In this document: positions 1-64,000 of the stretch, piece after piece | Layout: every line of letters starts with the position of its first letter | Numbering within the stretch: position 1 is the first letter of the stretch | DNA from: Bartonella sp. AU55XJBT | GTDB taxonomy: Bacteria; Pseudomonadota; Alphaproteobacteria; Rhizobiales; Rhizobiaceae | Length of the DNA stretch: 64,000 nt | Assembly (NCBI RefSeq): GCF_028618525.1 | Contig: NZ_JAQITC010000011.1 | Coordinates: 1-64,000, forward strand | Direction of reading: 5' to 3' | Position numbers and translations under genes: made by a program | The notes under the pieces: generated by a model | What the model saw: only the letters and a program-made list of their open reading frames with translations | Databases searched by the model: none | Told to the model about the DNA's origin: nothing

Positions 1-229
1 CTTTACGAATTCTTTCTTCAGCTTGTGCTTTATATTCTTTTTCAAGTTCTAAAAATGCTAACCGCATGTTTTCACAATTCTTTGAAGTCCCTGCAAATCC
101 ACATTTAGCATCCCACTCTAGGCGTAAGTTTTTATCTTTTTTAAATTCAGCGACGCTATAGGTTTTTTCACAGCCAGCAGCGATGAGTCCTGTGCCAAGT
201 AGCAATGTTGTTATGAGAACTTTATTCAT
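1..229 (-). CDS. EexN-like entry-exclusion lipoprotein, cut by window edge
   Basis: The first 76 codons of a small lipoprotein are present; the 3' end is beyond the window. It has a signal peptide with lipobox (LIAAGC) followed by the conserved KTYSVAEFKKDK segment and a C-G-F-x-G-T-S-K-N-C-E-N motif shared with the six other copies in this locus. The pattern matches EexN-type lipoproteins of IncN-like conjugation systems, which block uptake of a second related element. Here that role is inferred. The start ATG is the one shared by all paralogues. Confidence 0.75.
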   Translation of the reverse strand, partial: MNKVLITTLLLGTGLIAAGCEKTYSVAEFKKDKNLRLEWDAKCGFAGTSKNCENMRLAFLELEKEYKAQAEERIRK

Positions 230-329
230 CAATATTTCCCCTTTTTCCTTTCAGTTTTACAAGGTTTGAGCACAATTTTTAAATGATGCTAGGTTATCGG
301 TTTTTATAACCAGTGATGATCAATCTAGG

Positions 330-485
330 TCAGCGACATAATGTTGCCATAAATGGAGTATAGAATACGTGTAAGTGTTTAGCTTGAGCAGCTAAAGCGC
401 AATAGATGTTGTCCGTTATCTCGGTAAGGAGTTCCATCAACATATTGTCTATCTTAGTAAATACGCCTTTGGTTACTACTGTCAT
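330..485 (-). pseudogene. virB6 5'-end fragment
   Basis: This 51-codon reading frame starts MTVVTKGVFTKIDNML and ends shortly after FMATLC. It resembles the first ~50 residues of the intact VirB6 ([16 protein letters not shown]...IYIAFMG) and two similar fragments near 6.6 and 7.4 kb. It lacks all membrane helices needed for a VirB6 channel protein, so it is read as a duplicated and truncated gene end. It sits between two eexN copies, repeating the order seen on the other side of the operon. Whether the short peptide is made is unknown. Confidence 0.6.
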
Positions 486-511
486 TTAGATGCTCCGCTA
501 TTTATCGTGTC

Positions 512-892
512 TTAATTATTATTCTGTTGCTGTTGAGCACGCTCTTTTGCTCTTCGTTCCTCTGCGGCGCGCTCTTTTGCTTCTCGCTCAGCTCGTAATC
601 TATTAGTATCAGCTTCAATTTTTTCAATCCAGGCTTTTCGTTTAGCTTTAAACTCTTCGTCTATTTTGCGATTATGTTCGTCAATTTTTGCCTGACGTTC
701 TTTCTCAAGTTCAGCGCCTGCTACTCTTAGGTTTTCACAGTTTTTTGAAGTCCCTATCCCTCCACATCTTGTGACCCATTCATCAAATAATTTTTCATCT
801 TTTTTAAATTCTGCGACGCTATAGGTTTTTTCACAGCCAGCAGCGATGAGTCCTGTGCAAAGTAGCAATGTTGTTATGATGATCTTGTTCAT
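512..892 (-). CDS. EexN-like entry-exclusion lipoprotein
   Basis: A 126-residue lipoprotein with a lipobox (LIAAGC, residues ~16-21), the conserved KTYSVAEFKKDEKLFDEW stretch, a C-G-G-x-G-T-S-K-N-C motif, then a long charged Lys/Glu/Arg/Ala-rich helix ending in Gln/Asn. A longer upstream in-frame start exists, but the ATG at 892 is shared with all paralogues and begins the signal peptide. It lies just downstream of virB11, so the operon is flanked as well as interrupted by this family. Probable role is surface or entry exclusion in the periplasm; inference from family. Confidence 0.75.
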   Translation of the reverse strand: MNKIIITTLLLCTGLIAAGCEKTYSVAEFKKDEKLFDEWVTRCGGIGTSKNCENLRVAGAELEKERQAKIDEHNRKIDEEFKAKRKAWIEKIEADTNRLRAEREAKERAAEERRAKERAQQQQNNN

Positions 893-1019
893 GATTAGTG
901 ACTTTCTTGTTGTTGTTCTTCTGCTGCGCGTTCTTTCGCTTCTTGTTCGGCTCTTCTTTTTTGAAGTTCCTGTAAATCCACATCTTGCTCCCCATTCTTC
1001 CATCAATTTTTGATCTTTT
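893..1019 (-). pseudogene. truncated eexN copy fused to the end of virB11
   Basis: Reading on the minus strand from 1019, the DNA encodes KKDQKLMEEWGARCGFTGTSK and then a Lys/Arg/Glu-rich tail, i.e. the middle and end of an eexN gene without its signal peptide. It begins exactly at the stop codon of virB11, where both genes contain an AT-rich TTTAAAAAAGA sequence. This looks like a recombination joint. Frameshift(s) after TSK destroy the rest of the frame. Confidence 0.6.
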
Positions 1020-2072
1020 TTAAAAAGCGTCTCGACGTTTGAAGGGGTCGTAGTAAATTTCTGTTACACGGAATTTACCTTCAAGGCGTTTGCATTGGAT
1101 GATGATGTCTATCATAGAAATTAATAACCCGCGGATATCTTCTCTTGCTAAATTACCGCCACCGTCACTTTCTTTGACTAAAAGGGTCATTTGCTCAAAG
1201 GCGGCAAGGGCTGTTGAGGCGTGGACGGTGGTAATAGAGCCTGGGTGACCAGAGTTGACATTCCGGATATAGTAAAAGGCTGTACCATCACGCAGCTCTT
1301 GTAGAAGGATTCTATCAGGGCGCATGCGTAAGCCTGATTCAAGGAGTTCTTTTGCGCCTGCTTTTGCTAAGCCTTGGTTATCTTTTGAATAAAAAAGTTG
1401 GACTTTGTTGGCGTGCGGAACGACAAGTTCTGGGGTGTCTTCAATGGTGAGAATTCGTTCATAGTCAGGGATTTTGGCAATTAAAGCTTTGGAGAGGGTG
1501 GTCTTTCCCGATCCGGTTTTGCCCGATATTAAGATATTTTGTTGTGTAATAACGGCGCGTTCTAAAAAGTTGCAAAAATCTTTAGCGATAAAGAGATCTG
1601 TTAGCTCTTTTTCTGTATCAGAGAGTTCGGATAGCCGTTCAGTCATTTGTTGCGTGGGTGTGAAACTGGTGTTTTGGGCGACAGAAAACAGATTGTTTTC
1701 ATGTAAACTTTCAAGAGAAAAAGTGCGCGATGAAGGTTTACGAATTGTCATGCTGATGGTGTTGGCTGCAACAGCTGGAGGCATAACAATTTGTATGCGT
1801 TCGTTATTGGGGAGTGTTGCGGAGAGAACAGGGTTTTCTACACTGATTTTTTGTGTTGTGTAGGCAGCAACGACTTTTGCAATGCCTTCTAGCTCGCTGT
1901 AGGTTAGTTCTGGTAGAATGTGGGTTTGCCAACCATTGGGACCTTCGACGATTACTTCGCCGGGGCGATTGACGACAATTTCAAATAAATTCTCATTATT
2001 GAGGAAGTCATCTAAGATTTTTAATTTTGTTAAAACGATAGAGGCTCGTTCTGCATTTTTTGCTGATGGCAT
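1020..2072 (-). CDS. virB11: VirB11-type secretion ATPase
   Basis: A 350-residue hexameric traffic ATPase that powers assembly and substrate transfer of the type IV secretion system at the inner membrane. Visible motifs: Walker A GKTGSGKTT near residue 185, Asp box (LTIEDTPEL), Walker B-like RILLQELR and His box (GHPGSITTVHA), all intact. Length fits the family (~340). It is the last structural gene of the operon, 17 bp after virB10. Its 3' end abuts a truncated eexN copy, so the final residues may have been changed by recombination. Confidence 0.93.
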   Translation of the reverse strand: MPSAKNAERASIVLTKLKILDDFLNNENLFEIVVNRPGEVIVEGPNGWQTHILPELTYSELEGIAKVVAAYTTQKISVENPVLSATLPNNERIQIVMPPAVAANTISMTIRKPSSRTFSLESLHENNLFSVAQNTSFTPTQQMTERLSELSDTEKELTDLFIAKDFCNFLERAVITQQNILISGKTGSGKTTLSKALIAKIPDYERILTIEDTPELVVPHANKVQLFYSKDNQGLAKAGAKELLESGLRMRPDRILLQELRDGTAFYYIRNVNSGHPGSITTVHASTALAAFEQMTLLVKESDGGGNLAREDIRGLLISMIDIIIQCKRLEGKFRVTEIYYDPFKRRDAF

Positions 2073-2089
2073 AATGTGACTTTATTGGC

Positions 2090-3262
2090 TTAATGAAAAA
2101 AGGAATAGCTAGGAGTAGAGCGGTTTCTTTTGCTTTTTACGACGAGTTTATAGACAGATGAAAAATCGAGATCTCTTGCTACAAAGATGTTGACGAGTTC
2201 GCCTTGAAATTTTTCTAGAGTAGGAGGGATGTTGATTTGATTTTCAAGGGCAATGGTGGCAGTATCTTTTCCAATGTTGTTTGCGCCTTCAAAACCACCA
2301 CCCGCAGAGTTGTTTGCACCTGCTTTATTGGATTTTTTTTGCATTCTATTGGTGAGGTTTGTTGTGACACCATCAATAACGGTGAGTAAAAGGGAAGAGC
2401 CAAAGCGTTCCCACCAATGGGTGTTGATGTTGCCATCAAAACCAGCTCTGCCTAAAGTGTCGGTTGCTGGTGAGGCAAGGGGAATGATGACACCGGTTGG
2501 GGTTTTGGCTCTTGTCCAGAGCACAAAGAGGCGAGATTGACCTTGTTTTATCCCACCGCGGTATTCTCCAATGACTTGGGTTCCTTTATCAAGCAAAACA
2601 ACGCGCCCATTGTCAGAGAGGATATCACGGTTGATTATGCAGCTTGCAAAGCCTGGTTGGTCGCTGTTTAATGCCGTTTCTAAGATACAGGGGATAGAGG
2701 TTCCCATGGCGATGATAAAGTTTCTATTGCCGATGAGTTTTGCTTTTGTTTCTTCTGTTGTGGTGGGTTTTAAAAGGGTTGCAAAATTTTGTGTGTTTTG
2801 AAGGGCAGGAGAATTTTGCGCATTCGCGAGATTTTCAAGGGCATGGAATTTGTCAAGGGGGTTTAGAGCAGTGTTGACGATGTCTTTTAATTCAGATTTA
2901 GAGCCTTTGGCAAAAGCGAGAACAGGGGCACGTCTTGCGGCATCAAGTAGTGGGTCATCTTTTTTGGGTTCTGGTGCGAGTGGTTGTGGGGGTGGTAAGG
3001 TTATTGGCGCTATGTTGGCACGCGGGTCAGAGGGGACGAGCTCTAAAGGCGCGAGGGTGTTGTGAAAGCTTTGTTCTTGTTTTTTATGAGCTTTTGCGGT
3101 GTTTTTTTGTTCTGTGGGGGTGGATAAGATGTTCCAGAGCACATAGCCGCAGATTCCTATACAGGCAATTGCGACAACTATTTTTTTGCCAAGGCTTTGT
3201 GAGATATTGTTGCGTTTATCCCCTATTGATCCTCGATCTTCTATGGTGGTTTTATCACTCAT
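2090..3262 (-). CDS. virB10: VirB10-type energy-sensing core-complex protein
   Basis: 390 residues. A single membrane helix (KIVVAIACIGICGYVLW, ~26-45) follows a short cytoplasmic tail. Then comes a Pro-rich linker (TLPPPQPLAPEP) and a C-terminal TrbI/VirB10 domain with the FASCIINRDILSDNGRVVLL and GVIIPLASPATD signatures. VirB10 spans inner and outer membranes and forms the outer-membrane ring with VirB7 and VirB9. It is preceded by virB9 (44 bp gap) and followed by virB11. Confidence 0.92.
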   Translation of the reverse strand: MSDKTTIEDRGSIGDKRNNISQSLGKKIVVAIACIGICGYVLWNILSTPTEQKNTAKAHKKQEQSFHNTLAPLELVPSDPRANIAPITLPPPQPLAPEPKKDDPLLDAARRAPVLAFAKGSKSELKDIVNTALNPLDKFHALENLANAQNSPALQNTQNFATLLKPTTTEETKAKLIGNRNFIIAMGTSIPCILETALNSDQPGFASCIINRDILSDNGRVVLLDKGTQVIGEYRGGIKQGQSRLFVLWTRAKTPTGVIIPLASPATDTLGRAGFDGNINTHWWERFGSSLLLTVIDGVTTNLTNRMQKKSNKAGANNSAGGGFEGANNIGKDTATIALENQINIPPTLEKFQGELVNIFVARDLDFSSVYKLVVKSKRNRSTPSYSFFH

Positions 3263-3306
3263 AAGTTGTCCCCTTCAATTCCCGCTTATTTAAAATTTAA
3301 AGATGT

Positions 3307-4158
3307 TTAAAGATCTGATGCAACTTTACGTTCAACAGATGGTGAGGTTGTTCCGGTATTTGGATTTGTGCCTTTTGGTTGATAGGCTTCGTTAAAGACG
3401 CAGAGGACGTTTTTTCCCTTTCTTAAGGTGAAGTGCGCGCTAATGGCATGGACAATAACCATGTTGCCTCTTGTGGTTTTGGGAACCAGCGATTCTGTAC
3501 CGTCATTGTTGACGATGTAAATGGCAGGGATTTCTTGGTTGTCTGGAAATGTAAATGTTGTGGTTTTGCCATTGTCGTAAACGGAGGAGGGTTCGAGCGT
3601 AATAGAGCCTTGAGCGGTGTAAGCCCAATTGCGTGGTCCGTAGGTTTCATATGCGTTGAAGACATTATCAATACGCTGGGCTTGTTGTTTTTCTTGTCGC
3701 ATAAGGGCGGCGAGTCTTCTTTGTTCTGCTTCTTCTTGTGGGTAGCGAAATTTCACAAGGAAATATGTTTCTTGTCCAGAGGAAATTTCCCCATCTTTGA
3801 CCATGAGTTCAAATTGATAGGAGCGCTTTGAGCCATCAAGCTTTGTGGTGACGACTTGGAGATTGGTAATGGGTTGGACTTCTCGCGCTTTGAGGAAAAG
3901 AATATTGCCAGCGGGGGCGACTTCCCATGCAACGCTGTTGCCAATGGCGACATGGGCAATTTCTTCATTGGCAGAAAATTCTATTTGTACCGATGAGCGT
4001 ATGGAGCCAATAATTTTTGTGACATTATAGGCATCATAGTTGATAAAGCGAATGCGGCTATCACTTGGCGCACGGGTGGGAAAAATACTGGCGTTGCTCC
4101 AAGGTGTAGGAGAAAGGGCGAGGAGGCTGAGAATAAGAAAAAGAATTTTTTTTGTCAT
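3307..4158 (-). CDS. virB9: VirB9-type core-complex protein
   Basis: 283 residues with an N-terminal signal peptide (ILFLILSLLALSPTPWSNA). The N-terminal beta domain has the DSRIRFINYDAYNVTKI and SIQIEFS-like features of VirB9/TrwF. The C-terminal part contains NWAYTAQGS, DNGKTTTFTFP and AHFTLRKGKNVLCVFNE, the conserved OMC-ring segment. It lies 2 bp downstream of virB8. Its partner is the lipoprotein VirB7. Confidence 0.92.
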   Translation of the reverse strand: MTKKILFLILSLLALSPTPWSNASIFPTRAPSDSRIRFINYDAYNVTKIIGSIRSSVQIEFSANEEIAHVAIGNSVAWEVAPAGNILFLKAREVQPITNLQVVTTKLDGSKRSYQFELMVKDGEISSGQETYFLVKFRYPQEEAEQRRLAALMRQEKQQAQRIDNVFNAYETYGPRNWAYTAQGSITLEPSSVYDNGKTTTFTFPDNQEIPAIYIVNNDGTESLVPKTTRGNMVIVHAISAHFTLRKGKNVLCVFNEAYQPKGTNPNTGTTSPSVERKVASDL

Positions 4159-4160
4159 GA

Positions 4161-4832
4161 TCAGTTGACCACTTCCGGATCAGTTCTATATTCACTAACA
4201 ATAAACCCTAGAGGATTTATCAGACGATTTTGGACAGAGATAGGGGCGTTGATGTATTCAAAGGTGAGAGTTGCAACCCAGTGGGTGATGAATTCTTTGT
4301 TGTTTTCATTGTCATGGATTGTTCTGTAGTAACGCACTTGGGCAACATCGTCATTGATAAAGGAGATTGATTTTATCGTGACGGTGACACTGGCGTGTTT
4401 ATAAAGAATTTGAGGACTTTGGGGATTTCTTGCTCCATACCAGCTGGCAAATCTTTCCTGTTCTTCAGAAGAGGAGAGGAGAGAGACGGTTTCGAAGTTG
4501 TGTTGTGTTTCTTCTGTGGTGAAGCCTTCACGGGAGCGGACATATTTTGCAGCAAAATAGCGTGTGATTGCTTCGTCGACATTGGTGGGACCTTCTTTTA
4601 AGGCTTCCACAACTTCAGTGATGCCGGTTGAATTGTCCACACGGATGACAAAAGGTTCCACGGTTTTAAGGGGCGTGAGGGTGATGACCGCGAGAGAAGA
4701 CATTATTGCAACCGCAACGGCTATGCCGGCAATGGCAAGCGAGACGCGGGCGGTGCGGCGTGAGGCGAGCATGCGATCTTGATCGAACGAGCGTGCTTCA
4801 GCAATGTATTGTTCTATGTCTTTTTCTTTCAT
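4161..4832 (-). CDS. virB8: VirB8-type inner-membrane assembly factor
   Basis: 223 residues: short cytoplasmic N-terminus, one membrane helix ([23 protein letters not shown], ~31-55) and a periplasmic NTF2-like domain containing [27 protein letters not shown] and VRYYRT. The start at 4832 is preferred over 4847 because it makes a 4-base ATGA overlap with virB7. VirB8 nucleates the secretion complex through contacts with VirB9 and VirB10. Confidence 0.92.
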
Positions 4833-5116
4833 GCTTTTTGCCCGCAATTTTTGTAAGATTTGATTTCTTCATCCGTTAATTTTTGTGCCAGAAGCATTTC
4901 CAGCTTACCTTCTTTTAGGGTTGAAGGGGTGTTGTTACTGATGATAATGGGCGTGGGCGTGGGTTTTTTCCCTTCCCAATTCCACATTGATCTGTTGAGT
5001 GGACGTTTAGAATATCCATCACACTTTGGGAGTGACTTCAGTGTGTTTGGTGAAGACATACAGCCACTGAGAAAAAGAAATGGCAAGATGACCCCAATTT
5101 TTTTAAATTTCCGCAT
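4829..5116 (-). CDS. virB7: VirB7-type outer-membrane lipoprotein
   Basis: 95 residues, lipobox FLSGC near residue 19, then [17 protein letters not shown], the conserved VirB7/TrwH segment that binds VirB9. This is longer than classical VirB7 (~50). The C-terminal extension has a second cysteine (YKNCGQKA). Located between virB6 and virB8, with coupled stop/start to virB8. Confidence 0.85.
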
Positions 5117-5123
5117 TTTAAAT

Positions 5124-6062
5124 TTAGAACCCCCGCAATAATGTTAATAATTTTTTTATAGCTTTTTTTATCGCTTTAGCTGTAGCTTTAACTCCTTGTT
5201 CAGCAATTTCTCCAGCGCGTTGTGTTCCCGTTATTGCACTTGTGAGAGAAGCGCCCCCAGAGGCTAAAGTTGATGCTATATCAGGTAATTGAGTGAAAAG
5301 ATACATACCACAAAAGCCAACACCCATGAAGTTAAGTAAAGAAAACATAATATCTTCAGTGCTTCCTGAAAAGATCTTCGTTGCAAGATTGACATACAGA
5401 CTACCAAGCAATACTGTCAACACCTGCAAAATGATGAAGTTTATTGTTTGATTTAACCATGATTCTGTAAATCGTCTTGTTGCTGAAAACATGTAGAGGC
5501 TTATAAAAACTGGTCCTATTGATAGGACAAGAAATAAGCCAAGTTTAGCAAATACTGAGACGATAAAACCTATTATAGAAACTAAACAGGCAATAAGTAA
5601 GCAGATAAAGCCAGCAATCCATGCGGCAAGAAACTTACCCGTGTCAGTCCATGCTGTGTACTTATCTGATTGGTCAAAAACGTGTGCACCCGCTTGTCTT
5701 AACATATTATCCCATACATTTTGATCCGAGTGTGCTGCACCTTGTGTGACATTTGCAATGGCATTTGGCAGATCGTTGAAAAATATATCTTTGACCCACT
5801 CGTTATAATGAGCAGCATGTGTTGTGAGTGCAACAATGATGCCGAGTTTGAAGGTTGTCGCTATAAACTCCCATAAGGGGATAGAATAACGCCCATAGAT
5901 AATATTGTACCCCATAAATGCAATATAGATTGTACAAGACGCCTTTACCGGAGTAACTAAAGACGCTGCGAGATTGGAAATGATATCCTCCATTATTTCT
6001 GTAATGGAGTTAACTAAATGTGTATCTATAGTGGTAAAAATATGTAAATTTTCAAATGCCAT
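5124..6062 (-). CDS. virB6: VirB6-type polytopic channel protein
   Basis: 312 residues with at least five hydrophobic helices, including [37 protein letters not shown] and [15 protein letters not shown]. These match the TrbL/VirB6 family that forms the inner-membrane path for substrate. The C-terminus is rich in Lys ([15 protein letters not shown]). Its first ~50 codons are duplicated as truncated fragments near 0.4, 6.6 and 7.4 kb. Confidence 0.9.
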
Positions 6063-6108
6063 TGCATGTCCGTTCTATCTAACTTTTCTAAGTATGAACG
6101 CTTGTGAT

Positions 6109-6489
6109 TCAATCACTACCCTGTTTCTGTTCAGCTTTTTCTTTCGCTTCTTTTTCAGCTTTAGCTCGTTGTTTTGCTTCAAATTCAGCTCTCCATTTTA
6201 CCCGCTCAGCGTGTTCTTTATCCCTAAGTTCCTTTAAACTTTTATCCAAGTCTTCTGCGGCTTTACGCTGTCTCTCTTCAGCTTTTGCTTCATATTCCTT
6301 TTGAAGTTCAAGCTGCGCTAATCTTAAGTTTTCACAATTTTTGGCAGTTCCTGCGAATCCACATTTAGCATTCCACTCTTCCATCAATTTTTTATCTTTT
6401 TTAAATTCTGCGACGCTATAGGTTTTTTCACAGCCAGCAGCGATAATTCCAGTGCAAAGTAGCAATGTTGTTATGAGAACTTTATTCAT
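6109..6489 (-). CDS. EexN-like entry-exclusion lipoprotein
   Basis: 126 residues with the shared signal peptide and lipobox (IIAAGC), KTYSVAEFKKDKKLMEEWNAKCGFAGTA and N-C-E-N-L-R motifs. A charged Lys/Glu/Ala-rich coiled-coil tail ends in GSD. It sits directly upstream of the intact virB6, the position in which an exclusion gene often sits in IncN-type transfer operons. The body is nearly identical to the neighbouring copies, but the tail differs in sequence and length. Confidence 0.8.
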   Translation of the reverse strand: MNKVLITTLLLCTGIIAAGCEKTYSVAEFKKDKKLMEEWNAKCGFAGTAKNCENLRLAQLELQKEYEAKAEERQRKAAEDLDKSLKELRDKEHAERVKWRAEFEAKQRAKAEKEAKEKAEQKQGSD

Positions 6490-6543
6490 CAGTATTTCCC
6501 CTTTTTCCTTTCAGTTTTACAAGGTTTGAGCACAATTTGTAAA

Positions 6544-6756
6544 TTATGCTATGTTCTGGTTTTTATAACCAGTGATGATAAATCTAGGGCACAGACATAA
6601 TGTTGCCATAAATCTATTGTATAGCCTGTAAGGTTCTTTAAGTTGAGCAGCTAAAGCGCAATAGTTATGTGTAATGGCGTCATTCATTGCCTTTGTAATG
6701 GGATCCATTAACATATTGTCTATTTCAGTAAATATGCCGTTGCTTTCTACTGCCAT
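6544..6756 (-). pseudogene. virB6 5'-end fragment
   Basis: 70 codons beginning MAVESNGIFTEIDNML, similar to the VirB6 N-terminus, and containing ALAAQLKEPYRLYNRFMATL, which aligns with VirB6 ...[14 protein letters not shown]. It then ends in FIITGYKNQN without any further membrane helices. It is interpreted as a truncated duplicate lying between two eexN copies. Its start codon and an upstream spacer similar to that of virB6 are preserved, so expression as a short peptide cannot be excluded. Confidence 0.65.
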
Positions 6757-6792
6757 TTAGATGCTCCAGTGTTCATTGTGTATTTTTATAAT

Positions 6793-7209
6793 TTAATCAT
6801 TATTTTGTTTTTGTTTAGCGCGCTCTTCTGCTTCTCTTTCGGCTTGTTCTTTTGCTTTTTCTTCAGCCTTTCTTTTTTCTATTTCAGCTTTTAGTTTTTT
6901 TATTTCAGCTTGCCTTGCTTGATGTTGAGCTTCCATTGCGGCTTCATATCTTTCCATCGCTTTACGATCTTCTTCTTTGCGTTCACGCGCTCTTTCTTCA
7001 GCTTTTGCTTCATATTCCTTTTCAAGTTCAAGTTGTGCTAATCTTAGGTTTTCACAATTTTTTGAAGTTCCTGCGAATCCACATTTAGCATTCCACTCTC
7101 CCATCAAATTTTTATCTTTTTTAAATTCAGCGACGCTATAGGTTTTTTCACAACCAGCAGCGATAATTCCAGTGCCAAGTAGCAATGTTGTTATGAGAAC
7201 TTTATTCAT
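6793..7209 (-). CDS. EexN-like entry-exclusion lipoprotein
   Basis: 138 residues, the longest complete copy. Signal peptide and lipobox (IIAAGC) are followed by KTYSVAEFKKDKNLMGEWNAKCGFAGTSKNCENLR and an extended Glu/Lys/Arg/Ala coiled coil. The 5' leader is almost identical to that of the copies at 229 and 6489. Tail length varies among paralogues (88-138 residues), consistent with expansion of the low-complexity helix. Confidence 0.8.
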   Translation of the reverse strand: MNKVLITTLLLGTGIIAAGCEKTYSVAEFKKDKNLMGEWNAKCGFAGTSKNCENLRLAQLELEKEYEAKAEERARERKEEDRKAMERYEAAMEAQHQARQAEIKKLKAEIEKRKAEEKAKEQAEREAEERAKQKQNND

Positions 7210-7258
7210 AAATATTTCCCCTTTTTCCTTTCAGTTTTACAAGGTTTGAGCACAATTT

Positions 7259-7465
7259 TTAAATTATGCTTGTGTTCTGGTTTTTATAACCAGTGATGAT
7301 AAATCTAGGGCTGTGACATAATGTTGCCATAAATGAAGTATAGAGTGTGTACAGCTCTTTAAGTTGAGCAGCTAAAGCGCAATAGATGTTATCCGTTGCC
7401 TCTGTACGGGTCTTTATTAGCATATCATCTCTATCAGTGAATATGCCTTTTGTTTCTACAGCCAT
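7259..7465 (-). pseudogene. virB6 5'-end fragment
   Basis: 68 codons beginning MAVETKGIFTDRDDML and sharing ALAAQLKELYTLYTSFMATL and FIITGYKNQN with the fragment at 6.6 kb. It is the same truncated VirB6 N-terminus, with a shorter central part. Third copy of this remnant; it again follows an eexN copy, so the duplicated unit is virB6' plus eexN. Confidence 0.65.
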
Positions 7466-7491
7466 TGAGATGCTCCGCTCTTTATTGTGTC

Positions 7492-7884
7492 TTAATTATT
7501 ATCTTGTTTCCGCTCCGCTTCTCTTTTAGCGCGCTCTTCTGCTTCTCGTTCGGCTTTAGCTCGCTCTCTCGCTTCTCGTTCGGCTCTTCTTTTTTGAAGG
7601 TCAGCTTCCATTTCGGCTTTAAATTCTTCCGCCGCTTTGCGCATATTTTCGTTATGTCTTTTAATTCTCTCTTCAGCTTTTGCTTCATATTCTTTCTGAA
7701 GTTCTAAAGCTGCTAATCTTAGGTTTTCACAATTTTTTGAAGTTCCTAACCCTCCACATCTCACGACCCATTCATCAAATAATTTTTTATCTTTTTTAAA
7801 TTCTGCGACGCTATAGGTTTTTTCACAGCCAGCGGTGATGAGCCCTGTGCAAAGGAGCAATGTTGTTATGAAAACTTTATTCAT
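7492..7884 (-). CDS. EexN-like entry-exclusion lipoprotein
   Basis: 130 residues: lipobox (LITAGC), KTYSVAEFKKDKKLFDEW, C-G-G-L-G-T-S-K-N-C-E-N motif and a highly charged Arg/Glu/Ala tail. Its central variant (FDEWVVRCGGLGTS) matches the copy at 892 rather than its immediate neighbours, showing that at least two sequence types are shuffled in the array. Stop and next upstream gene's end are only 2 bp apart. Confidence 0.8.
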   Translation of the reverse strand: MNKVFITTLLLCTGLITAGCEKTYSVAEFKKDKKLFDEWVVRCGGLGTSKNCENLRLAALELQKEYEAKAEERIKRHNENMRKAAEEFKAEMEADLQKRRAEREARERAKAEREAEERAKREAERKQDNN

Positions 7885-7886
7885 GA

Positions 7887-8192
7887 TTAGTGATTGTCCT
7901 GTTGTTGTTCTGCTTTTTCTTTCGCTTTTTGTTCTTCCTCAGCATGCTCTTTTATCCCAAATGTAGCATTCCATATTTCTTTAGCTTTTGCCTGACGTTC
8001 CTTCTCAAGTTCTAAGAATGCTAACCGCATGTTTTCACAATTTTTTGAAGTCCCTGCAAATCCACATTTAGCATCCCACTCTAGGCGTAATTTTTCATCT
8101 TTTTTAAATTCAGCGACGCTATAGGTTTTTTCACATCCAGCAGCTATGAGCCCAGTGCAAAGTAGCAATGTTGTTATGGTGATCTTGTTCAT
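7887..8192 (-). CDS. EexN-like entry-exclusion lipoprotein
   Basis: 101 residues: lipobox (LIAAGC), KTYSVAEFKKDEKLRLEWDAKCGFAGTSKNCEN and a short charged tail ending QQDNH. The LRLEWDAKCGF variant also occurs in the edge copy at 1-229. It is spaced 2 bp from both adjacent paralogues, so the three upstream copies form one translated block behind virB5. Confidence 0.8.
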   Translation of the reverse strand: MNKITITTLLLCTGLIAAGCEKTYSVAEFKKDEKLRLEWDAKCGFAGTSKNCENMRLAFLELEKERQAKAKEIWNATFGIKEHAEEEQKAKEKAEQQQDNH

Positions 8193-8194
8193 GA

Positions 8195-8461
8195 TTAGTG
8201 ATTGTCCCCTTGTTTTTCAGATTTTTGCTGCTCATCATTTGTAGAGCCAAAACCTCCCCATTTTTTACGGGTTTCAAATTCAGCTTGCTCTGCGTTTTTA
8301 CAATTTTTCGATTTAAGATCCCCTGATGTTAAACATTTCACGAGTACTTCTTCCATCAGTTTTTTGTCTTTTTTTAATTCTGCGACGCTATAGGTTTTTT
8401 CACAGCCAGCGGTGATGAGCCCTGTGCAAAGTAGCAATGTTGTGATGATGATCTTGTTCAT
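8195..8461 (-). CDS. EexN-like entry-exclusion lipoprotein, divergent first copy
   Basis: 88 residues, first of the family after virB5 (26 bp gap). Lipobox LITAGC and KTYSVAELKKDKKLMEE are kept, but the middle reads KCLTSGDLKSKNCKNAEQAEFETRK instead of CGFAGTSKNCEN, closer to the general EexN pattern. It lacks the long charged tail. It may be the ancestral copy from which the others diverged; inference. Confidence 0.8.
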   Translation of the reverse strand: MNKIIITTLLLCTGLITAGCEKTYSVAELKKDKKLMEEVLVKCLTSGDLKSKNCKNAEQAEFETRKKWGGFGSTNDEQQKSEKQGDNH

Positions 8462-8487
8462 GTTTTAGCCCCTCTCTTTTTTACCTT

Positions 8488-9258
8488 TTATTGACCACGG
8501 AGTTTTTTTGCAAAATCTTTATATCGTGCTTTAAACTCTTCATTTTCACGGGCTTTTGCAGCGTTTTCTTCTGCTTGTTGGATCATCGCGGCGGCTTGCA
8601 TTTGAAGAACTTGTGTTTGCAGTTTTGCTTGTATTGCCGATAATTTGGCTTGAATGCCTTGAATTTTTCCAGCCTCATCAGTGTTTCCAAGTTCATCAAG
8701 AAGCTTGTTAACTTCTTTTTGTGTTTCACTGGCTTCTTCGTAGACGTCTTGGCCTTTTGCGGCTTGTCCTACTATGTGCTGTTCGGCTTTTTTGACTTCC
8801 TCTGCGTAAAAAGCATCCACCGCTTCTTTTGATCCTGCACCCCCTGAGGGCTCTTTATATTTAAGCTCTTCTTGCCATTTTTGTGCGTTTTTGCTGCTGC
8901 TTCCGCCGCCGCCGCCGCCGCCGCTGCCCATCGATTGTTGAAAGTGGTTAAAGTCAGAAGGTAGAGCGCCATTGCTCCCTTGCTTGTTAAACATTTCCTT
9001 CAATCCCGAAATGTCAGGCTTGGCATTTAAAGAGCTATAGAGTTGTTTCATTTGATCGAGTTGGCTCTTTAATTGGTCAAGCTGTTGTGTGCCGTTCCGA
9101 ATTTGTTCTTGCAATTTGTTAATTTGTTGTGTGCCTTGCCGAATTTGTTCCGCCATGTTCGTCGCGGCTGTGGGATCAAATACCACGATGGCGAAGGCAT
9201 TCGTTTTTAAGCCTAAAGAAATTGCACAGAAGGCTGTTGCCCATAAAAGTTTTTTCAT
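8488..9258 (-). CDS. virB5: VirB5-type minor pilus protein
   Basis: 256 residues with a signal peptide (LLWATAFCAISLGLKTNAFA) and a long alpha-helical, Gln-rich body (QIRQGTQQINKLQEQIRNG), as in VirB5/TrwJ proteins that sit at the pilus tip and help host or recipient contact. Start at 9258 gives a 4-base ATGA overlap with virB4; the longer frame to 9291 is less likely. A run of seven glycines (SMGSGGGGGGG), encoded by tandem GGC codons near 8925, is an unusual insert. Confidence 0.85.
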   Translation of the reverse strand: MKKLLWATAFCAISLGLKTNAFAIVVFDPTAATNMAEQIRQGTQQINKLQEQIRNGTQQLDQLKSQLDQMKQLYSSLNAKPDISGLKEMFNKQGSNGALPSDFNHFQQSMGSGGGGGGGSSSKNAQKWQEELKYKEPSGGAGSKEAVDAFYAEEVKKAEQHIVGQAAKGQDVYEEASETQKEVNKLLDELGNTDEAGKIQGIQAKLSAIQAKLQTQVLQMQAAAMIQQAEENAAKARENEEFKARYKDFAKKLRGQ

Positions 9259-11615
9259 TGTTTTGACCTTTCTTGGAAAATGGGAAGCCATTTTTCTGGA
9301 GAGGCACCCACTTCTTCCATAATCGTTTCGAGAAGTTCAATGTTTTTCGTGGTGCCGCTTAAAATGGCTATTTCATCATCAAAACCGCGTAAATTCAGTT
9401 CTGCTACAACAGAACTTTGCCCCTGCTTGATGAGAAAACGCCGTGACTCCCGGCTTAATTCTGCTTGTATTAGGTTAAACTCCCTGTCGGATAATTTAAA
9501 ACCCTCTACATAATCCGCGTGGTTGCCCTTTTGATTGGGAAAATAAATCTGAGTGGGACATTGCTCTATAATGGTGTGAGCTATCGTCGAATTAATCGCA
9601 TCTTTGGGTGATTGCGTGGCAAATAACATCAAACCATTTTGCTTCCGAATGGTCTTTAACCTGTCTTGCGCAAAGGCTTTAAAGGAATCATCCTCTAGCG
9701 CTTTCCAAAACTCATCAATGACAATGATAATACGACGCCCGTCAATCAGAGACAGAATCCTATGAAATAAATACATCATTAATGGTGGACGAATTTCGTC
9801 ATTGTCTAAAAAATCCGTCATATCATAACCAATAAATTTTGCATCAATCCCTATGTCATCATCCGGATTGTCAAAAACCCATCCCAAGGCATTGCCTTTA
9901 CACCATCGCTCTAAACGCCCCGATATCCCCTCCCTGTGCGTGGTGTCAAAAAACATTTGTAAGGCCGATATGGTCCGTTGTTCCTTAGGTAATAGAGCAA
10001 GTTGGTCAACCGCAGAAGCAATATCTTGCCTTTCCGATTCACTGATTTTTTGACCCTCAGCAGAAACAAGCTTGGTAATCCATTGGCGTAAAAAAACCCT
10101 GTCTGCTGGATTGCTATAATCTAAACCTTTTAAGGGTGCTATCCCCGTCGGCTTGCCATTTTTCAAAGGCATATATGTGCCGCCACCCGCTCTGACAAAA
10201 AGCTCTGCTCCACGATCCTTATCAAAAAAGACCATATTCGGATCATGCTTTTGAAGTTGCGCTAGTAAAAAATTAACAATAACCGTTTTACCAGAACCTG
10301 ACGGACCACAGACAAAGGTATTGCCTAAATCACCAAAGTGAAAGTTAAAATAAAACGGTGAACCAGCAGATGTCTTCATCAAGGCTACCGCTGGTCCCCA
10401 CACGTTGCCATCTATTTTGCCAACCGGAAAAGAATGAAAAGGTGAAAGCGCTGCATAATTGCGGCTGGTTATCGCGCCAGAGCGGGTGCGATAGGCATAA
10501 TTGCCAGGCAATTGTGCCCACCAAGCCGCCGCTAACCCTAAATCCTCCCGCGCAATAACAGCACCACCATCGGTGAGACGAGAACGCGCTTTGGCAAGAT
10601 TATCCGCTAACTCTTGGGGCTCATCAGCAAAAACCGCTAACGATAAATGATGCTCCCCTAAAACAAAACGATTCGATTCAAGATCATCAAGCGCATCATC
10701 TAGCTCCATGATTTGTGAGCCCGCACGATCTCCGGCATTGACCATCTGGTTTTGTTTGCGACCCATAATCTGCTTGGCAGCATTTTTGCTCTTGAAAATA
10801 AAAGATTGCGTAAAAATAAACTCAAAGGGAAGCGTTAAAAGACCATCCGCCATGCCTACTCTGGTTTTGGCTGGATACTCTTTCCAACCAAACATGCCAG
10901 CAAAACGCTGGCCCGCCTCGGTGCGTATTTCTATGACTTCTTTCCCAAAAATCAGACGGTCTGAATAAACAGTCGACGCTATCGTCCCCCATGTCAGCGG
11001 TATGCGTTCACGACGACCACCTACCAGTTGGTGAATAAACTCACTTTGCTGCGAATAAATAATGCCTTCATGTTCATAAAGACTTAATCTTCTTGCGCCA
11101 TAACGCTCTAAATTTTGAATGACATCTGTCGTAATATCTTCAAGCTTGCGAATCGATTCTTCATCAACTTCCGTTTTTTCTTGCTTGGCTTTGCCTAACC
11201 GTTTGAAAAATTCTACTAATTTATCCGTCTTATCAACGTGTGGATTCCACAAAATTGAAAGATAAAGCTCATTGCGATAAAGATCCTGTGAAACCATCCG
11301 TTCACGGTATTTATCATCTAATTGCTTGGCAAATGCCGATCGAAAAGTGCCATCCGGATAAACCGTTTCTCGCTTTCTGATGATATGGCTATAAAGCGCA
11401 ATCCGTTCATCAGCGATATTCTTAAACAGATTATTGAGCTGTTCGTGAAGCACGTTCAGATCAATAATATCTGCTGTCTCAAAGTTAATGCCCTCAAGTT
11501 TAACAACCATCATGAGCGCGCGTGAATCCAGTGCAATGACATGCTTGTTTACATGACGTACATAAGGAATAATCGCCTCTGGCTGCTTTTCACGCTTGCG
11601 CTCTGCTGTTTTCAT
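9255..11615 (-). CDS. virB4: VirB4-type secretion ATPase
   Basis: 786 residues, the usual size. The N-terminal CagE/TrbE/VirB4 domain is followed by the ATPase domain with Walker A GPSGSGKT near residue 435 and Walker B RIIIVIDEFWKALED near 635. The FATQSPKDA segment is also typical. It energises pilus assembly and substrate transfer at the inner membrane. Coupled by 4-base overlaps with virB3 upstream and virB5 downstream. Confidence 0.95.
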   Translation of the reverse strand: MKTAERKREKQPEAIIPYVRHVNKHVIALDSRALMMVVKLEGINFETADIIDLNVLHEQLNNLFKNIADERIALYSHIIRKRETVYPDGTFRSAFAKQLDDKYRERMVSQDLYRNELYLSILWNPHVDKTDKLVEFFKRLGKAKQEKTEVDEESIRKLEDITTDVIQNLERYGARRLSLYEHEGIIYSQQSEFIHQLVGGRRERIPLTWGTIASTVYSDRLIFGKEVIEIRTEAGQRFAGMFGWKEYPAKTRVGMADGLLTLPFEFIFTQSFIFKSKNAAKQIMGRKQNQMVNAGDRAGSQIMELDDALDDLESNRFVLGEHHLSLAVFADEPQELADNLAKARSRLTDGGAVIAREDLGLAAAWWAQLPGNYAYRTRSGAITSRNYAALSPFHSFPVGKIDGNVWGPAVALMKTSAGSPFYFNFHFGDLGNTFVCGPSGSGKTVIVNFLLAQLQKHDPNMVFFDKDRGAELFVRAGGGTYMPLKNGKPTGIAPLKGLDYSNPADRVFLRQWITKLVSAEGQKISESERQDIASAVDQLALLPKEQRTISALQMFFDTTHREGISGRLERWCKGNALGWVFDNPDDDIGIDAKFIGYDMTDFLDNDEIRPPLMMYLFHRILSLIDGRRIIIVIDEFWKALEDDSFKAFAQDRLKTIRKQNGLMLFATQSPKDAINSTIAHTIIEQCPTQIYFPNQKGNHADYVEGFKLSDREFNLIQAELSRESRRFLIKQGQSSVVAELNLRGFDDEIAILSGTTKNIELLETIMEEVGASPEKWLPIFQERSKQ

Positions 11616-11938
11616 TTCAATTCCTCATAATTACGAATTAATCGTAATGGAGAAATACTTCCTCCACCCCATAGACTAGAATTTCTGGCAAAAATAGTTG
11701 TCTTTTGCCATGTCAGAAGAATACGAAATTTGTTATGGTCATGCTTTAGGATTTCCTTGAATATGAAATGGATGGCAACACCAATGGTTAAAAGAAAAAT
11801 ATTGCCTGCCATAATAAACAATATCATCGATCCTATCCCATTTAATCCCATAGCTTCCACCGTCACGCCTGCAATCATTGCAGGGCGCGTGCAAGCAAGA
11901 AATAACGTATCCTCCGTTAGCTTCTCGTGCTCTTTCAT
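11612..11938 (-). CDS. virB3: VirB3-type inner-membrane protein
   Basis: 108 residues from the ATG at 11938 (MKEHEKLTEDTLFLACTRPAM), which matches the VirB3 N-terminal signature L-x-x-A-x-T-R-P-A. The central part holds two hydrophobic segments. A longer frame to 12019 would overlap virB2 and is rejected. VirB3 is thought to anchor VirB4 to the membrane. Confidence 0.88.
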   Translation of the reverse strand: MKEHEKLTEDTLFLACTRPAMIAGVTVEAMGLNGIGSMILFIMAGNIFLLTIGVAIHFIFKEILKHDHNKFRILLTWQKTTIFARNSSLWGGGSISPLRLIRNYEELK

Positions 11939-11958
11939 GATTTTTGAAAGGCTAAAGA

Positions 11959-12306
11959 TTAATGGGAAAGCATGGATACGATTTGCGATGCACCCATAAC
12001 AATGCCAATGCCAACACAAACAAAAAATGCTTTACGCATTTCAACATAACCAGCAATCCATGCAAGTCCAACACCAGCAACCGCAATCGTCGCTATCGAT
12101 GTGGCAATTTTTCCTGTTAAAACTTCAATTATTTTATCAAGAGCAGTTTCAATTTTTCCGAAGCCTTCTGCAAATGCTGGCTCACTGAGTGCAAGAAAAG
12201 CAATAAAAAGCATCAAGGCTGTGGTTAGCCATTTCTTTTGTGTGTTGGATAAAATTGATTTTTGTAAGGTGTGTTCACGATTGAACGAATTATTCATGTT
12301 TTTCAT
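11959..12306 (-). CDS. virB2: VirB2-type pilin
   Basis: 115 residues with a long N-terminal leader, hydrophobic segment ending SEPAFAEGFGKIE (likely signal peptidase site after AFA) and two membrane helices (IATSIATIAVAGVGLAWIAGY; AFFVCVGIGIVMGASQIV). This is the pattern of major T4SS pilins. It is the first gene of the operon; ~145 bp of AT-rich DNA separates it from the divergent nuclease-like gene and probably holds both promoters. Only one pilin gene is present, unlike Bartonella Trw loci with many. Confidence 0.88.
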   Translation of the reverse strand: MKNMNNSFNREHTLQKSILSNTQKKWLTTALMLFIAFLALSEPAFAEGFGKIETALDKIIEVLTGKIATSIATIAVAGVGLAWIAGYVEMRKAFFVCVGIGIVMGASQIVSMLSH

Positions 12307-12452
12307 GAAAATTTCCCCGCATATTAAATTAAAAATTGCTTAATATTAATTAAATGTAATGTATAACGGAAATAAATTAAAAATGCTACTGTTTCATTTA
12401 TAGTATTTTATTTTTTTAGATAAATTAAACAAAATTCTTTATAATATACAAA

Positions 12453-13184
12453 ATGATATTTTTAAAAAAAACTTTTCGATCATCATTTAAATATCTGGTT
12501 TTTATATATATTATTCTTGCGGCTGTTTTTTATTTTCGTCAAAACTCTGAAGATGTTATGCAAAACCCTGTTGTGCAAAAAATAAAAAAGACCGTGGAAA
12601 AACAGTTTCAAGAACCAGATTTAAAAGTACGGGATCATGATCATACACAAGAAATGCCTTTATCTTTAGAATCTTTGTCATCACAATTTTATGAAGAAAA
12701 TGTCCCTGTTTATTCCGGTGCTATAGAGGTCACAAGCGGTGTGACCTTTAAAATGATCACACCAACAGATGATGGATGGAGAAAAAGAATTGTGCGCAAT
12801 ATCCGCCTCTATGGTGTGGAAACCTGTGAAATGCGGCAATTCGCCTCACGACATGGTGTTAAATGGCCCTGTGGGGCTTTTGTCACGGCGTGGCTGGTCT
12901 CAAAAACAATCGATAAAAATGTTACTTGTCGGCAAACCCGTGTCATTCAACAAATTCATTATGCTCAATGTTTTGTGGATGGAGTGGATCTGGCACGCTT
13001 AGGGCTTGCAGAAGGGTTGATGGTTTTGACAAAAGATCAGCAGCATTTTCCCTCACCAGCAGACTATAAAAACTTACAATTGACCGCTCAAAAAGAAAAA
13101 AATGGCTTGTGGTCGAGCCAATTTCAACAACCAGAAGAGTGGAGAAGAGATCACGGGAGCTATAATCCCATTGACCATAATTGA
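12453..13184 (+). CDS. membrane-anchored SNase-like (thermonuclease) protein
   Basis: 243 residues: one N-terminal membrane helix (YLVFIYIILAAVFYF), a linker, then a staphylococcal-nuclease-like OB domain (~90-230) with RLYGVETCE, AWLVSKTI, CFVDGVDLARLGLAEGL and GLWSSQFQQPEEWRR. In active nucleases the corresponding sites are an Asp, a Glu and an Arg in a D-x-Y-G-R context; here the first Asp is Glu and the Tyr-Gly-Arg is replaced by HYAQ, so activity is doubtful. Divergent from virB2. Similar SNase-like genes occur near conjugation genes in alphaproteobacteria. Confidence 0.72.
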   Translation: MIFLKKTFRSSFKYLVFIYIILAAVFYFRQNSEDVMQNPVVQKIKKTVEKQFQEPDLKVRDHDHTQEMPLSLESLSSQFYEENVPVYSGAIEVTSGVTFKMITPTDDGWRKRIVRNIRLYGVETCEMRQFASRHGVKWPCGAFVTAWLVSKTIDKNVTCRQTRVIQQIHYAQCFVDGVDLARLGLAEGLMVLTKDQQHFPSPADYKNLQLTAQKEKNGLWSSQFQQPEEWRRDHGSYNPIDHN

Positions 13185-13598
13185 TAAAGAATTCTCTTCA
13201 GTGCTCTTTAAAATAAAGACAATATGCCACAACAAGCCTTAACAGCTTTAAAGTTGATCACAAGCGACATAGATCTGAGTGGATAACTCTCGCTACGGAA
13301 AATTAATGTGTTTGGAAAATTAATGTGTTTAAAGCTCGCTTACGCGTATAGGTTGGTATCTGCAAGTAGTGCTATATGAGAGCGCATTTCCTTCCCCTAT
13401 AATGTCATTTCGCTTCGCTGTATATATGAGGAGAAATGGGAAAGAGGTTTAAGCGGGTTTATGGAACTTTGAGCCAAAATGAAGAAGGTTTCTTCTCAAG
13501 CGCTTGAAGAAGCTGAAAAAATTGATGAAAGAAAAAGGTGCTTTCTTTTATTGTAAAAGAAAGCACCGGGGGGATTAAGAGCGACAGCTTTGCATATT
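13185..13598. other. intergenic, no gene seen
   Basis: Contains a direct repeat of a short GGAAAATTAATGTGTTT segment near 13300-13330 and AT-rich sequence. No open frame of note and no RNA gene recognised. Confidence 0.5.
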
Positions 13599-14042
13599 TT
13601 ACTCTGAAAAGCGGTCTTTTTTATCTTTTTTCCACAGAAAATACGTTGCTAGTCCCAGAATGGGGACACACAATTTGGCAAAAGGAAGATGTTGACTGAG
13701 AACAGCAAGGCTGGAAACAGTCGCATCTGTCATCAGTTTGTGGCGTTGTTCTTCGGTCCTTTTTTGGTGATCATAGCGTTGATAAACCTTGAGAACCCGA
13801 CTGATCATAAGCGCTAGTCCAGCAAGAAAAAGCCAAATTAAAAACATGATACTGGCGGCGGCAAGAGGTTTCATAACAGTACATAACCCAAGAAAACCAA
13901 TCATACATAAAAAAAACAAAGCCATGAATAATGAAATGCCAATAAACCCACAGCAAAGGGCTTGAAGGCGTACTTGCTTGACAGTGCTTTTAAGCCCTCC
14001 ACCGACAAGATGGTTTAAAAGAGGAGCGATAAACTTATGCAT
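13599..14042 (-). CDS. YqjE / holin-superfamily-III-like membrane protein
   Basis: 147 residues. Two strong membrane helices in the middle (LCCGFIGISLFMALFFLCMIGFLGL and AAASIMFLIWLFLAGLALMIS) and a third hydrophobic stretch near the C-terminus, which is Lys-rich. The pattern and its position 3 bp behind a DUF883 gene match the YqjD-YqjE pair of proteobacteria, membrane proteins associated with ribosomes or the stationary phase. Exact role unknown. Confidence 0.65.
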   Translation of the reverse strand: MHKFIAPLLNHLVGGGLKSTVKQVRLQALCCGFIGISLFMALFFLCMIGFLGLCTVMKPLAAASIMFLIWLFLAGLALMISRVLKVYQRYDHQKRTEEQRHKLMTDATVSSLAVLSQHLPFAKLCVPILGLATYFLWKKDKKDRFSE

Positions 14043-14045
14043 TGC

Positions 14046-14384
14046 TTAACGACGCAGTAATTGAGAAAGAATAAAACCAACCCCTGCTGCAAACAAAACG
14101 CTTTTGCCAGGATTTTTGCGAACACATTGATTCATGGTTTGTTCAAGATCGCTGATTTTGTCTTTTGCTTGAGACATGATGTCTTCACTACTTTCTTTCG
14201 CTGTATGATACAGTTTTTCCGCTTTATCTTTGGCCGCATTGAATTTTTTGGCACCAAGATCTGTCAGTGTGGAGGTCATCCCTGAAATTTCATGACGTAA
14301 CGTTTCTAATTGTCCTTGGAGCTCGTTTTGTAGGTCTTTTTCTGCCGTGGTTTTATTGTTTTGTGTTGTTTTGTTCTTAGACAT
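14046..14384 (-). CDS. DUF883 / ElaB-YqjD-type protein
   Basis: 112 residues: charged coiled-coil (DKAEKLYHTAKESSEDIMSQAKDKISDLEQTM) followed by KNPGKSVLFAAGVGFILSQLLRR, the C-terminal glycine-zipper membrane anchor that ends in RR, characteristic of DUF883 family members. These bind ribosomes at the inner membrane in E. coli. Co-transcribed with the downstream YqjE-like gene. Confidence 0.85.
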   Translation of the reverse strand: MSKNKTTQNNKTTAEKDLQNELQGQLETLRHEISGMTSTLTDLGAKKFNAAKDKAEKLYHTAKESSEDIMSQAKDKISDLEQTMNQCVRKNPGKSVLFAAGVGFILSQLLRR

Positions 14385-15086
14385 GATGTTCTTTCCCTCT
14401 CTTGTATCGTTGTGTTGGTGTGTTCATCGTAATCATTTGCATTGGAGCAAAAATTTTTACTGCTGGGGTAACGCTAAAAGTGTTTTTTGGTTCCTTGTCT
14501 TTTTGTGCAATTTAAAATTGTTTTATGCCTTTCAAGGTATGCAGTACCATTCTCTCGCTTTTGGGGGGCTGTTTTTTTAAAGGTTAAAGATCTTTTTCTT
14601 TAAGGGAAAAATCTTTGTTGTTTATCCCGTATAAATTATCCCTTGCAGGTATATGTTTTGTTCTCTTTATTCAAGAGCGGTTGAAATGAGAAAAGCTTGC
14701 ATCTGAGGGGCTTATTCAACAGCAATGATGATCAATTATTCTTATAAGTCAATGTGTTGTAAGTAGAAAGATGATGCGTTATTTTTACATAGTGAGATAT
14801 TATACGGGAGATTTCTTACAAGTCTATCATTTTGCCAAATTTACACAGTAAGGTGACTTAAGTAAGATAAACTTTTGAAGGGTTATAAAAAAATTTCTTG
14901 AATGATTTCTTTAGAAATAAGAGAGTGTTTAGGGAATAAAACTATACTTGATTTATCAAGTTTTCTTTCTTAAGAAGAATGCGGAAGTGACGTTGAAGAG
15001 AAGTGGCAGTGTGGAAAAGGGGTGCTCTGCGGGAATGATGATTCAGCGTATGATTGAAGATAAGACCACAAGAGTGTGAGATAGAA
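14385..15086. other. intergenic, no gene seen
   Basis: AT-rich spacer between divergent DUF883 and exbB genes. It presumably holds both promoters. I see no convincing frame or RNA. Confidence 0.5.
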
Positions 15087-15962
15087 ATGGAATCTGAAAC
15101 AGTCCCTTTAGAGAAGAGTTCTGCTGTATTGGCAGTGCATGATTTTTCGCCTTTTTCTATGTTTATGGCTGCTGATTGGGTGGTAAAAGCTGTTATCATT
15201 CTTTTATTGCTTGCTTCTTTGATATCTTGGACAATTGCTTTTGTAAAAATTATTGAGATCACTTTGGCAAAACGACGCGTGCGTCATGAACTCCGATTGG
15301 TTCTGAACGCTCAGACTCTTACGCGTTTGGTTGCGAGCTTGAAAGAAAGCAAAGGGGCTGGGGTGTTTTTTCTCAAAGAAGTCCTTAAAGAGGTCTATCT
15401 TTCGACGCAAGAGGTCCATTTTGTTGCTCCTGAAGGAACAAGCGAAAGTTCGGGTGAGAGAACCAATCCAAGGAAAACTGCACAAACGCTTGAAGATATT
15501 CTCTTTTATGAGGAAAATAATCAATATGGAGATGTTTCTCGCGATGGTTATGTCCGCGATGTTCATGAAGGTTTAAAAGAAAGGGTTCATTCACTTTTGT
15601 CGCGCTGCTTGCTGGCGGCAACACGCCGTGTTGCCTGTGGAAGCGCTGTTCTTGCAACTATTGGCGCCATTGCACCCTTTGTGGGGCTTTTTGCAACAGT
15701 TTGGGGTATTATGAATTCTTTTATTGGAATTGCTCAGTCGCAAACAACGCGGCTTGATGTGGTGGCTCCTGGAATTGCTGAAGCCTTATTTGCGACGGCG
15801 ATTGGGCTTTTTGTAGCGATCCCTGCCGTTGTTATGTATAATAGCCTTATGCGTGCTTTGAATGGGTATCGCAGTGATTTAGGTGATATCGCTGCTGCTC
15901 TTGAAAGGCTCTTGAGTCGTGAACTTGATCGACAAAGACAACAGAAAAGTCATAAAAAATGA
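15087..15962 (+). CDS. exbB: ExbB proton-channel subunit of TonB system
   Basis: 291 residues from the ATG at 15087; an upstream alternative TTG at 15054 is less likely. N-terminal membrane helix (AVIILLLLASLISWTIAFVKII), large cytoplasmic loop, then the paired helices of ExbB/TolQ with LATIGAIAPFVGLFATVWGIMNSF and ATAIGLFVAIPAVVMYN. With ExbD it converts proton motive force to energise TonB-dependent outer-membrane transporters such as heme receptors. Stop overlaps the exbD start (ATGA). Confidence 0.92.
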   Translation: MESETVPLEKSSAVLAVHDFSPFSMFMAADWVVKAVIILLLLASLISWTIAFVKIIEITLAKRRVRHELRLVLNAQTLTRLVASLKESKGAGVFFLKEVLKEVYLSTQEVHFVAPEGTSESSGERTNPRKTAQTLEDILFYEENNQYGDVSRDGYVRDVHEGLKERVHSLLSRCLLAATRRVACGSAVLATIGAIAPFVGLFATVWGIMNSFIGIAQSQTTRLDVVAPGIAEALFATAIGLFVAIPAVVMYNSLMRALNGYRSDLGDIAAALERLLSRELDRQRQQKSHKK

Positions 15963-16558
15963 AAGCAAGCTTTAATGATGATTTCGATCTCGATGAAAGT
16001 GGGTTGCACAGTGAAATCAATGTGACCCCTTTTATTGATGTTGTGTTGGTGTTGCTGATTGTTTTTATGGTTGCTGCACCGTTGGCAACATCTGTCATTC
16101 CTGTTCAGCTTCCTTCGATCACTCAAGCGCCTTCAGTGGTTCAACCTGATGAGCCCCTTTATGTTACTTTGCAAAAAGATCACTCTCTTTACATTGGCGA
16201 TCATCTGATAGAACAAGCCGCGTTAAGGGAAACTTTGTTGAGAGAAACTAAGCAAAATTTAGAGACAAAAATTTTAATCAAAGCCGATAGTGAAATTGAT
16301 TATGGCATTGTCATCGATTTATTAAACCAAATACGCATGGCTGGATATGGGAAAATCGGTCTTGTCGGATTGCAAAACTCTCCCACTCTTGCCGCAAGGG
16401 GTGGGGACAATCATAAAACAGCAGATGAAACAAATGGACCTGTTGTGACAGACGGTGCTATCGAGAAAGCGGGCGCTAACGTGCTGGGACATGTGGAGGC
16501 GGAAACAACCAGTACTGTGGAAAACGCTCATATTTCTGGAACAGCTTCTGCCCCATGA
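15959..16558 (+). CDS. exbD: ExbD subunit of TonB system
   Basis: 199 residues. Membrane helix INVTPFIDVVLVLLIVFMVAAPL contains the essential Asp. The periplasmic domain has KADSEIDYGIVIDLLNQIRMAGYGKIGLV. The last ~60 residues are an extra Ala/Thr-rich tail beyond the usual end (~140). No tonB follows. A decayed copy of the middle of this gene starts ~60 bp downstream. Confidence 0.92.
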   Translation: MKASFNDDFDLDESGLHSEINVTPFIDVVLVLLIVFMVAAPLATSVIPVQLPSITQAPSVVQPDEPLYVTLQKDHSLYIGDHLIEQAALRETLLRETKQNLETKILIKADSEIDYGIVIDLLNQIRMAGYGKIGLVGLQNSPTLAARGGDNHKTADETNGPVVTDGAIEKAGANVLGHVEAETTSTVENAHISGTASAP

Positions 16559-16617
16559 TAAAAAATGTCTGATAAAAAAATAGCTTTGTTGAAGGAAGCA
16601 AAGAAACTTCATCAAAG

Positions 16618-16745
16618 ATATAAAGTGAAATTGATTATGGCATTGTCATCGATTGATTTAACCAAAGATATATGCGCTGGATAGCGTCAAATCAGTCTGA
16701 TCGGATTATAAAACGCTCTCAATTTTGCGGCTAACGGATAAGAGA
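16618..16745 (+). pseudogene. decayed exbD fragment
   Basis: The DNA from about 16618 (AGTGAAATTGATTATGGCAT...) repeats the exbD segment at 16290-16400, with CGATTGATTTAACCAAA...CGC-TGG and GTCTGATCGGATTATAAAACGCTCTCA matching the region coding IDLLNQIRMAGYGKIGLVGLQNSP. Indels and a stop break the frame. It is a partial tandem duplicate of exbD. Confidence 0.7.
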
Positions 16746-16749
16746 TATG

Positions 16750-17375
16750 GTCTGATGGCGGAAAAGACAAATTGGTCATGAGATAATCTTATGGCATTTG
16801 AATCGCTTATTTTACAAGACAATGCATTCTGCTTAAATCTAATCAAGAGGCGGTGTCTTTCGGATTATCCTAACCAATTTGTTTTAGGGGTTTGCGGGCA
16901 TGTGAGGGGGGAGGGGTATGTGGAGGATTGTGCGTTTAAGTGAGAAGCGGGAAGGAGGATGCGTGTTTTAAAAGTCCTAAGTGATCAAGAAAAGACGTAT
17001 TGGAATAAGGGTATATCTTAAGTGCAAAGGTTTTTGCTTCTTCAAGGATTGTATGTCAATCAAGACCAGTAGAACCCGCTGTTGCGTCGAAAGGGAAGTT
17101 TTATTGTTTCAAACGCAAGATTTTCTGAATTGATAACGTTACGGGGGGCGTGAATGGTGAGAAGGGACGTGAGAGGAGAAAGCATGCAGAGCTTGTGCTT
17201 TTGGTGAAAAGATGAGAGCCTTGTTGGGTGTAAGCAGACGCTGCTTTGCTTTAAAGGCTCAAGGAACCTCAAAAATCAAGAGAAAGGAGTTCAAAATCTA
17301 AGGGGCTCTAAACAATCAAGGGATTGAGAAGTGAAAGAGTCGTTAGATATGAGCCTTGTATTGCTTTGAGCTGCT
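16750..17375. other. intergenic with possible dut remnant
   Basis: Mostly without coding signal. Around 17055-17100 the sequence TCAAGACCAGTAGAACCCGC resembles the intact dut DNA near 17760-17790 (motif 1 region), suggesting a short decayed fragment. The match is only ~45 bp and weak. Confidence 0.35.
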
Positions 17376-17921
17376 TTAAGTATGCCCTGTGGAACCAAAA
17401 CCTCCTGTTCCACGGCTCTCTGCATGACTTTGGCTGTCTGTTTGCTCTGGTTTAATGGCGCAGACAGTGACTTTTGTGACGGGAGCGATGACGGTTTGGG
17501 CAATGCGCATGCCTCGTTCAATCGAAAAGTCTTCCTGACCACAATTGATAAGCAAAACTTTGACTTCGCCACGGTAATCACTATCAATTGTCCCAGGGGT
17601 GTTAAGGCAGGTGATGCCGTGTTTTAAAGCGAGACCAGAGCGTGGACGTATTTGTGCTTCATAGCCTGGAGATAAATGAAAAATGAGACCCGTTGGAATA
17701 AGAGCACGCTGCCCTGGCGAAAGGATGAGCGTTTCTTCTTCTCCAAGGGCGGCGCGTAGATCAAGACCCGCAGAACCGGCTGTCGCGTAGTGAGGAAGTT
17801 CTAAGCCTTGTCCGTGTGCAAGAATCTCGACGGACAAAGTCACAGAGTGGGAAGATTTTGAAGAGACACAATTTTCTTGGTTGTTTAGCGGTGCGTTGGT
17901 TTCAGGGTGCGGCATGATCAA
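17376..17921 (-). CDS. dut: deoxyuridine 5'-triphosphate nucleotidohydrolase
   Basis: Trimeric dUTPase hydrolysing dUTP to dUMP and pyrophosphate, preventing uracil incorporation in DNA. All five motifs are visible: [43 protein letters not shown] and the C-terminal [12 protein letters not shown]. The N-terminal ~25 residues before TLSVEIL are extra. Start could also be the Met two codons in. Confidence 0.95.
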
Positions 17922-18188
17922 GGCATTTCCAAAATATGAGATCTAGAAAAAATGGTACTTTAACAAAAGATATCCATAAAACCAAGTTGATAAAGTTGTT
18001 TTGATGCAGGTTGTCCCCAAAGCTTGGTTATCATCTCTTGCTGATCCACAAGACTCCAAAGCATATATCCCAAAGCACCATAAGAGCATTTTGCGCATGG
18101 CTAATGATGATTGCGTGTTCCGTTAAAAGGGATACCCTATGAGAGAGCTCAATTATATTTGCGATCGAAAGGATAGGGGCGCGTGTTT

Positions 18189-18998
18189 TTAAATACTGCC
18201 GATAAGAATCCCTGTGGCAAAAACCAAAGCCCCCCCAATGATGACCTGTAAAGAGGCGCGCCAAAAAGGGGTCGACATGTATTTGTTCTGGATCCAGACA
18301 ATGGCGCCTAGTTCGAAAAAAACAATGATACAGGCAATCACTGTTGCGAGGTAAAAAGAATTGATTAAATAGGGAAGCGTATGACCTAACCCGCCCAATG
18401 TTGTCATAATGCCGCTGGCAAGACCTCTTTTCAATGGTGAACCGCGCCCTGATAATTTGCCATCATCATGGGCTGCTTCTGTGAAACCCATTGAAAGTCC
18501 TGCTCCAATGGAAGCTGAGAGCCCGATCAAAAAAGTTTGATGCGTTTCTCCTGTGGCAAAAGCGGCAGCAAAAATGGGGGCAAGGGTGGAGACAGAGCCA
18601 TCCATTAATCCGGCAAGACCTGGTTGAATCCATGTCAAAAGTGTTTGTTTTTGCGCTTTCGAGGGCTTTTTTATGGTGTGATTTGCTGCTGTTTTTTTAG
18701 GGGAGGGTTGGCTCCCCTTGCTTTTTACAAAAGAAGTTTGTTCACATAATCCATCCGCCGTGTGCGCACGATTATGGCAAGAAAGACACAAAAGTTGCTT
18801 ATAATTTTCAAGCTCTTGAATCCCCATAGCGGCAAAAACCGCTGCTTCTTTAGAGGAATAAGGCTCTAGCGCTTTTGCATATTTTAAATAGAGTGCTGCT
18901 TGTTGCTCTTTGACTTTGAGTGCTTGAAGAAGCATTTTTTGTGCCGAACGAAAGAACAGAGCTTTACGCTGTACAAATGAAAAAAACGATTTCAACAT
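18189..18998 (-). CDS. VIT1-family iron exporter with ferritin-like N-terminus (MbfA-like)
   Basis: 269 residues. N-terminal helical part (~20-75: EQQAALYLKYAKALEP...MGIQELENYKQLL) looks like a shortened ferritin-like domain. C-terminal VIT1/CCC1 domain (~120-269) has PGLAGLMDGSVSTLAPIFAAAFATG, GLSMGFTEAAHDDG and several membrane helices. This architecture matches membrane-bound ferritin (MbfA), an iron exporter in alphaproteobacteria. In this copy the usual E-x-x-H of the di-iron site reads E-x-x-Y and a C-x-x-C-H (CLSCH) lies in the linker, so metal chemistry may be altered. Confidence 0.75.
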   Translation of the reverse strand: MLKSFFSFVQRKALFFRSAQKMLLQALKVKEQQAALYLKYAKALEPYSSKEAAVFAAMGIQELENYKQLLCLSCHNRAHTADGLCEQTSFVKSKGSQPSPKKTAANHTIKKPSKAQKQTLLTWIQPGLAGLMDGSVSTLAPIFAAAFATGETHQTFLIGLSASIGAGLSMGFTEAAHDDGKLSGRGSPLKRGLASGIMTTLGGLGHTLPYLINSFYLATVIACIIVFFELGAIVWIQNKYMSTPFWRASLQVIIGGALVFATGILIGSI

Positions 18999-20102
18999 TC
19001 TCTGTTCCTTTGCACTTTAGAATAATTCTAAAAGATGAAGAAAAATAAACCAAAAGTCAACCTAAAAGTTACAAACTGAAAAATTGCAAAAAGGTTGCAG
19101 TGAGAAAAAAAGAAAAAAATGTGGGAGCGCCATGAACGTAAAGCTGACCAATCAAATCAATAAAGGAGATTTATCTAGGGCTGTCGAGAGGGCCATCGTG
19201 AAGGATTGAGAGAAAATAGGCTTTATTTTGCTAAAGAAGCGTTGCAATAGAGCGTTCCAATTATTGTACGAGAGCCAATGGATTTAGGCCCGAGACTGTA
19301 TGGAAAGAAATAAAGCCAGCGCCATCATTTAGTTGATGCGTCCAAAAGACGATAAAAAACTTTTTGAATTTGAGAACATTCTTTAAAAAAGACCTTGTCT
19401 CAAGGGACCCAAGTCCCTTTTTGCAAGGATATTCGTGAAGGATAGAGCAATAAGGCACTCATGAAATACTATACATTCCCCCTATGAAATACTATACATT
19501 CCCCCTATGAAATACTATACATTCCCCCTATGAAATACTATACATTCATTGAGTCTTCACATCTTGATGCTTCATAAACCGGTACCATGACATCTGCTTA
19601 GTCCCCAATGTTTGCGACAGTCTTTAGTACGGTATTCTCGGTATTTTTATTGGATCGTTTTACATCCCGCATCGCGTTTTAAGTGTAAGCCAGTCCCCTT
19701 ATGATATTAGCATTGAGGTGGATTTATTGGCATCTAACAAATTATCTTTTGTGCTGTGATTGGGATTGGTTTGAAAGGTTGGAATGTATCAATGAGCGAG
19801 ATATTATCATTTCAAATTGTTTGATCACGCATGAAAATTGATGCTTTATGAAGGATCATTTATTACCTTATATCTTGCATGAAAGCCCCAAATTCAGTAG
19901 GATTCTCTCACTTCAAAACTTCTTATATTGAATCAATCACAATCATTTCCTTGTGAATCACGAGAAGGGGGGAAGTTTTCATTTTGATGAATGAGGTGAG
20001 TTGCAATGGGAGAAGTGCATAGTCTTTAAACATCAAAGGACGAGTACTCTTGATGTTTAAAAAGAATGGTTAAATTTTGTAGATCATAAAGAGACGTAGT
20101 AT
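18999..20102. other. intergenic with short tandem repeat
   Basis: No convincing gene. The stretch holds the 23-bp repeat listed separately and scattered short frames with stops. It precedes a mobile-element type gene, so it may contain decayed accessory DNA. Confidence 0.4.
19461..19546. repeat. 23-bp tandem repeat, 3.7 copies
   Basis: Three complete copies and one partial copy of a 23-bp unit beginning ATGAAATACTATACATTCCC, perfectly conserved. No reading frame runs through it. Confidence 0.9.
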
Positions 20103-20768
20103 ATGGAAATTAATAAAGGGTTAGAATGGTTTTTGGATTTTCAAAAACTAACAATACCGCAGGCAGCGTTTTTAATAGCCGGATTAAATCCAGGAAAATG
20201 TACTCTTTTCAACAAAATAAAACCAGAAGAGAGTGGTATTTACGAAGGTCACCGTCTCGTCTCATTAGATAAAACTTCTAATTTTCGAGGAGCTTATCAT
20301 GCTATCGTTCAAGCAGGAAAAGACTATCGGTTAAAGATAGAATGGTCGTATGATTTTTTTGGTAATATAGATGCAGATTCCTCACATGTTTTCGTTGAAG
20401 ATTTAAAAGAATGGCTTTTATCATGTGGTTATCGCCCTGCATTTTTCTTTCCTAAGAATGATTCTGACAACATTAAAGATCACAAATATACGTTTCAAAA
20501 TCCAAATCATCCACGTTATGCTCCAAAGCTTGCTGCAGCTGTGGCGGCATGGGAAGAGGTGAGCGAGGCTGCACCAAATAAAAGTGTTAAAGCAACGCTT
20601 GCAGAATGGGTGCAAGAGAATGCTGAAAAATATGTAAAGAAAAATGGTGAATTAACAAAGGATTTCATTGAGCAGGTTTCAAGTGTTGCTAATTGGGATC
20701 CTACCGGAGGGGCTCCAAAAACAAAAGCTAGCGTTTCTTTATCAGAAAAAAAGACACTAAAAAAGTGA
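20103..20768 (+). CDS. mobile-element/genomic-island type protein, function unknown
   Basis: 221 residues, no signal or membrane helix. The start has LTIPQAAFLIAGLNPG, and the C-terminal part has NHPRYAPKLAAAVAAWEEV, a linker with ATLAEWVQENAEKY and SSVANWDPTGGAPKTK. The H-P-x-Y-A-P-K-L-A-A-A-V-x-A-W plus A-N-W-x-P-x-G-G-A-P-K-T combination is one I associate with cargo proteins of prophages and islands; the biochemical role is unknown. It stands alone between gene-poor stretches. Confidence 0.7.
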   Translation: MEINKGLEWFLDFQKLTIPQAAFLIAGLNPGKCTLFNKIKPEESGIYEGHRLVSLDKTSNFRGAYHAIVQAGKDYRLKIEWSYDFFGNIDADSSHVFVEDLKEWLLSCGYRPAFFFPKNDSDNIKDHKYTFQNPNHPRYAPKLAAAVAAWEEVSEAAPNKSVKATLAEWVQENAEKYVKKNGELTKDFIEQVSSVANWDPTGGAPKTKASVSLSEKKTLKK

Positions 20769-21938
20769 TAATTGCTCCTCTTGATGATTCAGAAATGCCT
20801 TTCTAGGGGGGAGGTTTAAGCTATCCTCCCATAGGTTATAAGTCATTGTTTTTACATAAGAAAATATTTTATCGTCTTTCAATGACTGTTCAGAGAGGGG
20901 GAAATAGACATTGTTGGGCAGTAAAACTTACCTTCTCGTTTTCATAACTTAACCATCTATTTTTATTGGATTTTTTTGGGCATTGTTCAATTCGAATCAA
21001 ATGCAATGAAATTGAAAATGCTATGGAAATGACAATGCTAAAAAAAATTTTTTCTTTTTTCACAGTGCGCAAAAGTGCAAAAAATTCTCAAGGAAATATA
21101 CCGATGAATGGATCAATATTGGAGCAGCCTGTGGCGGATGAGGTGGTGCGCAAATCATTTAGAGGGAGCGTGTTGTCGCGTTGGTTAAAGTTTGAATTTA
21201 TCATTGTGATGGAAAAGGTCAAAATACGGCGTCCTGCGCGCTCTCCCTAAAGAAACCTTGCTCTCTATCGCTTTGTGAAGGATTTCTCTTGAAAAATTGG
21301 CGCCATAGTAAAACCCTCTCTATGGTATAATAAGAAAAGGATATCTTATGATTTATTATGATGAAAATGCGAAAAGAATAACGGCTGTATGGTGTGGTCA
21401 CTCTGGAATGATATTCTGTTGTCCAGAGGATGATTGATATTTCAGTGCCTCTTTTGTCCATTTATTTCTGACCAATGGAAGTGATGAACAAGCTTTTGTT
21501 TTATGGTGATGGTGGTCAACGTTAAAGAATGACACTTGGAGAATATCAAGGGCTTTCAAGGGGGGGGCAAAGAAAAATATATTCCGCTATAGGGGGTGTT
21601 TCTTGGAAATAAAGTTGACCATTAAAATTGCTTGTTTAAAGGAAATAGGTAACCGTGTGAGGAGAATATAGCTTGAGGACTGTTTATTATAAAAAAGTTT
21701 TCTAAAGAGAGAATTATAATCCTTGCTATCGGGTAAGACTCTTTACTTTTAGTTTGTGATCGTTCTTTTGCGTGATGACGGTGATACTCTTATTGGATCG
21801 CTTAAAACAAAAAGCAAGCGCCTCAATGACGAAAGGAGTGGTTTCCCACTCCTTCGTTCCTATCTCCCCTTGCGGGGAAGCGGCCACCATTACTGATGCC
21901 GTATATGCCTTTCTATATACGCTTATTTTTTTTAAAAG
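20769..21938. other. gene-poor stretch
   Basis: Contains only the small doubtful frame at 21023-21250 and a 9-bp perfect hairpin (AAGGAGTGG-tttc-CCACTCCTT, 21833-21854), which may end transcription of something upstream. Short open pieces (e.g. MIYYDENAKRITAVWCG at 21349) look like remnants. Confidence 0.4.
21023..21250 (+). CDS. small hypothetical protein, doubtful
   Basis: 75 codons from MEMTMLKKIFSFFTV; basic, no recognised domain. Weak ribosome binding site. May be a remnant of mobile DNA; listed because it is the only sizable frame in the gap. Confidence 0.25.
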   Translation: MEMTMLKKIFSFFTVRKSAKNSQGNIPMNGSILEQPVADEVVRKSFRGSVLSRWLKFEFIIVMEKVKIRRPARSP

Positions 21939-22466
21939 TCAAGGGTTCAAACGGGGTAAATGTTTGAGCATAAGAGCAACAACTTTATGAAATTCTTCTT
22001 CTGATAATCTTGGGGCGCCACTATGTGAGCAACTAAGACGGCTTACTGAGACGGTTGTTACATAATTGCAGATAATCCATGCTTTTTTATGTTCTATCGG
22101 AGATTGTAAGGGATAAGCCGCAGGATTATTCGGTTGTGATTTTGTTGAAAATGGCAAAACCGTAACATTCCCGTAGAGTTTTGCATTCTTAGAAAGCACT
22201 AAAACAGGACGTTTTTTCCAGAATTCAGGGAGGATCGAATCATGAGGAAAATCGCACCAAAAAACTTGTCGAATGCGCGGTGCTGATTTGAGCCGAGGTT
22301 TTATATGAGGGGGTTTTGTGTAAGGGGCATTGAGATCCCCTAATTTCACATGTTCTCGCCATGCAGCATGATCATGTTCCATCACACTATGCGGTGCTTC
22401 AAGGTGACAGATTTCTACAGGTGTGAGCGGGGGAGGGGGAGGCGTTGTGTTTTTATCCTCAGGCAT
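21939..22466 (-). CDS. PemK/MazF-like toxin with Pro-rich N-terminus
   Basis: 175 residues from MPEDKNTT (a GTG 11 codons upstream is possible). A Pro-rich leader of ~70 residues precedes a PemK/MazF-like fold: RIRQVFWCDFP, PEFWKKRPVLVLSKNAKLYGNVTVLPFST, then AWIICNYVTTVSVSRL. MazF/PemK proteins are ribosome-linked or free mRNA endonucleases; the P-x-x-W-K-x-R-P-V-L-V-L and T-x-x-P-x-S-T motifs fit. No antitoxin-like gene is adjacent, so it may be an orphan or have another role. Confidence 0.72.
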   Translation of the reverse strand: MPEDKNTTPPPPPLTPVEICHLEAPHSVMEHDHAAWREHVKLGDLNAPYTKPPHIKPRLKSAPRIRQVFWCDFPHDSILPEFWKKRPVLVLSKNAKLYGNVTVLPFSTKSQPNNPAAYPLQSPIEHKKAWIICNYVTTVSVSRLSCSHSGAPRLSEEEFHKVVALMLKHLPRLNP

Positions 22467-22877
22467 GGTTGACCATTCAATATTTATTGGTCCCCTCACT
22501 TAATTTTCTGATCGCTTCTCTGCTGCCAGCTTCTATCAAAATATTGCTGTTAAGTACAGAGAAGCAAAACAATAAGATATAGATATCCGTTGTTTTTTTG
22601 TTGTTCCGCCTCCCTTTGGGAAGGAAAACATTGATAACAACATTAAATCTGCAAAGGCATGAAAAAAACAGAAGGATATTTTACAACAAAAGGTTGTTTC
22701 ATTCGTTTTAATGTTCAAGGAGAAATTTGATGATGAGATGATGTTTGTGGACGCGTGTTACAGGGGATAATTCTTGTGTTATGGATGCTTTGTGCTGGGT
22801 GTTCCTGTGGCTGTGGAGACCCATGCGCTATGTGGTGTTTTTAAGAGAAAGTATGCTGTTCTGTCTGTGGGGGGCGT
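22467..22877. other. intergenic, no gene seen
   Basis: No convincing gene. Short minus-strand frame at 22536-22718 lacks any support. Confidence 0.4.
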
Positions 22878-23447
22878 TTATGTTTTGTGGCTTGAAAGAA
22901 TGCCTTTTGAAGTGATATAGAGGCTCATAAGGGTGAAAAAGAGGCTTGCAACCACATTCCAACCGGCAAATGAAAGAAAAAGAAAATGGGTGGGGGCTTC
23001 TGAACAAGAAGGAGGGTGGATGTTGTTTAATTGGTTAAGCAGCTGGTTAACGTCTGAGGTCTTGCGCACAGCGTTTAGGCCACAACTGAGAGGAGCTTCC
23101 CAAAAGCCATATTCAACACCGGCATGATAAATGGCTAAAACAAGGCTGATGCTCATTAAGACAAAAACACATAAAAATAAAAGTTGTATCCAAGAAGACA
23201 TGCGAAAAAACCACGCTCCAAAACCTGCTAAGAGCAGAAATGGGACGGCACCGTAATAGGGAAAACGCTCGATAAGACATAAATCGCAAGGAAGATACCC
23301 ACCAAGATATTCAAAACAAAGGGCTAGACCTACCGTGGCGGACAAGCAAAAAGCCAGAAAAAAAGCCCATAAACTTTGTTCTTTTCTGCTGGGTTCTCGA
23401 TGAAGATGCTTGTTTAAAAGGGAATGGGAAGACAAAATACATGCCAT
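22878..23447 (-). CDS. dsbB: disulfide bond formation protein B family
   Basis: 189 residues, four membrane helices. First redox pair C-x-x-C in GYLPCDLCLIERFPYY (~51-54); second cysteines in PLSCGLNAV and PPSCSEA of the second periplasmic loop. DsbB re-oxidises DsbA using quinone. Good ribosome site (AAGGAAC) before the ATG. Lies 12 bp upstream of the YqaA-like gene's end in the same orientation; the pair next to a tRNA-Leu is a conserved alphaproteobacterial arrangement. Confidence 0.9.
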   Translation of the reverse strand: MACILSSHSLLNKHLHREPSRKEQSLWAFFLAFCLSATVGLALCFEYLGGYLPCDLCLIERFPYYGAVPFLLLAGFGAWFFRMSSWIQLLFLCVFVLMSISLVLAIYHAGVEYGFWEAPLSCGLNAVRKTSDVNQLLNQLNNIHPPSCSEAPTHFLFLSFAGWNVVASLFFTLMSLYITSKGILSSHKT

Positions 23448-23459
23448 GGGGTCTGTTCC

Positions 23460-24065
23460 TTATAAAAGCTTCTTGTTTAAAAAAGCTATGAAAATCCCAT
23501 AAATCAAAAGGAGACTAACACACCCTACGAGAATAATCCATTTGAAATGCTGTCTTAGGAAATTCATTGCTTTTTGTCCAAAATGTTTAATCAGCCACGC
23601 GAGAAGATAAAAACGAGCGCCTCGGGAAAAAATACAAATGAGAATGAAAAGTTCAAGACGGACACTCATCACACCGGCTAAAATTGTGACAATTTTGATG
23701 GGGGGAAGATGAAAAAAACCTGATGTTATCAGTAAAATAATCAGAAATTGTAGGGTGGCACTGTTTTTTAGAGATTCAAAACTTTCAACTTTACCGTAAA
23801 ATTCTAAAATGGGTTTGGCAAGGGTGTCATAAGCAAAATGTCCGATAAACCAACCGGTAATGCCTCCTAAAACAGAACAAATTGTTGCAATGAAAGCATA
23901 GCGATAAACCTGCTTTTGACGGATAAGCAGCAGCGGGATATATAAAATATCTACGGGAATTGGAAAAAAAGAACTTTCAATAAAGGCAATGAAACCAAGC
24001 CAGTGTGGTGCTGTACGCCGATTTGCTAAAGAAATCGTCCAAAGCTTTAATTTGTTTAATATCAT
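23460..24065 (-). CDS. YqaA-type DedA/VTT-domain membrane protein
   Basis: 201 residues. GFIAFIESSFFPIPVDILYIPLLL near the N-terminus is the DedA signature (F-x-E-S-x-x-x-P-x-P). Further helices GGITGWFIGHFAYDTL and a C-terminal FSRGARFYLLAWLIKHFG segment complete the VTT fold. These proteins are lipid carriers or membrane-homeostasis factors. Probably cotranscribed with dsbB. Confidence 0.88.
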   Translation of the reverse strand: MILNKLKLWTISLANRRTAPHWLGFIAFIESSFFPIPVDILYIPLLLIRQKQVYRYAFIATICSVLGGITGWFIGHFAYDTLAKPILEFYGKVESFESLKNSATLQFLIILLITSGFFHLPPIKIVTILAGVMSVRLELFILICIFSRGARFYLLAWLIKHFGQKAMNFLRQHFKWIILVGCVSLLLIYGIFIAFLNKKLL

Positions 24066-24286
24066 GAGATTTTTATAAATTTAAGAGGTAAAAACTTTAC
24101 AAATGAAAGTGCTGTAAATCCGATAAAGAAATCCAATAAAGAAAATATTCCCTCAAACAGAGAAGAAAATGAGAGGAATTCTTAAAAAATCAGAAGTCTG
24201 CTGTTGACGAATCTATCCTTCTTCATATAGTGCAAAAGAATGATCGACAAGTCTGTCTTTTATAGCCCTGTCTTTTATAACAATGT

Positions 24287-24371
24287 GCGGGTGTGGTGGA
24301 ACTGGTAGACGCGCCAGACTCAAAATCTGGTTCCGAAAGGAGTGTCGGTTCGAGTCCGACCACCCGCACCA
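24287..24371 (+). tRNA. tRNA-Leu, anticodon CAA
   Basis: 85 nt including encoded CCA. Acceptor GCGGGTG pairs with CACCCGC; anticodon stem CCAGA/TCTGG encloses loop CTCAAAA (anticodon CAA). Long variable arm typical of type II tRNA; T loop GTTCGAGTC present. Confidence 0.95.
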
Positions 24372-25187
24372 CTTTATAAAGTTTTCCCTTTATCCTGCTC
24401 TTGCAACTTTTGTATGCCAAATGGGTGCGAGGATATTATGTGTCTTTGTTTACGTAATCTCTACTCTTTAAAAGATATTGCTTTAGAGGCTTTTGAAAGT
24501 CGTAAAGTAAAAAACAAAAGGAAATGGTGAGGCTGGATCTGTTCTTGCGTTGATAACTTTATGTTCTCTCCAAATGGATATGCAATATCCTCTCTCCACT
24601 CTGGAATACAATAACTATAAAACACCGTCATTTGAGATGTTGTGATAGAGGGTATGTAAACTTCCTTGGGGAAACGTTATAGTATTTTTTTCAGTTGTGT
24701 GTTGGATCTTCTTAAGCTTGTTTGTTGCGCTTTAAGTTTAAGGTAATCCCATGGGTGAAAAAGTGAGAGGAGCCCGCTAAGAGTTATTGTGTTTTTACAA
24801 ACCGATATGGGGTTTTGAAAATAGGGGTTAGAATCTTTATCCTTTGAGAGTGAGGAAGAGAGCAATATCATCCTATGAAATTGCAGTTAATGCCCAGTAT
24901 CTGTATTTCTTTTCAAGAAATATCGGGGCTCTTATTTATTTTTATTTCACGATGATGTCCAATGGTGTGAGGGTAAAGCTCTTCTATTTCAAATGCATGA
25001 CATGAAAGAGGGAGGCGATAGAGGCTTGCAAGAAGCTGGACGGTTTTGCGATTGTGTGTTGATCGTTGAGCGCTGGTCTTTAGAGTCTTCGTCTTTTTAA
25101 AAAGGGAGAGAGGCATGAAAAAAACCCCGCTTTTAACAGGGTTTTTTAAACATTTCATTATTTTCTATAAGCGATTAGAATTTAACA
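24372..25187. other. intergenic, no gene seen
   Basis: Apart from the terminator at 25119-25147 I find no gene or RNA here; short frames have no support. Confidence 0.45.
25119..25147 (-). terminator. likely intrinsic terminator of hbp
   Basis: Inverted repeat AAAAAACCC/GGGTTTTTT with an 11-nt loop, ~40 bp beyond the stop of the hemin-binding protein gene on the minus strand. Confidence 0.7.
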
Positions 25188-26078
25188 TTAGAATTTATAA
25201 GCGATGCCAAGGCGAAAATTATGCGCTTGGGCACTCATTTTAAGTTCATCATTGGCCAATTTCTGTTTAAAAAAATCTGTATAACGATATTCTGTTCGCA
25301 TGATAATGTCATCTGTCATGGCAAGATCAAAGCCACCCCCAACAGTATAACCAATCATTGTTTTTGTTTTATCGAACACATTGCCAGAAGCAAATACTGT
25401 CGAATCTTCTTGCGACTTTGTTAAAAGCGATAGGATATATTGCATTTGTGTGTAGGCAAAACCCCCTGCAATATAAGGCATCAGACGATGGGAAGCAAAA
25501 CCAATGCGCGCACGCAGAGCGCCAGCCCATTTTTCTTTCAATGTTACACTGCTCACAACAAGATCACCATAGTTGGGTATCGTTTCATCCTGAGCTGCAG
25601 GTTTTATAATAGGAATCCCAGCTTCGTGAAAAACGGCATTAAGAGAGTCCAATTTATCGAGAATTTGCTTGCCATTATCCGTTTGGGTGTCTTTCCGCCC
25701 AGACCAGATCATATCCGTATCAAAACTGACAATAAGGTTATCTCCTAGATCAATGTTAGAACCTACATAAAAACCGCCGACAAATCCCGATGGTTTCGGT
25801 GAGAGATCTCTGTTGACCCAAGCCCATTTCCCATCATGGGATTCTGGTGCGTAATTTAAAGTGCTGTTACTGGAAACATGTCCAATTTGTCCACCAAAAT
25901 AAAAACCAGTCCAAGAAAAAGGCGCGGAAACAGCCTTTGGTGCAATCCTTGGTGCTAAACCACTTGACGCTGTAACATTCGGTTTTGATGGTTGAAACAT
26001 CACTGTATCAGCGGCTTGCACTGTTGAAGCAGTCATAAAAGTGAAAAGAGAGAGTGCAATTAAACATTTTGTATTCAT
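25188..26078 (-). CDS. hemin-binding outer-membrane porin, Hbp/Pap31 family
   Basis: 296 residues. Signal peptide ending STVQAAD, a short linker, then the Omp25/31-type opening FSWTGFYFGGQIGH and a beta-barrel closing with FRLGIAYKF (terminal Phe for outer-membrane insertion). WAGALRARIGFASHRLMPYIAGGFAYTQ and DIIMRTEYRYTDF are family-typical strands. Bartonella Hbp proteins bind hemin and are regulated by heme and oxygen; which paralogue this is cannot be told here. Its ~380-bp AT-rich upstream region is unusually long, fitting the long leaders known for hbp genes. Confidence 0.88.
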   Translation of the reverse strand: MNTKCLIALSLFTFMTASTVQAADTVMFQPSKPNVTASSGLAPRIAPKAVSAPFSWTGFYFGGQIGHVSSNSTLNYAPESHDGKWAWVNRDLSPKPSGFVGGFYVGSNIDLGDNLIVSFDTDMIWSGRKDTQTDNGKQILDKLDSLNAVFHEAGIPIIKPAAQDETIPNYGDLVVSSVTLKEKWAGALRARIGFASHRLMPYIAGGFAYTQMQYILSLLTKSQEDSTVFASGNVFDKTKTMIGYTVGGGFDLAMTDDIIMRTEYRYTDFFKQKLANDELKMSAQAHNFRLGIAYKF

Positions 26079-26777
26079 AAAACGTCCCCAATTTATTTCA
26101 ATTACATAATGTATTATGCATAAATTAGTTAAAAAAATCTATATATAATTTCATTATGAAAAAATAAAATATACTAAAAATCCATATTTTTTCAGTGTTA
26201 AGCGTTTTTTGAAAAACGTGTTTATCTTACTTTCATCGAGAATATCTTAATTTTAAAGGATTTTTTTGGCTGTATTCTTTCAGTGTTCTCTGTATTGTAG
26301 AAAACATTACGGTTTAATAAATAAAATTTTAGCTTGTTAAAAAATATTATTTTGTAGATATAAAAATACTTTTTATTGTTAATGTATAAATACATTATCC
26401 ATAATGATTGTTATCTTTGTGCTTAATATAGGTTTGATATCAATGTCCTTCGGTTTAAAAAAGGGCGCAGGGAGCCCTCCCTATATCTTTGCCAGTTTTT
26501 AATCTTGAGACTCCTTTTGTGTGGCGATAGCCTTGAGGGTTTGAGAAAAAGAGCAATGTTCTGTTTTCAATTGTTTTTATCGCTATACTAAGCTTGCTTG
26601 TGATGATCCAAACGCTGCGTTTGGATTGATTGAATGGAATGTTAAAAAAAGGGGGATATGAACAATAACAAGGGGCGGTATGAAGCATAAAAAGAAGGGA
26701 GTGCTATTCGTCTATGTGGTTTTCTTTTATGGAAAAGGATAAATCATTCTCTCGTTCATTTCAGCTGGAACGAGGAT
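26079..26777. other. hbp upstream region
   Basis: Strongly AT-rich to ~26400, with no gene. Likely contains the hbp promoter and leader; I could not fix an Irr/Fur-type operator with confidence. From 26440 on, only short frames. Confidence 0.4.
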
Positions 26778-27030
26778 CGTGACCTAAAGACCGATTAATA
26801 TTGGCAATTTTTAAAGAGAGTAGCTTTTAAAGAGATCAGCGTATGGATTTAAGCTTGTGCGACAATGCGCAAGCGCGCCATGATGCGCAAGCGCTTCAAA
26901 TTGAGTATGCGTTGTTTTAAAGGATATTCTTGAAAGGGCTTTAGATTGTTTTGAGCAAAGGGAAACAATTCAAGTCAAAAATCTTTCGCAGCATTGCGTT
27001 CTGTTCCAACCGCTGTTGCTTCATTGAGAA
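26778..27030 (-). pseudogene. decayed fumC fragment
   Basis: This DNA repeats a stretch of intact fumC at 27960-28190. Shared blocks include AAAGACCGATTAATATTGGCAATTTTTAAAGAGA, TTTTAAAGAGATCAGCG, GCGCAAGCG-CCATGATG, CGCTTCAAATT...TTTTAAAGGATAT and GTTCCAACCGCTGTTGCTTC. Indels break the frame throughout. It lies ~700 bp past the fumC stop, on the same strand. Confidence 0.7.
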
Positions 27031-27394
27031 GCATTCCTATGGTTACGCTTCAGTAAAAAAAGAGCAAGCCGGTATTATCACACACTTAGGCCTGTTCTAA
27101 AATGTTGTGGACCAATCCGTAGCACTGCTCGGGGGGGAGGGGGAGTAGAGGCATTTTGAGTCCTTTTTTATAAAAATTTTATACCTCCCACACATTCCGC
27201 TTGTGATGTCAAGCCAAGTGATTTGATTGTTTCAACCAATATAAAGGAATTTAAAATGAGAGAATCTCATGGTATTTGAGATTCTTATTCGCGTTGAATA
27301 ATGCTATATTATCGTTATACATCAATATATTATCTCTTTTTGACCAGAGCCAAAATAGAGATGAGAGCTTAAAATAAACACTGTAGACAGCTAT

Positions 27395-27418
27395 CATCGG
27401 GGCGTAGGTGCCCCGATG
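27395..27418. terminator. hairpin downstream of fumC
   Basis: Perfect 9-bp stem CATCGGGGC/GCCCCGATG with a 6-nt loop, ~50 bp after the fumC stop. There is no clear U-tract, so it may be a terminator helped by other factors or an mRNA 3'-end stabiliser. Confidence 0.55.
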
Positions 27419-27466
27419 GCTTTGAGGGATAAGGTTTAAGAAGTTTTTTTCTTCTTTGTTAGATTC

Positions 27467-28855
27467 TTATTGGGGAGCGATCATCTTTTTAGGATCAACC
27501 AGTCGGTCATAATCTTCTCCAGAAACGCCTGCTTTGAGGGCTTCAGTGCGCAAAGTGGTATCATTTTTATGCGCGGCTTTGGCAATTTCAGCGGCTTTTT
27601 CATAGCCAATTTCTGGGGCAAGAGCTGTGACTAACATGAGTGAACGCTCCATAAGGGCGTGAATATGAACCCGATTGGCGCGTAATCCTTGAATGCAATG
27701 CATATCAAAAGAACGCATGCAATCCCCAAGAAGGGTAATCGATTGTAAAACGTTATAGCCAATAACAGGTTTATAGACGTTGAGTTCAAAATGTCCCTGA
27801 CTGGCGGCAAAGGTGACGGTGGTATGATTGCCAAAAACTTGGGCTGCAACCATGGTCATGGCTTCACACTGGGTGGGGTTAACTTTGCCGGGCATAATAG
27901 AGGAGCCTGGTTCATTTTCAGGCAAGTTGAGTTCGCCTAAGCCGGAACGGGGACCAGAACCTAAAAACCGAATGTCATTGGCAATTTTAAAGAGATCAGC
28001 GGCGAGAGCATTCAAGCTGCCATGGAAATGCGCAAGAGCACCATGATGAGCCAGCGCCTCAAATTTATTGTGCGCCGTCTTAAAGGATATGCCTGTGAGG
28101 GTGCTGATCGTTTCTGCAAAGGCAACGTCAAAGCCTTTCGGGGCGTTGAGCCCTGTTCCCACAGCTGTTCCGCCTTGAGCAAGCATTTGAACATCAACAA
28201 GGGCTGTTTCAATCCGATGAAGATTGGCTTCCAGGGCGACCCGATAACCTGAAAATTCTTGGGCAAGCGTTAAGGGGGTTGCATCTTGTGTATGGGTGCG
28301 TCCAATTTTGATAATGTCGGCAAATTCTTCTTCTTTTTTCTTGAAAGTGGTAATGAGCGCTTCAAGAATAGGAAAAAGATGTTGGCGTGTTTGCAGCGTG
28401 GTGGCAATGTGAAGCGCCGTGGGAAAGGAATCGTTGGAGGATTGACTCATATTGACATGATCATTGGGATGAACAGGCTTTTTGCTGCCCAGTTTGCCTC
28501 CCAAAAGCATGCTCGCATGGTTGGCGATCACCTCATTGACGTTCATATTGCTTTGTGTCCCGGAGCCTGTTTGCCAAACAGAAAGAGGAAAATGCGTATC
28601 AAAAGCGCCAGAGAGAACTTCATCAGCCGCTGTGACAATCGCTTTGCCAATCTTTTGAGAAAGTTTGCCTTTGTCCATATTGACAAGGGCGGCGGCTTTT
28701 TTGATAAGGCTTAAAGCATAAATGATGGTAAGAGGCTGCTTTTCACTGCCAATATTAAAATTATGCAGAGAACGTTCAGTTTGTGCTCCCCAATAACGAT
28801 CTTGGCGTACCGAAATCGTTCCAAAGCTATCCGTTTCCTGACGTGTTTCAACCAT
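27467..28855 (-). CDS. fumC: class II fumarate hydratase
   Basis: 462 residues, full length. Interconverts fumarate and malate in the TCA cycle; iron-independent, tetrameric. Signatures: [27 protein letters not shown], and the lyase motif [17 protein letters not shown]-terminus [15 protein letters not shown] is normal. Stands alone, with its promoter facing the groESL region. Confidence 0.96.
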
Positions 28856-28965
28856 GATAAGATCCTTTATTTGTTCACGGGTTCTTAAAAAGCTAAATAA
28901 CGCGAAATGGCACGAAGAAGCAAGACGTGGAAACTTTTTATAGAGAAATTATTTTATCGCTATCC

Positions 28966-28994
28966 TTGACATTGAGAAAGGCCGATTTTATATC
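28966..28994 (+). promoter_or_regulatory. groESL promoter, sigma-70 type
   Basis: TTGACA (28966-28971), 17-bp spacer, TATATC (28989-28994), directly followed by the CIRCE element. Near-consensus spacing; transcription would begin within or at the operator. Confidence 0.75.
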
Positions 28995-29004
28995 TTGGAT
29001 AGTG

Positions 29005-29031
29005 TTAGCACTCACAGTGAGAGAGTGCTAG
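29005..29031 (+). promoter_or_regulatory. CIRCE operator for HrcA
   Basis: TTAGCACTC, 9-bp spacer, GAGTGCTAG: one mismatch to the CIRCE consensus. Established as the HrcA repressor site controlling groESL in many alphaproteobacteria; its location overlapping the start region implies heat-inducible repression. Confidence 0.93.
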
Positions 29032-29083
29032 CAAGAACTTTCTAACATTAATGCAATTATGTTCAGTTTTAAGGATTTAAAAC

Positions 29084-29380
29084 ATGGCTAATATACAATT
29101 CCGCCCACTTCACGATCGTGTCGTTGTTCGTCGGGTTGAATCTGAAAATAAAACCGCTGGTGGGATTATCATTCCTGATACAGCAAAAGAAAAACCACAA
29201 GAAGGCGAAGTGATTGCTGTTGGCAATGGCGCTCTCGATGATAACGGAAAGCGTGTGCCTTTAGAAGTCAAAACAGGAGACCGTATCCTCTTTGGAAAAT
29301 GGTCTGGAACTGAAGTCAAGATTAATGGGGAAGATCTCCTCATCATGAAAGAATCTGACATTATGGGAATTATGGGCTAA
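29084..29380 (+). CDS. groES: co-chaperonin GroES
   Basis: 98 residues. [34 protein letters not shown] includes the mobile loop that contacts GroEL. Caps the chaperonin ring during ATP-driven folding. First gene of the CIRCE-controlled operon, 58 bp before groEL. Confidence 0.97.
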
Positions 29381-29438
29381 TTGAAACCCTCAATTTTTCA
29401 TTGTGTACTATTTTGAAAAAACTCCAAGGAGAAATTAA

Positions 29439-31082
<1,644 letters not shown>

Positions 31083-31107
31083 GCTCTTTTCCCTAAAAAT
31101 AATAAAG

Positions 31108-31137
31108 AAACGGGTCTTTTCGACCCGTTTTTTTTGT
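31108..31137 (+). terminator. groESL intrinsic terminator
   Basis: AAACGGGTC-tttt-GACCCGTTT followed by a run of Ts, 26 bp after groEL. Confidence 0.92.
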
Positions 31138-31381
31138 CTATTTCTTTTGTTTCTCACAGTCTTAAAAAGGTTTTCCTTTACGTGAAAAAGAAGACTCCAA
31201 AGGTCTATCTCTAAAGGTCTATCTTATGGTCCCCAATATTATATCTATATCACAGTCCTAATGGCTCTATGAGCAGCATGCCATCTTTCATTCCTTTCAT
31301 TTGTGCCTTTTTCCCGATCTTCTTTCCCACAGCCGTCATTTTTCTTACAAAACAGATATTCTTACTGTTTTTTACAGTTAT

Positions 31382-31464
31382 ACGTTTTTACGATTTTGCA
31401 AATTTACAGAAAACAGTAGAGAAGAGACTTTGCACTTTCAAGCTCATTTCGTGATAGAGCTGGT
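31382..31464 (+). repeat. dispersed repeat, copy 1
   Basis: About 80 bp starting ACGTTTTTACGATTTTGC and containing ACAGAAAACAGTAGAGAAGA; ~90% identical to the stretch at 31806-31886 in the same orientation. Partial inverted copies occur at 31551-31618 and 44835-44900. Function unknown. Confidence 0.8.
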
Positions 31465-31550
31465 GCGTGGTGCGAGGGTTGGTTGTCGTGGCTGTGTGGG
31501 TGAGTTGGGGGGGATGGGGGAGGTGGAAAGGGGGATTAAATCAATAGTCT

Positions 31551-31618
31551 TAAAATGTTTATCAGCTCTCTACTGTGTTCTGTGAATAAGCAAAATCGTA
31601 AAAACGTGGAACTGTAAA
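31551..31618 (-). repeat. dispersed repeat, inverted partial copy
   Basis: Reverse complement reads ACGTTTTTACGATTTTGC followed by TTATTCACAGAACACAGTAG, matching the copies at 31382 and 31806. Confidence 0.75.
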
Positions 31619-31805
31619 GGCAAAGGGTGTGTGCTTGCTTTGTCAAGAGCATGAGGGTTTGAGAATAATTGGATGAAGCGTGGGGCGAATAGAGGTGTAG
31701 AGGCAAATGGAGAAGGTGGAAGAGCACAGGGGTAAAAGGTTGAATTAGCACCCAACTCCGCACCACACACCAATCCCATACTACAAACCCTTATCTTACA
31801 GTTTC

Positions 31806-31886
31806 ACGTTTTTACGATTTTGCTTATTCACAGAAAACAGTAGAGAAGAGACTTTGCGCTTTCAAGCTCATTTCGCGATGGAGCTG
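31806..31886 (+). repeat. dispersed repeat, copy 2
   Basis: See the copy at 31382. The shared part includes GAGACTTTGCGCTTTCAAG and ends near GGAGCTG. The whole 31.2-32.4 kb stretch has no gene. Confidence 0.8.
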
Positions 31887-32180
31887 CTGCGTAGTACGGG
31901 TGCTGGTGTGTGGTGCAGGGGTTGGGGTGCCGTGGTATAATGCTGCTATGAAGTGTATGAAACTTATAAGGGCTGACCTTTAGGCTTCATAAAAGATGGA
32001 GAGGGTATCCTTTTAGCATAATACGATTTCTGTTGCTCACCGATGCTTTTATTGAAAAGAACACTTTTTGAATGCTTTTAAAAGCTTCCCGTTGGCATGT
32101 TCGTTTCCCAAGAATATTTTCTTCTGTCAGCTTAAGTTTCTTCCTCATGGGCTTTTTTAAAAAAATCTTTTTTCATGCCG

Positions 32181-32280
32181 CTTAATGCCGCTTAATGCCG
32201 CTTAATGCCGCTTAATGCCGCTTAATGCCGCTTAATGCCGCTTAATGCCGCTTAATGCCGCTTAATGCCGCTTAATGCCG
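32181..32280. repeat. 10-bp tandem repeat, 10 perfect copies
   Basis: Unit CTTAATGCCG repeated ten times without a mismatch, with partial units on both sides (from 32175 and to about 32288). Perfect identity indicates recent expansion or active copy-number change. No frame runs through it. Confidence 0.97.
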
Positions 32281-32431
32281 CTATAATGCCCAAAAATTCA
32301 TTGCATAATAGCGTTTGTGAAGCGTGTAACTTCGCATGAGACGTGAAAAATCAGCCATAAAATCTTTCCGTGGTTTCAAAATAACGGATGTTTTTTTAAG
32401 ATTGAGCACGTCTCATGTTTCATTGTTTATT

Positions 32432-32644
32432 TTAGAGCTGAATATTCGATTTTTGTGTAAAAATACTTGCCAAAGCATCCATGATCCGTGAAAAATCAAG
32501 CACTAATAGGAAAATGATGAATATAATCCACTTCGTATAGCGTGACATCACTTTTATACTTTTATAAGTCATGATGATTTCTTGGAGAATTTCTTTTTCC
32601 TTTTCTGTAAGCTCTGTTTGTTTTTCTGTTTTTTTTCTAGCCAT
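32432..32644 (-). CDS. small membrane protein of lysis cassette
   Basis: 70 residues from MARKKTEKQTELTEKE. A charged N-terminal helix is followed by one membrane helix (WIIFIIFLLVLDFS). Overlaps the upstream lipoprotein by 8 bp, so belongs to the same unit. Possibly a holin or antiholin-type protein; inference from position and topology. Confidence 0.55.
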   Translation of the reverse strand: MARKKTEKQTELTEKEKEILQEIIMTYKSIKVMSRYTKWIIFIIFLLVLDFSRIMDALASIFTQKSNIQL

Positions 32645-32843
32645 GTTTCCACCCACACAAGCCTTCCCCTTGTTTGTTATGTTTTAAAATTTCTCTGGCG
32701 AGATGTGAACTGATGTTCGTGAGATCTTTTTGCTCTAAATAAATGGGCATCCAACCCATGCAAGGCTCATTGATTGTTTTTATCGCGCAACCAGTGAATA
32801 AGAGCAGCGCGCACATCAGCATCACTTTTTTGATTAATTTCAT
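32637..32843 (-). CDS. Rz1-like outer spanin lipoprotein
   Basis: 68 residues. Lipobox LLFTGC near residue 18, then AIKTINEPCMGWMPIYL. The gene starts inside the preceding coiled-coil protein gene in another frame, an arrangement characteristic of Rz/Rz1 spanin pairs that fuse inner and outer membrane at phage lysis. The I-N-x-P-C-x-G-W segment is common in phage lipoproteins of this kind. Confidence 0.65.
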   Translation of the reverse strand: MKLIKKVMLMCALLLFTGCAIKTINEPCMGWMPIYLEQKDLTNISSHLAREILKHNKQGEGLCGWKHG

Positions 32844-33000
32844 TTTCCACCTCTAGCCGTGTTGTTGATGACTTTAGCATTCTTTCTGTTTGCTTTTGCT
32901 GTTCAAGCTTTTTGCCAAGCCTAAAAGCTTTTGCTAAAGCGATAAAAAAAACAGTCAGGGCTGCTCCCGTGATCATTAAATTTTTTTTCATCCATTCCAT
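32767..33000 (-). CDS. Rz-like inner spanin (i-spanin)
   Basis: 77 residues from MEWMKKNL. One N-terminal membrane helix (LMITGAALTVFFIALAKAF) and a coiled coil (LEQQKQTERMLKSSTTRLEVENEI) facing the periplasm. Start overlaps the endolysin stop (TAATG). The outer-spanin gene is nested in its 3' half. DUF2681-like proteins of phages share this layout. Confidence 0.65.
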   Translation of the reverse strand: MEWMKKNLMITGAALTVFFIALAKAFRLGKKLEQQKQTERMLKSSTTRLEVENEINQKSDADVRAALIHWLRDKNNQ

Positions 33001-33662
33001 TATAAGCGCTGCTCCCGAAAGCGTTTTGTTACAAAGAAAATGCCAAAACAGGCGGCTAAAACCATGATGGTTGCTAAAGCCCATTGGATGGGACCATTGC
33101 CTGCCAATAAACCTCCAAGCCCAGAAAAAGAACCAATAATGGGGGTGAGTGCTTCTGCTTTGAGAAAACCCATGGGTTCTTTTGTTTCAACCGTTTGATA
33201 ATTGGGAGAAACATAAGCCCCTTTTGCCCATAATCCCGCTTCTGCTGCACGACGGTGCACAAGACCGTGAAGACGTTTCCCGCCCGCTTTGGTCCACTTT
33301 TGTAATTCAGAAGGAACAGCTTCATATTCGCTGTTATTAAGTTTTTTAAGCAGAGTCGACTTGCAAAAAGCCGCTATTCCTACATTATAGCAAAATGACA
33401 CAAGCGCGGCGAATTGTTCATCTGTTAAGGAAACCGTCACATTTTTTTCAACGGTATTCTCAAATTGTCTTAAATCTTGAGAAAGAACTTCTTCGGCTTG
33501 TTTTTCTGTGATGATCATGCCCTTGTGAACAAATGGTTTGCCAGCCGTGTTGGTATGACCATAGCCAATTGTCCACACCCCGATGGCATCTTTATAGGCT
33601 TCTAAACGCAATCCTTCCCATTGTTTAATGAGTGAAAGCCCTGCTGCTGATATTTTTCTCAT
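33000..33662 (-). CDS. phage endolysin (GH24 lysozyme) with C-terminal hydrophobic extension
   Basis: 220 residues from MRKISAAGL (good GGAGAAG ribosome site; a frame to 33689 is rejected). GH24 T4-type lysozyme domain ~1-150: catalytic Glu in KQWEGLRLEAYKD, then GVWTIGYGHT and FAALVSFCYNVG. Beyond residue ~165 there is a hydrophobic tail with IQWALATIMVLAACFGIFFV, so the enzyme may be membrane-anchored or self-exporting. Leads a lysis cassette with the spanin-like genes. Confidence 0.85.
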   Translation of the reverse strand: MRKISAAGLSLIKQWEGLRLEAYKDAIGVWTIGYGHTNTAGKPFVHKGMIITEKQAEEVLSQDLRQFENTVEKNVTVSLTDEQFAALVSFCYNVGIAAFCKSTLLKKLNNSEYEAVPSELQKWTKAGGKRLHGLVHRRAAEAGLWAKGAYVSPNYQTVETKEPMGFLKAEALTPIIGSFSGLGGLLAGNGPIQWALATIMVLAACFGIFFVTKRFREQRL

Positions 33663-33681
33663 TTGCTTCTCCATAAAATAA

Positions 33682-33704
33682 AGCCTCACAGGTCATGTGA
33701 GGCT
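33682..33704. promoter_or_regulatory. perfect hairpin upstream of endolysin
   Basis: Stem AGCCTCACA/TGTGAGGCT with loop GGTCA, immediately 5' of the lysozyme ribosome site. Could be an attenuator or an operator. Confidence 0.5.
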
Positions 33705-34293
33705 GGTCGACAGATTAAAAATGAATTTTTTCACGCTTCAAGAATAGAAGAGACGTAAAACTTAAATGAAATCAAAAGGTTGGTTATGGTATCCTCCTTG
33801 GGGATACCAAGGGGAATGTGGTGGGCTTTGCCTTTGGCTGATGATAGGGGAGTGATATTTCCTTCGTGTGCTGGTTTTTGAGAGAGTCTTGTTGGTGGGG
33901 GCTGGCTATTGGTTGAGGTATGATAAGCATACTCCATTGCAGTTGTTTGAGCCGATGGCATGAAGGCGCTTGAGATAAAGTGATACTCTCAGAAAAATAA
34001 GCGTGGGTATAGGCTTTGATTGAAAAAGAAAGCATTCAATATTTTACTCGTTCAGCGTTTTGTCTATCTACATAAGAATTATTGCGAAAAAGAGCTTTGG
34101 AATTTTGATACAGTTTTAAAAGGGGCTGGTTTTGAGAGAAAAACAGCCTTTTGTTCTTAACAGACAAGTTGCTTGCTATTTTTGTTTTACGAACGCAAAA
34201 ACTGCTTTGCTTATCGCAATCTTAGCTATAAATTAGCTATAAAGAAGGAGCGCTTTGTGCTTAATGAAGAGGGAATAGAGAAAAAGACTTAAA
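33705..34293. other. intergenic, no gene seen
   Basis: Includes an inverted repeat GGTATCC...GGATACC at about 33788-33808. No supported gene; minus-strand frames at 33731-34035 look random. Confidence 0.4.
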
Positions 34294-35244
34294 TTACATC
34301 ATCAAAGATTTGTATTCCGTAATCCTTTTTTTGTGGGGGGAAACAGACACGGTTTTTGCCCCTTTTTCTGTTAAGTTTTTTTCAAACCTTTCGACAAGCG
34401 TTTCTTGCTTTTTGTTGACTTTTTCATGCGCTGTTTCCGGATTGGCTTTGAGATAGTGTTCGAGACGTTTTCGCCCTTGCGCATGTTTGTATAAACTGAC
34501 GGGAAGATAAGGATCTAACTTTTCAGGAGATAGAGGTGTTTTGGGTTCACATAATAGCCCCTTAATATTATCCTTGTGCAGTCTTTCTAATTTATCAGAT
34601 TCAAGATGAAGCTTTTTGGCAAGGCTTAAGCTAAACATCCCACATTCAGAAGAACTTCGCTGAATATCCATTTCAGCCATGGTAAAAGAATAAGGAGGAA
34701 GTTGAAGACATTCAAGGGTTTGATTGATTTTTATCCCTAGTCTCCCAGCACTAATATTATTGAATGTTGTCGGTTCAAACATGATCAAAGAAATTTTGTC
34801 ATCAACAATTTTATAATCTATTGCCGCAAAATGGATTCTGCTCCCCATATTGACGACAAATCGAGAAGAAGTTGCGCCACTTTCTATTGTTTCTTTGAGT
34901 GCGTGGGTAAGATCTTCAGCTGTAAGAGCCAATTTGAGATTCATCCCTGGGTATTTGCTGTTGGCTTTTTTGACGAGAGCCGGCAACAGTCTAATATCGG
35001 TATCTTCATAATCAGCAAAAATCCAACGGCCGGTGATAAGATCATCTTCTAAGCCTGCAATAATAGCTTGTAATTCTTCAGAATTTGGGGTGACATGTTC
35101 TTCTTTTGTTTGGAGGGAGTTTTGCTTTAAACGGGCAATAAGCTCTTCTAAGGATTCATTCGCGCTGACTTCTTCTTGTGCACTTGCTTCTTCTTGTGTT
35201 GGTGATGAACGAGAGGAAATGTCTTTTGAATCTTGTGGCTTCAT
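34294..35244 (-). CDS. YopJ-family Ser/Thr acetyltransferase effector
   Basis: 316 residues from MKPQDSKD (GGAGG site 8 nt upstream). Residues ~55-260 match YopJ: RIHFAAIDYK with catalytic His138, LIMFEPTTF with Glu157, and QRSSSECGMFSLSLAKKLH with Cys201. These are each 29 positions later than His109, Glu128 and Cys172 of Yersinia YopJ, so spacing is identical. DNIKGLL, LDPYLPVSLYKH and KRITEYKSL also match. YopJ proteins acetylate MAPK kinases and IKK in host cells, needing inositol hexakisphosphate. The Ser/Glu-rich first 50 residues could hold a secretion signal. It is next to phage lysis genes, consistent with cargo acquired by a prophage. Delivery route here is unknown; no BID domain is seen. 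Confidence 0.93.
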   Translation of the reverse strand: MKPQDSKDISSRSSPTQEEASAQEEVSANESLEELIARLKQNSLQTKEEHVTPNSEELQAIIAGLEDDLITGRWIFADYEDTDIRLLPALVKKANSKYPGMNLKLALTAEDLTHALKETIESGATSSRFVVNMGSRIHFAAIDYKIVDDKISLIMFEPTTFNNISAGRLGIKINQTLECLQLPPYSFTMAEMDIQRSSSECGMFSLSLAKKLHLESDKLERLHKDNIKGLLCEPKTPLSPEKLDPYLPVSLYKHAQGRKRLEHYLKANPETAHEKVNKKQETLVERFEKNLTEKGAKTVSVSPHKKRITEYKSLMM

Positions 35245-35863
35245 ACTATTAGCCTCCATATTGATGGTCGATCCGCAATATTATTTTCTTACATTTTGAC
35301 TAAACAATGTTTTGAAAGAAAGCTGTTGTTTCTTGAAAATTAAGAAAAAAGTCATCTTTGCGATTTTTTTATAAGATGACTTTTAAAACCAGAAACTTTC
35401 TTCATTTTCAAAAAATCCGCGTGTTTTTTACAGATCTTAACGCTATAAAAATTGGAGAAAATTGGCGGGTGGAATGTGCAATGTTATCTTTATATTTTAA
35501 GTTCTTTCTATCACATGGCTTATTTCAGTGAAGAGAGGACAGTCTTTTTTTCAACAGTTCTCCGTGTGAAAAAATGATATTATCCGCAAGAGCCGTTTAA
35601 CCAATATTGCCTATTTTATTTAAACATTCTTTTGGATTTTTTCCCAAAAAAGTCCCCAAAAGCCCTAAAAAGATTGTCTTCATTTTCTGTGATCAAATGA
35701 TCCCTGCTAGGCTCTAAAACACTTCTCCTTTGAGGGCGTGTGTTTCTTTGATAAGATTGATGTGTTTTTAGGGCGCGGGAGCTATGAGGCTTGTTTATGG
35801 CGCTTTATGGAAAAATTTTAAGGGGAATTGTTTGTGAATCCCAAGTGCTCCTTGGCTTAAAAG
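35245..35863. other. intergenic, no gene seen
   Basis: AT-rich upstream region of the YopJ-like gene. Part of the 35.70-35.82 kb segment is repeated imperfectly near 36.54-36.62 kb. Confidence 0.4.
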
Positions 35864-36160
35864 GTGTCGTTGTTTTATAAAGCAACGGGAGTGATCTTTA
35901 CCCTTTGTGGTGTGGGGCTTTGCAGTGTGGGGCGGCTCAAAATGTACTGTGCATCAATAGAGATCGGCTGTGTTCAGCTTATTACTCAGCGTTGCTGTGA
36001 TCGCTTGCATTGGGGTTTTAAGGGGGATAGTGTTTTGTTGCGGGTGCTTTATGAGAAGGGGGGACGTGAAGCCAAATTTTTTGAATATCTTAAAAAGACT
36101 GCTTTTGGTGAGGCAAAAGAAAGACAATTAAAAAAGATGAAAGGTACTCCCAAACAGTAA
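35864..36160 (+). CDS. small hypothetical protein, doubtful
   Basis: 98 codons from a GTG. Hydrophobic start (VIFTLCGVGLCSVG), then a basic C-terminus. No recognised domain; may be a remnant. Confidence 0.25.
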   Translation: MSLFYKATGVIFTLCGVGLCSVGRLKMYCASIEIGCVQLITQRCCDRLHWGFKGDSVLLRVLYEKGGREAKFFEYLKKTAFGEAKERQLKKMKGTPKQ

Positions 36161-36770
36161 GCTTTTAAACCCTTCAAATAGTCAATGCTCACCCCCTAAA
36201 CAGTAAAATTTTATACAACCTCATACGTTGCAACAAAACACACTGTTTTATAACAGTTCATAATAACGCAAACATTGAATGATGAAATTAAGACGCAAAT
36301 ACCCTTCTACCGCATCTGTCATTAAATACGATTTTTCATCTTCTGTCAATAGAAAAACAATGATTTGTCCTTTTTTATCGTGGAAATAAAGCTATATGAA
36401 AAAGCGCATTTATGGGGAAATTTTTTTTGATGGGGCAAAGAACATTCCTTTGAGAAAGAAAGGGCTAGGTGTATGAAGGGAGCAGCTTTTTACAGCAGAG
36501 GAGTGTCTGAAGAGAGGGTTATTTTGTCTATTCCGTAAAATATTGTCCTTTGAGGGAGTTTGTTGCTTTGACAGATTGGTGTGTTTTTAGGGCGTGTGGG
36601 CGCTTTTGAGGCTTGTTTATTGCAGGCGGGTTTTAAGGTCGCAACTCCGATGAAAAGGTAAGCGCGCTCTGTGGATCTTAAGTGGCTCTTTTCTGAGAGG
36701 CGGATTTTACAAACCAGGCGTGGGGTTTTAGACGCTTTAGCCTTGGTGAGGGAGATGATATTGATGTCTT
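36161..36770. other. intergenic, no gene seen
   Basis: No supported gene. Contains the second copy of the GCGTGT...GAGGCTTGTTTAT segment mentioned for 35.7 kb. Confidence 0.4.
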
Positions 36771-37352
36771 TTAGTGAATGCTCTTTGGGCTGGAACAGTC
36801 AAAATGTTTATCAAGGGCATCAAGAATAAGGCGCAGTGAGCCAACAAGCGTTGGCAACGGTTGATCTTCACTAACAAGATATTGTAATGCTGCTTGAAAG
36901 TTGTGTTGACGATGCAGATTTTGTGCTTCTTTAATCGCTTCTTGCATCGCTTCATAGCGTTGTGTTGCTCTTTCAACCCATTGCTTTTTTGTTTTCTCAT
37001 CGGATGCGCTATGCTTAAAGCCGTCATAATAGCCGTTTGGTAAACCTTTGGCACATAAATAGTCGTTTCTGATTTGCAAGTATTGTTGCGCCGTGTCATA
37101 TTGCTCTTGACTGATGCCTGATGAATCCCCTTTATAGCCCAGCAAACAAAGACGCCCAATATAGCTCCCCACAAGCGGATTTTTTGCTTCTTCAAGGCTT
37201 AAACCAAAGTGTTTTGCACGCATTTCAATGGCTGCTTGGAGCGCTGATTGAGATGCCAATTTGCTGGGGCCTTTGGCACGTGAAATACGGCCATTGGGCT
37301 CTCTCTGTTTGCCGGTTATTCTCGGTCTACCGCGTTTTTTACCTATTTTCAT
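36771..37352 (-). CDS. phage-type protein with basic GRPR start
   Basis: 193 residues from MKIGKKRGRPRITG. The N-terminus (KRGRPRITGKQREPNGRISRAK) is very basic and AT-hook-like. The middle has EEAKNPLVGSYIGRLCLLG and ISQEQYDTAQQYLQIRNDY, a pattern seen in prophage proteins of Rhizobiales. The protein at 54510-55076 shares the topology (ISQAQYKAAERFYFYW). Probably a DNA-associated phage protein; exact role unknown. Confidence 0.65.
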   Translation of the reverse strand: MKIGKKRGRPRITGKQREPNGRISRAKGPSKLASQSALQAAIEMRAKHFGLSLEEAKNPLVGSYIGRLCLLGYKGDSSGISQEQYDTAQQYLQIRNDYLCAKGLPNGYYDGFKHSASDEKTKKQWVERATQRYEAMQEAIKEAQNLHRQHNFQAALQYLVSEDQPLPTLVGSLRLILDALDKHFDCSSPKSIH

Positions 37353-38568
37353 GAATTTACCATTTGAATGAAAAAGAAACTGTCTGTTGCGGGGGACAGG
37401 AATTGTAAAAAGCACTTTAAAAAAATATTAGGGGGAGAAAATACAAAAGAGAAAAAATACGAAGGAGGGAAGAAAATACTGGGGGATATGAGCCGTTGCA
37501 AAGCCAAAAAAGAACGAAGCCTTTAAGTATAAAGAACAGCAAGGTTGTAGGGCAAAAAAATCATCTTTAAGATATTTCCTACCGTTTTTACGCCATCCCC
37601 ATCATGCTTATCCTTATCCTTATCTTTTTAGCATTGATCGTGGATGATTTGTTTTCTATAAATTTCTCAACTTCTCTGGAAAAAATGAAAAGAAATTTTT
37701 GTCACATGTGAATGTTTGTTACATGTGAATGAAAAAATAAAGATCCATGTAGCTCCTTCCTTATTTTTATAGAGTCCTTTACAGATACACCCCTCTTAAA
37801 TTAAAGATAATCCTTTATAGAGGAGCTTTGCCTGATGTGAGGGGGAAGAGAATGCTATAAAACAACCTTATTCATATTCGTCATTATAACATAAGATGTC
37901 CTATATTTTCAAATAAAATAATCATTTAACGGCTCAAAATAAATGATCAACGATCAAGTAATTCGGTTTAGCGAGTTTCTTTTATGTATCCTTTATAGAA
38001 GCTAAAAGTTCCTTTTGCTGTTTTTGGGCTGAGCATGAGAAGGGGGCTGTCGTTTAAAGGGTGCGATGCCCTATCCAAAGAAGCTGTATAAGAAAATCCT
38101 TAGGGAAAAGGGGTCTTTAAGATAAAAGAGGCGTTTATAAAGCTGGGGGGCTTGTGAGAGACGAAACCTTTCTTGTTAATGTTAAAAGAGGATCTTTTTA
38201 ATTTAAGAAATTTTAAAATGAGAATGTAAAAAATTTTAAGGATGCTGTCGGGGCATTTTAGTTCATCGGTTGTTTTTTCGCCAGTGGGGTATTATAGAAG
38301 TAGGGTGTTCTAAGGGGGTGTTCTCGAAACAGTGTCCTTTAGGGAAAGCTCTCTGGGCTTGTGTGATCGATCAAGAGGGGGAAAAGGGGGCGGAGCTTGT
38401 AAGCGTTGAGAGAGTATCTGGTGTCAGGTGTTCAAGGAATTTAAAAAAACTTAAAAAAAACTATTCATGCTTGCTTCATGATGAGAAGAGTGCTAAGCAG
38501 TTCCCTCACGCTGATTGCGTGTTATCAAATATTGAGGCGTGAACATTTTAGACGTGGGGGGTATCCGT
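37353..38568. other. gene-poor, AT-rich region
   Basis: More than 1 kb without a supported gene. A 90-codon plus-strand frame at 38270-38542 has no ribosome site or domain. This stretch probably contains the promoter of the membrane-protein array. Confidence 0.4.
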
Positions 38569-39060
38569 ATGATCAAAGATCAATCACAACAGTCATCTGC
38601 CTGTGAGGAGAAGGTTTTTGGTTCGCAATCCGTGTTGGGCCAATCGGCCGCTTTTAAAAAGTGGATGGTTCTCTCCACAAAAGATTATGTCATCATTTGT
38701 TGCTTGGCTATCCTCTTATTGGTGCTTTTTGCCACTTCTCTCTCTACGAAGTCTTGGGAAATTTTTGACATTCCTAAAGAACAGCTTCAAGCAATGAAGC
38801 ACCAAAATTTTCAAGAAATGATTCAAAACTCTTTTAAAAATCCTATCATTGAACATCTGCGTGATGCGGGGTGGAAGGGTGTTTGGGCTTTTTTATGTTT
38901 TATACCGTCAATAATTTTGAGTTCTCTTGTTATTTTTTTTCCACTCTTTTTTATTTTCCTCGCCATTTTTAAACGGGACGTGAAGGAAATGATGCAGCTG
39001 TGGGAAACAGTGTCAGAGCAGCAACCTTTAGACAACCAATCTCTCAACACAAGATTATAG
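38569..39060 (+). CDS. array membrane protein, A module
   Basis: 163 residues from the ATG at 38569 (GGGGGG site upstream; GTG at 38539 less likely). After a polar N-terminus the segment AAFKKWMVLSTKDYVIICCLAI starts the first membrane helix, matching FKKWLSFSNKDYVI in the protein at 43.9 kb. A longer loop (~45 residues) separates it from a second helix (IILSSLVIFFPLFFIFLAIF). The C-terminal tail is polar. First gene of the array. Function unknown. Confidence 0.75.
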   Translation: MIKDQSQQSSACEEKVFGSQSVLGQSAAFKKWMVLSTKDYVIICCLAILLLVLFATSLSTKSWEIFDIPKEQLQAMKHQNFQEMIQNSFKNPIIEHLRDAGWKGVWAFLCFIPSIILSSLVIFFPLFFIFLAIFKRDVKEMMQLWETVSEQQPLDNQSLNTRL

Positions 39061-39069
39061 GGGGAATAT

Positions 39070-39615
39070 GTGAACGCTTCTTTCATCATTGGATGGTTGA
39101 TTGGCGCAGGGACAACAATCTTTATTTGTGGTGCATGTTGCTCGGTACTCTTTTCTACCGCGAAGATTGTTTTGACACTTTATTATTCTTTGATAAAACG
39201 GACAGTTTTGTTATTGGAAATGCGACGGAAATTAAACAACAGTCCAGCGCAGAATTTGAGGCGTGATCAAATAGAGGGTAGGGGACAGACAGCCCTTGCG
39301 ACACAATTGAGTGCTCTTTCTTTTAAAGAATCTTTGGAACTTTCAAGAGGAGAGTCTCGAATGCTTTTTTTGATCACTTTCGTTATGTTGGTGCTTTTCG
39401 TTGGTTTTATCGTTTTTGCAGCTTTTCTTCCAAAATCTGCGATTTTTTTGCACAATCATACGCCTCTATTGCTTTACGTTATTGACTTTGTCATGGGGCT
39501 GCTGTTGTGGGTCTGGTCGTGTATTGTGGTGGCTTTGCCTATCATTTTAATTCTCTATAGTCTCCTTCAGTGTGGCGTGGAAAAAACAGTCAAAAAATTA
39601 GAAATATTTGCTTGA
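39070..39615 (+). CDS. array membrane protein, B-A fusion
   Basis: 181 residues, GTG start with GGGGGAA ribosome site. N-terminal B module: one membrane helix then ALYY-like TLYYSLIKRTVLLLEMRRKL. From ~80 an A module follows (ALSFKESLELSRGESRMLFLITFVMLVLFV ... ALPIILILYSLLQ), with two helices and short charged tail. 9 bp after the preceding gene. Function unknown. Confidence 0.72.
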   Translation: MNASFIIGWLIGAGTTIFICGACCSVLFSTAKIVLTLYYSLIKRTVLLLEMRRKLNNSPAQNLRRDQIEGRGQTALATQLSALSFKESLELSRGESRMLFLITFVMLVLFVGFIVFAAFLPKSAIFLHNHTPLLLYVIDFVMGLLLWVWSCIVVALPIILILYSLLQCGVEKTVKKLEIFA

Positions 39616-39689
39616 GCAGAGAATGGAAATAATGAATTTCATCTCAAGGTGGTAGAGAAAAAAGGCGATAGAGAAAAAAGGGGAACGTT

Positions 39690-40256
39690 ATGATAAAATA
39701 TTTGGCTCTTTTAGGGGTCCTCATTATTGTCATTTTAATGTTTATGGTCCTTGTTAGGTTTCCTTACCTGTTGATCAAGAACATGAGGGTGTCCTTTAAA
39801 CTTGCTCGAGAGTTGAAAAAGAATACGACGCAACAAAAGCAAGCCATACAACAGTTGCGTAATGACTGGGAAGAAATGAAAAGACAAAATCTCACGCATA
39901 AGACCCTTGAGGCAAAAATGCGTTTGCTTAATTTCAAAGAATCTCTGCCTCTTTATGCAAAAGAATGTAAAATAATCTTTTCTATTCTTATTCTTATTTT
40001 TCTTCTAGAAATTACTTTCTCTACCACGAATTTTGTATGGTGGAAGAGTGATAGCGTTTCCTTTATCATGCTGATCTGGACCTCTATATGGATAGGAACT
40101 CTGCTCGTTGTTCCGATCATTGGGGTCATGGGTATAAAATTAACCAGAAAATTAAGAGAAACGCTTCTAAAACTGGACGAAGCCATAGAACAGCGCGATC
40201 AGGCAATTCGTGTGCAGAATGCGCAAAGTGAAAAAGAGCAAGGGGAAACAAAATGA
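39690..40256 (+). CDS. array membrane protein, B-A fusion
   Basis: 188 residues. B module: helix IIVILMFMVLVRFPYLL, then VSFKLARELKKN and a coiled coil (QQKQAIQQLRNDWEEMK). A module: LNFKESLPLYAKECKIIFSILILIF, second helix, and C-terminal coiled coil LTRKLRETLLKLDEAIEQRDQAI. Stop overlaps the next start by 4 bp (ATGA). Confidence 0.75.
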   Translation: MIKYLALLGVLIIVILMFMVLVRFPYLLIKNMRVSFKLARELKKNTTQQKQAIQQLRNDWEEMKRQNLTHKTLEAKMRLLNFKESLPLYAKECKIIFSILILIFLLEITFSTTNFVWWKSDSVSFIMLIWTSIWIGTLLVVPIIGVMGIKLTRKLRETLLKLDEAIEQRDQAIRVQNAQSEKEQGETK

Positions 40257-40450
40257 CCAGTAGTCTTATAACATTAGCAGCCTGTTCTATTCTGTTATTT
40301 ACGCTCTTCAATGCTTTAATATGGGTGCCCATTGTGGTCATTTATTATCTGTTTATCAAGCGTGCGCGGCTCTATTGTCGTGTGAAAAAAGAGCTGAAAT
40401 GTGTGCTCAATGAACGTGATAGCGCTTTACAACAGATCGCTCAAAAGTGA
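40253..40450 (+). CDS. array membrane protein, B module alone
   Basis: 65 residues: membrane helix (CSILLFTLFNALIWVPIVVIYYLF) followed by KRARLYCRVKKELKCVLNE, the clearest form of the B signature Y-C-x-V-K-x-E-L. ATGA-coupled to the gene before it. Confidence 0.78.
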   Translation: MTSSLITLAACSILLFTLFNALIWVPIVVIYYLFIKRARLYCRVKKELKCVLNERDSALQQIAQK

Positions 40451-40462
40451 AAAAATGAAAAA

Positions 40463-40807
40463 ATGAAAAACAGCAGCCTGTTTGATCAAAAAAAGCTTTC
40501 GCTTGTTTGGGCCGACTATAAAAAAATATTCACTCTTTCGACCGTCATGGTGACACTTCCGACAATTATAATGATTATCGTGAAGCTATGGAGAAGGAAG
40601 GACTTTTTTTCTATGACTGTCTTAGAGCCATTGGCATGGGTACTTGCCGGGGCTTTTTTATTCTTACCCATTGTTTTTATAATGCTTTTTATTTTAAATC
40701 ATCAGTTGAAGAAAATGATGCGACAACTGGAAGAAGAGGTTGAGCAGAAAAAAACACTGATGATCCTTTCTCATGAACTCTCTCATGAAGAGGAGGGAGA
40801 AAAGTGA
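40463..40807 (+). CDS. array membrane protein, A module alone
   Basis: 114 residues: WADYKKIFTLSTVMVTLPTIIMIIV helix 1, then AWVLAGAFLFLPIVFIMLFIL helix 2, and the coiled coil HQLKKMMRQLEEEVEQKK. Matches A modules at 41.4 and 41.9 kb. Followed by a decayed soluble-domain pseudogene. Confidence 0.75.
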   Translation: MKNSSLFDQKKLSLVWADYKKIFTLSTVMVTLPTIIMIIVKLWRRKDFFSMTVLEPLAWVLAGAFLFLPIVFIMLFILNHQLKKMMRQLEEEVEQKKTLMILSHELSHEEEGEK

Positions 40808-40829
40808 AGAAAAAGAAGAAAATAAAGCA

Positions 40830-41330
40830 TTCTATGCTGTGCATATCTTGAGGGGCTTTCGCGCTTTGAGGGGCGGTGGTGAGACCCTTTGAGCACAAAA
40901 GCTTTAGGGACGGTGAGAGACTGGGCTTTGAGACACACATAAAATCCATCTCCACCATGCTTTGAGGATGGTTTAAGAGAAGGTGCGTGGCTAGGCTTTG
41001 GTGATGGCTTGATAACTTAAGCTGTTTTCAAGACAAAGCAACGCGCGGATGATTTTCTTGAACCGCTTTGCTTCTTTTTTTGAAAGGTACTTCTCTTGGG
41101 AAAAAAACACCACTCAGAATTTTAGAGCCAGACATTTCAATTTATGCCATAGAAAGATCTCTTTTATAAAAAATGTCTCGAGGAGACAAAATAGGTATCT
41201 AAGACAATAGGGATACACTGTGAGGGATGAAAACATGATGGTTGAAATCAATGGGAAAAAAGTAGACTCTCATGCACTTCTGATATTGTTTTTATAAAAG
41301 ATGGGGGATAAAAGCGATTGATATAAAAAT
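40830..41330 (+). pseudogene. decayed copy of the array soluble domain
   Basis: Two segments match the intact gene at 42296-43444. Near 40838-40945, GCATATCTTGAGG...CACAAAAGCTTTA and GGTGAGAGACTGGGCTTTGAGACA correspond to the part coding RYLAALALVGDVETL and SFMNGERLGFET. Near 41200-41330, AGGGATACACTGTGAG and TGGGAAAAAA...GATATAAAAATTG correspond to its C-terminus (GYTV, DGKKARP, MDVKI). The middle and the whole N-terminal helix are lost. Confidence 0.75.
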
Positions 41331-41394
41331 TGTGGAGGACAAAAGCGTCGATTCATGAAAATAGCTTAAAATTTTAGACAAATGAGAGATAAAA

Positions 41395-41745
41395 ATGAGG
41401 CATCAGGGGGGACATTCAATATCGGATGAAGAACAACGGTCTTTTTCTTTGGAAAAAGCGTTTCTAACACGCAAAAATTATAAAATTATCTTTTGCTTTG
41501 CCTTTATTCTTGAGGCTTTTAAAGTGGCACTTTTTATGTTGTTTGAGTGGGATTTAACAGGGTGGTGGAATTATAGCCTCTTCATTCTCATATTCATATT
41601 GATTGTTCTATCCGTGCTTCTTTTTATATTGATCCCTGTTGCTTTTGTGGTTCGTGTTACTTTTACGCGTTTGTTGAAAAAAAAGATTGCTCAGTTGGAG
41701 CAAGCAATTGGCCAAGCGGAGAAAAATTCCTTCTTAACAAAATAA
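41395..41745 (+). CDS. array membrane protein, A module alone
   Basis: 116 residues: SFSLEKAFLTRKNYKIIFCFAFIL helix 1, LFILIFILIVLSVLLFILIPVAF helix 2, and VTFTRLLKKKIAQLEQAIGQ coiled coil. Almost identical in its last 40 residues to the A protein at 41919, showing recent duplication or gene conversion. Confidence 0.82.
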   Translation: MRHQGGHSISDEEQRSFSLEKAFLTRKNYKIIFCFAFILEAFKVALFMLFEWDLTGWWNYSLFILIFILIVLSVLLFILIPVAFVVRVTFTRLLKKKIAQLEQAIGQAEKNSFLTK

Positions 41746-41766
41746 GAGCGTAAAGAAGAGGGCAAA

Positions 41767-41817
41767 ATGAATATACGGATTTTTTTATGCTTTGTCGGAG
41801 CGCTTTTATGGGTGTGA
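41767..41817 (+). pseudogene. B-module remnant
   Basis: A 16-codon frame (MNIRIFLCFVGALLWV) with hydrophobic start stands where a B gene is expected between the two A genes. It is cut off before the basic tail. Confidence 0.45.
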
Positions 41818-41918
41818 TGTTTGATCAAGGGAAAAAATGTGCGGTTGATCTAAAAGCGATTGATCGTGGTAAATTGAATTCATTGTAAGGACGCTTTTTA
41901 GATCAATGAGGGGTAAAA

Positions 41919-42299
41919 ATGAGTCACCATGAAAAAAATGCACCATGGGATGGGAAAATACGCGCTTTTTCTTTGGAAGAGGCGTTTCTAACACGCAAAA
42001 ATTATAAAGTCATCTTTTGCATGACTTTCATTCTTTCAGCTTTGAGAACAGCGCTCTTCTTACCAGCATTGCTTGGGGTGAAGTTGACAGAGTGGGAAGC
42101 CAGTGTCGCGGCTTTTCTCTTGCTTATCATGCTGTTTATATTAGATTTAATTTTTATATTGATCCCTGTTGCTTTTGGGGTTCGTGTTACTTTTACGCAT
42201 TTGTTGAAAAAAAAGATTGCTCAGTTGGAGCAAGCAATTGGCCAAGCGGATAGCGGCTACTTATCGGCAAACGAGCACGTGAAGGGGAGGGGAAAATGA
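41919..42299 (+). CDS. array membrane protein, A module alone
   Basis: 126 residues: AFSLEEAFLTRKNYKVIFCMTFIL helix 1, FLLLIMLFILDLIFILIPVAF helix 2, VTFTHLLKKKIAQLEQAIGQ coiled coil. Stop overlaps the following B-soluble gene by 4 bp (ATGA), implying coupled translation and partnership. Confidence 0.83.
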   Translation: MSHHEKNAPWDGKIRAFSLEEAFLTRKNYKVIFCMTFILSALRTALFLPALLGVKLTEWEASVAAFLLLIMLFILDLIFILIPVAFGVRVTFTHLLKKKIAQLEQAIGQADSGYLSANEHVKGRGK

Positions 42300-43444
42300 T
42301 AGATATAGTTGTTTTATTCTCGTGGGGTGTCGGCATTCTTTTCTTCACGCTGCTTTCTGCTGTGTGCATGATGTTTATTTGGGCATTGTATTACTCTGCT
42401 TTCAAGCGGGTGAGATTGTATTGCCAAGTGACAAAAGAATTAAGACGCGTGGCTTATAAACAACCGGTTGCTTTTGAGCCGTCCAGTGGGGAAACACCGA
42501 TGATGAAGCCATCATTTGAGGAAAAAGAGTTCAAAGCGTTTTCTCTTGCTGATGAGGAAATTCTCACGATGGAAAGTGCAACAGCACTTTTAAAGAGTTT
42601 GGGGGGGAGGGTAGAAATTGAAGGAAAAGGGGATCATTTGGCAACCTTCTTTTTACCAGATCGTGAAGTACAGTTTCTTTATAATGCTGAGAAGGGGTAT
42701 CTGCAATTTGATTGTGCCATTGCGGTGGTTTCTGGTATCCATGCGGCGGCTTGCCAAACGATTGATCCTTATAATTCTGGAAGATTGATTGCTCTCGAAT
42801 TGAGTTTTGATCTGAAGGGATTGGAAATTTTTGAAGAAAAGGTCAGTGCGGGGTGTTTACGCCATGCGCTTGAGAAAGCTTTCGAAAAGGCTATGGGCGA
42901 GGTTGATCTTGGCAACATGCTTCGTTCTCAATATCACATTCTTCCGTGGGAACACAAAGTTGTGGACCCTAAGTTTTCATCTTATTCGCTGCGTTATCTT
43001 GCGGCTCTCGCTTTGGTCGGTGATGTTGAAACTTTAGACTCCTATCACAAAAGCTTTATGAATGGTGAGAGGTTGGGCTTTGAGACAAGCATTACAGAAG
43101 AGCATCTGGAACGCGCGATAGCGATTGCTAAGGCGGTAGAAGAGACAAAACAGCCCAGTTATGATCTGCTTCAACAGACGGCAAAGAGTTTTTCTATGGA
43201 GGTGGAGAGTTATGACTATTTTAGAATCACAGATCCAAATTTGTGCAATAGAAGACGCTCTGGTTACGAAAATTTGCTCGAAGAAAAAAGAGAAGAATTA
43301 AGGCAACAGGGATATACGGTTTACGAAAAGGACACGATTTGTGAGGTTGATGGGAAAAAGGCTCGTCCCCATATTCTTTACATGAAGGATGGGAAAGTAG
43401 AATATATGGATGTAAAAATTGGGATTGATACAGAAAATTATTGA
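42296..43444 (+). CDS. array B module fused to ~300-residue soluble domain
   Basis: 382 residues. N-terminal membrane helix (VGILFFTLLSAVCMMFIWALYY) and B tail RVRLYCQVTKELRRV, linker, then a soluble domain from ~75. Its first part (DEEILTMESATALLKSLGG...FFLPDREVQFLYN) has the alternating helix-strand look of YbjN or secretion-chaperone-like folds; inference. Later conserved blocks are HAAACQTIDPYNSG, SQYHILPWE, ALALVGDVETLDSY and the C-terminal RITDPNLCNRRRSGYENLLEEK. I do not recognise a catalytic motif. Paralogue at 48993-50150. Confidence 0.82.
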   Translation: MIDIVVLFSWGVGILFFTLLSAVCMMFIWALYYSAFKRVRLYCQVTKELRRVAYKQPVAFEPSSGETPMMKPSFEEKEFKAFSLADEEILTMESATALLKSLGGRVEIEGKGDHLATFFLPDREVQFLYNAEKGYLQFDCAIAVVSGIHAAACQTIDPYNSGRLIALELSFDLKGLEIFEEKVSAGCLRHALEKAFEKAMGEVDLGNMLRSQYHILPWEHKVVDPKFSSYSLRYLAALALVGDVETLDSYHKSFMNGERLGFETSITEEHLERAIAIAKAVEETKQPSYDLLQQTAKSFSMEVESYDYFRITDPNLCNRRRSGYENLLEEKREELRQQGYTVYEKDTICEVDGKKARPHILYMKDGKVEYMDVKIGIDTENY

Positions 43445-43512
43445 GAAAAATAAAGAATTTAGGTAAATTAAATAAAACTTAAAATGGCGCATGCAAAATG
43501 CAGAGGGGATCA

Positions 43513-43887
43513 ATGCAGGAGAAAAACGCAATATTTGAAGAGTCTTTCTTTTCATTCAAAAAATTTATGCTCTCTTTAGTGGAAAGCTGTAAGGGGGTGG
43601 AAAGGGATCAAATGATCGGGCGCTCCTTTTATACAATGTTTTATACGGGCCTTATCATGATGGCTTTAGAAGTTCCTGCCGGTGCAGAGTCTTTGGGACA
43701 GCCGTTGCAGTGGACAAGATGGGAGGGGATTGGTTCTCTTATTTTTCTCTTACCGATGTTGATTTGGTTTTGTCTTTTCACACCGTTTCCGATCCTTTGG
43801 GGAGTTCGTCGTTTTAAAGAGCGTAAATTGGAAAAAACAAAGCAAAAACTGGAAGCAGAAACACAGCCGTTAAAGATCAATCGGTGA
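43513..43887 (+). CDS. array membrane protein, divergent A module
   Basis: 124 residues from the ATG at 43513 (AGAGGGG site). SFKKFMLSLVESC leads the first helix region (FYTMFYTGLIMMALEV), a second helix (IGSLIFLLPMLIWFCLFTPFPIL) follows, then a basic tail KERKLEKTKQKLEAE. Fits the A topology though sequence is divergent. Confidence 0.7.
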   Translation: MQEKNAIFEESFFSFKKFMLSLVESCKGVERDQMIGRSFYTMFYTGLIMMALEVPAGAESLGQPLQWTRWEGIGSLIFLLPMLIWFCLFTPFPILWGVRRFKERKLEKTKQKLEAETQPLKINR

Positions 43888-43888
43888 G

Positions 43889-44500
43889 ATGATCGCCATG
43901 AGAAATGAGGATGTTGCCCTTTTTATTTTTTTTCTACCGTTTGGCTGTTTTTTTCTCGAGGTTGTGACGGTTTTTGCTCTTTTTGTCATGATGATGATTG
44001 TGGCGCCTTATTATTCTTTATTCAAGCGTTTGAGGTTCTATTTCAGAGTAAAAGAACAAAGACGTCTGATGAAAGAACAGCCGCAGCGTTTTTGTTTCTC
44101 TAAAAAAAGCTGCAAAGAGATCGTGCAGCAAAACTTAGCACTGAACACAGAAATAAGTTCCCATGCGTTTAAAAAATGGCTCTCTTTTTCCAATAAAGAT
44201 TATGTCATCCACGCATGCCTCTCTTTCATCATTATGGTGTTCAAAGTTTATGTCTATGTGACTTTCTATACAAAGATGAATTTTTCGATCGATGAGAAGA
44301 GATTTATCTCTATGTACATTTTCTTTTTTTACTTTGTTGTTTTCTCGGCATGTCTTTTGGCAACGGTTCCTGTTATGGTGGTCCTTCGTGAAATTTTAAC
44401 CTCTCGGCTAAAAAAGAAGATTCAGCAATTGGAAGAAGTGACTAAAACCCCTCAATTAATTTATAAAGGGGAGAGGCAATTTATAAAAGAAAGAGGGTAA
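43889..44500 (+). CDS. array membrane protein, B-A fusion
   Basis: 203 residues. B module: FFLEVVTVFALFVMMMIVAPYYSLFKRLRFYFRVKEQRRLMKE. A module from ~95: HAFKKWLSFSNKDYVIHACLSFIIMVF, second helix ACLLATVPVMVVLREIL, coiled coil SRLKKKIQQLEEV. Start may be the Met at 43889 or 43898. Ends 1 bp before the next start. Confidence 0.78.
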   Translation: MIAMRNEDVALFIFFLPFGCFFLEVVTVFALFVMMMIVAPYYSLFKRLRFYFRVKEQRRLMKEQPQRFCFSKKSCKEIVQQNLALNTEISSHAFKKWLSFSNKDYVIHACLSFIIMVFKVYVYVTFYTKMNFSIDEKRFISMYIFFFYFVVFSACLLATVPVMVVLREILTSRLKKKIQQLEEVTKTPQLIYKGERQFIKERG

Positions 44501-44501
44501 A

Positions 44502-44678
44502 ATGCATTACGAGATGGCGGCAGCTGCCACGGTGGTTTTGATGGCTCTGTTGGGGGGGCTTTTGGATTTGTTCTTAACGGTACCCATTGTGGCGCTGTAT
44601 ATTTCTTTTATCAAACGTTTGATATCCTATTATAAGGTTACACGGCAATTAAATGCAGCACTGAAAAAGCGCATGTAG
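44502..44678 (+). CDS. array membrane protein, B module alone
   Basis: 58 residues (MHYEMAAAATVVLMALLGG). One helix running to LTVPIVALYISFIKRLISYYKVTRQL, the B signature. GAGGG site 6 bp upstream. Last gene of the first half of the array. Confidence 0.7.
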   Translation: MHYEMAAAATVVLMALLGGLLDLFLTVPIVALYISFIKRLISYYKVTRQLNAALKKRM

Positions 44679-44834
44679 CCCCCCTTATATCGTGAAGGAA
44701 TCCTTTTAGATCATGTCATTGCTTCCATGGTCTTGAAGGGGCATGGAGGGGCTATGGTGCACGCTGTTGTTTCTTTCATTTTACATTTGCTTTTTCCTTT
44801 TCCTTTGTTTGAAGGGGATTAAATCAATAGCCTT

Positions 44835-44900
44835 GGGATGGTATTAGCTTTCTACGGTTTTCTGTAAATAATTAAAATCGTAAAAACGTGAAACTGTAAT
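44835..44900 (-). repeat. dispersed repeat, distant inverted copy
   Basis: Reverse complement contains TTACAGTTTCACGTTTTTAC and GATTTT...TTTACAGAAAACCGTAGAAAG, the same element as at 31382-31886, 13 kb away. Confidence 0.7.
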
Positions 44901-45359
44901 TCCAAGGGTGTGTGCGTTGTTCAAGAGTATGACGGTTGTGGGAAGGATAGTCGGCTGAAGAGGGCATGAATGGTGCGGTAAAGGTGAATGGAGACAGGCT
45001 ATTTGGGAGAAGGAGCTATAGGGCTGCAGGTGAAACGATAGAGAGCGTCTAGGGAAGAGCTGTAAATAAGCTGGAATGGCATTAGTGATGGGAAAGCTGT
45101 TGTGGGGAGCGTGAGGTTTGAGGAAGATGTGAGGAAGGCATGGGGGAAGAGAGTGGAAGTGTGGGGAGGTGTCTTGTACCAATTTACTGAAAGATTTGGC
45201 TTTTAAAAGGATTGTCTTTATTGTTTTCTCATGACTGCCATGGAGGCGTGTTTATTTTCAATGCCCATGATTTGAGAGAGTGTTGTTTAAGAGAAAGTTG
45301 GGAGCACAGAGTTTGAAGGGCGCTTGCTTGGTCAAGAAAAAGCAAAAAGAGAGACTGAA

Positions 45360-45875
45360 TTACAAGTTTTGTTTCTTCATATGATTTTTTATGGCATCGA
45401 GGATCTGTTGACTTATTTCCTGATGGGTTAGCCAGCGTGAACCTTTTGACGTTGTCTTTTGTCCTATTTGAATGGGAATGAAGTCAACCTTGTTTTTGCG
45501 TGCGCACTCAGTGATCATTTGATCATGAACGTTGGAACAAAAAATGTGAAGAATGCACGGTGGTTTAGGCAAAAGAGCTAACTGTTCAATTAATGCGCAA
45601 GAAAAGGCAAAGGCGGATGAATGAATCCATAATATGCAATATTTTAAATTATGCCATTGGCTCACGGCTTCTAAAAATTGTGTCTGTAATGCTGCACAAT
45701 CATAATCCAACGGGATGCACAGATGCTGTTTTTGGAATGCTTCAAACTGGACTTTGTGGGAAAGAAAGCGTGCGGCGATAATGGCTTCTTTTGGCTTGAG
45801 GGATTGACAAAAAGGAGAAAGCATCCCTGTGCCCCCTACGATTAAATAACGATAATGCGCATCCTTTTTTTGCAT
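45360..45875 (-). CDS. Rossmann-fold (SDR-like) oxidoreductase, short
   Basis: 171 residues from MQKKDAHYRYLIVG (GGGGTGGGGA ribosome site; frame to 45920 less likely). YLIVGGTGMLSPFCQSL at the start is a G-x-x-G-x-L/M nucleotide-binding loop as in short-chain dehydrogenase-like proteins found in several bacteria. ILWIHSSAFAF and HIFCSNVHDQ fit later beta-alpha units. No Y-x-x-x-K catalytic pair, so it may only bind a nucleotide. It interrupts the array on the opposite strand. Confidence 0.6.
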   Translation of the reverse strand: MQKKDAHYRYLIVGGTGMLSPFCQSLKPKEAIIAARFLSHKVQFEAFQKQHLCIPLDYDCAALQTQFLEAVSQWHNLKYCILWIHSSAFAFSCALIEQLALLPKPPCILHIFCSNVHDQMITECARKNKVDFIPIQIGQKTTSKGSRWLTHQEISQQILDAIKNHMKKQNL

Positions 45876-45920
45876 GTCCCCACCCCTTTTCTTTAAATGC
45901 GTTGCTTTAAAAATGTGCAC

Positions 45921-46648
45921 ATTTCATCAGAAAGCCGTTCACAATGTGTTTGTATCTCTTTCCTTATAACTTTCCAAGGAAAACCTTTATCATCTAAAGA
46001 AAAATCCTTGTTGGAAGAGGTTATTTGACATCATGCGTAACTCATAAAGCGTATACACCACCGGCAATCAATGCGCAGATGGTGGTGCGCATTTTGTGTG
46101 GTCCTGCCATGAAAGATAAGCCCAACTGGTTGATTTCAAAAGGCATTATAAGCGCATTTTTTTAAACACACGACTATGAGCCTTGAAAAATGGAATTTGC
46201 GAGAAGAGACCCCTCGGCTGCTGCGATGGTTTTTACAAATTGTGGCGGTGGGATATGGCGGTTGGGGGGGCTGGTTGAGACATTATGATGGTGTGCGATG
46301 AGACTGTTAAAGCCATGGGGGTGATGGAATGAGGTGCTGAATTTTTATAAATTTATCAGAGCGTTATCGCTATACCATTCATGAGGACCTATGAAATGCG
46401 GGTGATACGCGTTGGTTTGGAAGTGTTGAGCGCGTGCTTCTTTAAAACAAGACCGCGAAGGGGTGGTATTTAAGATTGACACCATAAAGATTGAGAATAT
46501 CCGTGTCTTTGGGCAATATTGGGAATATCCCGTGTATTTTAGAGCATTCTCTGTAAGGACTTCTATTGGGTGACAATGCGTTTTACTTAAGAGATGATTT
46601 GTGTCAAGAAAGAAAAAGAATACGTATTTTGTAAACAAGGAAGAGCAA
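45921..46648. other. gap between array halves
   Basis: No supported gene. Contains only short frames; probable promoter region for the genes from 46649. Confidence 0.4.
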
Positions 46649-47209
46649 ATGAAGGGGGAAAATTCAGCCTCAAATCAAAAACCGCGCTCTTTTGCTCTGG
46701 AAGGGCCCTTTCTTTCTTATAAAGAGCATAGCATCATTTGTCTTCTTTCTATCCTTATAGCGATAAGTCATAGAATTCTTGTGATCCCCTTAGACTTCAA
46801 GTGGTCGTTGACCGTATCGCAGGATAGCACTCTTTTAGCATTCTTTGTGCTGCGTGAAGTCATTATGGTCTGTGTGTTTGCCTCTATACCTGTTCTCTTG
46901 GGGCTTTATCTCATCTTAACACATTTGTTGAGAAAAAACATTCAGCAGTTGAATGAAATTCTTCAGCAACGGGGTCAAAAAACCAGTCAACAAAATCATC
47001 CCGCAAAAAACGATAGAGAAAAAATAAACCGTGTTTTTATCGTATTCCTTTGCTTTATCGTTTTGTTTGAAGTCTCTTTTACCACTGTGGTTGTCATGCT
47101 TATTCTGGAATTTTATTCTTTTTTCTTTAAGCGCGTGAGAATCTATTGCCAAGTGAAAAAGGAATTGAAACGCGTGAAAGAAAAGCCTAACAGAGCGCTT
47201 GCGCAGTGA
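46649..47209 (+). CDS. array membrane protein, A-B fusion
   Basis: 186 residues from the ATG at 46649 (AAGGAAG site). A module: SFALEGPFLSYKEHSIICLLSILIA, helix 2 VCVFASIPVLLGLYLIL, THLLRKNIQQLNEILQQ coiled coil. B module: FIVLFEVSFTTVVVMLILEF then KRVRIYCQVKKELKRV. The order of fusion is the reverse of the genes at 39-40 kb. Confidence 0.8.
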   Translation: MKGENSASNQKPRSFALEGPFLSYKEHSIICLLSILIAISHRILVIPLDFKWSLTVSQDSTLLAFFVLREVIMVCVFASIPVLLGLYLILTHLLRKNIQQLNEILQQRGQKTSQQNHPAKNDREKINRVFIVFLCFIVLFEVSFTTVVVMLILEFYSFFFKRVRIYCQVKKELKRVKEKPNRALAQ

Positions 47210-47299
47210 TCATGAGGGAGAAGAGGCAAGGTTTACGCATTCTCGTGACACAAGAAGAGGGGGGAGAAGAATCATCAGGCAAAGAGGGGCAAGAAGTCT

Positions 47300-47360
47300 G
47301 AGGGGAAAGAAGCCCATTGTCGTTTGTGATGATGATGAGGCTCTTATCATTTGGAAAGTA
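47300..47360 (+). pseudogene. possible soluble-domain remnant
   Basis: CGTTTGTGATGATGATGAGG followed by CTCTTATCATTTGGAAAGTA resembles the start of the soluble domain at 49245-49290 (VDYDDHEILTIES). Match is short. Confidence 0.35.
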
Positions 47361-47486
47361 AGAGCGTTTTTTTAATCTGGGGGGGATTTACCAGAAAACA
47401 AGGGAATGGCATATATCGCACTTTTCGTCGTGCTTAAAAGAGTGGGCGTGAGAAAAGAAATATGTTTGTCTAAAAAGGGAAGAGAA

Positions 47487-48020
47487 ATGAAGGGGAAAAA
47501 TTCAACATTTTATAACGGACTGCACGATTTTTTTGAGCAAGAGTTTTCTTCTATGCAAGAATGTGTTGTTCTTTGTTTCCTCTCACTCAGCATTGAGCTG
47601 GGGAACAGGATTTTCTTTTTTCCAGCTTTGGAACAAGAAAAATTGACAGGGTGGCAAGATACACCCCTTTTTCACTCTTTCTGCCTACTTTGGGAAGTGA
47701 GTGTCGTGTGTGTTGTTGCCTTGATTCCAATTATGTTGATTGTCTGCATAATATTGTGGCGTTTGTTGAAAAAAAATACTCGAAAATTGAAAGAAATACA
47801 CCGGCAACGGGGGGAAATAATCCGTCACCAAAAGCATCGGTATAAAAAGGGTGATAGGGTAAAAATAGATGATATTCTTGTCATGGTATTTGGTCTCGTA
47901 CTTATGCTCGTGACACTTTGGATTGCGTGTTTTCCCATAACGATTTTGGAACTTTATTATGGTGTCTTTAAGCAGGCGAGAAAATATTACTGTTTAAAAC
48001 AACAACTGAAAAGCGTGTGA
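47487..48020 (+). CDS. array membrane protein, A-B fusion
   Basis: 177 residues from the ATG at 47487. A module: FFEQEFSSMQECVVLCFLSLSIE, helix 2 VVCVVALIPIMLIVCIIL, WRLLKKNTRKLKEIHRQRG tail. B module: ILVMVFGLVLMLVTLWIACF then LYYGVFKQARKYYCLKQQL. Sister of the gene at 46649. Confidence 0.78.
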   Translation: MKGKNSTFYNGLHDFFEQEFSSMQECVVLCFLSLSIELGNRIFFFPALEQEKLTGWQDTPLFHSFCLLWEVSVVCVVALIPIMLIVCIILWRLLKKNTRKLKEIHRQRGEIIRHQKHRYKKGDRVKIDDILVMVFGLVLMLVTLWIACFPITILELYYGVFKQARKYYCLKQQLKSV

Positions 48021-48605
48021 AAGAACAGGAGATAGCGTTTGAGGAATCATGAGCGGGCAAAAAATGGTTGAAGAAATGATGAGAAATTTGAGATTGATGG
48101 TTATTGCTCTCTATCACATTTTGCCTCTTAAGATGTTTTGGGGTTCTTTATGGTTTTGTCCTAAAACTTTGCTGAGCAGCGTTGAGGGTGGACTTTTGGG
48201 GCAGAAAAAGCTTGAATTGTCGACCGCCCTTGATTAAAGGACTTGAATTGTCGACTGTCATTGTTTAAAGGCAATACGGGTATTAAAGGCAGTGTGGGCT
48301 GAGAGGTATGAGGTTCTAAAGCCTAGAGTGACAAATTGGGATTTCCTTTATCGTTTGAGTGGAGAGGGTGGTCAAGGGGCTAAGGCGCCACGAATATTAT
48401 GATTTCTTTATAATTTTTATCATGACACAAGTCATAACGGCTTGTGCACTTTTCTTAATTCCGGATTCCAGTGATATTGGGGTTTTGCATGCATCATCAT
48501 GCGTAAATTGAAAAAAAAGATCCAGAAACGAGAAAAAAACAATCTTTGTGCGAGAGCAAATAAGCTCTCTACCGTATGGGTTTTTTCAAAGAGTGAGAGG
48601 GAAAA
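48021..48605. other. gap with possible soluble-domain remnants
   Basis: No intact gene. GCTCTCTATCACATTTTGCC near 48101 resembles the sequence coding SQYHILP in the soluble domain. A direct repeat of CTTGAATTGTCGAC occurs near 48210 and 48243. Confidence 0.35.
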
Positions 48606-48980
48606 ATGCAGGAGCAAAATTGGGTATCAGAGCAAGAAGCGCATAAAAGAGCGCATTCTTTTTCGTTTCAGCAAGCGTTGCTTTCAGCAAAGGATTATAA
48701 AATTATCTTCGCTATTGCGGTTATTATTATCATCTGGATAATGATGCTAAGAATACCAAATGTCTTAAATTGGCAGCTGATAGGGTGGCAACATGTTGTG
48801 CATGCCGTTATCCTGAAAACAACGGACTTCATAATCGGTTGTGCCCTTTTATTGATTCCGGTGATGTTACGGCTTCGTAAAAAAGTGACGTGTGAATTGC
48901 AGGAAAATATTCAAAAACTAGACCAAGCGCTCTCTGAGCGAGAGCAAATAAGTTCTCTGTCGCACGGGCTTTGTAAATAA
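48606..48980 (+). CDS. array membrane protein, A module alone
   Basis: 124 residues: FSFQQALLSAKDYKIIFAIAVIIIIWIMML helix 1, FIIGCALLLIPVMLRL helix 2, CELQENIQKLDQALSEREQ coiled coil. GAGGGAAAA site. Located 12 bp before the B-soluble gene, the same pairing as at 41919/42296. Confidence 0.8.
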   Translation: MQEQNWVSEQEAHKRAHSFSFQQALLSAKDYKIIFAIAVIIIIWIMMLRIPNVLNWQLIGWQHVVHAVILKTTDFIIGCALLLIPVMLRLRKKVTCELQENIQKLDQALSEREQISSLSHGLCK

Positions 48981-48992
48981 TGAGGGGAAAAA

Positions 48993-50150
48993 ATGAACAT
49001 TGATCCTATCGTCGTACGTTTCTTAGATCCCCAGTTCTGGGTGATGATTGCTGTTTTCATGGTCATTATCATGCTTGTTTTGGCTCTTTATATCTCTGTC
49101 TTTAAACGGATGAAAATGAATTTCCAAGTGAAAGGCGCGTTGGAAGAAGTGCTGAAAGAAAATGATCTGGCAATGCAACAGTTTTGGAAAGATGAAGCTG
49201 TGGTGCAGAAGAGGCGTTTGAAACTAAAGGAAAAGGAAAAAGAACCCTTTGTCGATTATGATGATCATGAAATTCTCACGATAGAAAGTGCAACAGTGCT
49301 TTTAAAAAGCTTGGGGTGGTCCGTGGACATTGAGGGAAAAGGAGATTATTTGGCAACGCTCTTTTTACCTGATCGTGAAGTGCAGTTTCTCTATAACGAA
49401 GAACAAGTGGAAGACTTTTCACCCTTTGATCGCGGGCTTCTCATTATGAGTGGTATTTTTGCGGCCGCTTGTCAGACCATTAATCCTCATAATTCTGGGG
49501 TTTTGCCAACGATGTTTATCAATTTTGTGCCCAATGGATTGGAAATTTTTGAAGAAAAAGTAAGCGTTGCACGTTTTAAAAAAGCCCTTGATAAAACTTT
49601 AAAATGGACAATGGAAGATGATTGTTTGCATGAAATGCTTTGCTCTCAATATCGTATTCCACCTTGGGAAAAAGACTCTTTAACATGGTCAACGGCTGAA
49701 GCAGAGTTGGCTCCTTATGCTTTGCTGCATCTTGGTGCTCTTGCCTTGCTGGGGGATGTGGAGACTTTAGGTTCTTATGACGAACGTTTTGCGGCAGGCG
49801 AGACACTTGGCTTTGATGAAACCATTGAAAAAGTTCATCTGGAACGCGCGATGGTAATGGCGCAAGAGGTGAAAAAGGCTGGAAAATTCAGTTACGGTCT
49901 GCTGGAACAGGTTGCTCTGATGTTCTCTATAGACGTGGAGGGCTATCAGATTTTTAGAGTGAGAGACCCTAATTTGTGCAATAAAAAACGCACTTTGCAT
50001 AAAAATTTAGTCGAGGAGAAAAAACAAGAATTAAGGGAACAAGGATACACTGTGAGTGATAAACCATGTGTCTTTGAAAAAGGGGGCGTAAAATATTCCC
50101 CGGATATTACTTATATCAAAGATGGTGAACCTGCATTTATGGATATATAA
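48993..50150 (+). CDS. array B module fused to ~300-residue soluble domain
   Basis: 385 residues, paralogue of the 42296 gene. Helix VMIAVFMVIIMLVLALYI, then VFKRMKMNFQVKGALEEVLKE. Soluble domain begins DHEILTIESATVLLKSLGW and keeps FLPDREVQFLYN, FAAACQTINPHNSG, SQYRIPPWE, ALLGDVETLGSYDERF and RVRDPNLCNKKRTLHKNL. The end is shortened to MDI because two extra bases (TA) before the MDVKI-equivalent codons bring in a stop; the paralogue continues nine residues further. Confidence 0.82.
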   Translation: MNIDPIVVRFLDPQFWVMIAVFMVIIMLVLALYISVFKRMKMNFQVKGALEEVLKENDLAMQQFWKDEAVVQKRRLKLKEKEKEPFVDYDDHEILTIESATVLLKSLGWSVDIEGKGDYLATLFLPDREVQFLYNEEQVEDFSPFDRGLLIMSGIFAAACQTINPHNSGVLPTMFINFVPNGLEIFEEKVSVARFKKALDKTLKWTMEDDCLHEMLCSQYRIPPWEKDSLTWSTAEAELAPYALLHLGALALLGDVETLGSYDERFAAGETLGFDETIEKVHLERAMVMAQEVKKAGKFSYGLLEQVALMFSIDVEGYQIFRVRDPNLCNKKRTLHKNLVEEKKQELREQGYTVSDKPCVFEKGGVKYSPDITYIKDGEPAFMDI

Positions 50151-51130
50151 AAATTGATTAGTTTATGCACTTGTTGAAGTCCCCCCTGATTTGAAGAAAA
50201 GCATTCTTGTTGAAAGGGGGAAGCGCCACCATTGAGATGCTTTGATACCAAAGCAAAATAAAAGGGCTCGAAAGAATCAAGAAGTACATCATGTTTTAAA
50301 AAAATAATCTGAAAATAATTTGATTCTTAAAAATAGGGGCGGACAAATGATGGAAAATTTGTCTCTTTCTTGTTTTTTTGAAGTCTATTCCTTTTTTTTT
50401 AGAAGACGCGCTTTATGCTTTCATTATGTGAAAAAAAGCACGCTAGAGATAAGAGAATATTCTGCTGAATAAAGTAGAATACATCATGATTGACTGCGTA
50501 AAATGCTATGGTTTTAAGTAGGGTGATCTTTTACACATTCTGTTGTTTTTTGTAAAAGTGTATGATGAATATTTGAGGGCTAGATTTTCCCATAGAGCTT
50601 ATGAAAACACTGTTGTTTCCGGCGTGGGGGGTGAAGTATGCAAGAGGCGAAAACGATTCAAGAAAAACTGGATTTTCTACCAATTGATATAGCCAATTGA
50701 TATAGATTGAGAAATTTCGTTCTTTATAGGGGAGAGAGCGTGATAAAAACGTTCTTTGACGGCGTGGCGATACTCCTTTCAGGTGTGGATATTGGTATGA
50801 AAACTTGTGGTGTTTTCGTGTAAGTGCCTTGTTCATCGAGGCTTGGACATGAATCCTATGGTGTGGAGGGTACCAAGGCTATTTTCTTGAAAACAGAGAA
50901 TTTACTGGAAGAACTGAGATTGTGGCCATCATTAATGAAAGAGGTGTGAGGGGAGAGCCTGGGATCTAAAGTTTTTGTCTTTTGAAATGTGGGAAAGTAA
51001 AAAATGTTGTCTTTTAGGAGAGTAACATTGGATCAATAAAAACAAAGGCCCCGTTTTAAAAGGGCCTTTTTATTTAATTTTGCTCTGTATACAAAATGTA
51101 TACAATTTTACTCTAAGAACTTTTAGTGTC
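50151..51130. other. intergenic, no gene seen
   Basis: No supported gene apart from the terminator at its end. The minus-strand frame at 50531-50836 has no signal. Confidence 0.4.
51044..51073. terminator. terminator after small membrane gene
   Basis: AAAGGCCC...GGGCCTTT stem with T-run on both strands; terminates the minus-strand gene ending at 51131. Confidence 0.8.
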
Positions 51131-51454
51131 TTATGCTTTAGTAAAAATCAGCTGTATGAAATATATAATAAGGGAGCCTAAAAAGCTAGCGAAGGCATTT
51201 AATAAATTTATTCCTTTTCCATATATATTATCTATTAATGCTTGTTCTGATGCAGTTCTATTATTTATTTTCAGTATATTCAATGTATCCGATGGGCTCC
51301 CTACGGGTTTAAAAAACTGTAAATGCGTTTTCTCACCAGTATAAGGAGCAACAATAGGAGAGGGCTGTTTATTGACTATACGATCAGACTTTTGAATCGC
51401 AAGAGCTAAACCACTTGTAATCGCCCCCGCTATAAAAAAATATCTGATATTCAT
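51131..51454 (-). CDS. small two-helix membrane/secreted protein, copy 1
   Basis: 107 residues. N-terminal hydrophobic segment (YFFIAGAITSGLALAI) is a signal or anchor, the middle is polar (SDRIVNKQPSPIVAPYTGEK), and the C-terminus has a second helix (FLGSLIIYFIQLIF). Nearly identical N-terminal 65 residues to the copy at 51587. Each copy has its own terminator. No known family recognised. Confidence 0.65.
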   Translation of the reverse strand: MNIRYFFIAGAITSGLALAIQKSDRIVNKQPSPIVAPYTGEKTHLQFFKPVGSPSDTLNILKINNRTASEQALIDNIYGKGINLLNAFASFLGSLIIYFIQLIFTKA

Positions 51455-51500
51455 AGTTTTTTTCTCCTATATTTACTTCTATAAATAAATATCGATAAAC

Positions 51501-51526
51501 AAAGGTCCTCTTTTAAAAGGGCCTTT
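51501..51526. terminator. terminator after copy 2
   Basis: AAAGGtCC/GGgCCTTT stem with loop and T-run, equivalent to the terminator at 51044. Confidence 0.75.
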
Positions 51527-51586
51527 TTGTTTAATTTTCAATGTATACAAAATGTATATAATTTTATTTTAAGCGCTGTTTGTATT

Positions 51587-51898
51587 TTATATTTTAACAG
51601 CAATTATTTTTATAAAATATACAATAATCAATCCTAAAAAACTAACTATTGCATTCAATAAACTTTTTGCTTTTTCATATATATTGTTTATTGATTCTTG
51701 TCTGTTATTTATTCTCAGTATATTCAATGTATCCGAAGGGCTCCCTACGGGGTTTAAAAACTGTAAATGCGTTTTCTCACCAGTATAAGGAGCAACAATA
51801 GGAGAGGGCTGTTTATTGACTATACGATCAGACTTTTGAATCGCAAGAGCTAAACCATTTGTGATTGCCCCTGCTACGAAAAAATATCTGATATTCAT
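51587..51898 (-). CDS. small two-helix membrane/secreted protein, copy 2
   Basis: 103 residues, tandem duplicate of the gene at 51131. The first ~65 residues differ by few changes (ITNGLALAI, LNPVGSPSDTL), while the 3' third is diverged and lacks four residues (QESINNIYEKAKSLL). Upstream DNA (CTATAAATAAATATCGATA) is also duplicated. Confidence 0.65.
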   Translation of the reverse strand: MNIRYFFVAGAITNGLALAIQKSDRIVNKQPSPIVAPYTGEKTHLQFLNPVGSPSDTLNILRINNRQESINNIYEKAKSLLNAIVSFLGLIIVYFIKIIAVKI

Positions 51899-52239
51899 AG
51901 TTTTCTCCTATATTTATTTCTATAAATAAATATCGATACGGATCATATATAGATTCACTTTAAATGACTATAGTAAAAATACAACAGTCATAAAAAAGAA
52001 TAAACTTTGTCTATATTTTGACAAAATTTACTCTTAATTGCCTAAATCAATTCTTTCTGATTCCATTTTTGGATATTTTAAAAAAGCTTGAAAGCTCTGT
52101 CCGGAAGTGGAATCCCGTAAGATGGGTGACAAAAGAACTGCTAACAAAATTCTTTTTGTGCCATTGACTAAAGATTTATAAAAATGAGGGTTCATTAAAA
52201 TTAAAATGAGATGTGATGAAAATTGAGTCAAACCCGTAA

Positions 52240-52887
52240 AGGGAAGGATGCACTCTTTTGAAGACTAGGGTGCACCCTCTATGAGATTGGGTACGTGCCA
52301 TGAGGGTTAGGCATGTATCCCTTGAGGGGAAGGGTGCACTCTTTATGAGGGCTAGAGTGCACCCTCTATGAGATTGGGATACGTGCCATGAGGGTTAGGC
52401 ATGTGTCCCTTGAGGGGAAGGATGCACTCTTTTGAGGGCTAGAGTGCATCCTTTATGAGATTGGGATACGTGCCATGAGGGTTAGGCATGTGTCCCTTGA
52501 GGGGAAGGATGCACTCTTTTGAGGGCTAGAGTGCATCCTTTATGAGATTGGGATACGTGCCATGAGGGTTAGGCATGTGTCCCTTGAGGGGAAGGATGCA
52601 CTCTTTTGAGGGCTAGAGTGCATCCTTTATGAGATTGGGATACGTGCCATGAGGGTTAGGCATGTGTCCCTTGAGGGGAAGGATGCACTCTTTTGAGGGC
52701 TAGAGTGCATCCTTTATGAGATTGGGATACGTGCCATGAGGGTTAGGCATGTGTCCCTTGAGGGGAAGGATGCACTCTTTTGAAGGCTAGAGTGCATCCT
52801 TTATGAGATTGGGATCCATGCCGCATGAGGGTGAGGCATGTATCCCTTGAGGGGAAGGATGCACTCTTTTGAAGGCGGAGTGCATCC
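52240..52887. repeat. 87-bp tandem array with two inverted repeats per unit
   Basis: About 7.5 copies with an exact 87-bp period. Each unit has inverted repeat 1, GGATGCACTC...GAGTGCATCC (10-bp perfect arms, 10-13-nt loop), and inverted repeat 2, GGGATACGTGCC...GGCATGTGTCCC (10 of 12 paired). In the second unit arm 1 is GGGTGCACTC and its partner GAGTGCACCC, a compensatory change; in the last unit the loop shortens while the arms stay. No frame spans the array. Confidence 0.93.
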
Positions 52888-54054
52888 ATAGGGGAAGGCA
52901 TATCTCATAAAAATAGAGAAAGCCCAAGAGATTTATTTTTTATTTTATCTCTATCGGTTTGTGTATTTTATAGATATTTGCTTTGTCTCCTCAATATTTG
53001 AGAGGGTTATAGAGTAAGACTCACTGATGAAGGTCAGCTAATGAATATTGAGATCTCTATGAGAATTAAGATATTTTTGTGCTTTTTTTTTGTCTTTTTC
53101 TTGATTTTATTAGCTCACATGAAATTTATGAGGCATTTGTCTCCAATTTGGCTTTTGATGACACCAATGGATTTGGTATAATATTTCAATGATTTCAATG
53201 GCTTTATTAAGGGCTTTATTAAGACGCCCCTTAAGGAAGGGTGCTTTATCATAGAACAGAATAAATTGAGTCAATTTTTGTAATTCTTTATCTTGGACGT
53301 GTTTTATTTTACACGGGCTCTTTTGCTTGTAATGAGTCGATGGTTTGATGAATTTTAAGAGAAGCCTCCGTTAAAATAACAGAAGCCCGTTACAAAGAGG
53401 AAAAGTCTGAGAGAGTTGGCTCTTTTAGGCTAAAATTTCTAAGATGAAAAGCAGAAGACTATAATTCATCAATCCATTGCTAGAATAAAATACCTTATTG
53501 CTGTTTTGACGATAAAGAAAAATATTAGTGATTCTGTTGTGTTATAAAATAGCGTATGCCGTAAAACAGCTTCTCTCGTAAATCCTTCGGCCTTTGAGGG
53601 GGAATTTTTAAGGTAATTTGAAAGAAGAATGATGATCTCTTTTAGAATGGTCTATTTGGCAGGAGATCTTATGGAAGAAGAGTACAAAGTTTAAGAGGGT
53701 TTTAAGACAATACAGTCATAAAAAAAGCCCTCTGCTTCAAACAGAAGGCGATAATAAGAAGATTCTCAATATTGGGTTGTAAAAATATATTGGGTTGTAA
53801 AAATGTCAAAAAAGAATGAATTTAAAAAACTTACTCTTCCGTAACTAGCAGAAAATTAAAAAGAGAGCAATATAAAAATACTTTTTACAAAAAAGAAAAC
53901 TTTGCTTTTTATGCTTTAAAACGTCATGAATACTTCTTTTTCATTGCATGTTTATTTTGCAATTCACTGTCAATTTAAGTCTTTAAAGATGTTATGACGT
54001 ATGCAACCATATTTATGCTTCAATAAAAAAACAACAAAGAGAGCACCACATGAT
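52888..54054. other. gene-poor stretch
   Basis: No intact gene seen. An imperfect terminator-like hairpin (GCCCTCTG...CAGAAGGC) lies at about 53727-53750. Confidence 0.4.
53130..53385 (-). pseudogene. possible frameshifted gene remnant
   Basis: On the minus strand the frame reads EASLKIHQTIDSLQAKE, then after a shift KELQKLTQFILFYDKAPFLK and LNKALNKAIEIIEILYQI. It looks protein-like, but starts and frame are broken. Family not recognised. Confidence 0.35.
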
Positions 54055-54154
54055 GCGATAGACTGGTGCGATAGACTGGTGCGATAGACTGGTGCGATAG
54101 ACTGGTGCGATAGACTGGTGCGATAGACTGGTGCGATAGACTGGTGCGATAGAC
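54055..54154. repeat. 13-bp tandem repeat, 7.7 perfect copies
   Basis: Unit GCGATAGACTGGT repeated seven full times and one partial without mismatch. Confidence 0.96.
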
Positions 54155-54509
54155 CCGCGTGGGATAAAAGGCTTTGTTTTTTAAGGGTGTGCGTGTTGCG
54201 TGTAAGGGGGTCGTGAAGCGCGTGTTTTTTTAAGATGGGGTGGAGACGATGGAGGGGGGAGCTGTTGGCGTGTGGCGCGGTGTGGGGGCGTGTAGATACA
54301 GAGTTCAGATGCTGGGTGCAGGCTTCTGTTGGGGTCTTGAAAGGAGGGGGGTGGCGTTAGCTGTTTTCCTTGGGTGACTTGAGGGGACAATGAAGTATTT
54401 TCGTGTGATGTGGGGGTGTTAGGGGTTCTCATGTTTTGGGAGCGGTGTTTCAGATAACGCAGGGGATTGTTGAAAAAATGTTGCCTGCTCTATAGATAAA
54501 GAGAGGGGA
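54155..54509. other. G/T-rich low-complexity stretch
   Basis: The plus strand is G/T-rich with GGGGG tracts and CGTGTG-like patterns; a minus-strand frame (54181-54432) is just the proline/histidine-rich complement. Resembles inserts at 55.1 kb and within the helicase gene at 57.7 kb. Confidence 0.4.
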
Positions 54510-55076
54510 TTATTCCGAATGTTTATGGTTTGCATAGCCCCAATGAAAGGCTAACAAGTCTAAACAATCTCGTAAATGATCGGCAAGGGAGTTTTGTTTG
54601 CGTTTTGAAGGACTTAATTCTTTGATCGCTTGTCCATAACCAATAACCTGCTCAAGCAGTGAATAGCCAAGAATACCAAGGTGCCCTTTGATGGTTTTTA
54701 AATGATTGGAGGCTGCTATTTGCCGTTCAATGGGGTGGGTATAGCTTTGGCTACAAGCAACTTTTTCACGGGTGTAGTCAAGGCTCATGTGCAGGTCTGC
54801 CTGACTGTGACGCCAGTAAAAATAAAACCGTTCTGCGGCTTTATATTGTGCCTGACTGATATGTCCTTTTGCATATAAAAGCGCAATGGGACGGCTTTGT
54901 GCATTGACAAGAACTTTAATGGTGCGCCGGTTGCTGGAACTTTCTGGATGATGCGGTTGAAAATAAGGATTGCGCGTTTCAAGGGCGACTTCTTGCGTCT
55001 TTAAATGACCCATGTGCTTTCCTTTCTCGTGAAGCTCAAGAGGGCGCGTGTTTTTTTTCTTATCTGGATGGTTCAT
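54510..55076 (-). CDS. phage-type protein, ISQAQY family
   Basis: 188 residues, excellent ribosome site (AAGGAGATGAG). Contains RRTIKVLVNAQSRPIALLYAKGHISQAQYKAAERFYFYW, LKTIKGHLGILGYSLLEQVIGYGQAIKEL and DHLRDCLDLLAFHWG. The central ISQ-x-QY-x-A-x-x-F/Y motif and the C-terminal Leu-rich DLLA-x-HW are shared with phage replication-associated proteins of Rhizobiales; similar topology to the 36771 gene. Probably a phage regulator; function unknown. Confidence 0.65.
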   Translation of the reverse strand: MNHPDKKKNTRPLELHEKGKHMGHLKTQEVALETRNPYFQPHHPESSSNRRTIKVLVNAQSRPIALLYAKGHISQAQYKAAERFYFYWRHSQADLHMSLDYTREKVACSQSYTHPIERQIAASNHLKTIKGHLGILGYSLLEQVIGYGQAIKELSPSKRKQNSLADHLRDCLDLLAFHWGYANHKHSE

Positions 55077-55227
55077 CTCATCTCCTTAAAAATGTTGCTT
55101 GCTCTCGAAAAAAGAGGGGGGATGGTAAAAGGCATGTGTTGGCGTGTGTGCGTGAGGGTGCGGTCTTGGGGGATAGCTTGGATTGTGGCGCTTATGGGGG
55201 AGTCCCATGGATTTCGCATCTTGAAGC

Positions 55228-55662
55228 ATGGATTGGGATCTTGAAGAGAGAGGTGTTTTGTTGCATGGTGGATTTTCCTTGAATAATTTGATGGGGGAGT
55301 GGTGTGATGTTGCACGGGCTTTGGTATTTTATGCTACGCCCAGCATTTTCCTTATGTTGGGGTATGAAGTAATGCTGCGGCGTGGTGCAAAAAAGGGGTT
55401 GTTCTTCAAGATGCTGTTGTTTGGTTTCATTTTTGCTGCTGTTACTGATTTTATTTATAAGCAAGCCCGAATATTTTGGTTTAGCTTGGCTTTGATCGGC
55501 GCCAAGTATTTGGGTGTGCCTTGGATTTGGTCCTTGAATGAGTGGGGTTCAATCTGCATTTGTGTCCTTCTTGTTCGTGTTATGAGCGCTTTTTTTCATG
55601 AGGGAATGCGGTGTGTTGGGGTGACTTGTGCTTTGTTTTTAAAAAGAATAGGCTTTTATTGA
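55228..55662 (+). CDS. polytopic membrane protein, paralogous family 1
   Basis: 144 residues, about four helices (FYATPSIFLMLGYEVML; MLLFGFIFAAVTDFIY; WFSLALIGAKYLG; ICICVLLVRVMSAFF). The end VPWIWSLNEWG...FFHEGMRCVGVTCALFLKR matches the end of the protein at 56185 (SWLWFSNHD...IYQGMKSVRVMAGRFFLKS). Start uncertain. No recognised function. Confidence 0.5.
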   Translation: MDWDLEERGVLLHGGFSLNNLMGEWCDVARALVFYATPSIFLMLGYEVMLRRGAKKGLFFKMLLFGFIFAAVTDFIYKQARIFWFSLALIGAKYLGVPWIWSLNEWGSICICVLLVRVMSAFFHEGMRCVGVTCALFLKRIGFY

Positions 55663-55708
55663 ATCGTGGGCGTTTTCTTTAATTTTATGGTTGCGGGGAG
55701 ACTTGTTG

Positions 55709-56212
55709 ATGTCGCAGAGTTTGGTGCTTTTACTGTTATTGCTGTTTTTTTGCCTTTTTGTTGGGGCGTGTATTTTTCTGGATAAGGAGGCTGCGCGCCG
55801 CGGGGTTACAAGGTGGATGTTTTTTGGCAGGTGGGTGGTCTTTTATGGCGTGATTGCTCTTTACCTTAGTTTTATTTCTGTGGGCGTGGGATGTTACACT
55901 GTTAGCGGGGCGTTGTTGTTGAAGAGAGCGCTGTTTTCTTGCAGTTTTGTCGCTGTCCTTGGTTTGGTGCATGGGGGCGTCAAAAGTCTGCCTGTTGTTT
56001 GGCAAATGTTCGTGAAGACGACCCTCTTTTGTTGCTTGATGGGGGGTATCCTGTGGCTTTTTGTTGTGGGCGTCAGCGTTATGAATAGCGTAAGAGGCAT
56101 ATTCTTGAAGGCGTTGGTCTTGGCACTCTTGTTGAAACTGCTCTTGGTGCTCTTGGGGGCTTTATACGTGCGCAGAGTGATACGGTGGTGCAGAGGGTGT
56201 TGCGTGTTTTGA
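55709..56212 (+). CDS. polytopic membrane protein
   Basis: 167 residues from MSQSLVLLLLLLFF (GGGGAG site). Five or so hydrophobic helices, few charged residues, C-terminus RRVIRWCRGCCVF. Overlaps the next gene by ~28 bp in another frame. Function unknown. Confidence 0.5.
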   Translation: MSQSLVLLLLLLFFCLFVGACIFLDKEAARRGVTRWMFFGRWVVFYGVIALYLSFISVGVGCYTVSGALLLKRALFSCSFVAVLGLVHGGVKSLPVVWQMFVKTTLFCCLMGGILWLFVVGVSVMNSVRGIFLKALVLALLLKLLLVLLGALYVRRVIRWCRGCCVF

Positions 56213-56421
56213 ATTTTGTGCTGTTTATCTGCATTTTGTCTCTTGTCTTTAATTTTGCTCAGTGGGGAGCAGAGAGTTTGGGTTGGAGTTGGCTTTGGTT
56301 CTCGAATCACGATGTATTGATCTTCATTTGGGGATTTCTTTTTCCTTTTATTTATCAGGGAATGAAATCTGTGCGTGTGATGGCGGGACGTTTTTTTTTA
56401 AAGAGTGAGGAGGGGCGTTAA
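56185..56421 (+). CDS. small membrane protein, paralogous family 1
   Basis: 78 residues, GTG start. Two helices (VLNFVLFICILSLVFNFAQW; LIFIWGFLFPFIY) and the C-terminal GMKSVRVMAGRFFLK segment shared with the 55228 protein. 4-bp tail overlap with the helicase gene on the other strand. Confidence 0.5.
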   Translation: MVQRVLRVLNFVLFICILSLVFNFAQWGAESLGWSWLWFSNHDVLIFIWGFLFPFIYQGMKSVRVMAGRFFLKSEEGR

Positions 56422-58358
56422 AGATAACGCCGGGGAGAAGATTGTTCAAAAGAACAGCGATAGCGGTAGGTTTGGGGGTCAAACCAGAGACCGACTTTGC
56501 CTTCAAAATCCCCAGAACGTTGTTTGGCAATATTCATAATGACACCGGGGCGTTTGACTAAATCGGCTTTTTCTTGCGCCAGAGAGGTGGCAAAGATTTT
56601 GTCTTCTAACGACCGGTTGCGCCAAATGGTGATGATGTTAAAAGCATTTGCTCCAATTTCTGAGGCACCTTTAATATCTTCTGTGCCAGGGATATCCTTA
56701 TCCAGCCCCCCTTTGCGGGCATGGGCGACAAGATGAATATGAACAGTGTTTAAAACAGCCCAATCAACCATTTTATAAACCGCTTGTTCTTGTCCGGCAT
56801 AATCATCAGAGGCAATGCCAAGCCGCATCAGACTGTCGATAATAAATTGATCACAACCATAACGCGCACGACAATAGTCAAAGACATCAAGCAAGGTGTC
56901 GACACTTGATTTGCCAACATGTTCATAAAGGATAAGCCCATCGTCTAAAAAATGCAAAATGCGTTCAATAGTCTCTTTTGTAGGCTTTTCTAAGCCGCCC
57001 GTTTGTTTGGTTAAACGCCGGAGCGATTGTTCTCCTTTCATTTCTAGAGAGGCTAAGCAAAGGCGACTGTTTTGCGCAATCCAATGGGGTATACAGTCGG
57101 ACAACAATTGGCTTTTGCCTGCACCACTGGCACCACTCCACAGCGTTAATTCTGCGGGGCGAAAATGTAATTTGTCTTTCAGTTTAGGATAGGGAACCGT
57201 ATAGCCAAGATGTTTTTCAGGCTCTGGCCAAAAAAGCCCAATCACTTGATCTTTATAGTCTGAGGCGCGTCGTAAGCCCTCTGGGGCAAAGCTTTTGGCA
57301 GAAGTAAAAGCCGATGCTATGGTGGCAGCATCAATGCCGGCGGTTAAACACTCATTGGCATCTTTGCGGGGTAAGCAAACACGGTAGCAACGGTGACGCC
57401 CAAGCCTGCTGGCAATTTCACGGGCGGCTTCTTCTCCGGGCTGGTCCATATCGGTGGCTAAAAAAATGGTTTCAAATGCTTCCAAATGATCAAATTCATT
57501 TTCAATCCAATTGTGCTTGCCCCCCTTTCCACCTCCAAAGGGGACAGAGACCGCTGGATAGCCATAGGCAGCAAGCGATAGCGCATCAATTTCTCCTTCC
57601 GTGATGACAATGGTTCGGTTTGTTGAAGAAAGCGTGGGAAACAACGTGGGGTCTATGGACGCATGTTGAGGCATCTGCGTAGCATTGTGGGGTGTGGCTG
57701 TGCGTTCCGATGCGTGTGTGGTGCTGTGGATTGTGGCGGTGGGCGCAGAGGTGTGCGTGGGCGTGTGGGGTGTGGGGTAAAGGGCTTGCCAACCAAATAA
57801 AATCGGTTCACATTGGGCTGTGGTAGGTTTTGTTTTCGCGCCTGCTTGAGTAAGCCGTTCTTTGACTAATGCAAGGGTGCCATCGGGTTTATAAAAGGGG
57901 AAAATGATTTTTTCACCCTCTTCTCCTATGCGGTAACGCTTTATAATCTCTAGAGGAATGCAGCGTTCTTTGTGGAGATAGTTTTTTACCAGATTCTGCG
58001 GGGGGCGCCCTTTTGGAACTGGGGGACGGCGATAGGAACGTTGGGGAACCATAAAAGGTTTGGGGCGTGTCAGATTGAGAGCAGCGCGTGCTTCTTCTAA
58101 TGCTTGAGAGAGGTTGATGCCTTTGACTTCACACCAAAGGTCTAAAAGATCGCCTCCAATGCCTTCTGCAAAATCATACCAAAGGCCTGCTTTACTGCCG
58201 CTTAAGCAGACCGATAAACTTTGACCGGGCTCACCGCGCGTGTTGCCAACACTCCAATGGTTGCCACGTTTATGCCCTTGGGGAAGAAGCATTTCTGCTA
58301 TCCGATCAGCTTGGGCAATAAGTTTTTGTTTGATTTCAAAAATTGTGCTCATAGTCAT
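56418..58358 (-). CDS. phage Toprim primase-helicase (DnaB/RepA-like ATPase)
   Basis: 646 residues. N-terminal region lacking zinc-finger cysteines but with GNHWSVGNTRGEPGQSLSV; Toprim domain ~250-345 (TIVITEGEIDALSLAAYGYPAVS, IFLATDMDQPGEEAAREIA); RecA-like helicase domain with Walker A WSGASGAGKSQLL near 404, and QFIIDSLMRLG and HIHLVAHARKGG. Such proteins unwind and prime DNA at phage origins, as in twinkle-like helicases. Odd: a 40-residue Thr/His/Pro/Ala insert (TPHTPTHTSAPTATI...) at ~193-235, G/T-rich in DNA and like nearby low-complexity tracts. Confidence 0.85.
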   Translation of the reverse strand: MTMSTIFEIKQKLIAQADRIAEMLLPQGHKRGNHWSVGNTRGEPGQSLSVCLSGSKAGLWYDFAEGIGGDLLDLWCEVKGINLSQALEEARAALNLTRPKPFMVPQRSYRRPPVPKGRPPQNLVKNYLHKERCIPLEIIKRYRIGEEGEKIIFPFYKPDGTLALVKERLTQAGAKTKPTTAQCEPILFGWQALYPTPHTPTHTSAPTATIHSTTHASERTATPHNATQMPQHASIDPTLFPTLSSTNRTIVITEGEIDALSLAAYGYPAVSVPFGGGKGGKHNWIENEFDHLEAFETIFLATDMDQPGEEAAREIASRLGRHRCYRVCLPRKDANECLTAGIDAATIASAFTSAKSFAPEGLRRASDYKDQVIGLFWPEPEKHLGYTVPYPKLKDKLHFRPAELTLWSGASGAGKSQLLSDCIPHWIAQNSRLCLASLEMKGEQSLRRLTKQTGGLEKPTKETIERILHFLDDGLILYEHVGKSSVDTLLDVFDYCRARYGCDQFIIDSLMRLGIASDDYAGQEQAVYKMVDWAVLNTVHIHLVAHARKGGLDKDIPGTEDIKGASEIGANAFNIITIWRNRSLEDKIFATSLAQEKADLVKRPGVIMNIAKQRSGDFEGKVGLWFDPQTYRYRCSFEQSSPRRYL

Positions 58359-58409
58359 TCGTGATCTTATGCGTTTTGGGATTCTATTTTGCTGTTCTTG
58401 CTATTCAAT

Positions 58410-58738
58410 CTTGTGGCAAAATCCGTAGCGCTTATGGCGTGCCAATCTGCTTTGTGGGCTTTTTACGGGTCTTGGCTTGCCAATGGATTTGGGCTCTCAC
58501 TTAAACCTTCCAAAATTGCTGCGTTGATGTTTGCTTGCTGGTGTGGAAAGCGGAGCCTTTGCTGACGAGTGGGTAAGGGCAGGTGTGCCGCGTGAAAGAG
58601 AAGAGGCGGCGGTTTGCGGGTGTTGTGTTCAGGGTTGTTTTGCCTGATGGGACTTTGTCTGATGGTGTTTTGTTTATGGTTTTGAAACATTGGTGCACCC
58701 GCATTTGCTTGTGTGAGAAAATGGTTTGGCGTGTGATG
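58410..58738 (-). pseudogene. duplicated 3' part of the DUF1376-type gene
   Basis: Minus-strand blocks NINAAILEGLSES and CTTGCCAATG/CTCACTTAAACC correspond to the 58860-59000 section of the neighbouring gene (DIKAAVLEGLSESQAHW). The rest is diverged or scrambled. It is a tandem partial duplicate immediately after the gene's stop. Confidence 0.6.
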
Positions 58739-59821
58739 TTAACAAGTATCGGTATAGTTGATCAGACTGCGGTAAAGGTTCTCGTTGCTCTGAGAGAGGC
58801 GCGGTGAAACGCTTTCCTGTTTTTGCTGTTCTAATCGCTCAATCTCACGGCGAAACCAGTTGCGCCATGTGGCTTGCCAATCTACTTTGAGGGCTTCTTT
58901 GCCACTCTTGGCTTGCCAATAATCGCGAAACTTCTTGGCTTGCCAATGGGCTTGGCTCTCACTCAAACCTTCCAAAACGGCTGCCTTGATGTCTGCTTGC
59001 CAAGTTTCAGGAAGACGGTGCCCTTTGACAATGCTGGTGGTGGTGGTTTTTTTGTCGGAACAAACTGGAGGTGAGTCTGAGAAACTGGAGGACACAAGAT
59101 TGGTGGCGGGGTGGGGGTGTTTTCGTGGGACAATTTGTGTGTGAAGAACGCCAGCGCTCCCTGCTGGAGGAGCATTGGGAGAGACGTTTTCATGCTTGGT
59201 TTCTGCCAGTGAGGAGGAGTCTGGTGGGGAGGAGGCTAGTGAGGAAGAAAGCCCCAATGTGGGAGATGGCGTGCTTTGTTCAAAGCTCTCTTGGCTGGAA
59301 AGAGAAGGCTCGTTCTCATCAAATACCCTATTCTTTTCAAAAACACCGTTAGGTGTTTCCTTTTCTTCTGTCTTTTGAGCTTCTAAACTTTGTTGATCAT
59401 CTCTTGTCCGATCGTTAAGCAGTTGTTGAATCTCAGTATTGATTTTCTTGCGCTTTTTTGCCGAAGAACGACCCGCAAAGGATTTTTGTTCAAGCAATTT
59501 TTCACGCTCTTGAAAAACATTTTCGCAACGTTTGTTCCATAAGCCATTGGCTAAACTTAAAATCTTACCCTCTTGGATAAGCATTTCTAAAACATTAACA
59601 AAAGTTCGCTTGTCACAACCGCAAAGACGCGCTAAACGTTCTTGCGATATTTCTAGAGGACGTCCGCGTGCATACATCTCATTGAGAAGAATCGTATAAA
59701 TTCCAATTTCGTGTGCACGCATTCCGCGAACACCTCCTAGAAAATCATTTTGATACCAACAAACATACGGAAGCCTAGACGATTCATAGTGAGGAGTTTC
59801 TTGTTGATCAGCGTGTTTCAT
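58739..59821 (-). CDS. DUF1376-type phage replication/regulator protein
   Basis: 360 residues. N-terminal DUF1376 domain (PYVCWYQNDFLGGVRGMRAHEIGIYTILLNEMYARG, then LARLCGCDKRTFVNVLEMLIQEGKI), a winged-helix-like DNA-binding region; a long Ser/Pro-rich linker (~165-235); C-terminal DIKAAVLEGLSESQAHWQAKKFRDYW and WQATWRNWFRREI, as found in phage DnaD/DnaT-type helicase loaders. Likely loads the downstream Toprim helicase; the two genes lie in the same orientation, separated by the pseudogene. Confidence 0.75.
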   Translation of the reverse strand: MKHADQQETPHYESSRLPYVCWYQNDFLGGVRGMRAHEIGIYTILLNEMYARGRPLEISQERLARLCGCDKRTFVNVLEMLIQEGKILSLANGLWNKRCENVFQEREKLLEQKSFAGRSSAKKRKKINTEIQQLLNDRTRDDQQSLEAQKTEEKETPNGVFEKNRVFDENEPSLSSQESFEQSTPSPTLGLSSSLASSPPDSSSLAETKHENVSPNAPPAGSAGVLHTQIVPRKHPHPATNLVSSSFSDSPPVCSDKKTTTTSIVKGHRLPETWQADIKAAVLEGLSESQAHWQAKKFRDYWQAKSGKEALKVDWQATWRNWFRREIERLEQQKQESVSPRLSQSNENLYRSLINYTDTC

Positions 59822-60033
59822 ACGGCAATCTACTTTCTTCTTTCTTATACAGTTTCATTGACGGTAAAAGCGCAAACAGAAATTTAGCTTGTTGTTGCCT
59901 TTGGCTCTGCTCAATAACGACTAAGAGACTTCTTTATGATGTTTATCAATGAGTGGGTGTGCTTGAAGGGCATGAAAACTTAAAATTTGAGATTACAATG
60001 ATGGAAAAAATAAAGAGAACAACACTTCTCAAT

Positions 60034-60117
60034 GGATCAGCTTTTGGGGATCAGCTTTTGGGGATCAGCTTTTGGGGATCAGCTTTTGGGGATCAGCTTT
60101 TGGGGATCAGCTTTTGG
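60034..60117. repeat. 14-bp tandem repeat, 6 perfect copies
   Basis: Unit GGATCAGCTTTTGG repeated six times without mismatch, ~185 bp upstream of the repressor gene. A frame runs through it, giving a 14-residue peptide repeat, but I doubt that it is coding. Confidence 0.95.
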
Positions 60118-60301
60118 AAGCGGTCTTTTGTATCCTATGGCGTGGTTAAAGTGTTTTTATTTTATAAGCAAAAAATGATTTTTTATTCCCCCTTAAAAAA
60201 TAAAATTTTTCTCCTTCATTTTATCCTTTTTAGAGGATATTTCAAGCCCATTTTGTAAAAAGGACGTGTTTTTTTTAAAAGACGCGCTATATGGTGAAAT
60301 T

Positions 60302-60619
60302 ATGAATATCGATGGTTGGCGTCAAAGATTAAGAACCGCTTTGGAAAAAAGTGGACGCTCAAAAAGATCTGTTTCTCTCGCTGCCGGTAAAGGCGCGGGC
60401 TACCTTCATTCTATCCTTTCTGAAGGAAAGGAACCAACAATCGAATCTCTCTCACGAATTTGTCACGCAATTAATATCAGTATGAATTATATTCTTTACG
60501 ATAAGGGCGCTAGCCCTGAAGATAAAGAATTTATAGAGCTTATTTCAAAGTTGTCTCCTGAAGAGAGAAAGGCAATTTTGACTCTTTTGCGGCGACCCGT
60601 TGACGAAGCTTTAAAATAA
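60302..60619 (+). CDS. XRE-type helix-turn-helix phage repressor
   Basis: 105 residues from MNIDGWRQRLRTALEK. HTH ~15-65: RSKRSVSLAAGKGAGYLHSILSEGKEPTIESLSRICHAI, followed by a short C-terminal part (LSPEERKAILTLLRR). Typical of small phage CI-like or Cro-like regulators without protease domain. Overlaps a small antisense frame at its 3' end; palindrome at 60776 is a plausible operator. Confidence 0.82.
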   Translation: MNIDGWRQRLRTALEKSGRSKRSVSLAAGKGAGYLHSILSEGKEPTIESLSRICHAINISMNYILYDKGASPEDKEFIELISKLSPEERKAILTLLRRPVDEALK

Positions 60620-60680
60620 GTTCTTTTTGTGCTTTTGAATCAAGACGACTCCAGTATTCTATTAATATTATATCACTCAT
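60540..60680 (-). CDS. small ORF convergent with the repressor
   Basis: 46 codons from ATG at 60680 with a strong AGGAGAG ribosome site 6 bp before it. Reads MSDIILIEYWSRLDSKAQKE and a basic tail. Its last 80 bp overlap the 3' end of the repressor in antisense. Could be a real small protein or regulatory transcript; not tested. Confidence 0.4.
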   Translation of the reverse strand: MSDIILIEYWSRLDSKAQKELILKLRQRVAAKESKLPFSLQETTLK

Positions 60681-60775
60681 TTTATCTCTCCTGTGTGTTT
60701 ATCGTTGCAATTAATTGAGAACAAATAGCGAACAACAAAAAAACATGAGGGGAATAAGGAACAATAAATTTTTAT

Positions 60776-60787
60776 TGACATATGTCA
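60776..60787. promoter_or_regulatory. 12-bp perfect palindrome, operator-like
   Basis: TGACATATGTCA reads identically on both strands. It lies between the repressor and the acidic protein gene, 50 bp upstream of a good promoter, so it may bind the repressor. Confidence 0.5.
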
Positions 60788-60837
60788 TTTGAGCCCCGCA
60801 AAGATTTAAAATATATCTTTTATGAAGGATAAAATGG

Positions 60838-60865
60838 TTGACATCTCTCCTATAGAGGATATAAG
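60838..60865 (+). promoter_or_regulatory. sigma-70 type promoter for the acidic protein gene
   Basis: TTGACA (60838-60843), 16-bp spacer, TATAAG (60860-60865). The spacer contains CTCCTATAGAGGAT, an imperfect dyad. Start of the gene is ~70 bp downstream. Confidence 0.6.
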
Positions 60866-60932
60866 ACTAACGCTATATTTGATCTTGTCAAGATGAAGCT
60901 CTGCTTTATCAACTATCTAAAGGGGGAAAATC

Positions 60933-61322
60933 ATGAAAAATATTCCATTCGTTAAAGAGGATGAAATTATTATCATTCTTTGTGAAGATGAAAAGCCCGA
61001 TAGCTATGAAGGACCTATCGAAGAAATTGAAGAAGTACTCGAACTCATTGAAGAATCTGAAACTGTTTATAAAGTTTTACGATTTGATCTTACAACAAAT
61101 CATGCTGAAGACGTGACCGAACAAATCGCTGATTGTTATGTCGAAAATTATGAAATGAATGAAGAAAATACGCAGTTGCAGCCCTTCATTTTGAATAGTG
61201 AAGCCTATCATGTTTGTTTAGATGAAAGAGTGGCACGCGATTATGAAGATAATCTCTATGGTTCTTATGAAAAACAGCATCGTTTACGCCCTTGTGATGT
61301 CTTGTCAGATTATTGGTGGTAA
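60933..61322 (+). CDS. acidic hypothetical phage protein
   Basis: 129 residues, GGGGG ribosome site. About a quarter of residues are Asp or Glu (EDEIIIILCEDEKPDSYEG, IEEIEEVLELIEESE) with few Lys/Arg; no membrane helix or known motif; ends SDYWW. Position right after a repressor and its strong promoter is that of early phage genes, where acidic anti-restriction or DNA-mimic proteins occur. That function is speculation. Confidence 0.7.
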   Translation: MKNIPFVKEDEIIIILCEDEKPDSYEGPIEEIEEVLELIEESETVYKVLRFDLTTNHAEDVTEQIADCYVENYEMNEENTQLQPFILNSEAYHVCLDERVARDYEDNLYGSYEKQHRLRPCDVLSDYWW

Positions 61323-61324
61323 TC

Positions 61325-61513
61325 ATGCCAAGTTATCTCAAGACTTCTTATCGAGGCTTTGCACTTTATTATGCTGGAAAGACTCAAAATTTAATCAGAC
61401 TTGAACCACAAAAACACCATGCTGTTCTTTTCATATCGCAAGAGGCGGCTGAGGATATGGCAAACAACTTGTCGGAAGAGTATTGCTACCATGATTTTTC
61501 TGTTGTGCAATAG
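61325..61513 (+). CDS. small hypothetical phage protein
   Basis: 62 residues from MPSYLKTSYR, 2 bp after the acidic gene's stop, so co-translated. Contains ALYYAGKTQNLIRLEP and FISQEAAEDMANNL. The layout suggests a compact alpha-beta fold; no family recognised. Confidence 0.6.
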   Translation: MPSYLKTSYRGFALYYAGKTQNLIRLEPQKHHAVLFISQEAAEDMANNLSEEYCYHDFSVVQ

Positions 61514-61911
61514 CAGCATGGAAAAAAGCTCTTCCCTCCCATGAGATAAATCATTGATGGGCAAGGTAAAGGTCTCCAGTGTTGTTTCACGGGGGGAAGG
61601 GGGTTTTGTGTTTTCCTTTCGTTCATTTCTAGGGGCTGTTGGGGGGGGAGACGTTGTTTTTTTGGGGGGAGAGTCGATAGGAGGCACCAGTATGGAGAAA
61701 AGAGGAAAGGGGTGGGCGCGGTGCGTGAGGGGGAAAGGTTGGTGTGCGGTTGATTGATTTTTGGGGATGAAGAAATGGAAAAGCTGTCGCAAAAGGCAGA
61801 AAGCTTAGCGGGATATGTAAAATGTCTGTTGGACAGTGAAGTGTGAGAGAGGTAGAGGAGGTGGTGTACAGGTTGATGATGGGGAAATTTCATAAAAAGG
61901 TAAATTTTAAG

Positions 61912-62150
61912 GGGGGGCGTGGGCATCAGAGACTTAGTGTGAGAAATATTGCGTGGGGAAGATGATGGGGGTGTTTGAAGGGGGGATAAGGAGGCAGCTT
62001 GGAGGGAAGATGTTGGGGCAGTGAAAGAGGAAACGGGGGCGGTTTTGTCTGCTTTTGTGTTGCATGTTTGAGGGGCAGTGAAAGGTCCCTTCATGGCGGG
62101 TTAAGTTGACGGATAATTGGTGGGGTAGGTGTTGTTTCACGGGGGGGGAA
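61912..62150. repeat. ~240-bp direct repeat, left copy
   Basis: Includes GGGGCGTGGGCATCAGAGA, TTTTGTCTGCTTTTGTGTTG, GTCCCTTCATGGCGGGTTAA and GTTGACGGATAATTGGTGGG. ~85% identical to 63135-63385. A shorter related segment (GTTGTTTCACGGGGGG...TTTCGTTCATTTCTAGGGG) is repeated at 61578 and 62130. Confidence 0.85.
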
Positions 62151-62361
62151 GGGGGTTTTGTGCTTTTTTTTCGTTCATTTCTAGGGGCTGTTTGGGGGGA
62201 AGAATTGTTGGGGGGCTGTTTTTTTGGAGGGAGGAGGCGTCTATGGTGTTTTTATTGGCACAAGAGGATGTTGTGCGTGGGGGGGTAAAGTGTGATGTTT
62301 CAAAGAGGATCTTGCAAAGAGGATATAGTGTTAAAAAAAGAGCCAGATAAAGGGGGAAAAC

Positions 62362-63129
62362 ATGCCAATTATTATCGATTGTGTTCAGGGAACAGAGGAA
62401 TGGCAAAAAGCGCGTAATGGTTTGATTACAGCTTCTTTGTTTGAAATGGTCATGGCAGAAAAAAAACAGGGGCAAAAAACATCACGCTATCATAGTGTCA
62501 TGATGAAATTGGCAGGAGAAAGAATTACCGGAAAAACCGTGGAGGAAGGGACAACACTTTCTCAGCGACGTGGAACAGAATTAGAACCAAGCGCACGACA
62601 GCTTTATGGAAAATTGACACAGACAGAACCGGAATGTATTGGCTTTGTTTTAGCTGATGATCGCAGAAAAGGATTTTCTCCGGATGCTTTTGTGGGGGAA
62701 AATGGATTGTTGGAAATTAAAACAAAAAAACCTGAAATTTTAATTCCTCATTTTGCGCAAAAAAATTTTCCAGCAGAACATAAAGCTCAATGTCAAGGAG
62801 GTTTATGGATTTCTCAACGCGAATGGGTGGATTTGATGCTCTATTGGCCAGATATGCCTCCTTTGATTAAACGCGCTTATCGTGATGAAGCCTATATTAG
62901 AAAGCTTGAAAATGAAATTCATCGTTTTAATGAAGCTTTGGAAAAGATGGTCCAGCACATTAAGCGTTTTGAGACAGGCTTTGGAATAAGAACAGATAGT
63001 GCTTTGAAAGAGGGGGAAGGTAAAAAGTTGAAGACAAAGCGTCTGTTGAGAGGAAAAACAAGAGTAAGGCGGGGAAGAAAGGGATCTTGTACAGCGTTGA
63101 TGAGGGGAAAAGTTCTATCAAAAGATTAG
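62362..63129 (+). CDS. YqaJ-like viral recombinase (exonuclease)
   Basis: 255 residues, GGGGG site. GTEEWQKARNGLITASLFEMVMAE at the start and RRGTELEPSARQLYG are YqaJ/lambda-exo signatures. Nuclease site: FSPDAFVGENGLLEIKTKKPE (Asp; Glu-x-Lys). Later HKAQCQGGLWIS and MLYWPDMPPLIKRAYRDE. These 5'-3' exonucleases make single strands for recombination and normally act with an annealing protein (Erf/RecT/Bet), which is not seen here. C-terminus is very basic. Confidence 0.88.
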   Translation: MPIIIDCVQGTEEWQKARNGLITASLFEMVMAEKKQGQKTSRYHSVMMKLAGERITGKTVEEGTTLSQRRGTELEPSARQLYGKLTQTEPECIGFVLADDRRKGFSPDAFVGENGLLEIKTKKPEILIPHFAQKNFPAEHKAQCQGGLWISQREWVDLMLYWPDMPPLIKRAYRDEAYIRKLENEIHRFNEALEKMVQHIKRFETGFGIRTDSALKEGEGKKLKTKRLLRGKTRVRRGRKGSCTALMRGKVLSKD

Positions 63130-63134
63130 TTTTA

Positions 63135-63385
63135 AGGGGGCGTGGGCATCAGAGATTTAGCGTGAGAAGTGTTGCTTGGGGAAGTGGGGGCCGTTTTGTT
63201 GGGGGGAAGTTAAGGTCGTAGGGGAGGGAGAAGCATTTGAGGGAAGATGTTGGGGAAGTGAAAGAGGAGATGGGGGCGGTTTTGTCTGCTTTTGTGTTGC
63301 ATGTTTGAGGGGCAGTGAGAGGTCCCTTCATGGCGGGTTAAGTTGACGGATAATTGGTGGGATAGGTGTTGTTTCACTAGGGGGG
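63135..63385. repeat. ~240-bp direct repeat, right copy
   Basis: Right partner of 61912-62150, starting just after the exonuclease stop. It differs by small indels in the G-rich first half and is most conserved at TTTTGTCTGC...GATAATTGGTGGGA. Confidence 0.85.
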
Positions 63386-63505
63386 AGAAAGGGTGCTGTT
63401 GTGTTTTCGTTTCGTTTATTGTGGAGAGCTGTGTTGATGGGGATTTTTGAGCCGATAAGGGAAGGCTTATAGAGAGAAGAAGAGAGAGGAAAAAAGAGAA
63501 AAAAA

Positions 63506-63580
<75 letters not shown>

Positions 63581-63775
63581 CGTTTTCAATCGTTGCGCTG
63601 TCTTGTGCCATATTGTCAGAAAATAGGCAAGAGAACATTTGTATATTCTTGCAAGAAAACGTATCTTATGTCATGACAAGAGTGTTCTTATACTCTTAAT
63701 ATATTTTAAATAATATATTTTAAAAAGCCGTGAGTTGATTGGATAGAAGCTCAACACTGTTTAAAAGGTTGCGCA

Positions 63776-63928
63776 ATGACACAGATGCATCAAAAACATA
63801 AGCACGATGGAATCAATCATCAAGAGGAAAAAGCAAAACGACGCCAAGAAAGATTGGCGCAACAATTGCGTCAAAACCTGAAACGGCGAAAAGAGCAAAG
63901 TCGAAAAAGAGCGCAGGAAGAGCGCTAA
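63776..63928 (+). CDS. small basic conserved protein
   Basis: 50 residues (MTQMHQKHKHDGINHQ), extremely Arg/Lys/Gln-rich helix (RRQERLAQQLRQNLKRRKEQ). Comparable tiny basic genes follow tRNA-Thr in related alphaproteobacteria, upstream of murA. Function unknown; could bind nucleic acid. Confidence 0.65.
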   Translation: MTQMHQKHKHDGINHQEEKAKRRQERLAQQLRQNLKRRKEQSRKRAQEER

Positions 63929-64000
63929 AATGCAAAAAAAATGTTTTTTTTAGGGCATCTTTGCAACCAAATGTCTCAATCATTTGTTCTCATAATTAGA

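Follow-up and report, generated by a model that had tools for sequence, protein, structure and literature searches.

What is a long row of small membrane proteins, in which modules of two kinds alternate and are fused to one another in both orders, doing in a Bartonella genome? The array in question occupies positions 38569-50150 of a 64-kb window, by which we mean the whole stretch of Bartonella DNA that was analysed. Its building blocks are a two-helix membrane module (A) and a module with one long membrane helix (B), and some B copies continue into a soluble head (S). Our tentative reading is that tandem amplification has produced, at the inner membrane, a set of immunity proteins or decoys directed against the nuclease toxins of contact-dependent inhibition (CDI).

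Layout of the array

Read from left to right, with ~ denoting fusion within one gene, the modules run A / B~A / B~A / B / A / decayed soluble / A / A / B~soluble / A / B~A / B up to an unrelated minus-strand gene, 45360-45920, which divides the array in two. Behind it they continue as A~B / A~B / decayed A piece / A / B~soluble. The individual features are:

38569..39060, plus strand: A gene with a long interhelical loop (leave-one-out profile 40.2 bits; ORF list)
39070..39615, plus strand: B~A fusion gene (profile matches B 39115-39255, A 39316-39612)
39690..40256, plus strand: B~A fusion gene (profile matches B 39693-39836, A 39927-40202); its stop overlaps the start of the next gene (ATGA)
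40253..40450, plus strand: headless B gene (profile match 3.8e-24)
40463..40807, plus strand: A gene (profile match 1.8e-23)
40876..41288, plus strand: decayed S head in three broken pieces (three S matches in two frames; also marked by DNA repeats D11 and D14)
41395..41745, plus strand: A gene (profile match 1.8e-29)
41919..42299, plus strand: A gene, ATGA overlap with the next B-S gene (profile match 1.1e-30; ORF list)
42296..43444, plus strand: B-S gene 1 (PF22499 64.3 bits; B by profile), with B helix 42305-42463, DUF6990 about 42581-43132 and truncated CdiA-CT-like core about 43271-43423
43498..43887, plus strand: A gene, the most divergent A (profile 24.7 bits)
43889..44500, plus strand: B~A fusion gene (profile matches B 43925-44083, A 44162-44455)
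44502..44678, plus strand: headless B gene (profile match 3.4e-17)
45360..45920, minus strand: short-chain-dehydrogenase-like gene, not a module (NF006168 77.3 bits, short of the cut-off of 168)
46649..47209, plus strand: A~B fusion gene (profile matches A 46691-46978, B 47030-47188); a longer GTG frame starts at 46601
47406..48020, plus strand: A~B fusion gene (profile matches A 47529-47816, B 47871-48017)
48043..48237, plus strand: possible, weakly marked decayed S remnant (DNA repeat D16 at 48097-48125 only; no profile match)
48368..48469, plus strand: decayed A piece (profile match 7.9e-4)
48606..48980, plus strand: A gene (profile match 2e-30)
48993..50150, plus strand: B-S gene 2 (PF22499 53.2 bits), with B helix 49005-49163, DUF6990 about 49296-49865 and truncated CdiA-CT-like core 49974-50147

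The initial annotation of this stretch had noted stop/start overlaps at 40253 and 42296 and fusions in both phases; both ATGA overlaps are present, each at an A-to-B junction, and profile matches place B~A as well as A~B fusions. The decayed soluble piece of its list is placed at 40876-41288. The B remnant proposed at about 41745-41918 gave no profile match and is hence unconfirmed. The decayed A piece at 48368-48469 and the splitting minus-strand gene are additions to the earlier module list; the short-chain-dehydrogenase-like gene is present in 16 of 40 array sequences.

Two module families in a conserved A-B unit

The distinctness of A and B was assessed by leave-one-out, each module being scored by profiles built without it and compared with 500 shuffles. 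All 11 A modules were regained at 24.7-86.4 bits (best shuffle of each 7.1-11.9), as were all nine B modules at 13.9-53.0 bits (shuffles 6.5-12.7), the weakest being B1 (13.9 bits; shuffle 7.4) and B2 (16.5 bits; shuffle 10.8). When A profiles were run on B modules, the top scores were 10.8-13.8 bits, above the best shuffle in 10 of 11 cases and well under the scores of the A modules; B profiles never scored an A module above 9.6 bits. These low cross-class scores mark A and B as distinct classes whose membrane composition is partly common, in agreement with the earlier proposal of two separate families. No curated family above cut-off was found for either in Pfam and NCBIfam (ten array proteins) or in PADLOC or PHROGs (seven array proteins); the first impression of no known family thus holds for A and B within the databases scanned and fails for the soluble head, which is Pfam DUF6990. 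The A profile gave 1 to 19 matches per genome in 42 of the 71 Bartonella genomes searched, and the B profile was searched within fetched loci.

Of the 369 pairs of neighbours in 21 related array sequences, 313 alternate where 191.5 would be expected, which upholds the near-strict alternation first described. The gap at A-to-B junctions (n=127) is short, with a median of 13 nt and 96 cases of no more than 40 nt, whereas at B-to-A junctions (n=51) the median is 270 nt and 20 cases stay within that limit. This shows that what is repeated is an A-B operon pair. Its tandem duplication and decay would yield the two fusion phases as by-products; one locus (L058) is laid out A / B~S~A / B~S. The opening module order was found again in 18 of the 21 sequences of a first set (20 genomes), selected for membrane-anchored DUF6990, and in 12 of the 20 sequences of a second. 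The pattern, A then B coupled, is kept in other genomes, and neither of the refuting outcomes named beforehand, modules unrelated among genes or a pattern lost in other strains, occurred.

In thirteen array genes (58 aa or longer), architecture and length are conserved in 70-100% of the reciprocal best hits, of which there are up to 19 per gene; for the A~B gene 46649..47209, fusion and length are kept in 14 of 15. Two genes other than the thirteen conserve both in only 6 of 13 (the A~B gene 47406..48020) and 10 of 17. Median pairwise dN/dS of the array genes is 0.24-0.66, always below 1, with 0.24 (17 pairs) for the B gene 40253..40450. Genes containing A evolve fast (0.38-0.66, versus 0.17-0.45 for flanking genes), a pace that relaxed constraint would explain no less than conflict.

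The soluble head and its linkage to CDI loci

The S head is DUF6990 (Pfam PF22499), scoring 64.3 and 53.2 bits in the two B-S genes against a curated cut-off of 27 bits. Compared with four-repeat DUF6990 proteins, the array domains are nearest to repeat 4 (50.6% mean identity versus 21.5-22.7%), support for the S clade being only 0.685. At eight of 12 loci inspected, the four-repeat proteins lie directly behind CdiA-like two-partner-secretion genes, the CdiA-type C-terminal frame stopping, on our reading, 0-12 nt before the first ATG of the four-repeat gene; at the remaining four, a SUKH-like sequence, or a piece of one, precedes it. Both CdiB and CdiA domains were confirmed at one locus (L082). 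CDI immunity genes sit directly behind CdiA-type genes, so the protein with which S shares its domain occupies the place of a CdiI; from this gene position we infer that DUF6990 is an immunity domain.

Furthermore, a profile of the CdiA C-terminal toxin (CT) was run on 71 Bartonella genomes. Matches scoring 60 bits or more number 25 and come from 14 genomes, every one with a same-strand DUF6990 downstream within 1.3 kb. Eight are the profile's own DUF6990-picked seeds, leaving 17 of 17 as a fair tally, in which some matches overlap one another (G004, G069). Bartonella CDI loci with DUF6990 also adjoin other toxin/immunity cassettes, namely SUKH, LHH and, in G117, a genome outside the 71 with one DUF6990 gene at a locus with DUF637/PT-VENN, Imm11.

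Beyond DUF6990, the head ends in a shortened copy of the PD-(D/E)XK-like toxin core from the CdiA C-terminus. Of 31 B-S tails, 30 are matched by the CT profile at 12.1-39.6 bits, several (12.1-13.9) close to the 10.1 bits of the best of 1240 shuffled tails, and hhalign gave 97.3%; in the lowest-scoring tail (L057) the match covers only the stretch before the motif. The tail of B-S gene 2 is the sole match in the window below 1e-3 (E 9.3e-8), and that of B-S gene 1 scores 16.6 bits at residues 326-376, which is sub-threshold in a larger search; models of the gene 1 protein had a mean pLDDT of 79.2 in the best of five and 60.9 in the worst. Excluding four heads that belong to neither type, all 15 type-1 tails lack the PD or K of the motif, and seven of 11 type-2 tails retain the PD/K residues but stop just after them, at a point past which the toxin extends some 80-100 residues. 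A complete motif together with a complete core was not found in the B-S tails. Judged from its motif and sub-threshold Pfam hits, the toxin core is a putative PD-(D/E)XK nuclease, and its truncated form in S is probably inactive. The heads, first taken for cargo or effectors, are better read as immunity-type heads in view of DUF6990, the CDI linkage and the toxin-core tail.

In 20 of the 21 first-set sequences B and S lie in a single open frame; in the second set this holds for only one of 20, and A, B and pieces of S remain there. The B-S proteins of the window, at two paralogous positions, have median identities of 81% and 79% and dN/dS of 0.28 and 0.34; these values and the shared frames of the first set indicate that S is maintained there. 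Headless A and B persist where S decayed, so that the membrane part may also serve a different function. A six-frame search of the window found no CT of this type except the B-S tail, so the array does not lie directly downstream of a cdiA-CT; likewise, there was no A or B module in 14 CDI loci searched and no CdiA or CdiB domain in ten flanking ORFs scanned. In a by-eye tabulation, among the matches listed, seven of 20 first-set genomes have no multi-DUF6990 protein, and 10 genomes with such a protein have S only as fragments in the fetched array stretch; on this tabulation, S does not go along with a CDI gene in the same genome.

Possible functions and related systems

In the reading that we favour, the starting unit would have been two genes, A then B-S, tandemly amplified in Bartonella. 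A is predicted to be a hairpin integral to the membrane whose C-terminal helix is charged, and B a long membrane helix whose positively charged stalk bears, or formerly bore, the cytosolic head S. S would join the DUF6990 domain with which a CDI immunity protein ends to the front half of the nuclease core of a CdiA-CT. A and B would assemble at the inner membrane, a complex made plausible by gene order and fusions (the sole model of an A-B chain is of low confidence), and would place the immunity-type heads where CDI nuclease toxins reach the cytosol. There the heads could bind or block incoming toxins as membrane-tethered immunity/decoys and so protect the cell. Repeated duplication would have produced many variants, S being lost from most copies and the membrane parts retained. 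A bolder version, which we regard as doubtful, is a tandemly diversified two-subunit inner-membrane trap whose immunity-pseudotoxin chimera heads seize CDI nuclease toxins at entry and so protect against foreign toxins absent from the cell's own genome.

The second set, in which S has fragmented beside persisting A and B, and the lack of either module at the CDI loci searched would also suit a membrane pair serving the envelope or host interaction, unrelated to CDI, with S as one chance fusion from a CDI locus that is being lost. The frame shared by B and S throughout most of the first set, albeit one chosen for membrane-anchored DUF6990, and the identities and dN/dS of the B-S proteins argue for a maintained head, and leave this role somewhat doubtful. 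Another proposal, in our view unlikely, gives the immunity function to A and B themselves, as a homogeneous polyimmunity array aimed at membrane-acting (ionophore) CDI toxins; S would be a later passenger, and A would act in the manner of the two-helix CdiI hairpins by which ionophore CdiA-CTs are blocked. Excerpts of PMC11630599 describe these hairpins as highly polymorphic, 72-100 residues long and with both ends cytoplasmic. A resembles them in size and two-helix membrane form, is fast evolving and tandemly copied, and remains with headless B where S decayed. However, A retains a B partner, whereas CdiI proteins are single; no ionophore toxin partner was seen, neither module was found beside the toxin genes of the 14 CDI loci searched, and the Pfam and NCBIfam families scanned gave no match above cut-off for the array proteins, nor any match of A to the CdiI hairpins. 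It is very unlikely that the array is a selfish or neutral repeat, duplicated and decayed by unequal crossing-over without lasting function. The pseudogene pieces at 40876-41288 and 48368-48469, dN/dS reaching 0.66 and the two poorly kept genes are as it would predict, but the order preserved in 18 of 21 sequences, the thirteen well-kept genes and dN/dS medians uniformly below 1 are not.

Among known systems, CDI (CdiB/CdiA/CdiI) immunity shares with the array the DUF6990 domain found behind CdiA-type genes in Bartonella. The array head differs in having a single DUF6990, where the CdiA-linked protein has four, in its membrane anchor with an A partner, in its fusion to a toxin piece and in lacking a cdiA-CT beside it. 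The homogeneous polyimmunity loci described in excerpts of Zhang et al. 2012 (PMC3482391) are likewise tandem paralogues of one kind, some fused, and orphan toxin/immunity cassettes occur in the genus of the array; unlike those loci, the array has two alternating membrane subunits, most copies are without an immunity-type domain, and its immunity role is putative.

The favoured reading suggests that the array shields its host cell against toxins that bacteria nearby inject, and that immunity can be membrane-tethered and built of an immunity domain and a disarmed toxin piece. It offers a candidate role for DUF6990, whose function is unlisted in Pfam, and for two unnamed membrane families. It also bears on the role of Bartonella FHA, the function of which is called unknown, with adhesion assumed by analogy, in excerpts of PMC2847970; B. 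henselae is counted among species with cdi genes on islands in a passage of PMC4927057. In the portions of the B. grahamii literature cited here, 'membrane protein' islands and fha repeats are given without the connection to CDI immunity proposed here. Two such genomic islands, BgGI 3, specific to the rodent-associated lineage, and BgGI 6, appear in excerpts of PMC2697382; unlike the array, they are listed there by content, without modules, DUF6990 or a CDI link. Like the array, they are islands of membrane proteins, and one of the two may be the array described here.

Module order and repeating unit of the array

The array at 38569..50150 was read in the initial annotation as an alternation of a two-helix membrane module (A) and a module with one helix (B), some copies of which carry a soluble head (S). 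Reading of the three forward frames reproduced this order, except for a few individual items. In a leave-one-out test, 11/11 A and 9/9 B modules were recovered by a profile of the remaining ones, and each outscored all 500 shuffled versions of itself; B1 and B2 were weak members, B1 scoring 13.9 bits (best shuffle 7.4) and B2 16.5 bits (best shuffle 10.8). B modules also scored up to 13.8 bits under A profiles, exceeding shuffles in 10 of 11 cases and staying below the weakest A (24.7 bits). The 382-aa protein of the array shares 99% identity with a protein of Bartonella sp. AU16XJBT and 83-92% with proteins of four other Bartonella, which assigns the window to this genus.

The A profile matched 42 of 71 Bartonella genomes, and a protein search with A returned 102 rows, in which every named organism was Bartonella. 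Two sets of array regions were compared, which together cover 37 of the 42 A-positive genomes: 20 (L041-L060) from Bartonella genomes with a membrane-anchored DUF6990 gene, and 20 (L061-L080) from 19 genomes with A matches, G053 being used twice and G031 and G037 being already present in the first set. The run A, B-A, B-A, B, A (hyphens denoting fusions) was found in 18/21 members of the first set plus the window and in 12/20 of the second; L054 of the first set lacks it, and L045 and L048 start within the array owing to the excision point. An A-B fusion was present in 16/21 and 6/20, respectively. B and S occupied a single open frame in 20/21 and 1/20, mostly fragments of S remaining in the second set; the shared frame is not full-length everywhere (138 aa in copy 2 of L051; a short tail in L057).

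Among open frames of 50 aa or more separated by gaps of less than 1500 nt, A-to-B junctions (n=127) had a median gap of 13 nt, with 96 at 40 nt or less and a 4-nt overlap in 10, and B-to-A junctions (n=51) a median gap of 270 nt, with 20 at 40 nt or less and a 4-nt overlap in 4. In L058, the complete unit stands in tandem, as A, B-S-A, B-S. On the basis of these counts and this tandem arrangement, the repeating unit was defined as A followed by B, with or without S, and with tandem duplication of such a pair the alternation requires no other explanation. B-A fusions presumably arose where a B that had lost S read into the following A, and A-B fusions where the stop within the unit was lost.

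Net constraint acts on the array and is weakest on the A parts. Median pairwise dN/dS, calculated against the window from at most 18 reciprocal-best-hit pairs per gene, was 0.38-0.66 for A-containing genes, 0.24-0.27 for headless B, 0.28-0.34 for B-S and 0.17-0.45 for four flanking genes; a 50-aa A piece (0 usable pairs) and a 53-aa S piece (two pairs, 0.29) were left out.

DUF6990 and the CDI-type loci

Both array heads match DUF6990 (PF22499) above cut-off. The domain passes this cut-off in 35/71 Bartonella genomes, in part within long proteins, and four copies (repeats 1-4) were present in each of the 12 that were cut into domains. Fourteen multi-DUF6990 loci were fetched and the long frame was located by pattern in 12; in 8 of the 12 it is immediately preceded by the end of a CdiA-type C-terminal frame. 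In the other four, SUKH-like sequence lies 5' of the long frame, as frames in L083, L090 and L093 and as a piece of one in L081. L082 is a whole locus, with a ShlB/FhaC-type transporter, a 2541-aa protein (TPS, haemagglutinin, DUF637 and PT-VENN domains), the four-repeat DUF6990 protein, and then LHH-nuclease and SUKH cassettes. A profile of the toxin C-terminal (CdiA-CT) gave 25 matches of at least 60 bits in 14 of the 71 genomes, and a same-strand DUF6990 match lies downstream of all 25; as eight of these were profile seeds picked via DUF6990, the fair linkage count is 17/17. Among 397 genomes sampled evenly from the order, DUF6990 occurred only in G003 and G117, and the G117 gene stands behind DUF637/PT-VENN and Imm11 genes. 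Given locus position, CT-profile linkage and the G117 context together, DUF6990 very probably acts as an immunity domain in polymorphic-toxin loci. Tandem immunity-type domains are already known; DUF6990 is not mentioned by name in the literature searched.

G117 falls outside the 71 Bartonella, and its DUF6990 gene is a single one in a series of toxin/immunity cassettes (L095:9384-14702). Bartonella fha loci (L082:11716-19570, L083, L088) hold series of orphan CdiA-CT frames, with an LHH nuclease in the one scanned, and SUKH-type immunity cassettes, which constitute a polymorphic-toxin arsenal. The accessible portions of earlier reports describe a 7-fold fha repeat in B. grahamii (PMC2697382) and mention cdi genes in B. 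henselae islands (PMC4927057).

Origin and toxin-like tail of the heads

A midpoint-rooted tree of 79 domains groups the array S copies into a single clade (support 0.685), with repeat 4 as its nearest neighbour; their mean identity is 50.6% to repeat 4, versus 21.5-22.7% to repeats 1-3. In the heads, DUF6990 is followed by ~60 toxin-like residues. This tail matched a profile of eight CdiA-CT cores in 30/31 B-S proteins at 12.1-39.6 bits, the low-end scores being close to the best of 1240 shuffled tails (10.1; second 3.9). The sole tail missed was that of the B-S-A fusion of L058, and the L057 match covers only the part ahead of the motif. Profile-profile comparison of tail and CT core gave 97.3% over 59 columns. 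A search of the 14 CDI loci and six frames of the window with the CT profile found eight CdiA-CTs and the tail of the second head only, that of the first being sub-threshold in this search.

Matches of the toxin itself to PD-(D/E)XK-type families all stayed below threshold; the label "PD-(D/E)XK-like" derives from these weak matches and the motif. The motif is broken in 15/15 type-1 and 4/11 type-2 tails, with four heads fitting neither type excluded. The closest CT was that of L091 for type-1 tails (10.9 of 20 positions) and that of L088 for type-2 (11.1), a short comparison that may hint at the existence of two subtypes of toxin.

Judging from these sequence relationships, S probably arose once, when a B gene captured the terminal part of a CDI immunity gene together with the start of a toxin cassette behind it. 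Neither the alternating membrane pair nor an immunity-pseudotoxin head was found described in the literature searched; the accessible part of a B. grahamii study lists membrane-protein islands, one of them specific to the rodent-associated lineage (PMC2697382); BgGI 3 or BgGI 6 may correspond to the array described here.

Putative function and genomic surroundings

The best reading is that the array heads are putative membrane-tethered immunity or decoy proteins. CDI toxins are described, in the portion of the source available, as hijacking integral membrane proteins for cytosol entry (PMC11630599), and a head tethered at the membrane could encounter an incoming toxin first. The charge C-terminal to the B helix (median +4) suggests that the C-end of B is cytosolic; this predicted topology would suit B-A fusions but not obviously A-B fusions, and is a puzzle. 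Counting against an immunity or decoy role, no CdiA-CT toxin gene of this type was found near the array. Also against it, S is fragmented in 10 genomes having a multi-DUF6990 protein and retained in 7/20 genomes showing none, both tabulated by eye among the matches listed. Retention of S in the latter fits defence against the toxins of others, but chance as well.

The window also encodes groEL, fumC, a YopJ-family gene and prophage-type genes. The features around the array are:

34294-35259, minus strand: acetyltransferase-like gene of the YopJ family, close to the array (PF03421, 247.8 bits)
36771-37415, minus strand: phage-family gene of unknown function (phrog_15385)
51131-51454, minus strand: first of two tandem small proteins, closely similar to each other
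51587-51898, minus strand: second of these small proteins
54510-55076, minus strand: phage-family gene of unknown function (phrog_21451)
56418-63129, right of the array: prophage-type genes (Toprim/DnaB-like protein, DUF1376, YqaJ recombinase)

Relatives of the YopJ-family gene were found by tblastn in 13/40 array sequences, and the two phage-family genes are present in 28/40 and 16/40, respectively. The first small protein had no match in a Pfam/NCBIfam scan at E <= 0.01, and has relatives in 28/40. The gap between the two sub-arrays (44679-45359) contains a stretch translating like ...FYDFNYLQKTVES, which recurs many times in the gaps of relatives; in L045 the gap reaches 8.7 kb.
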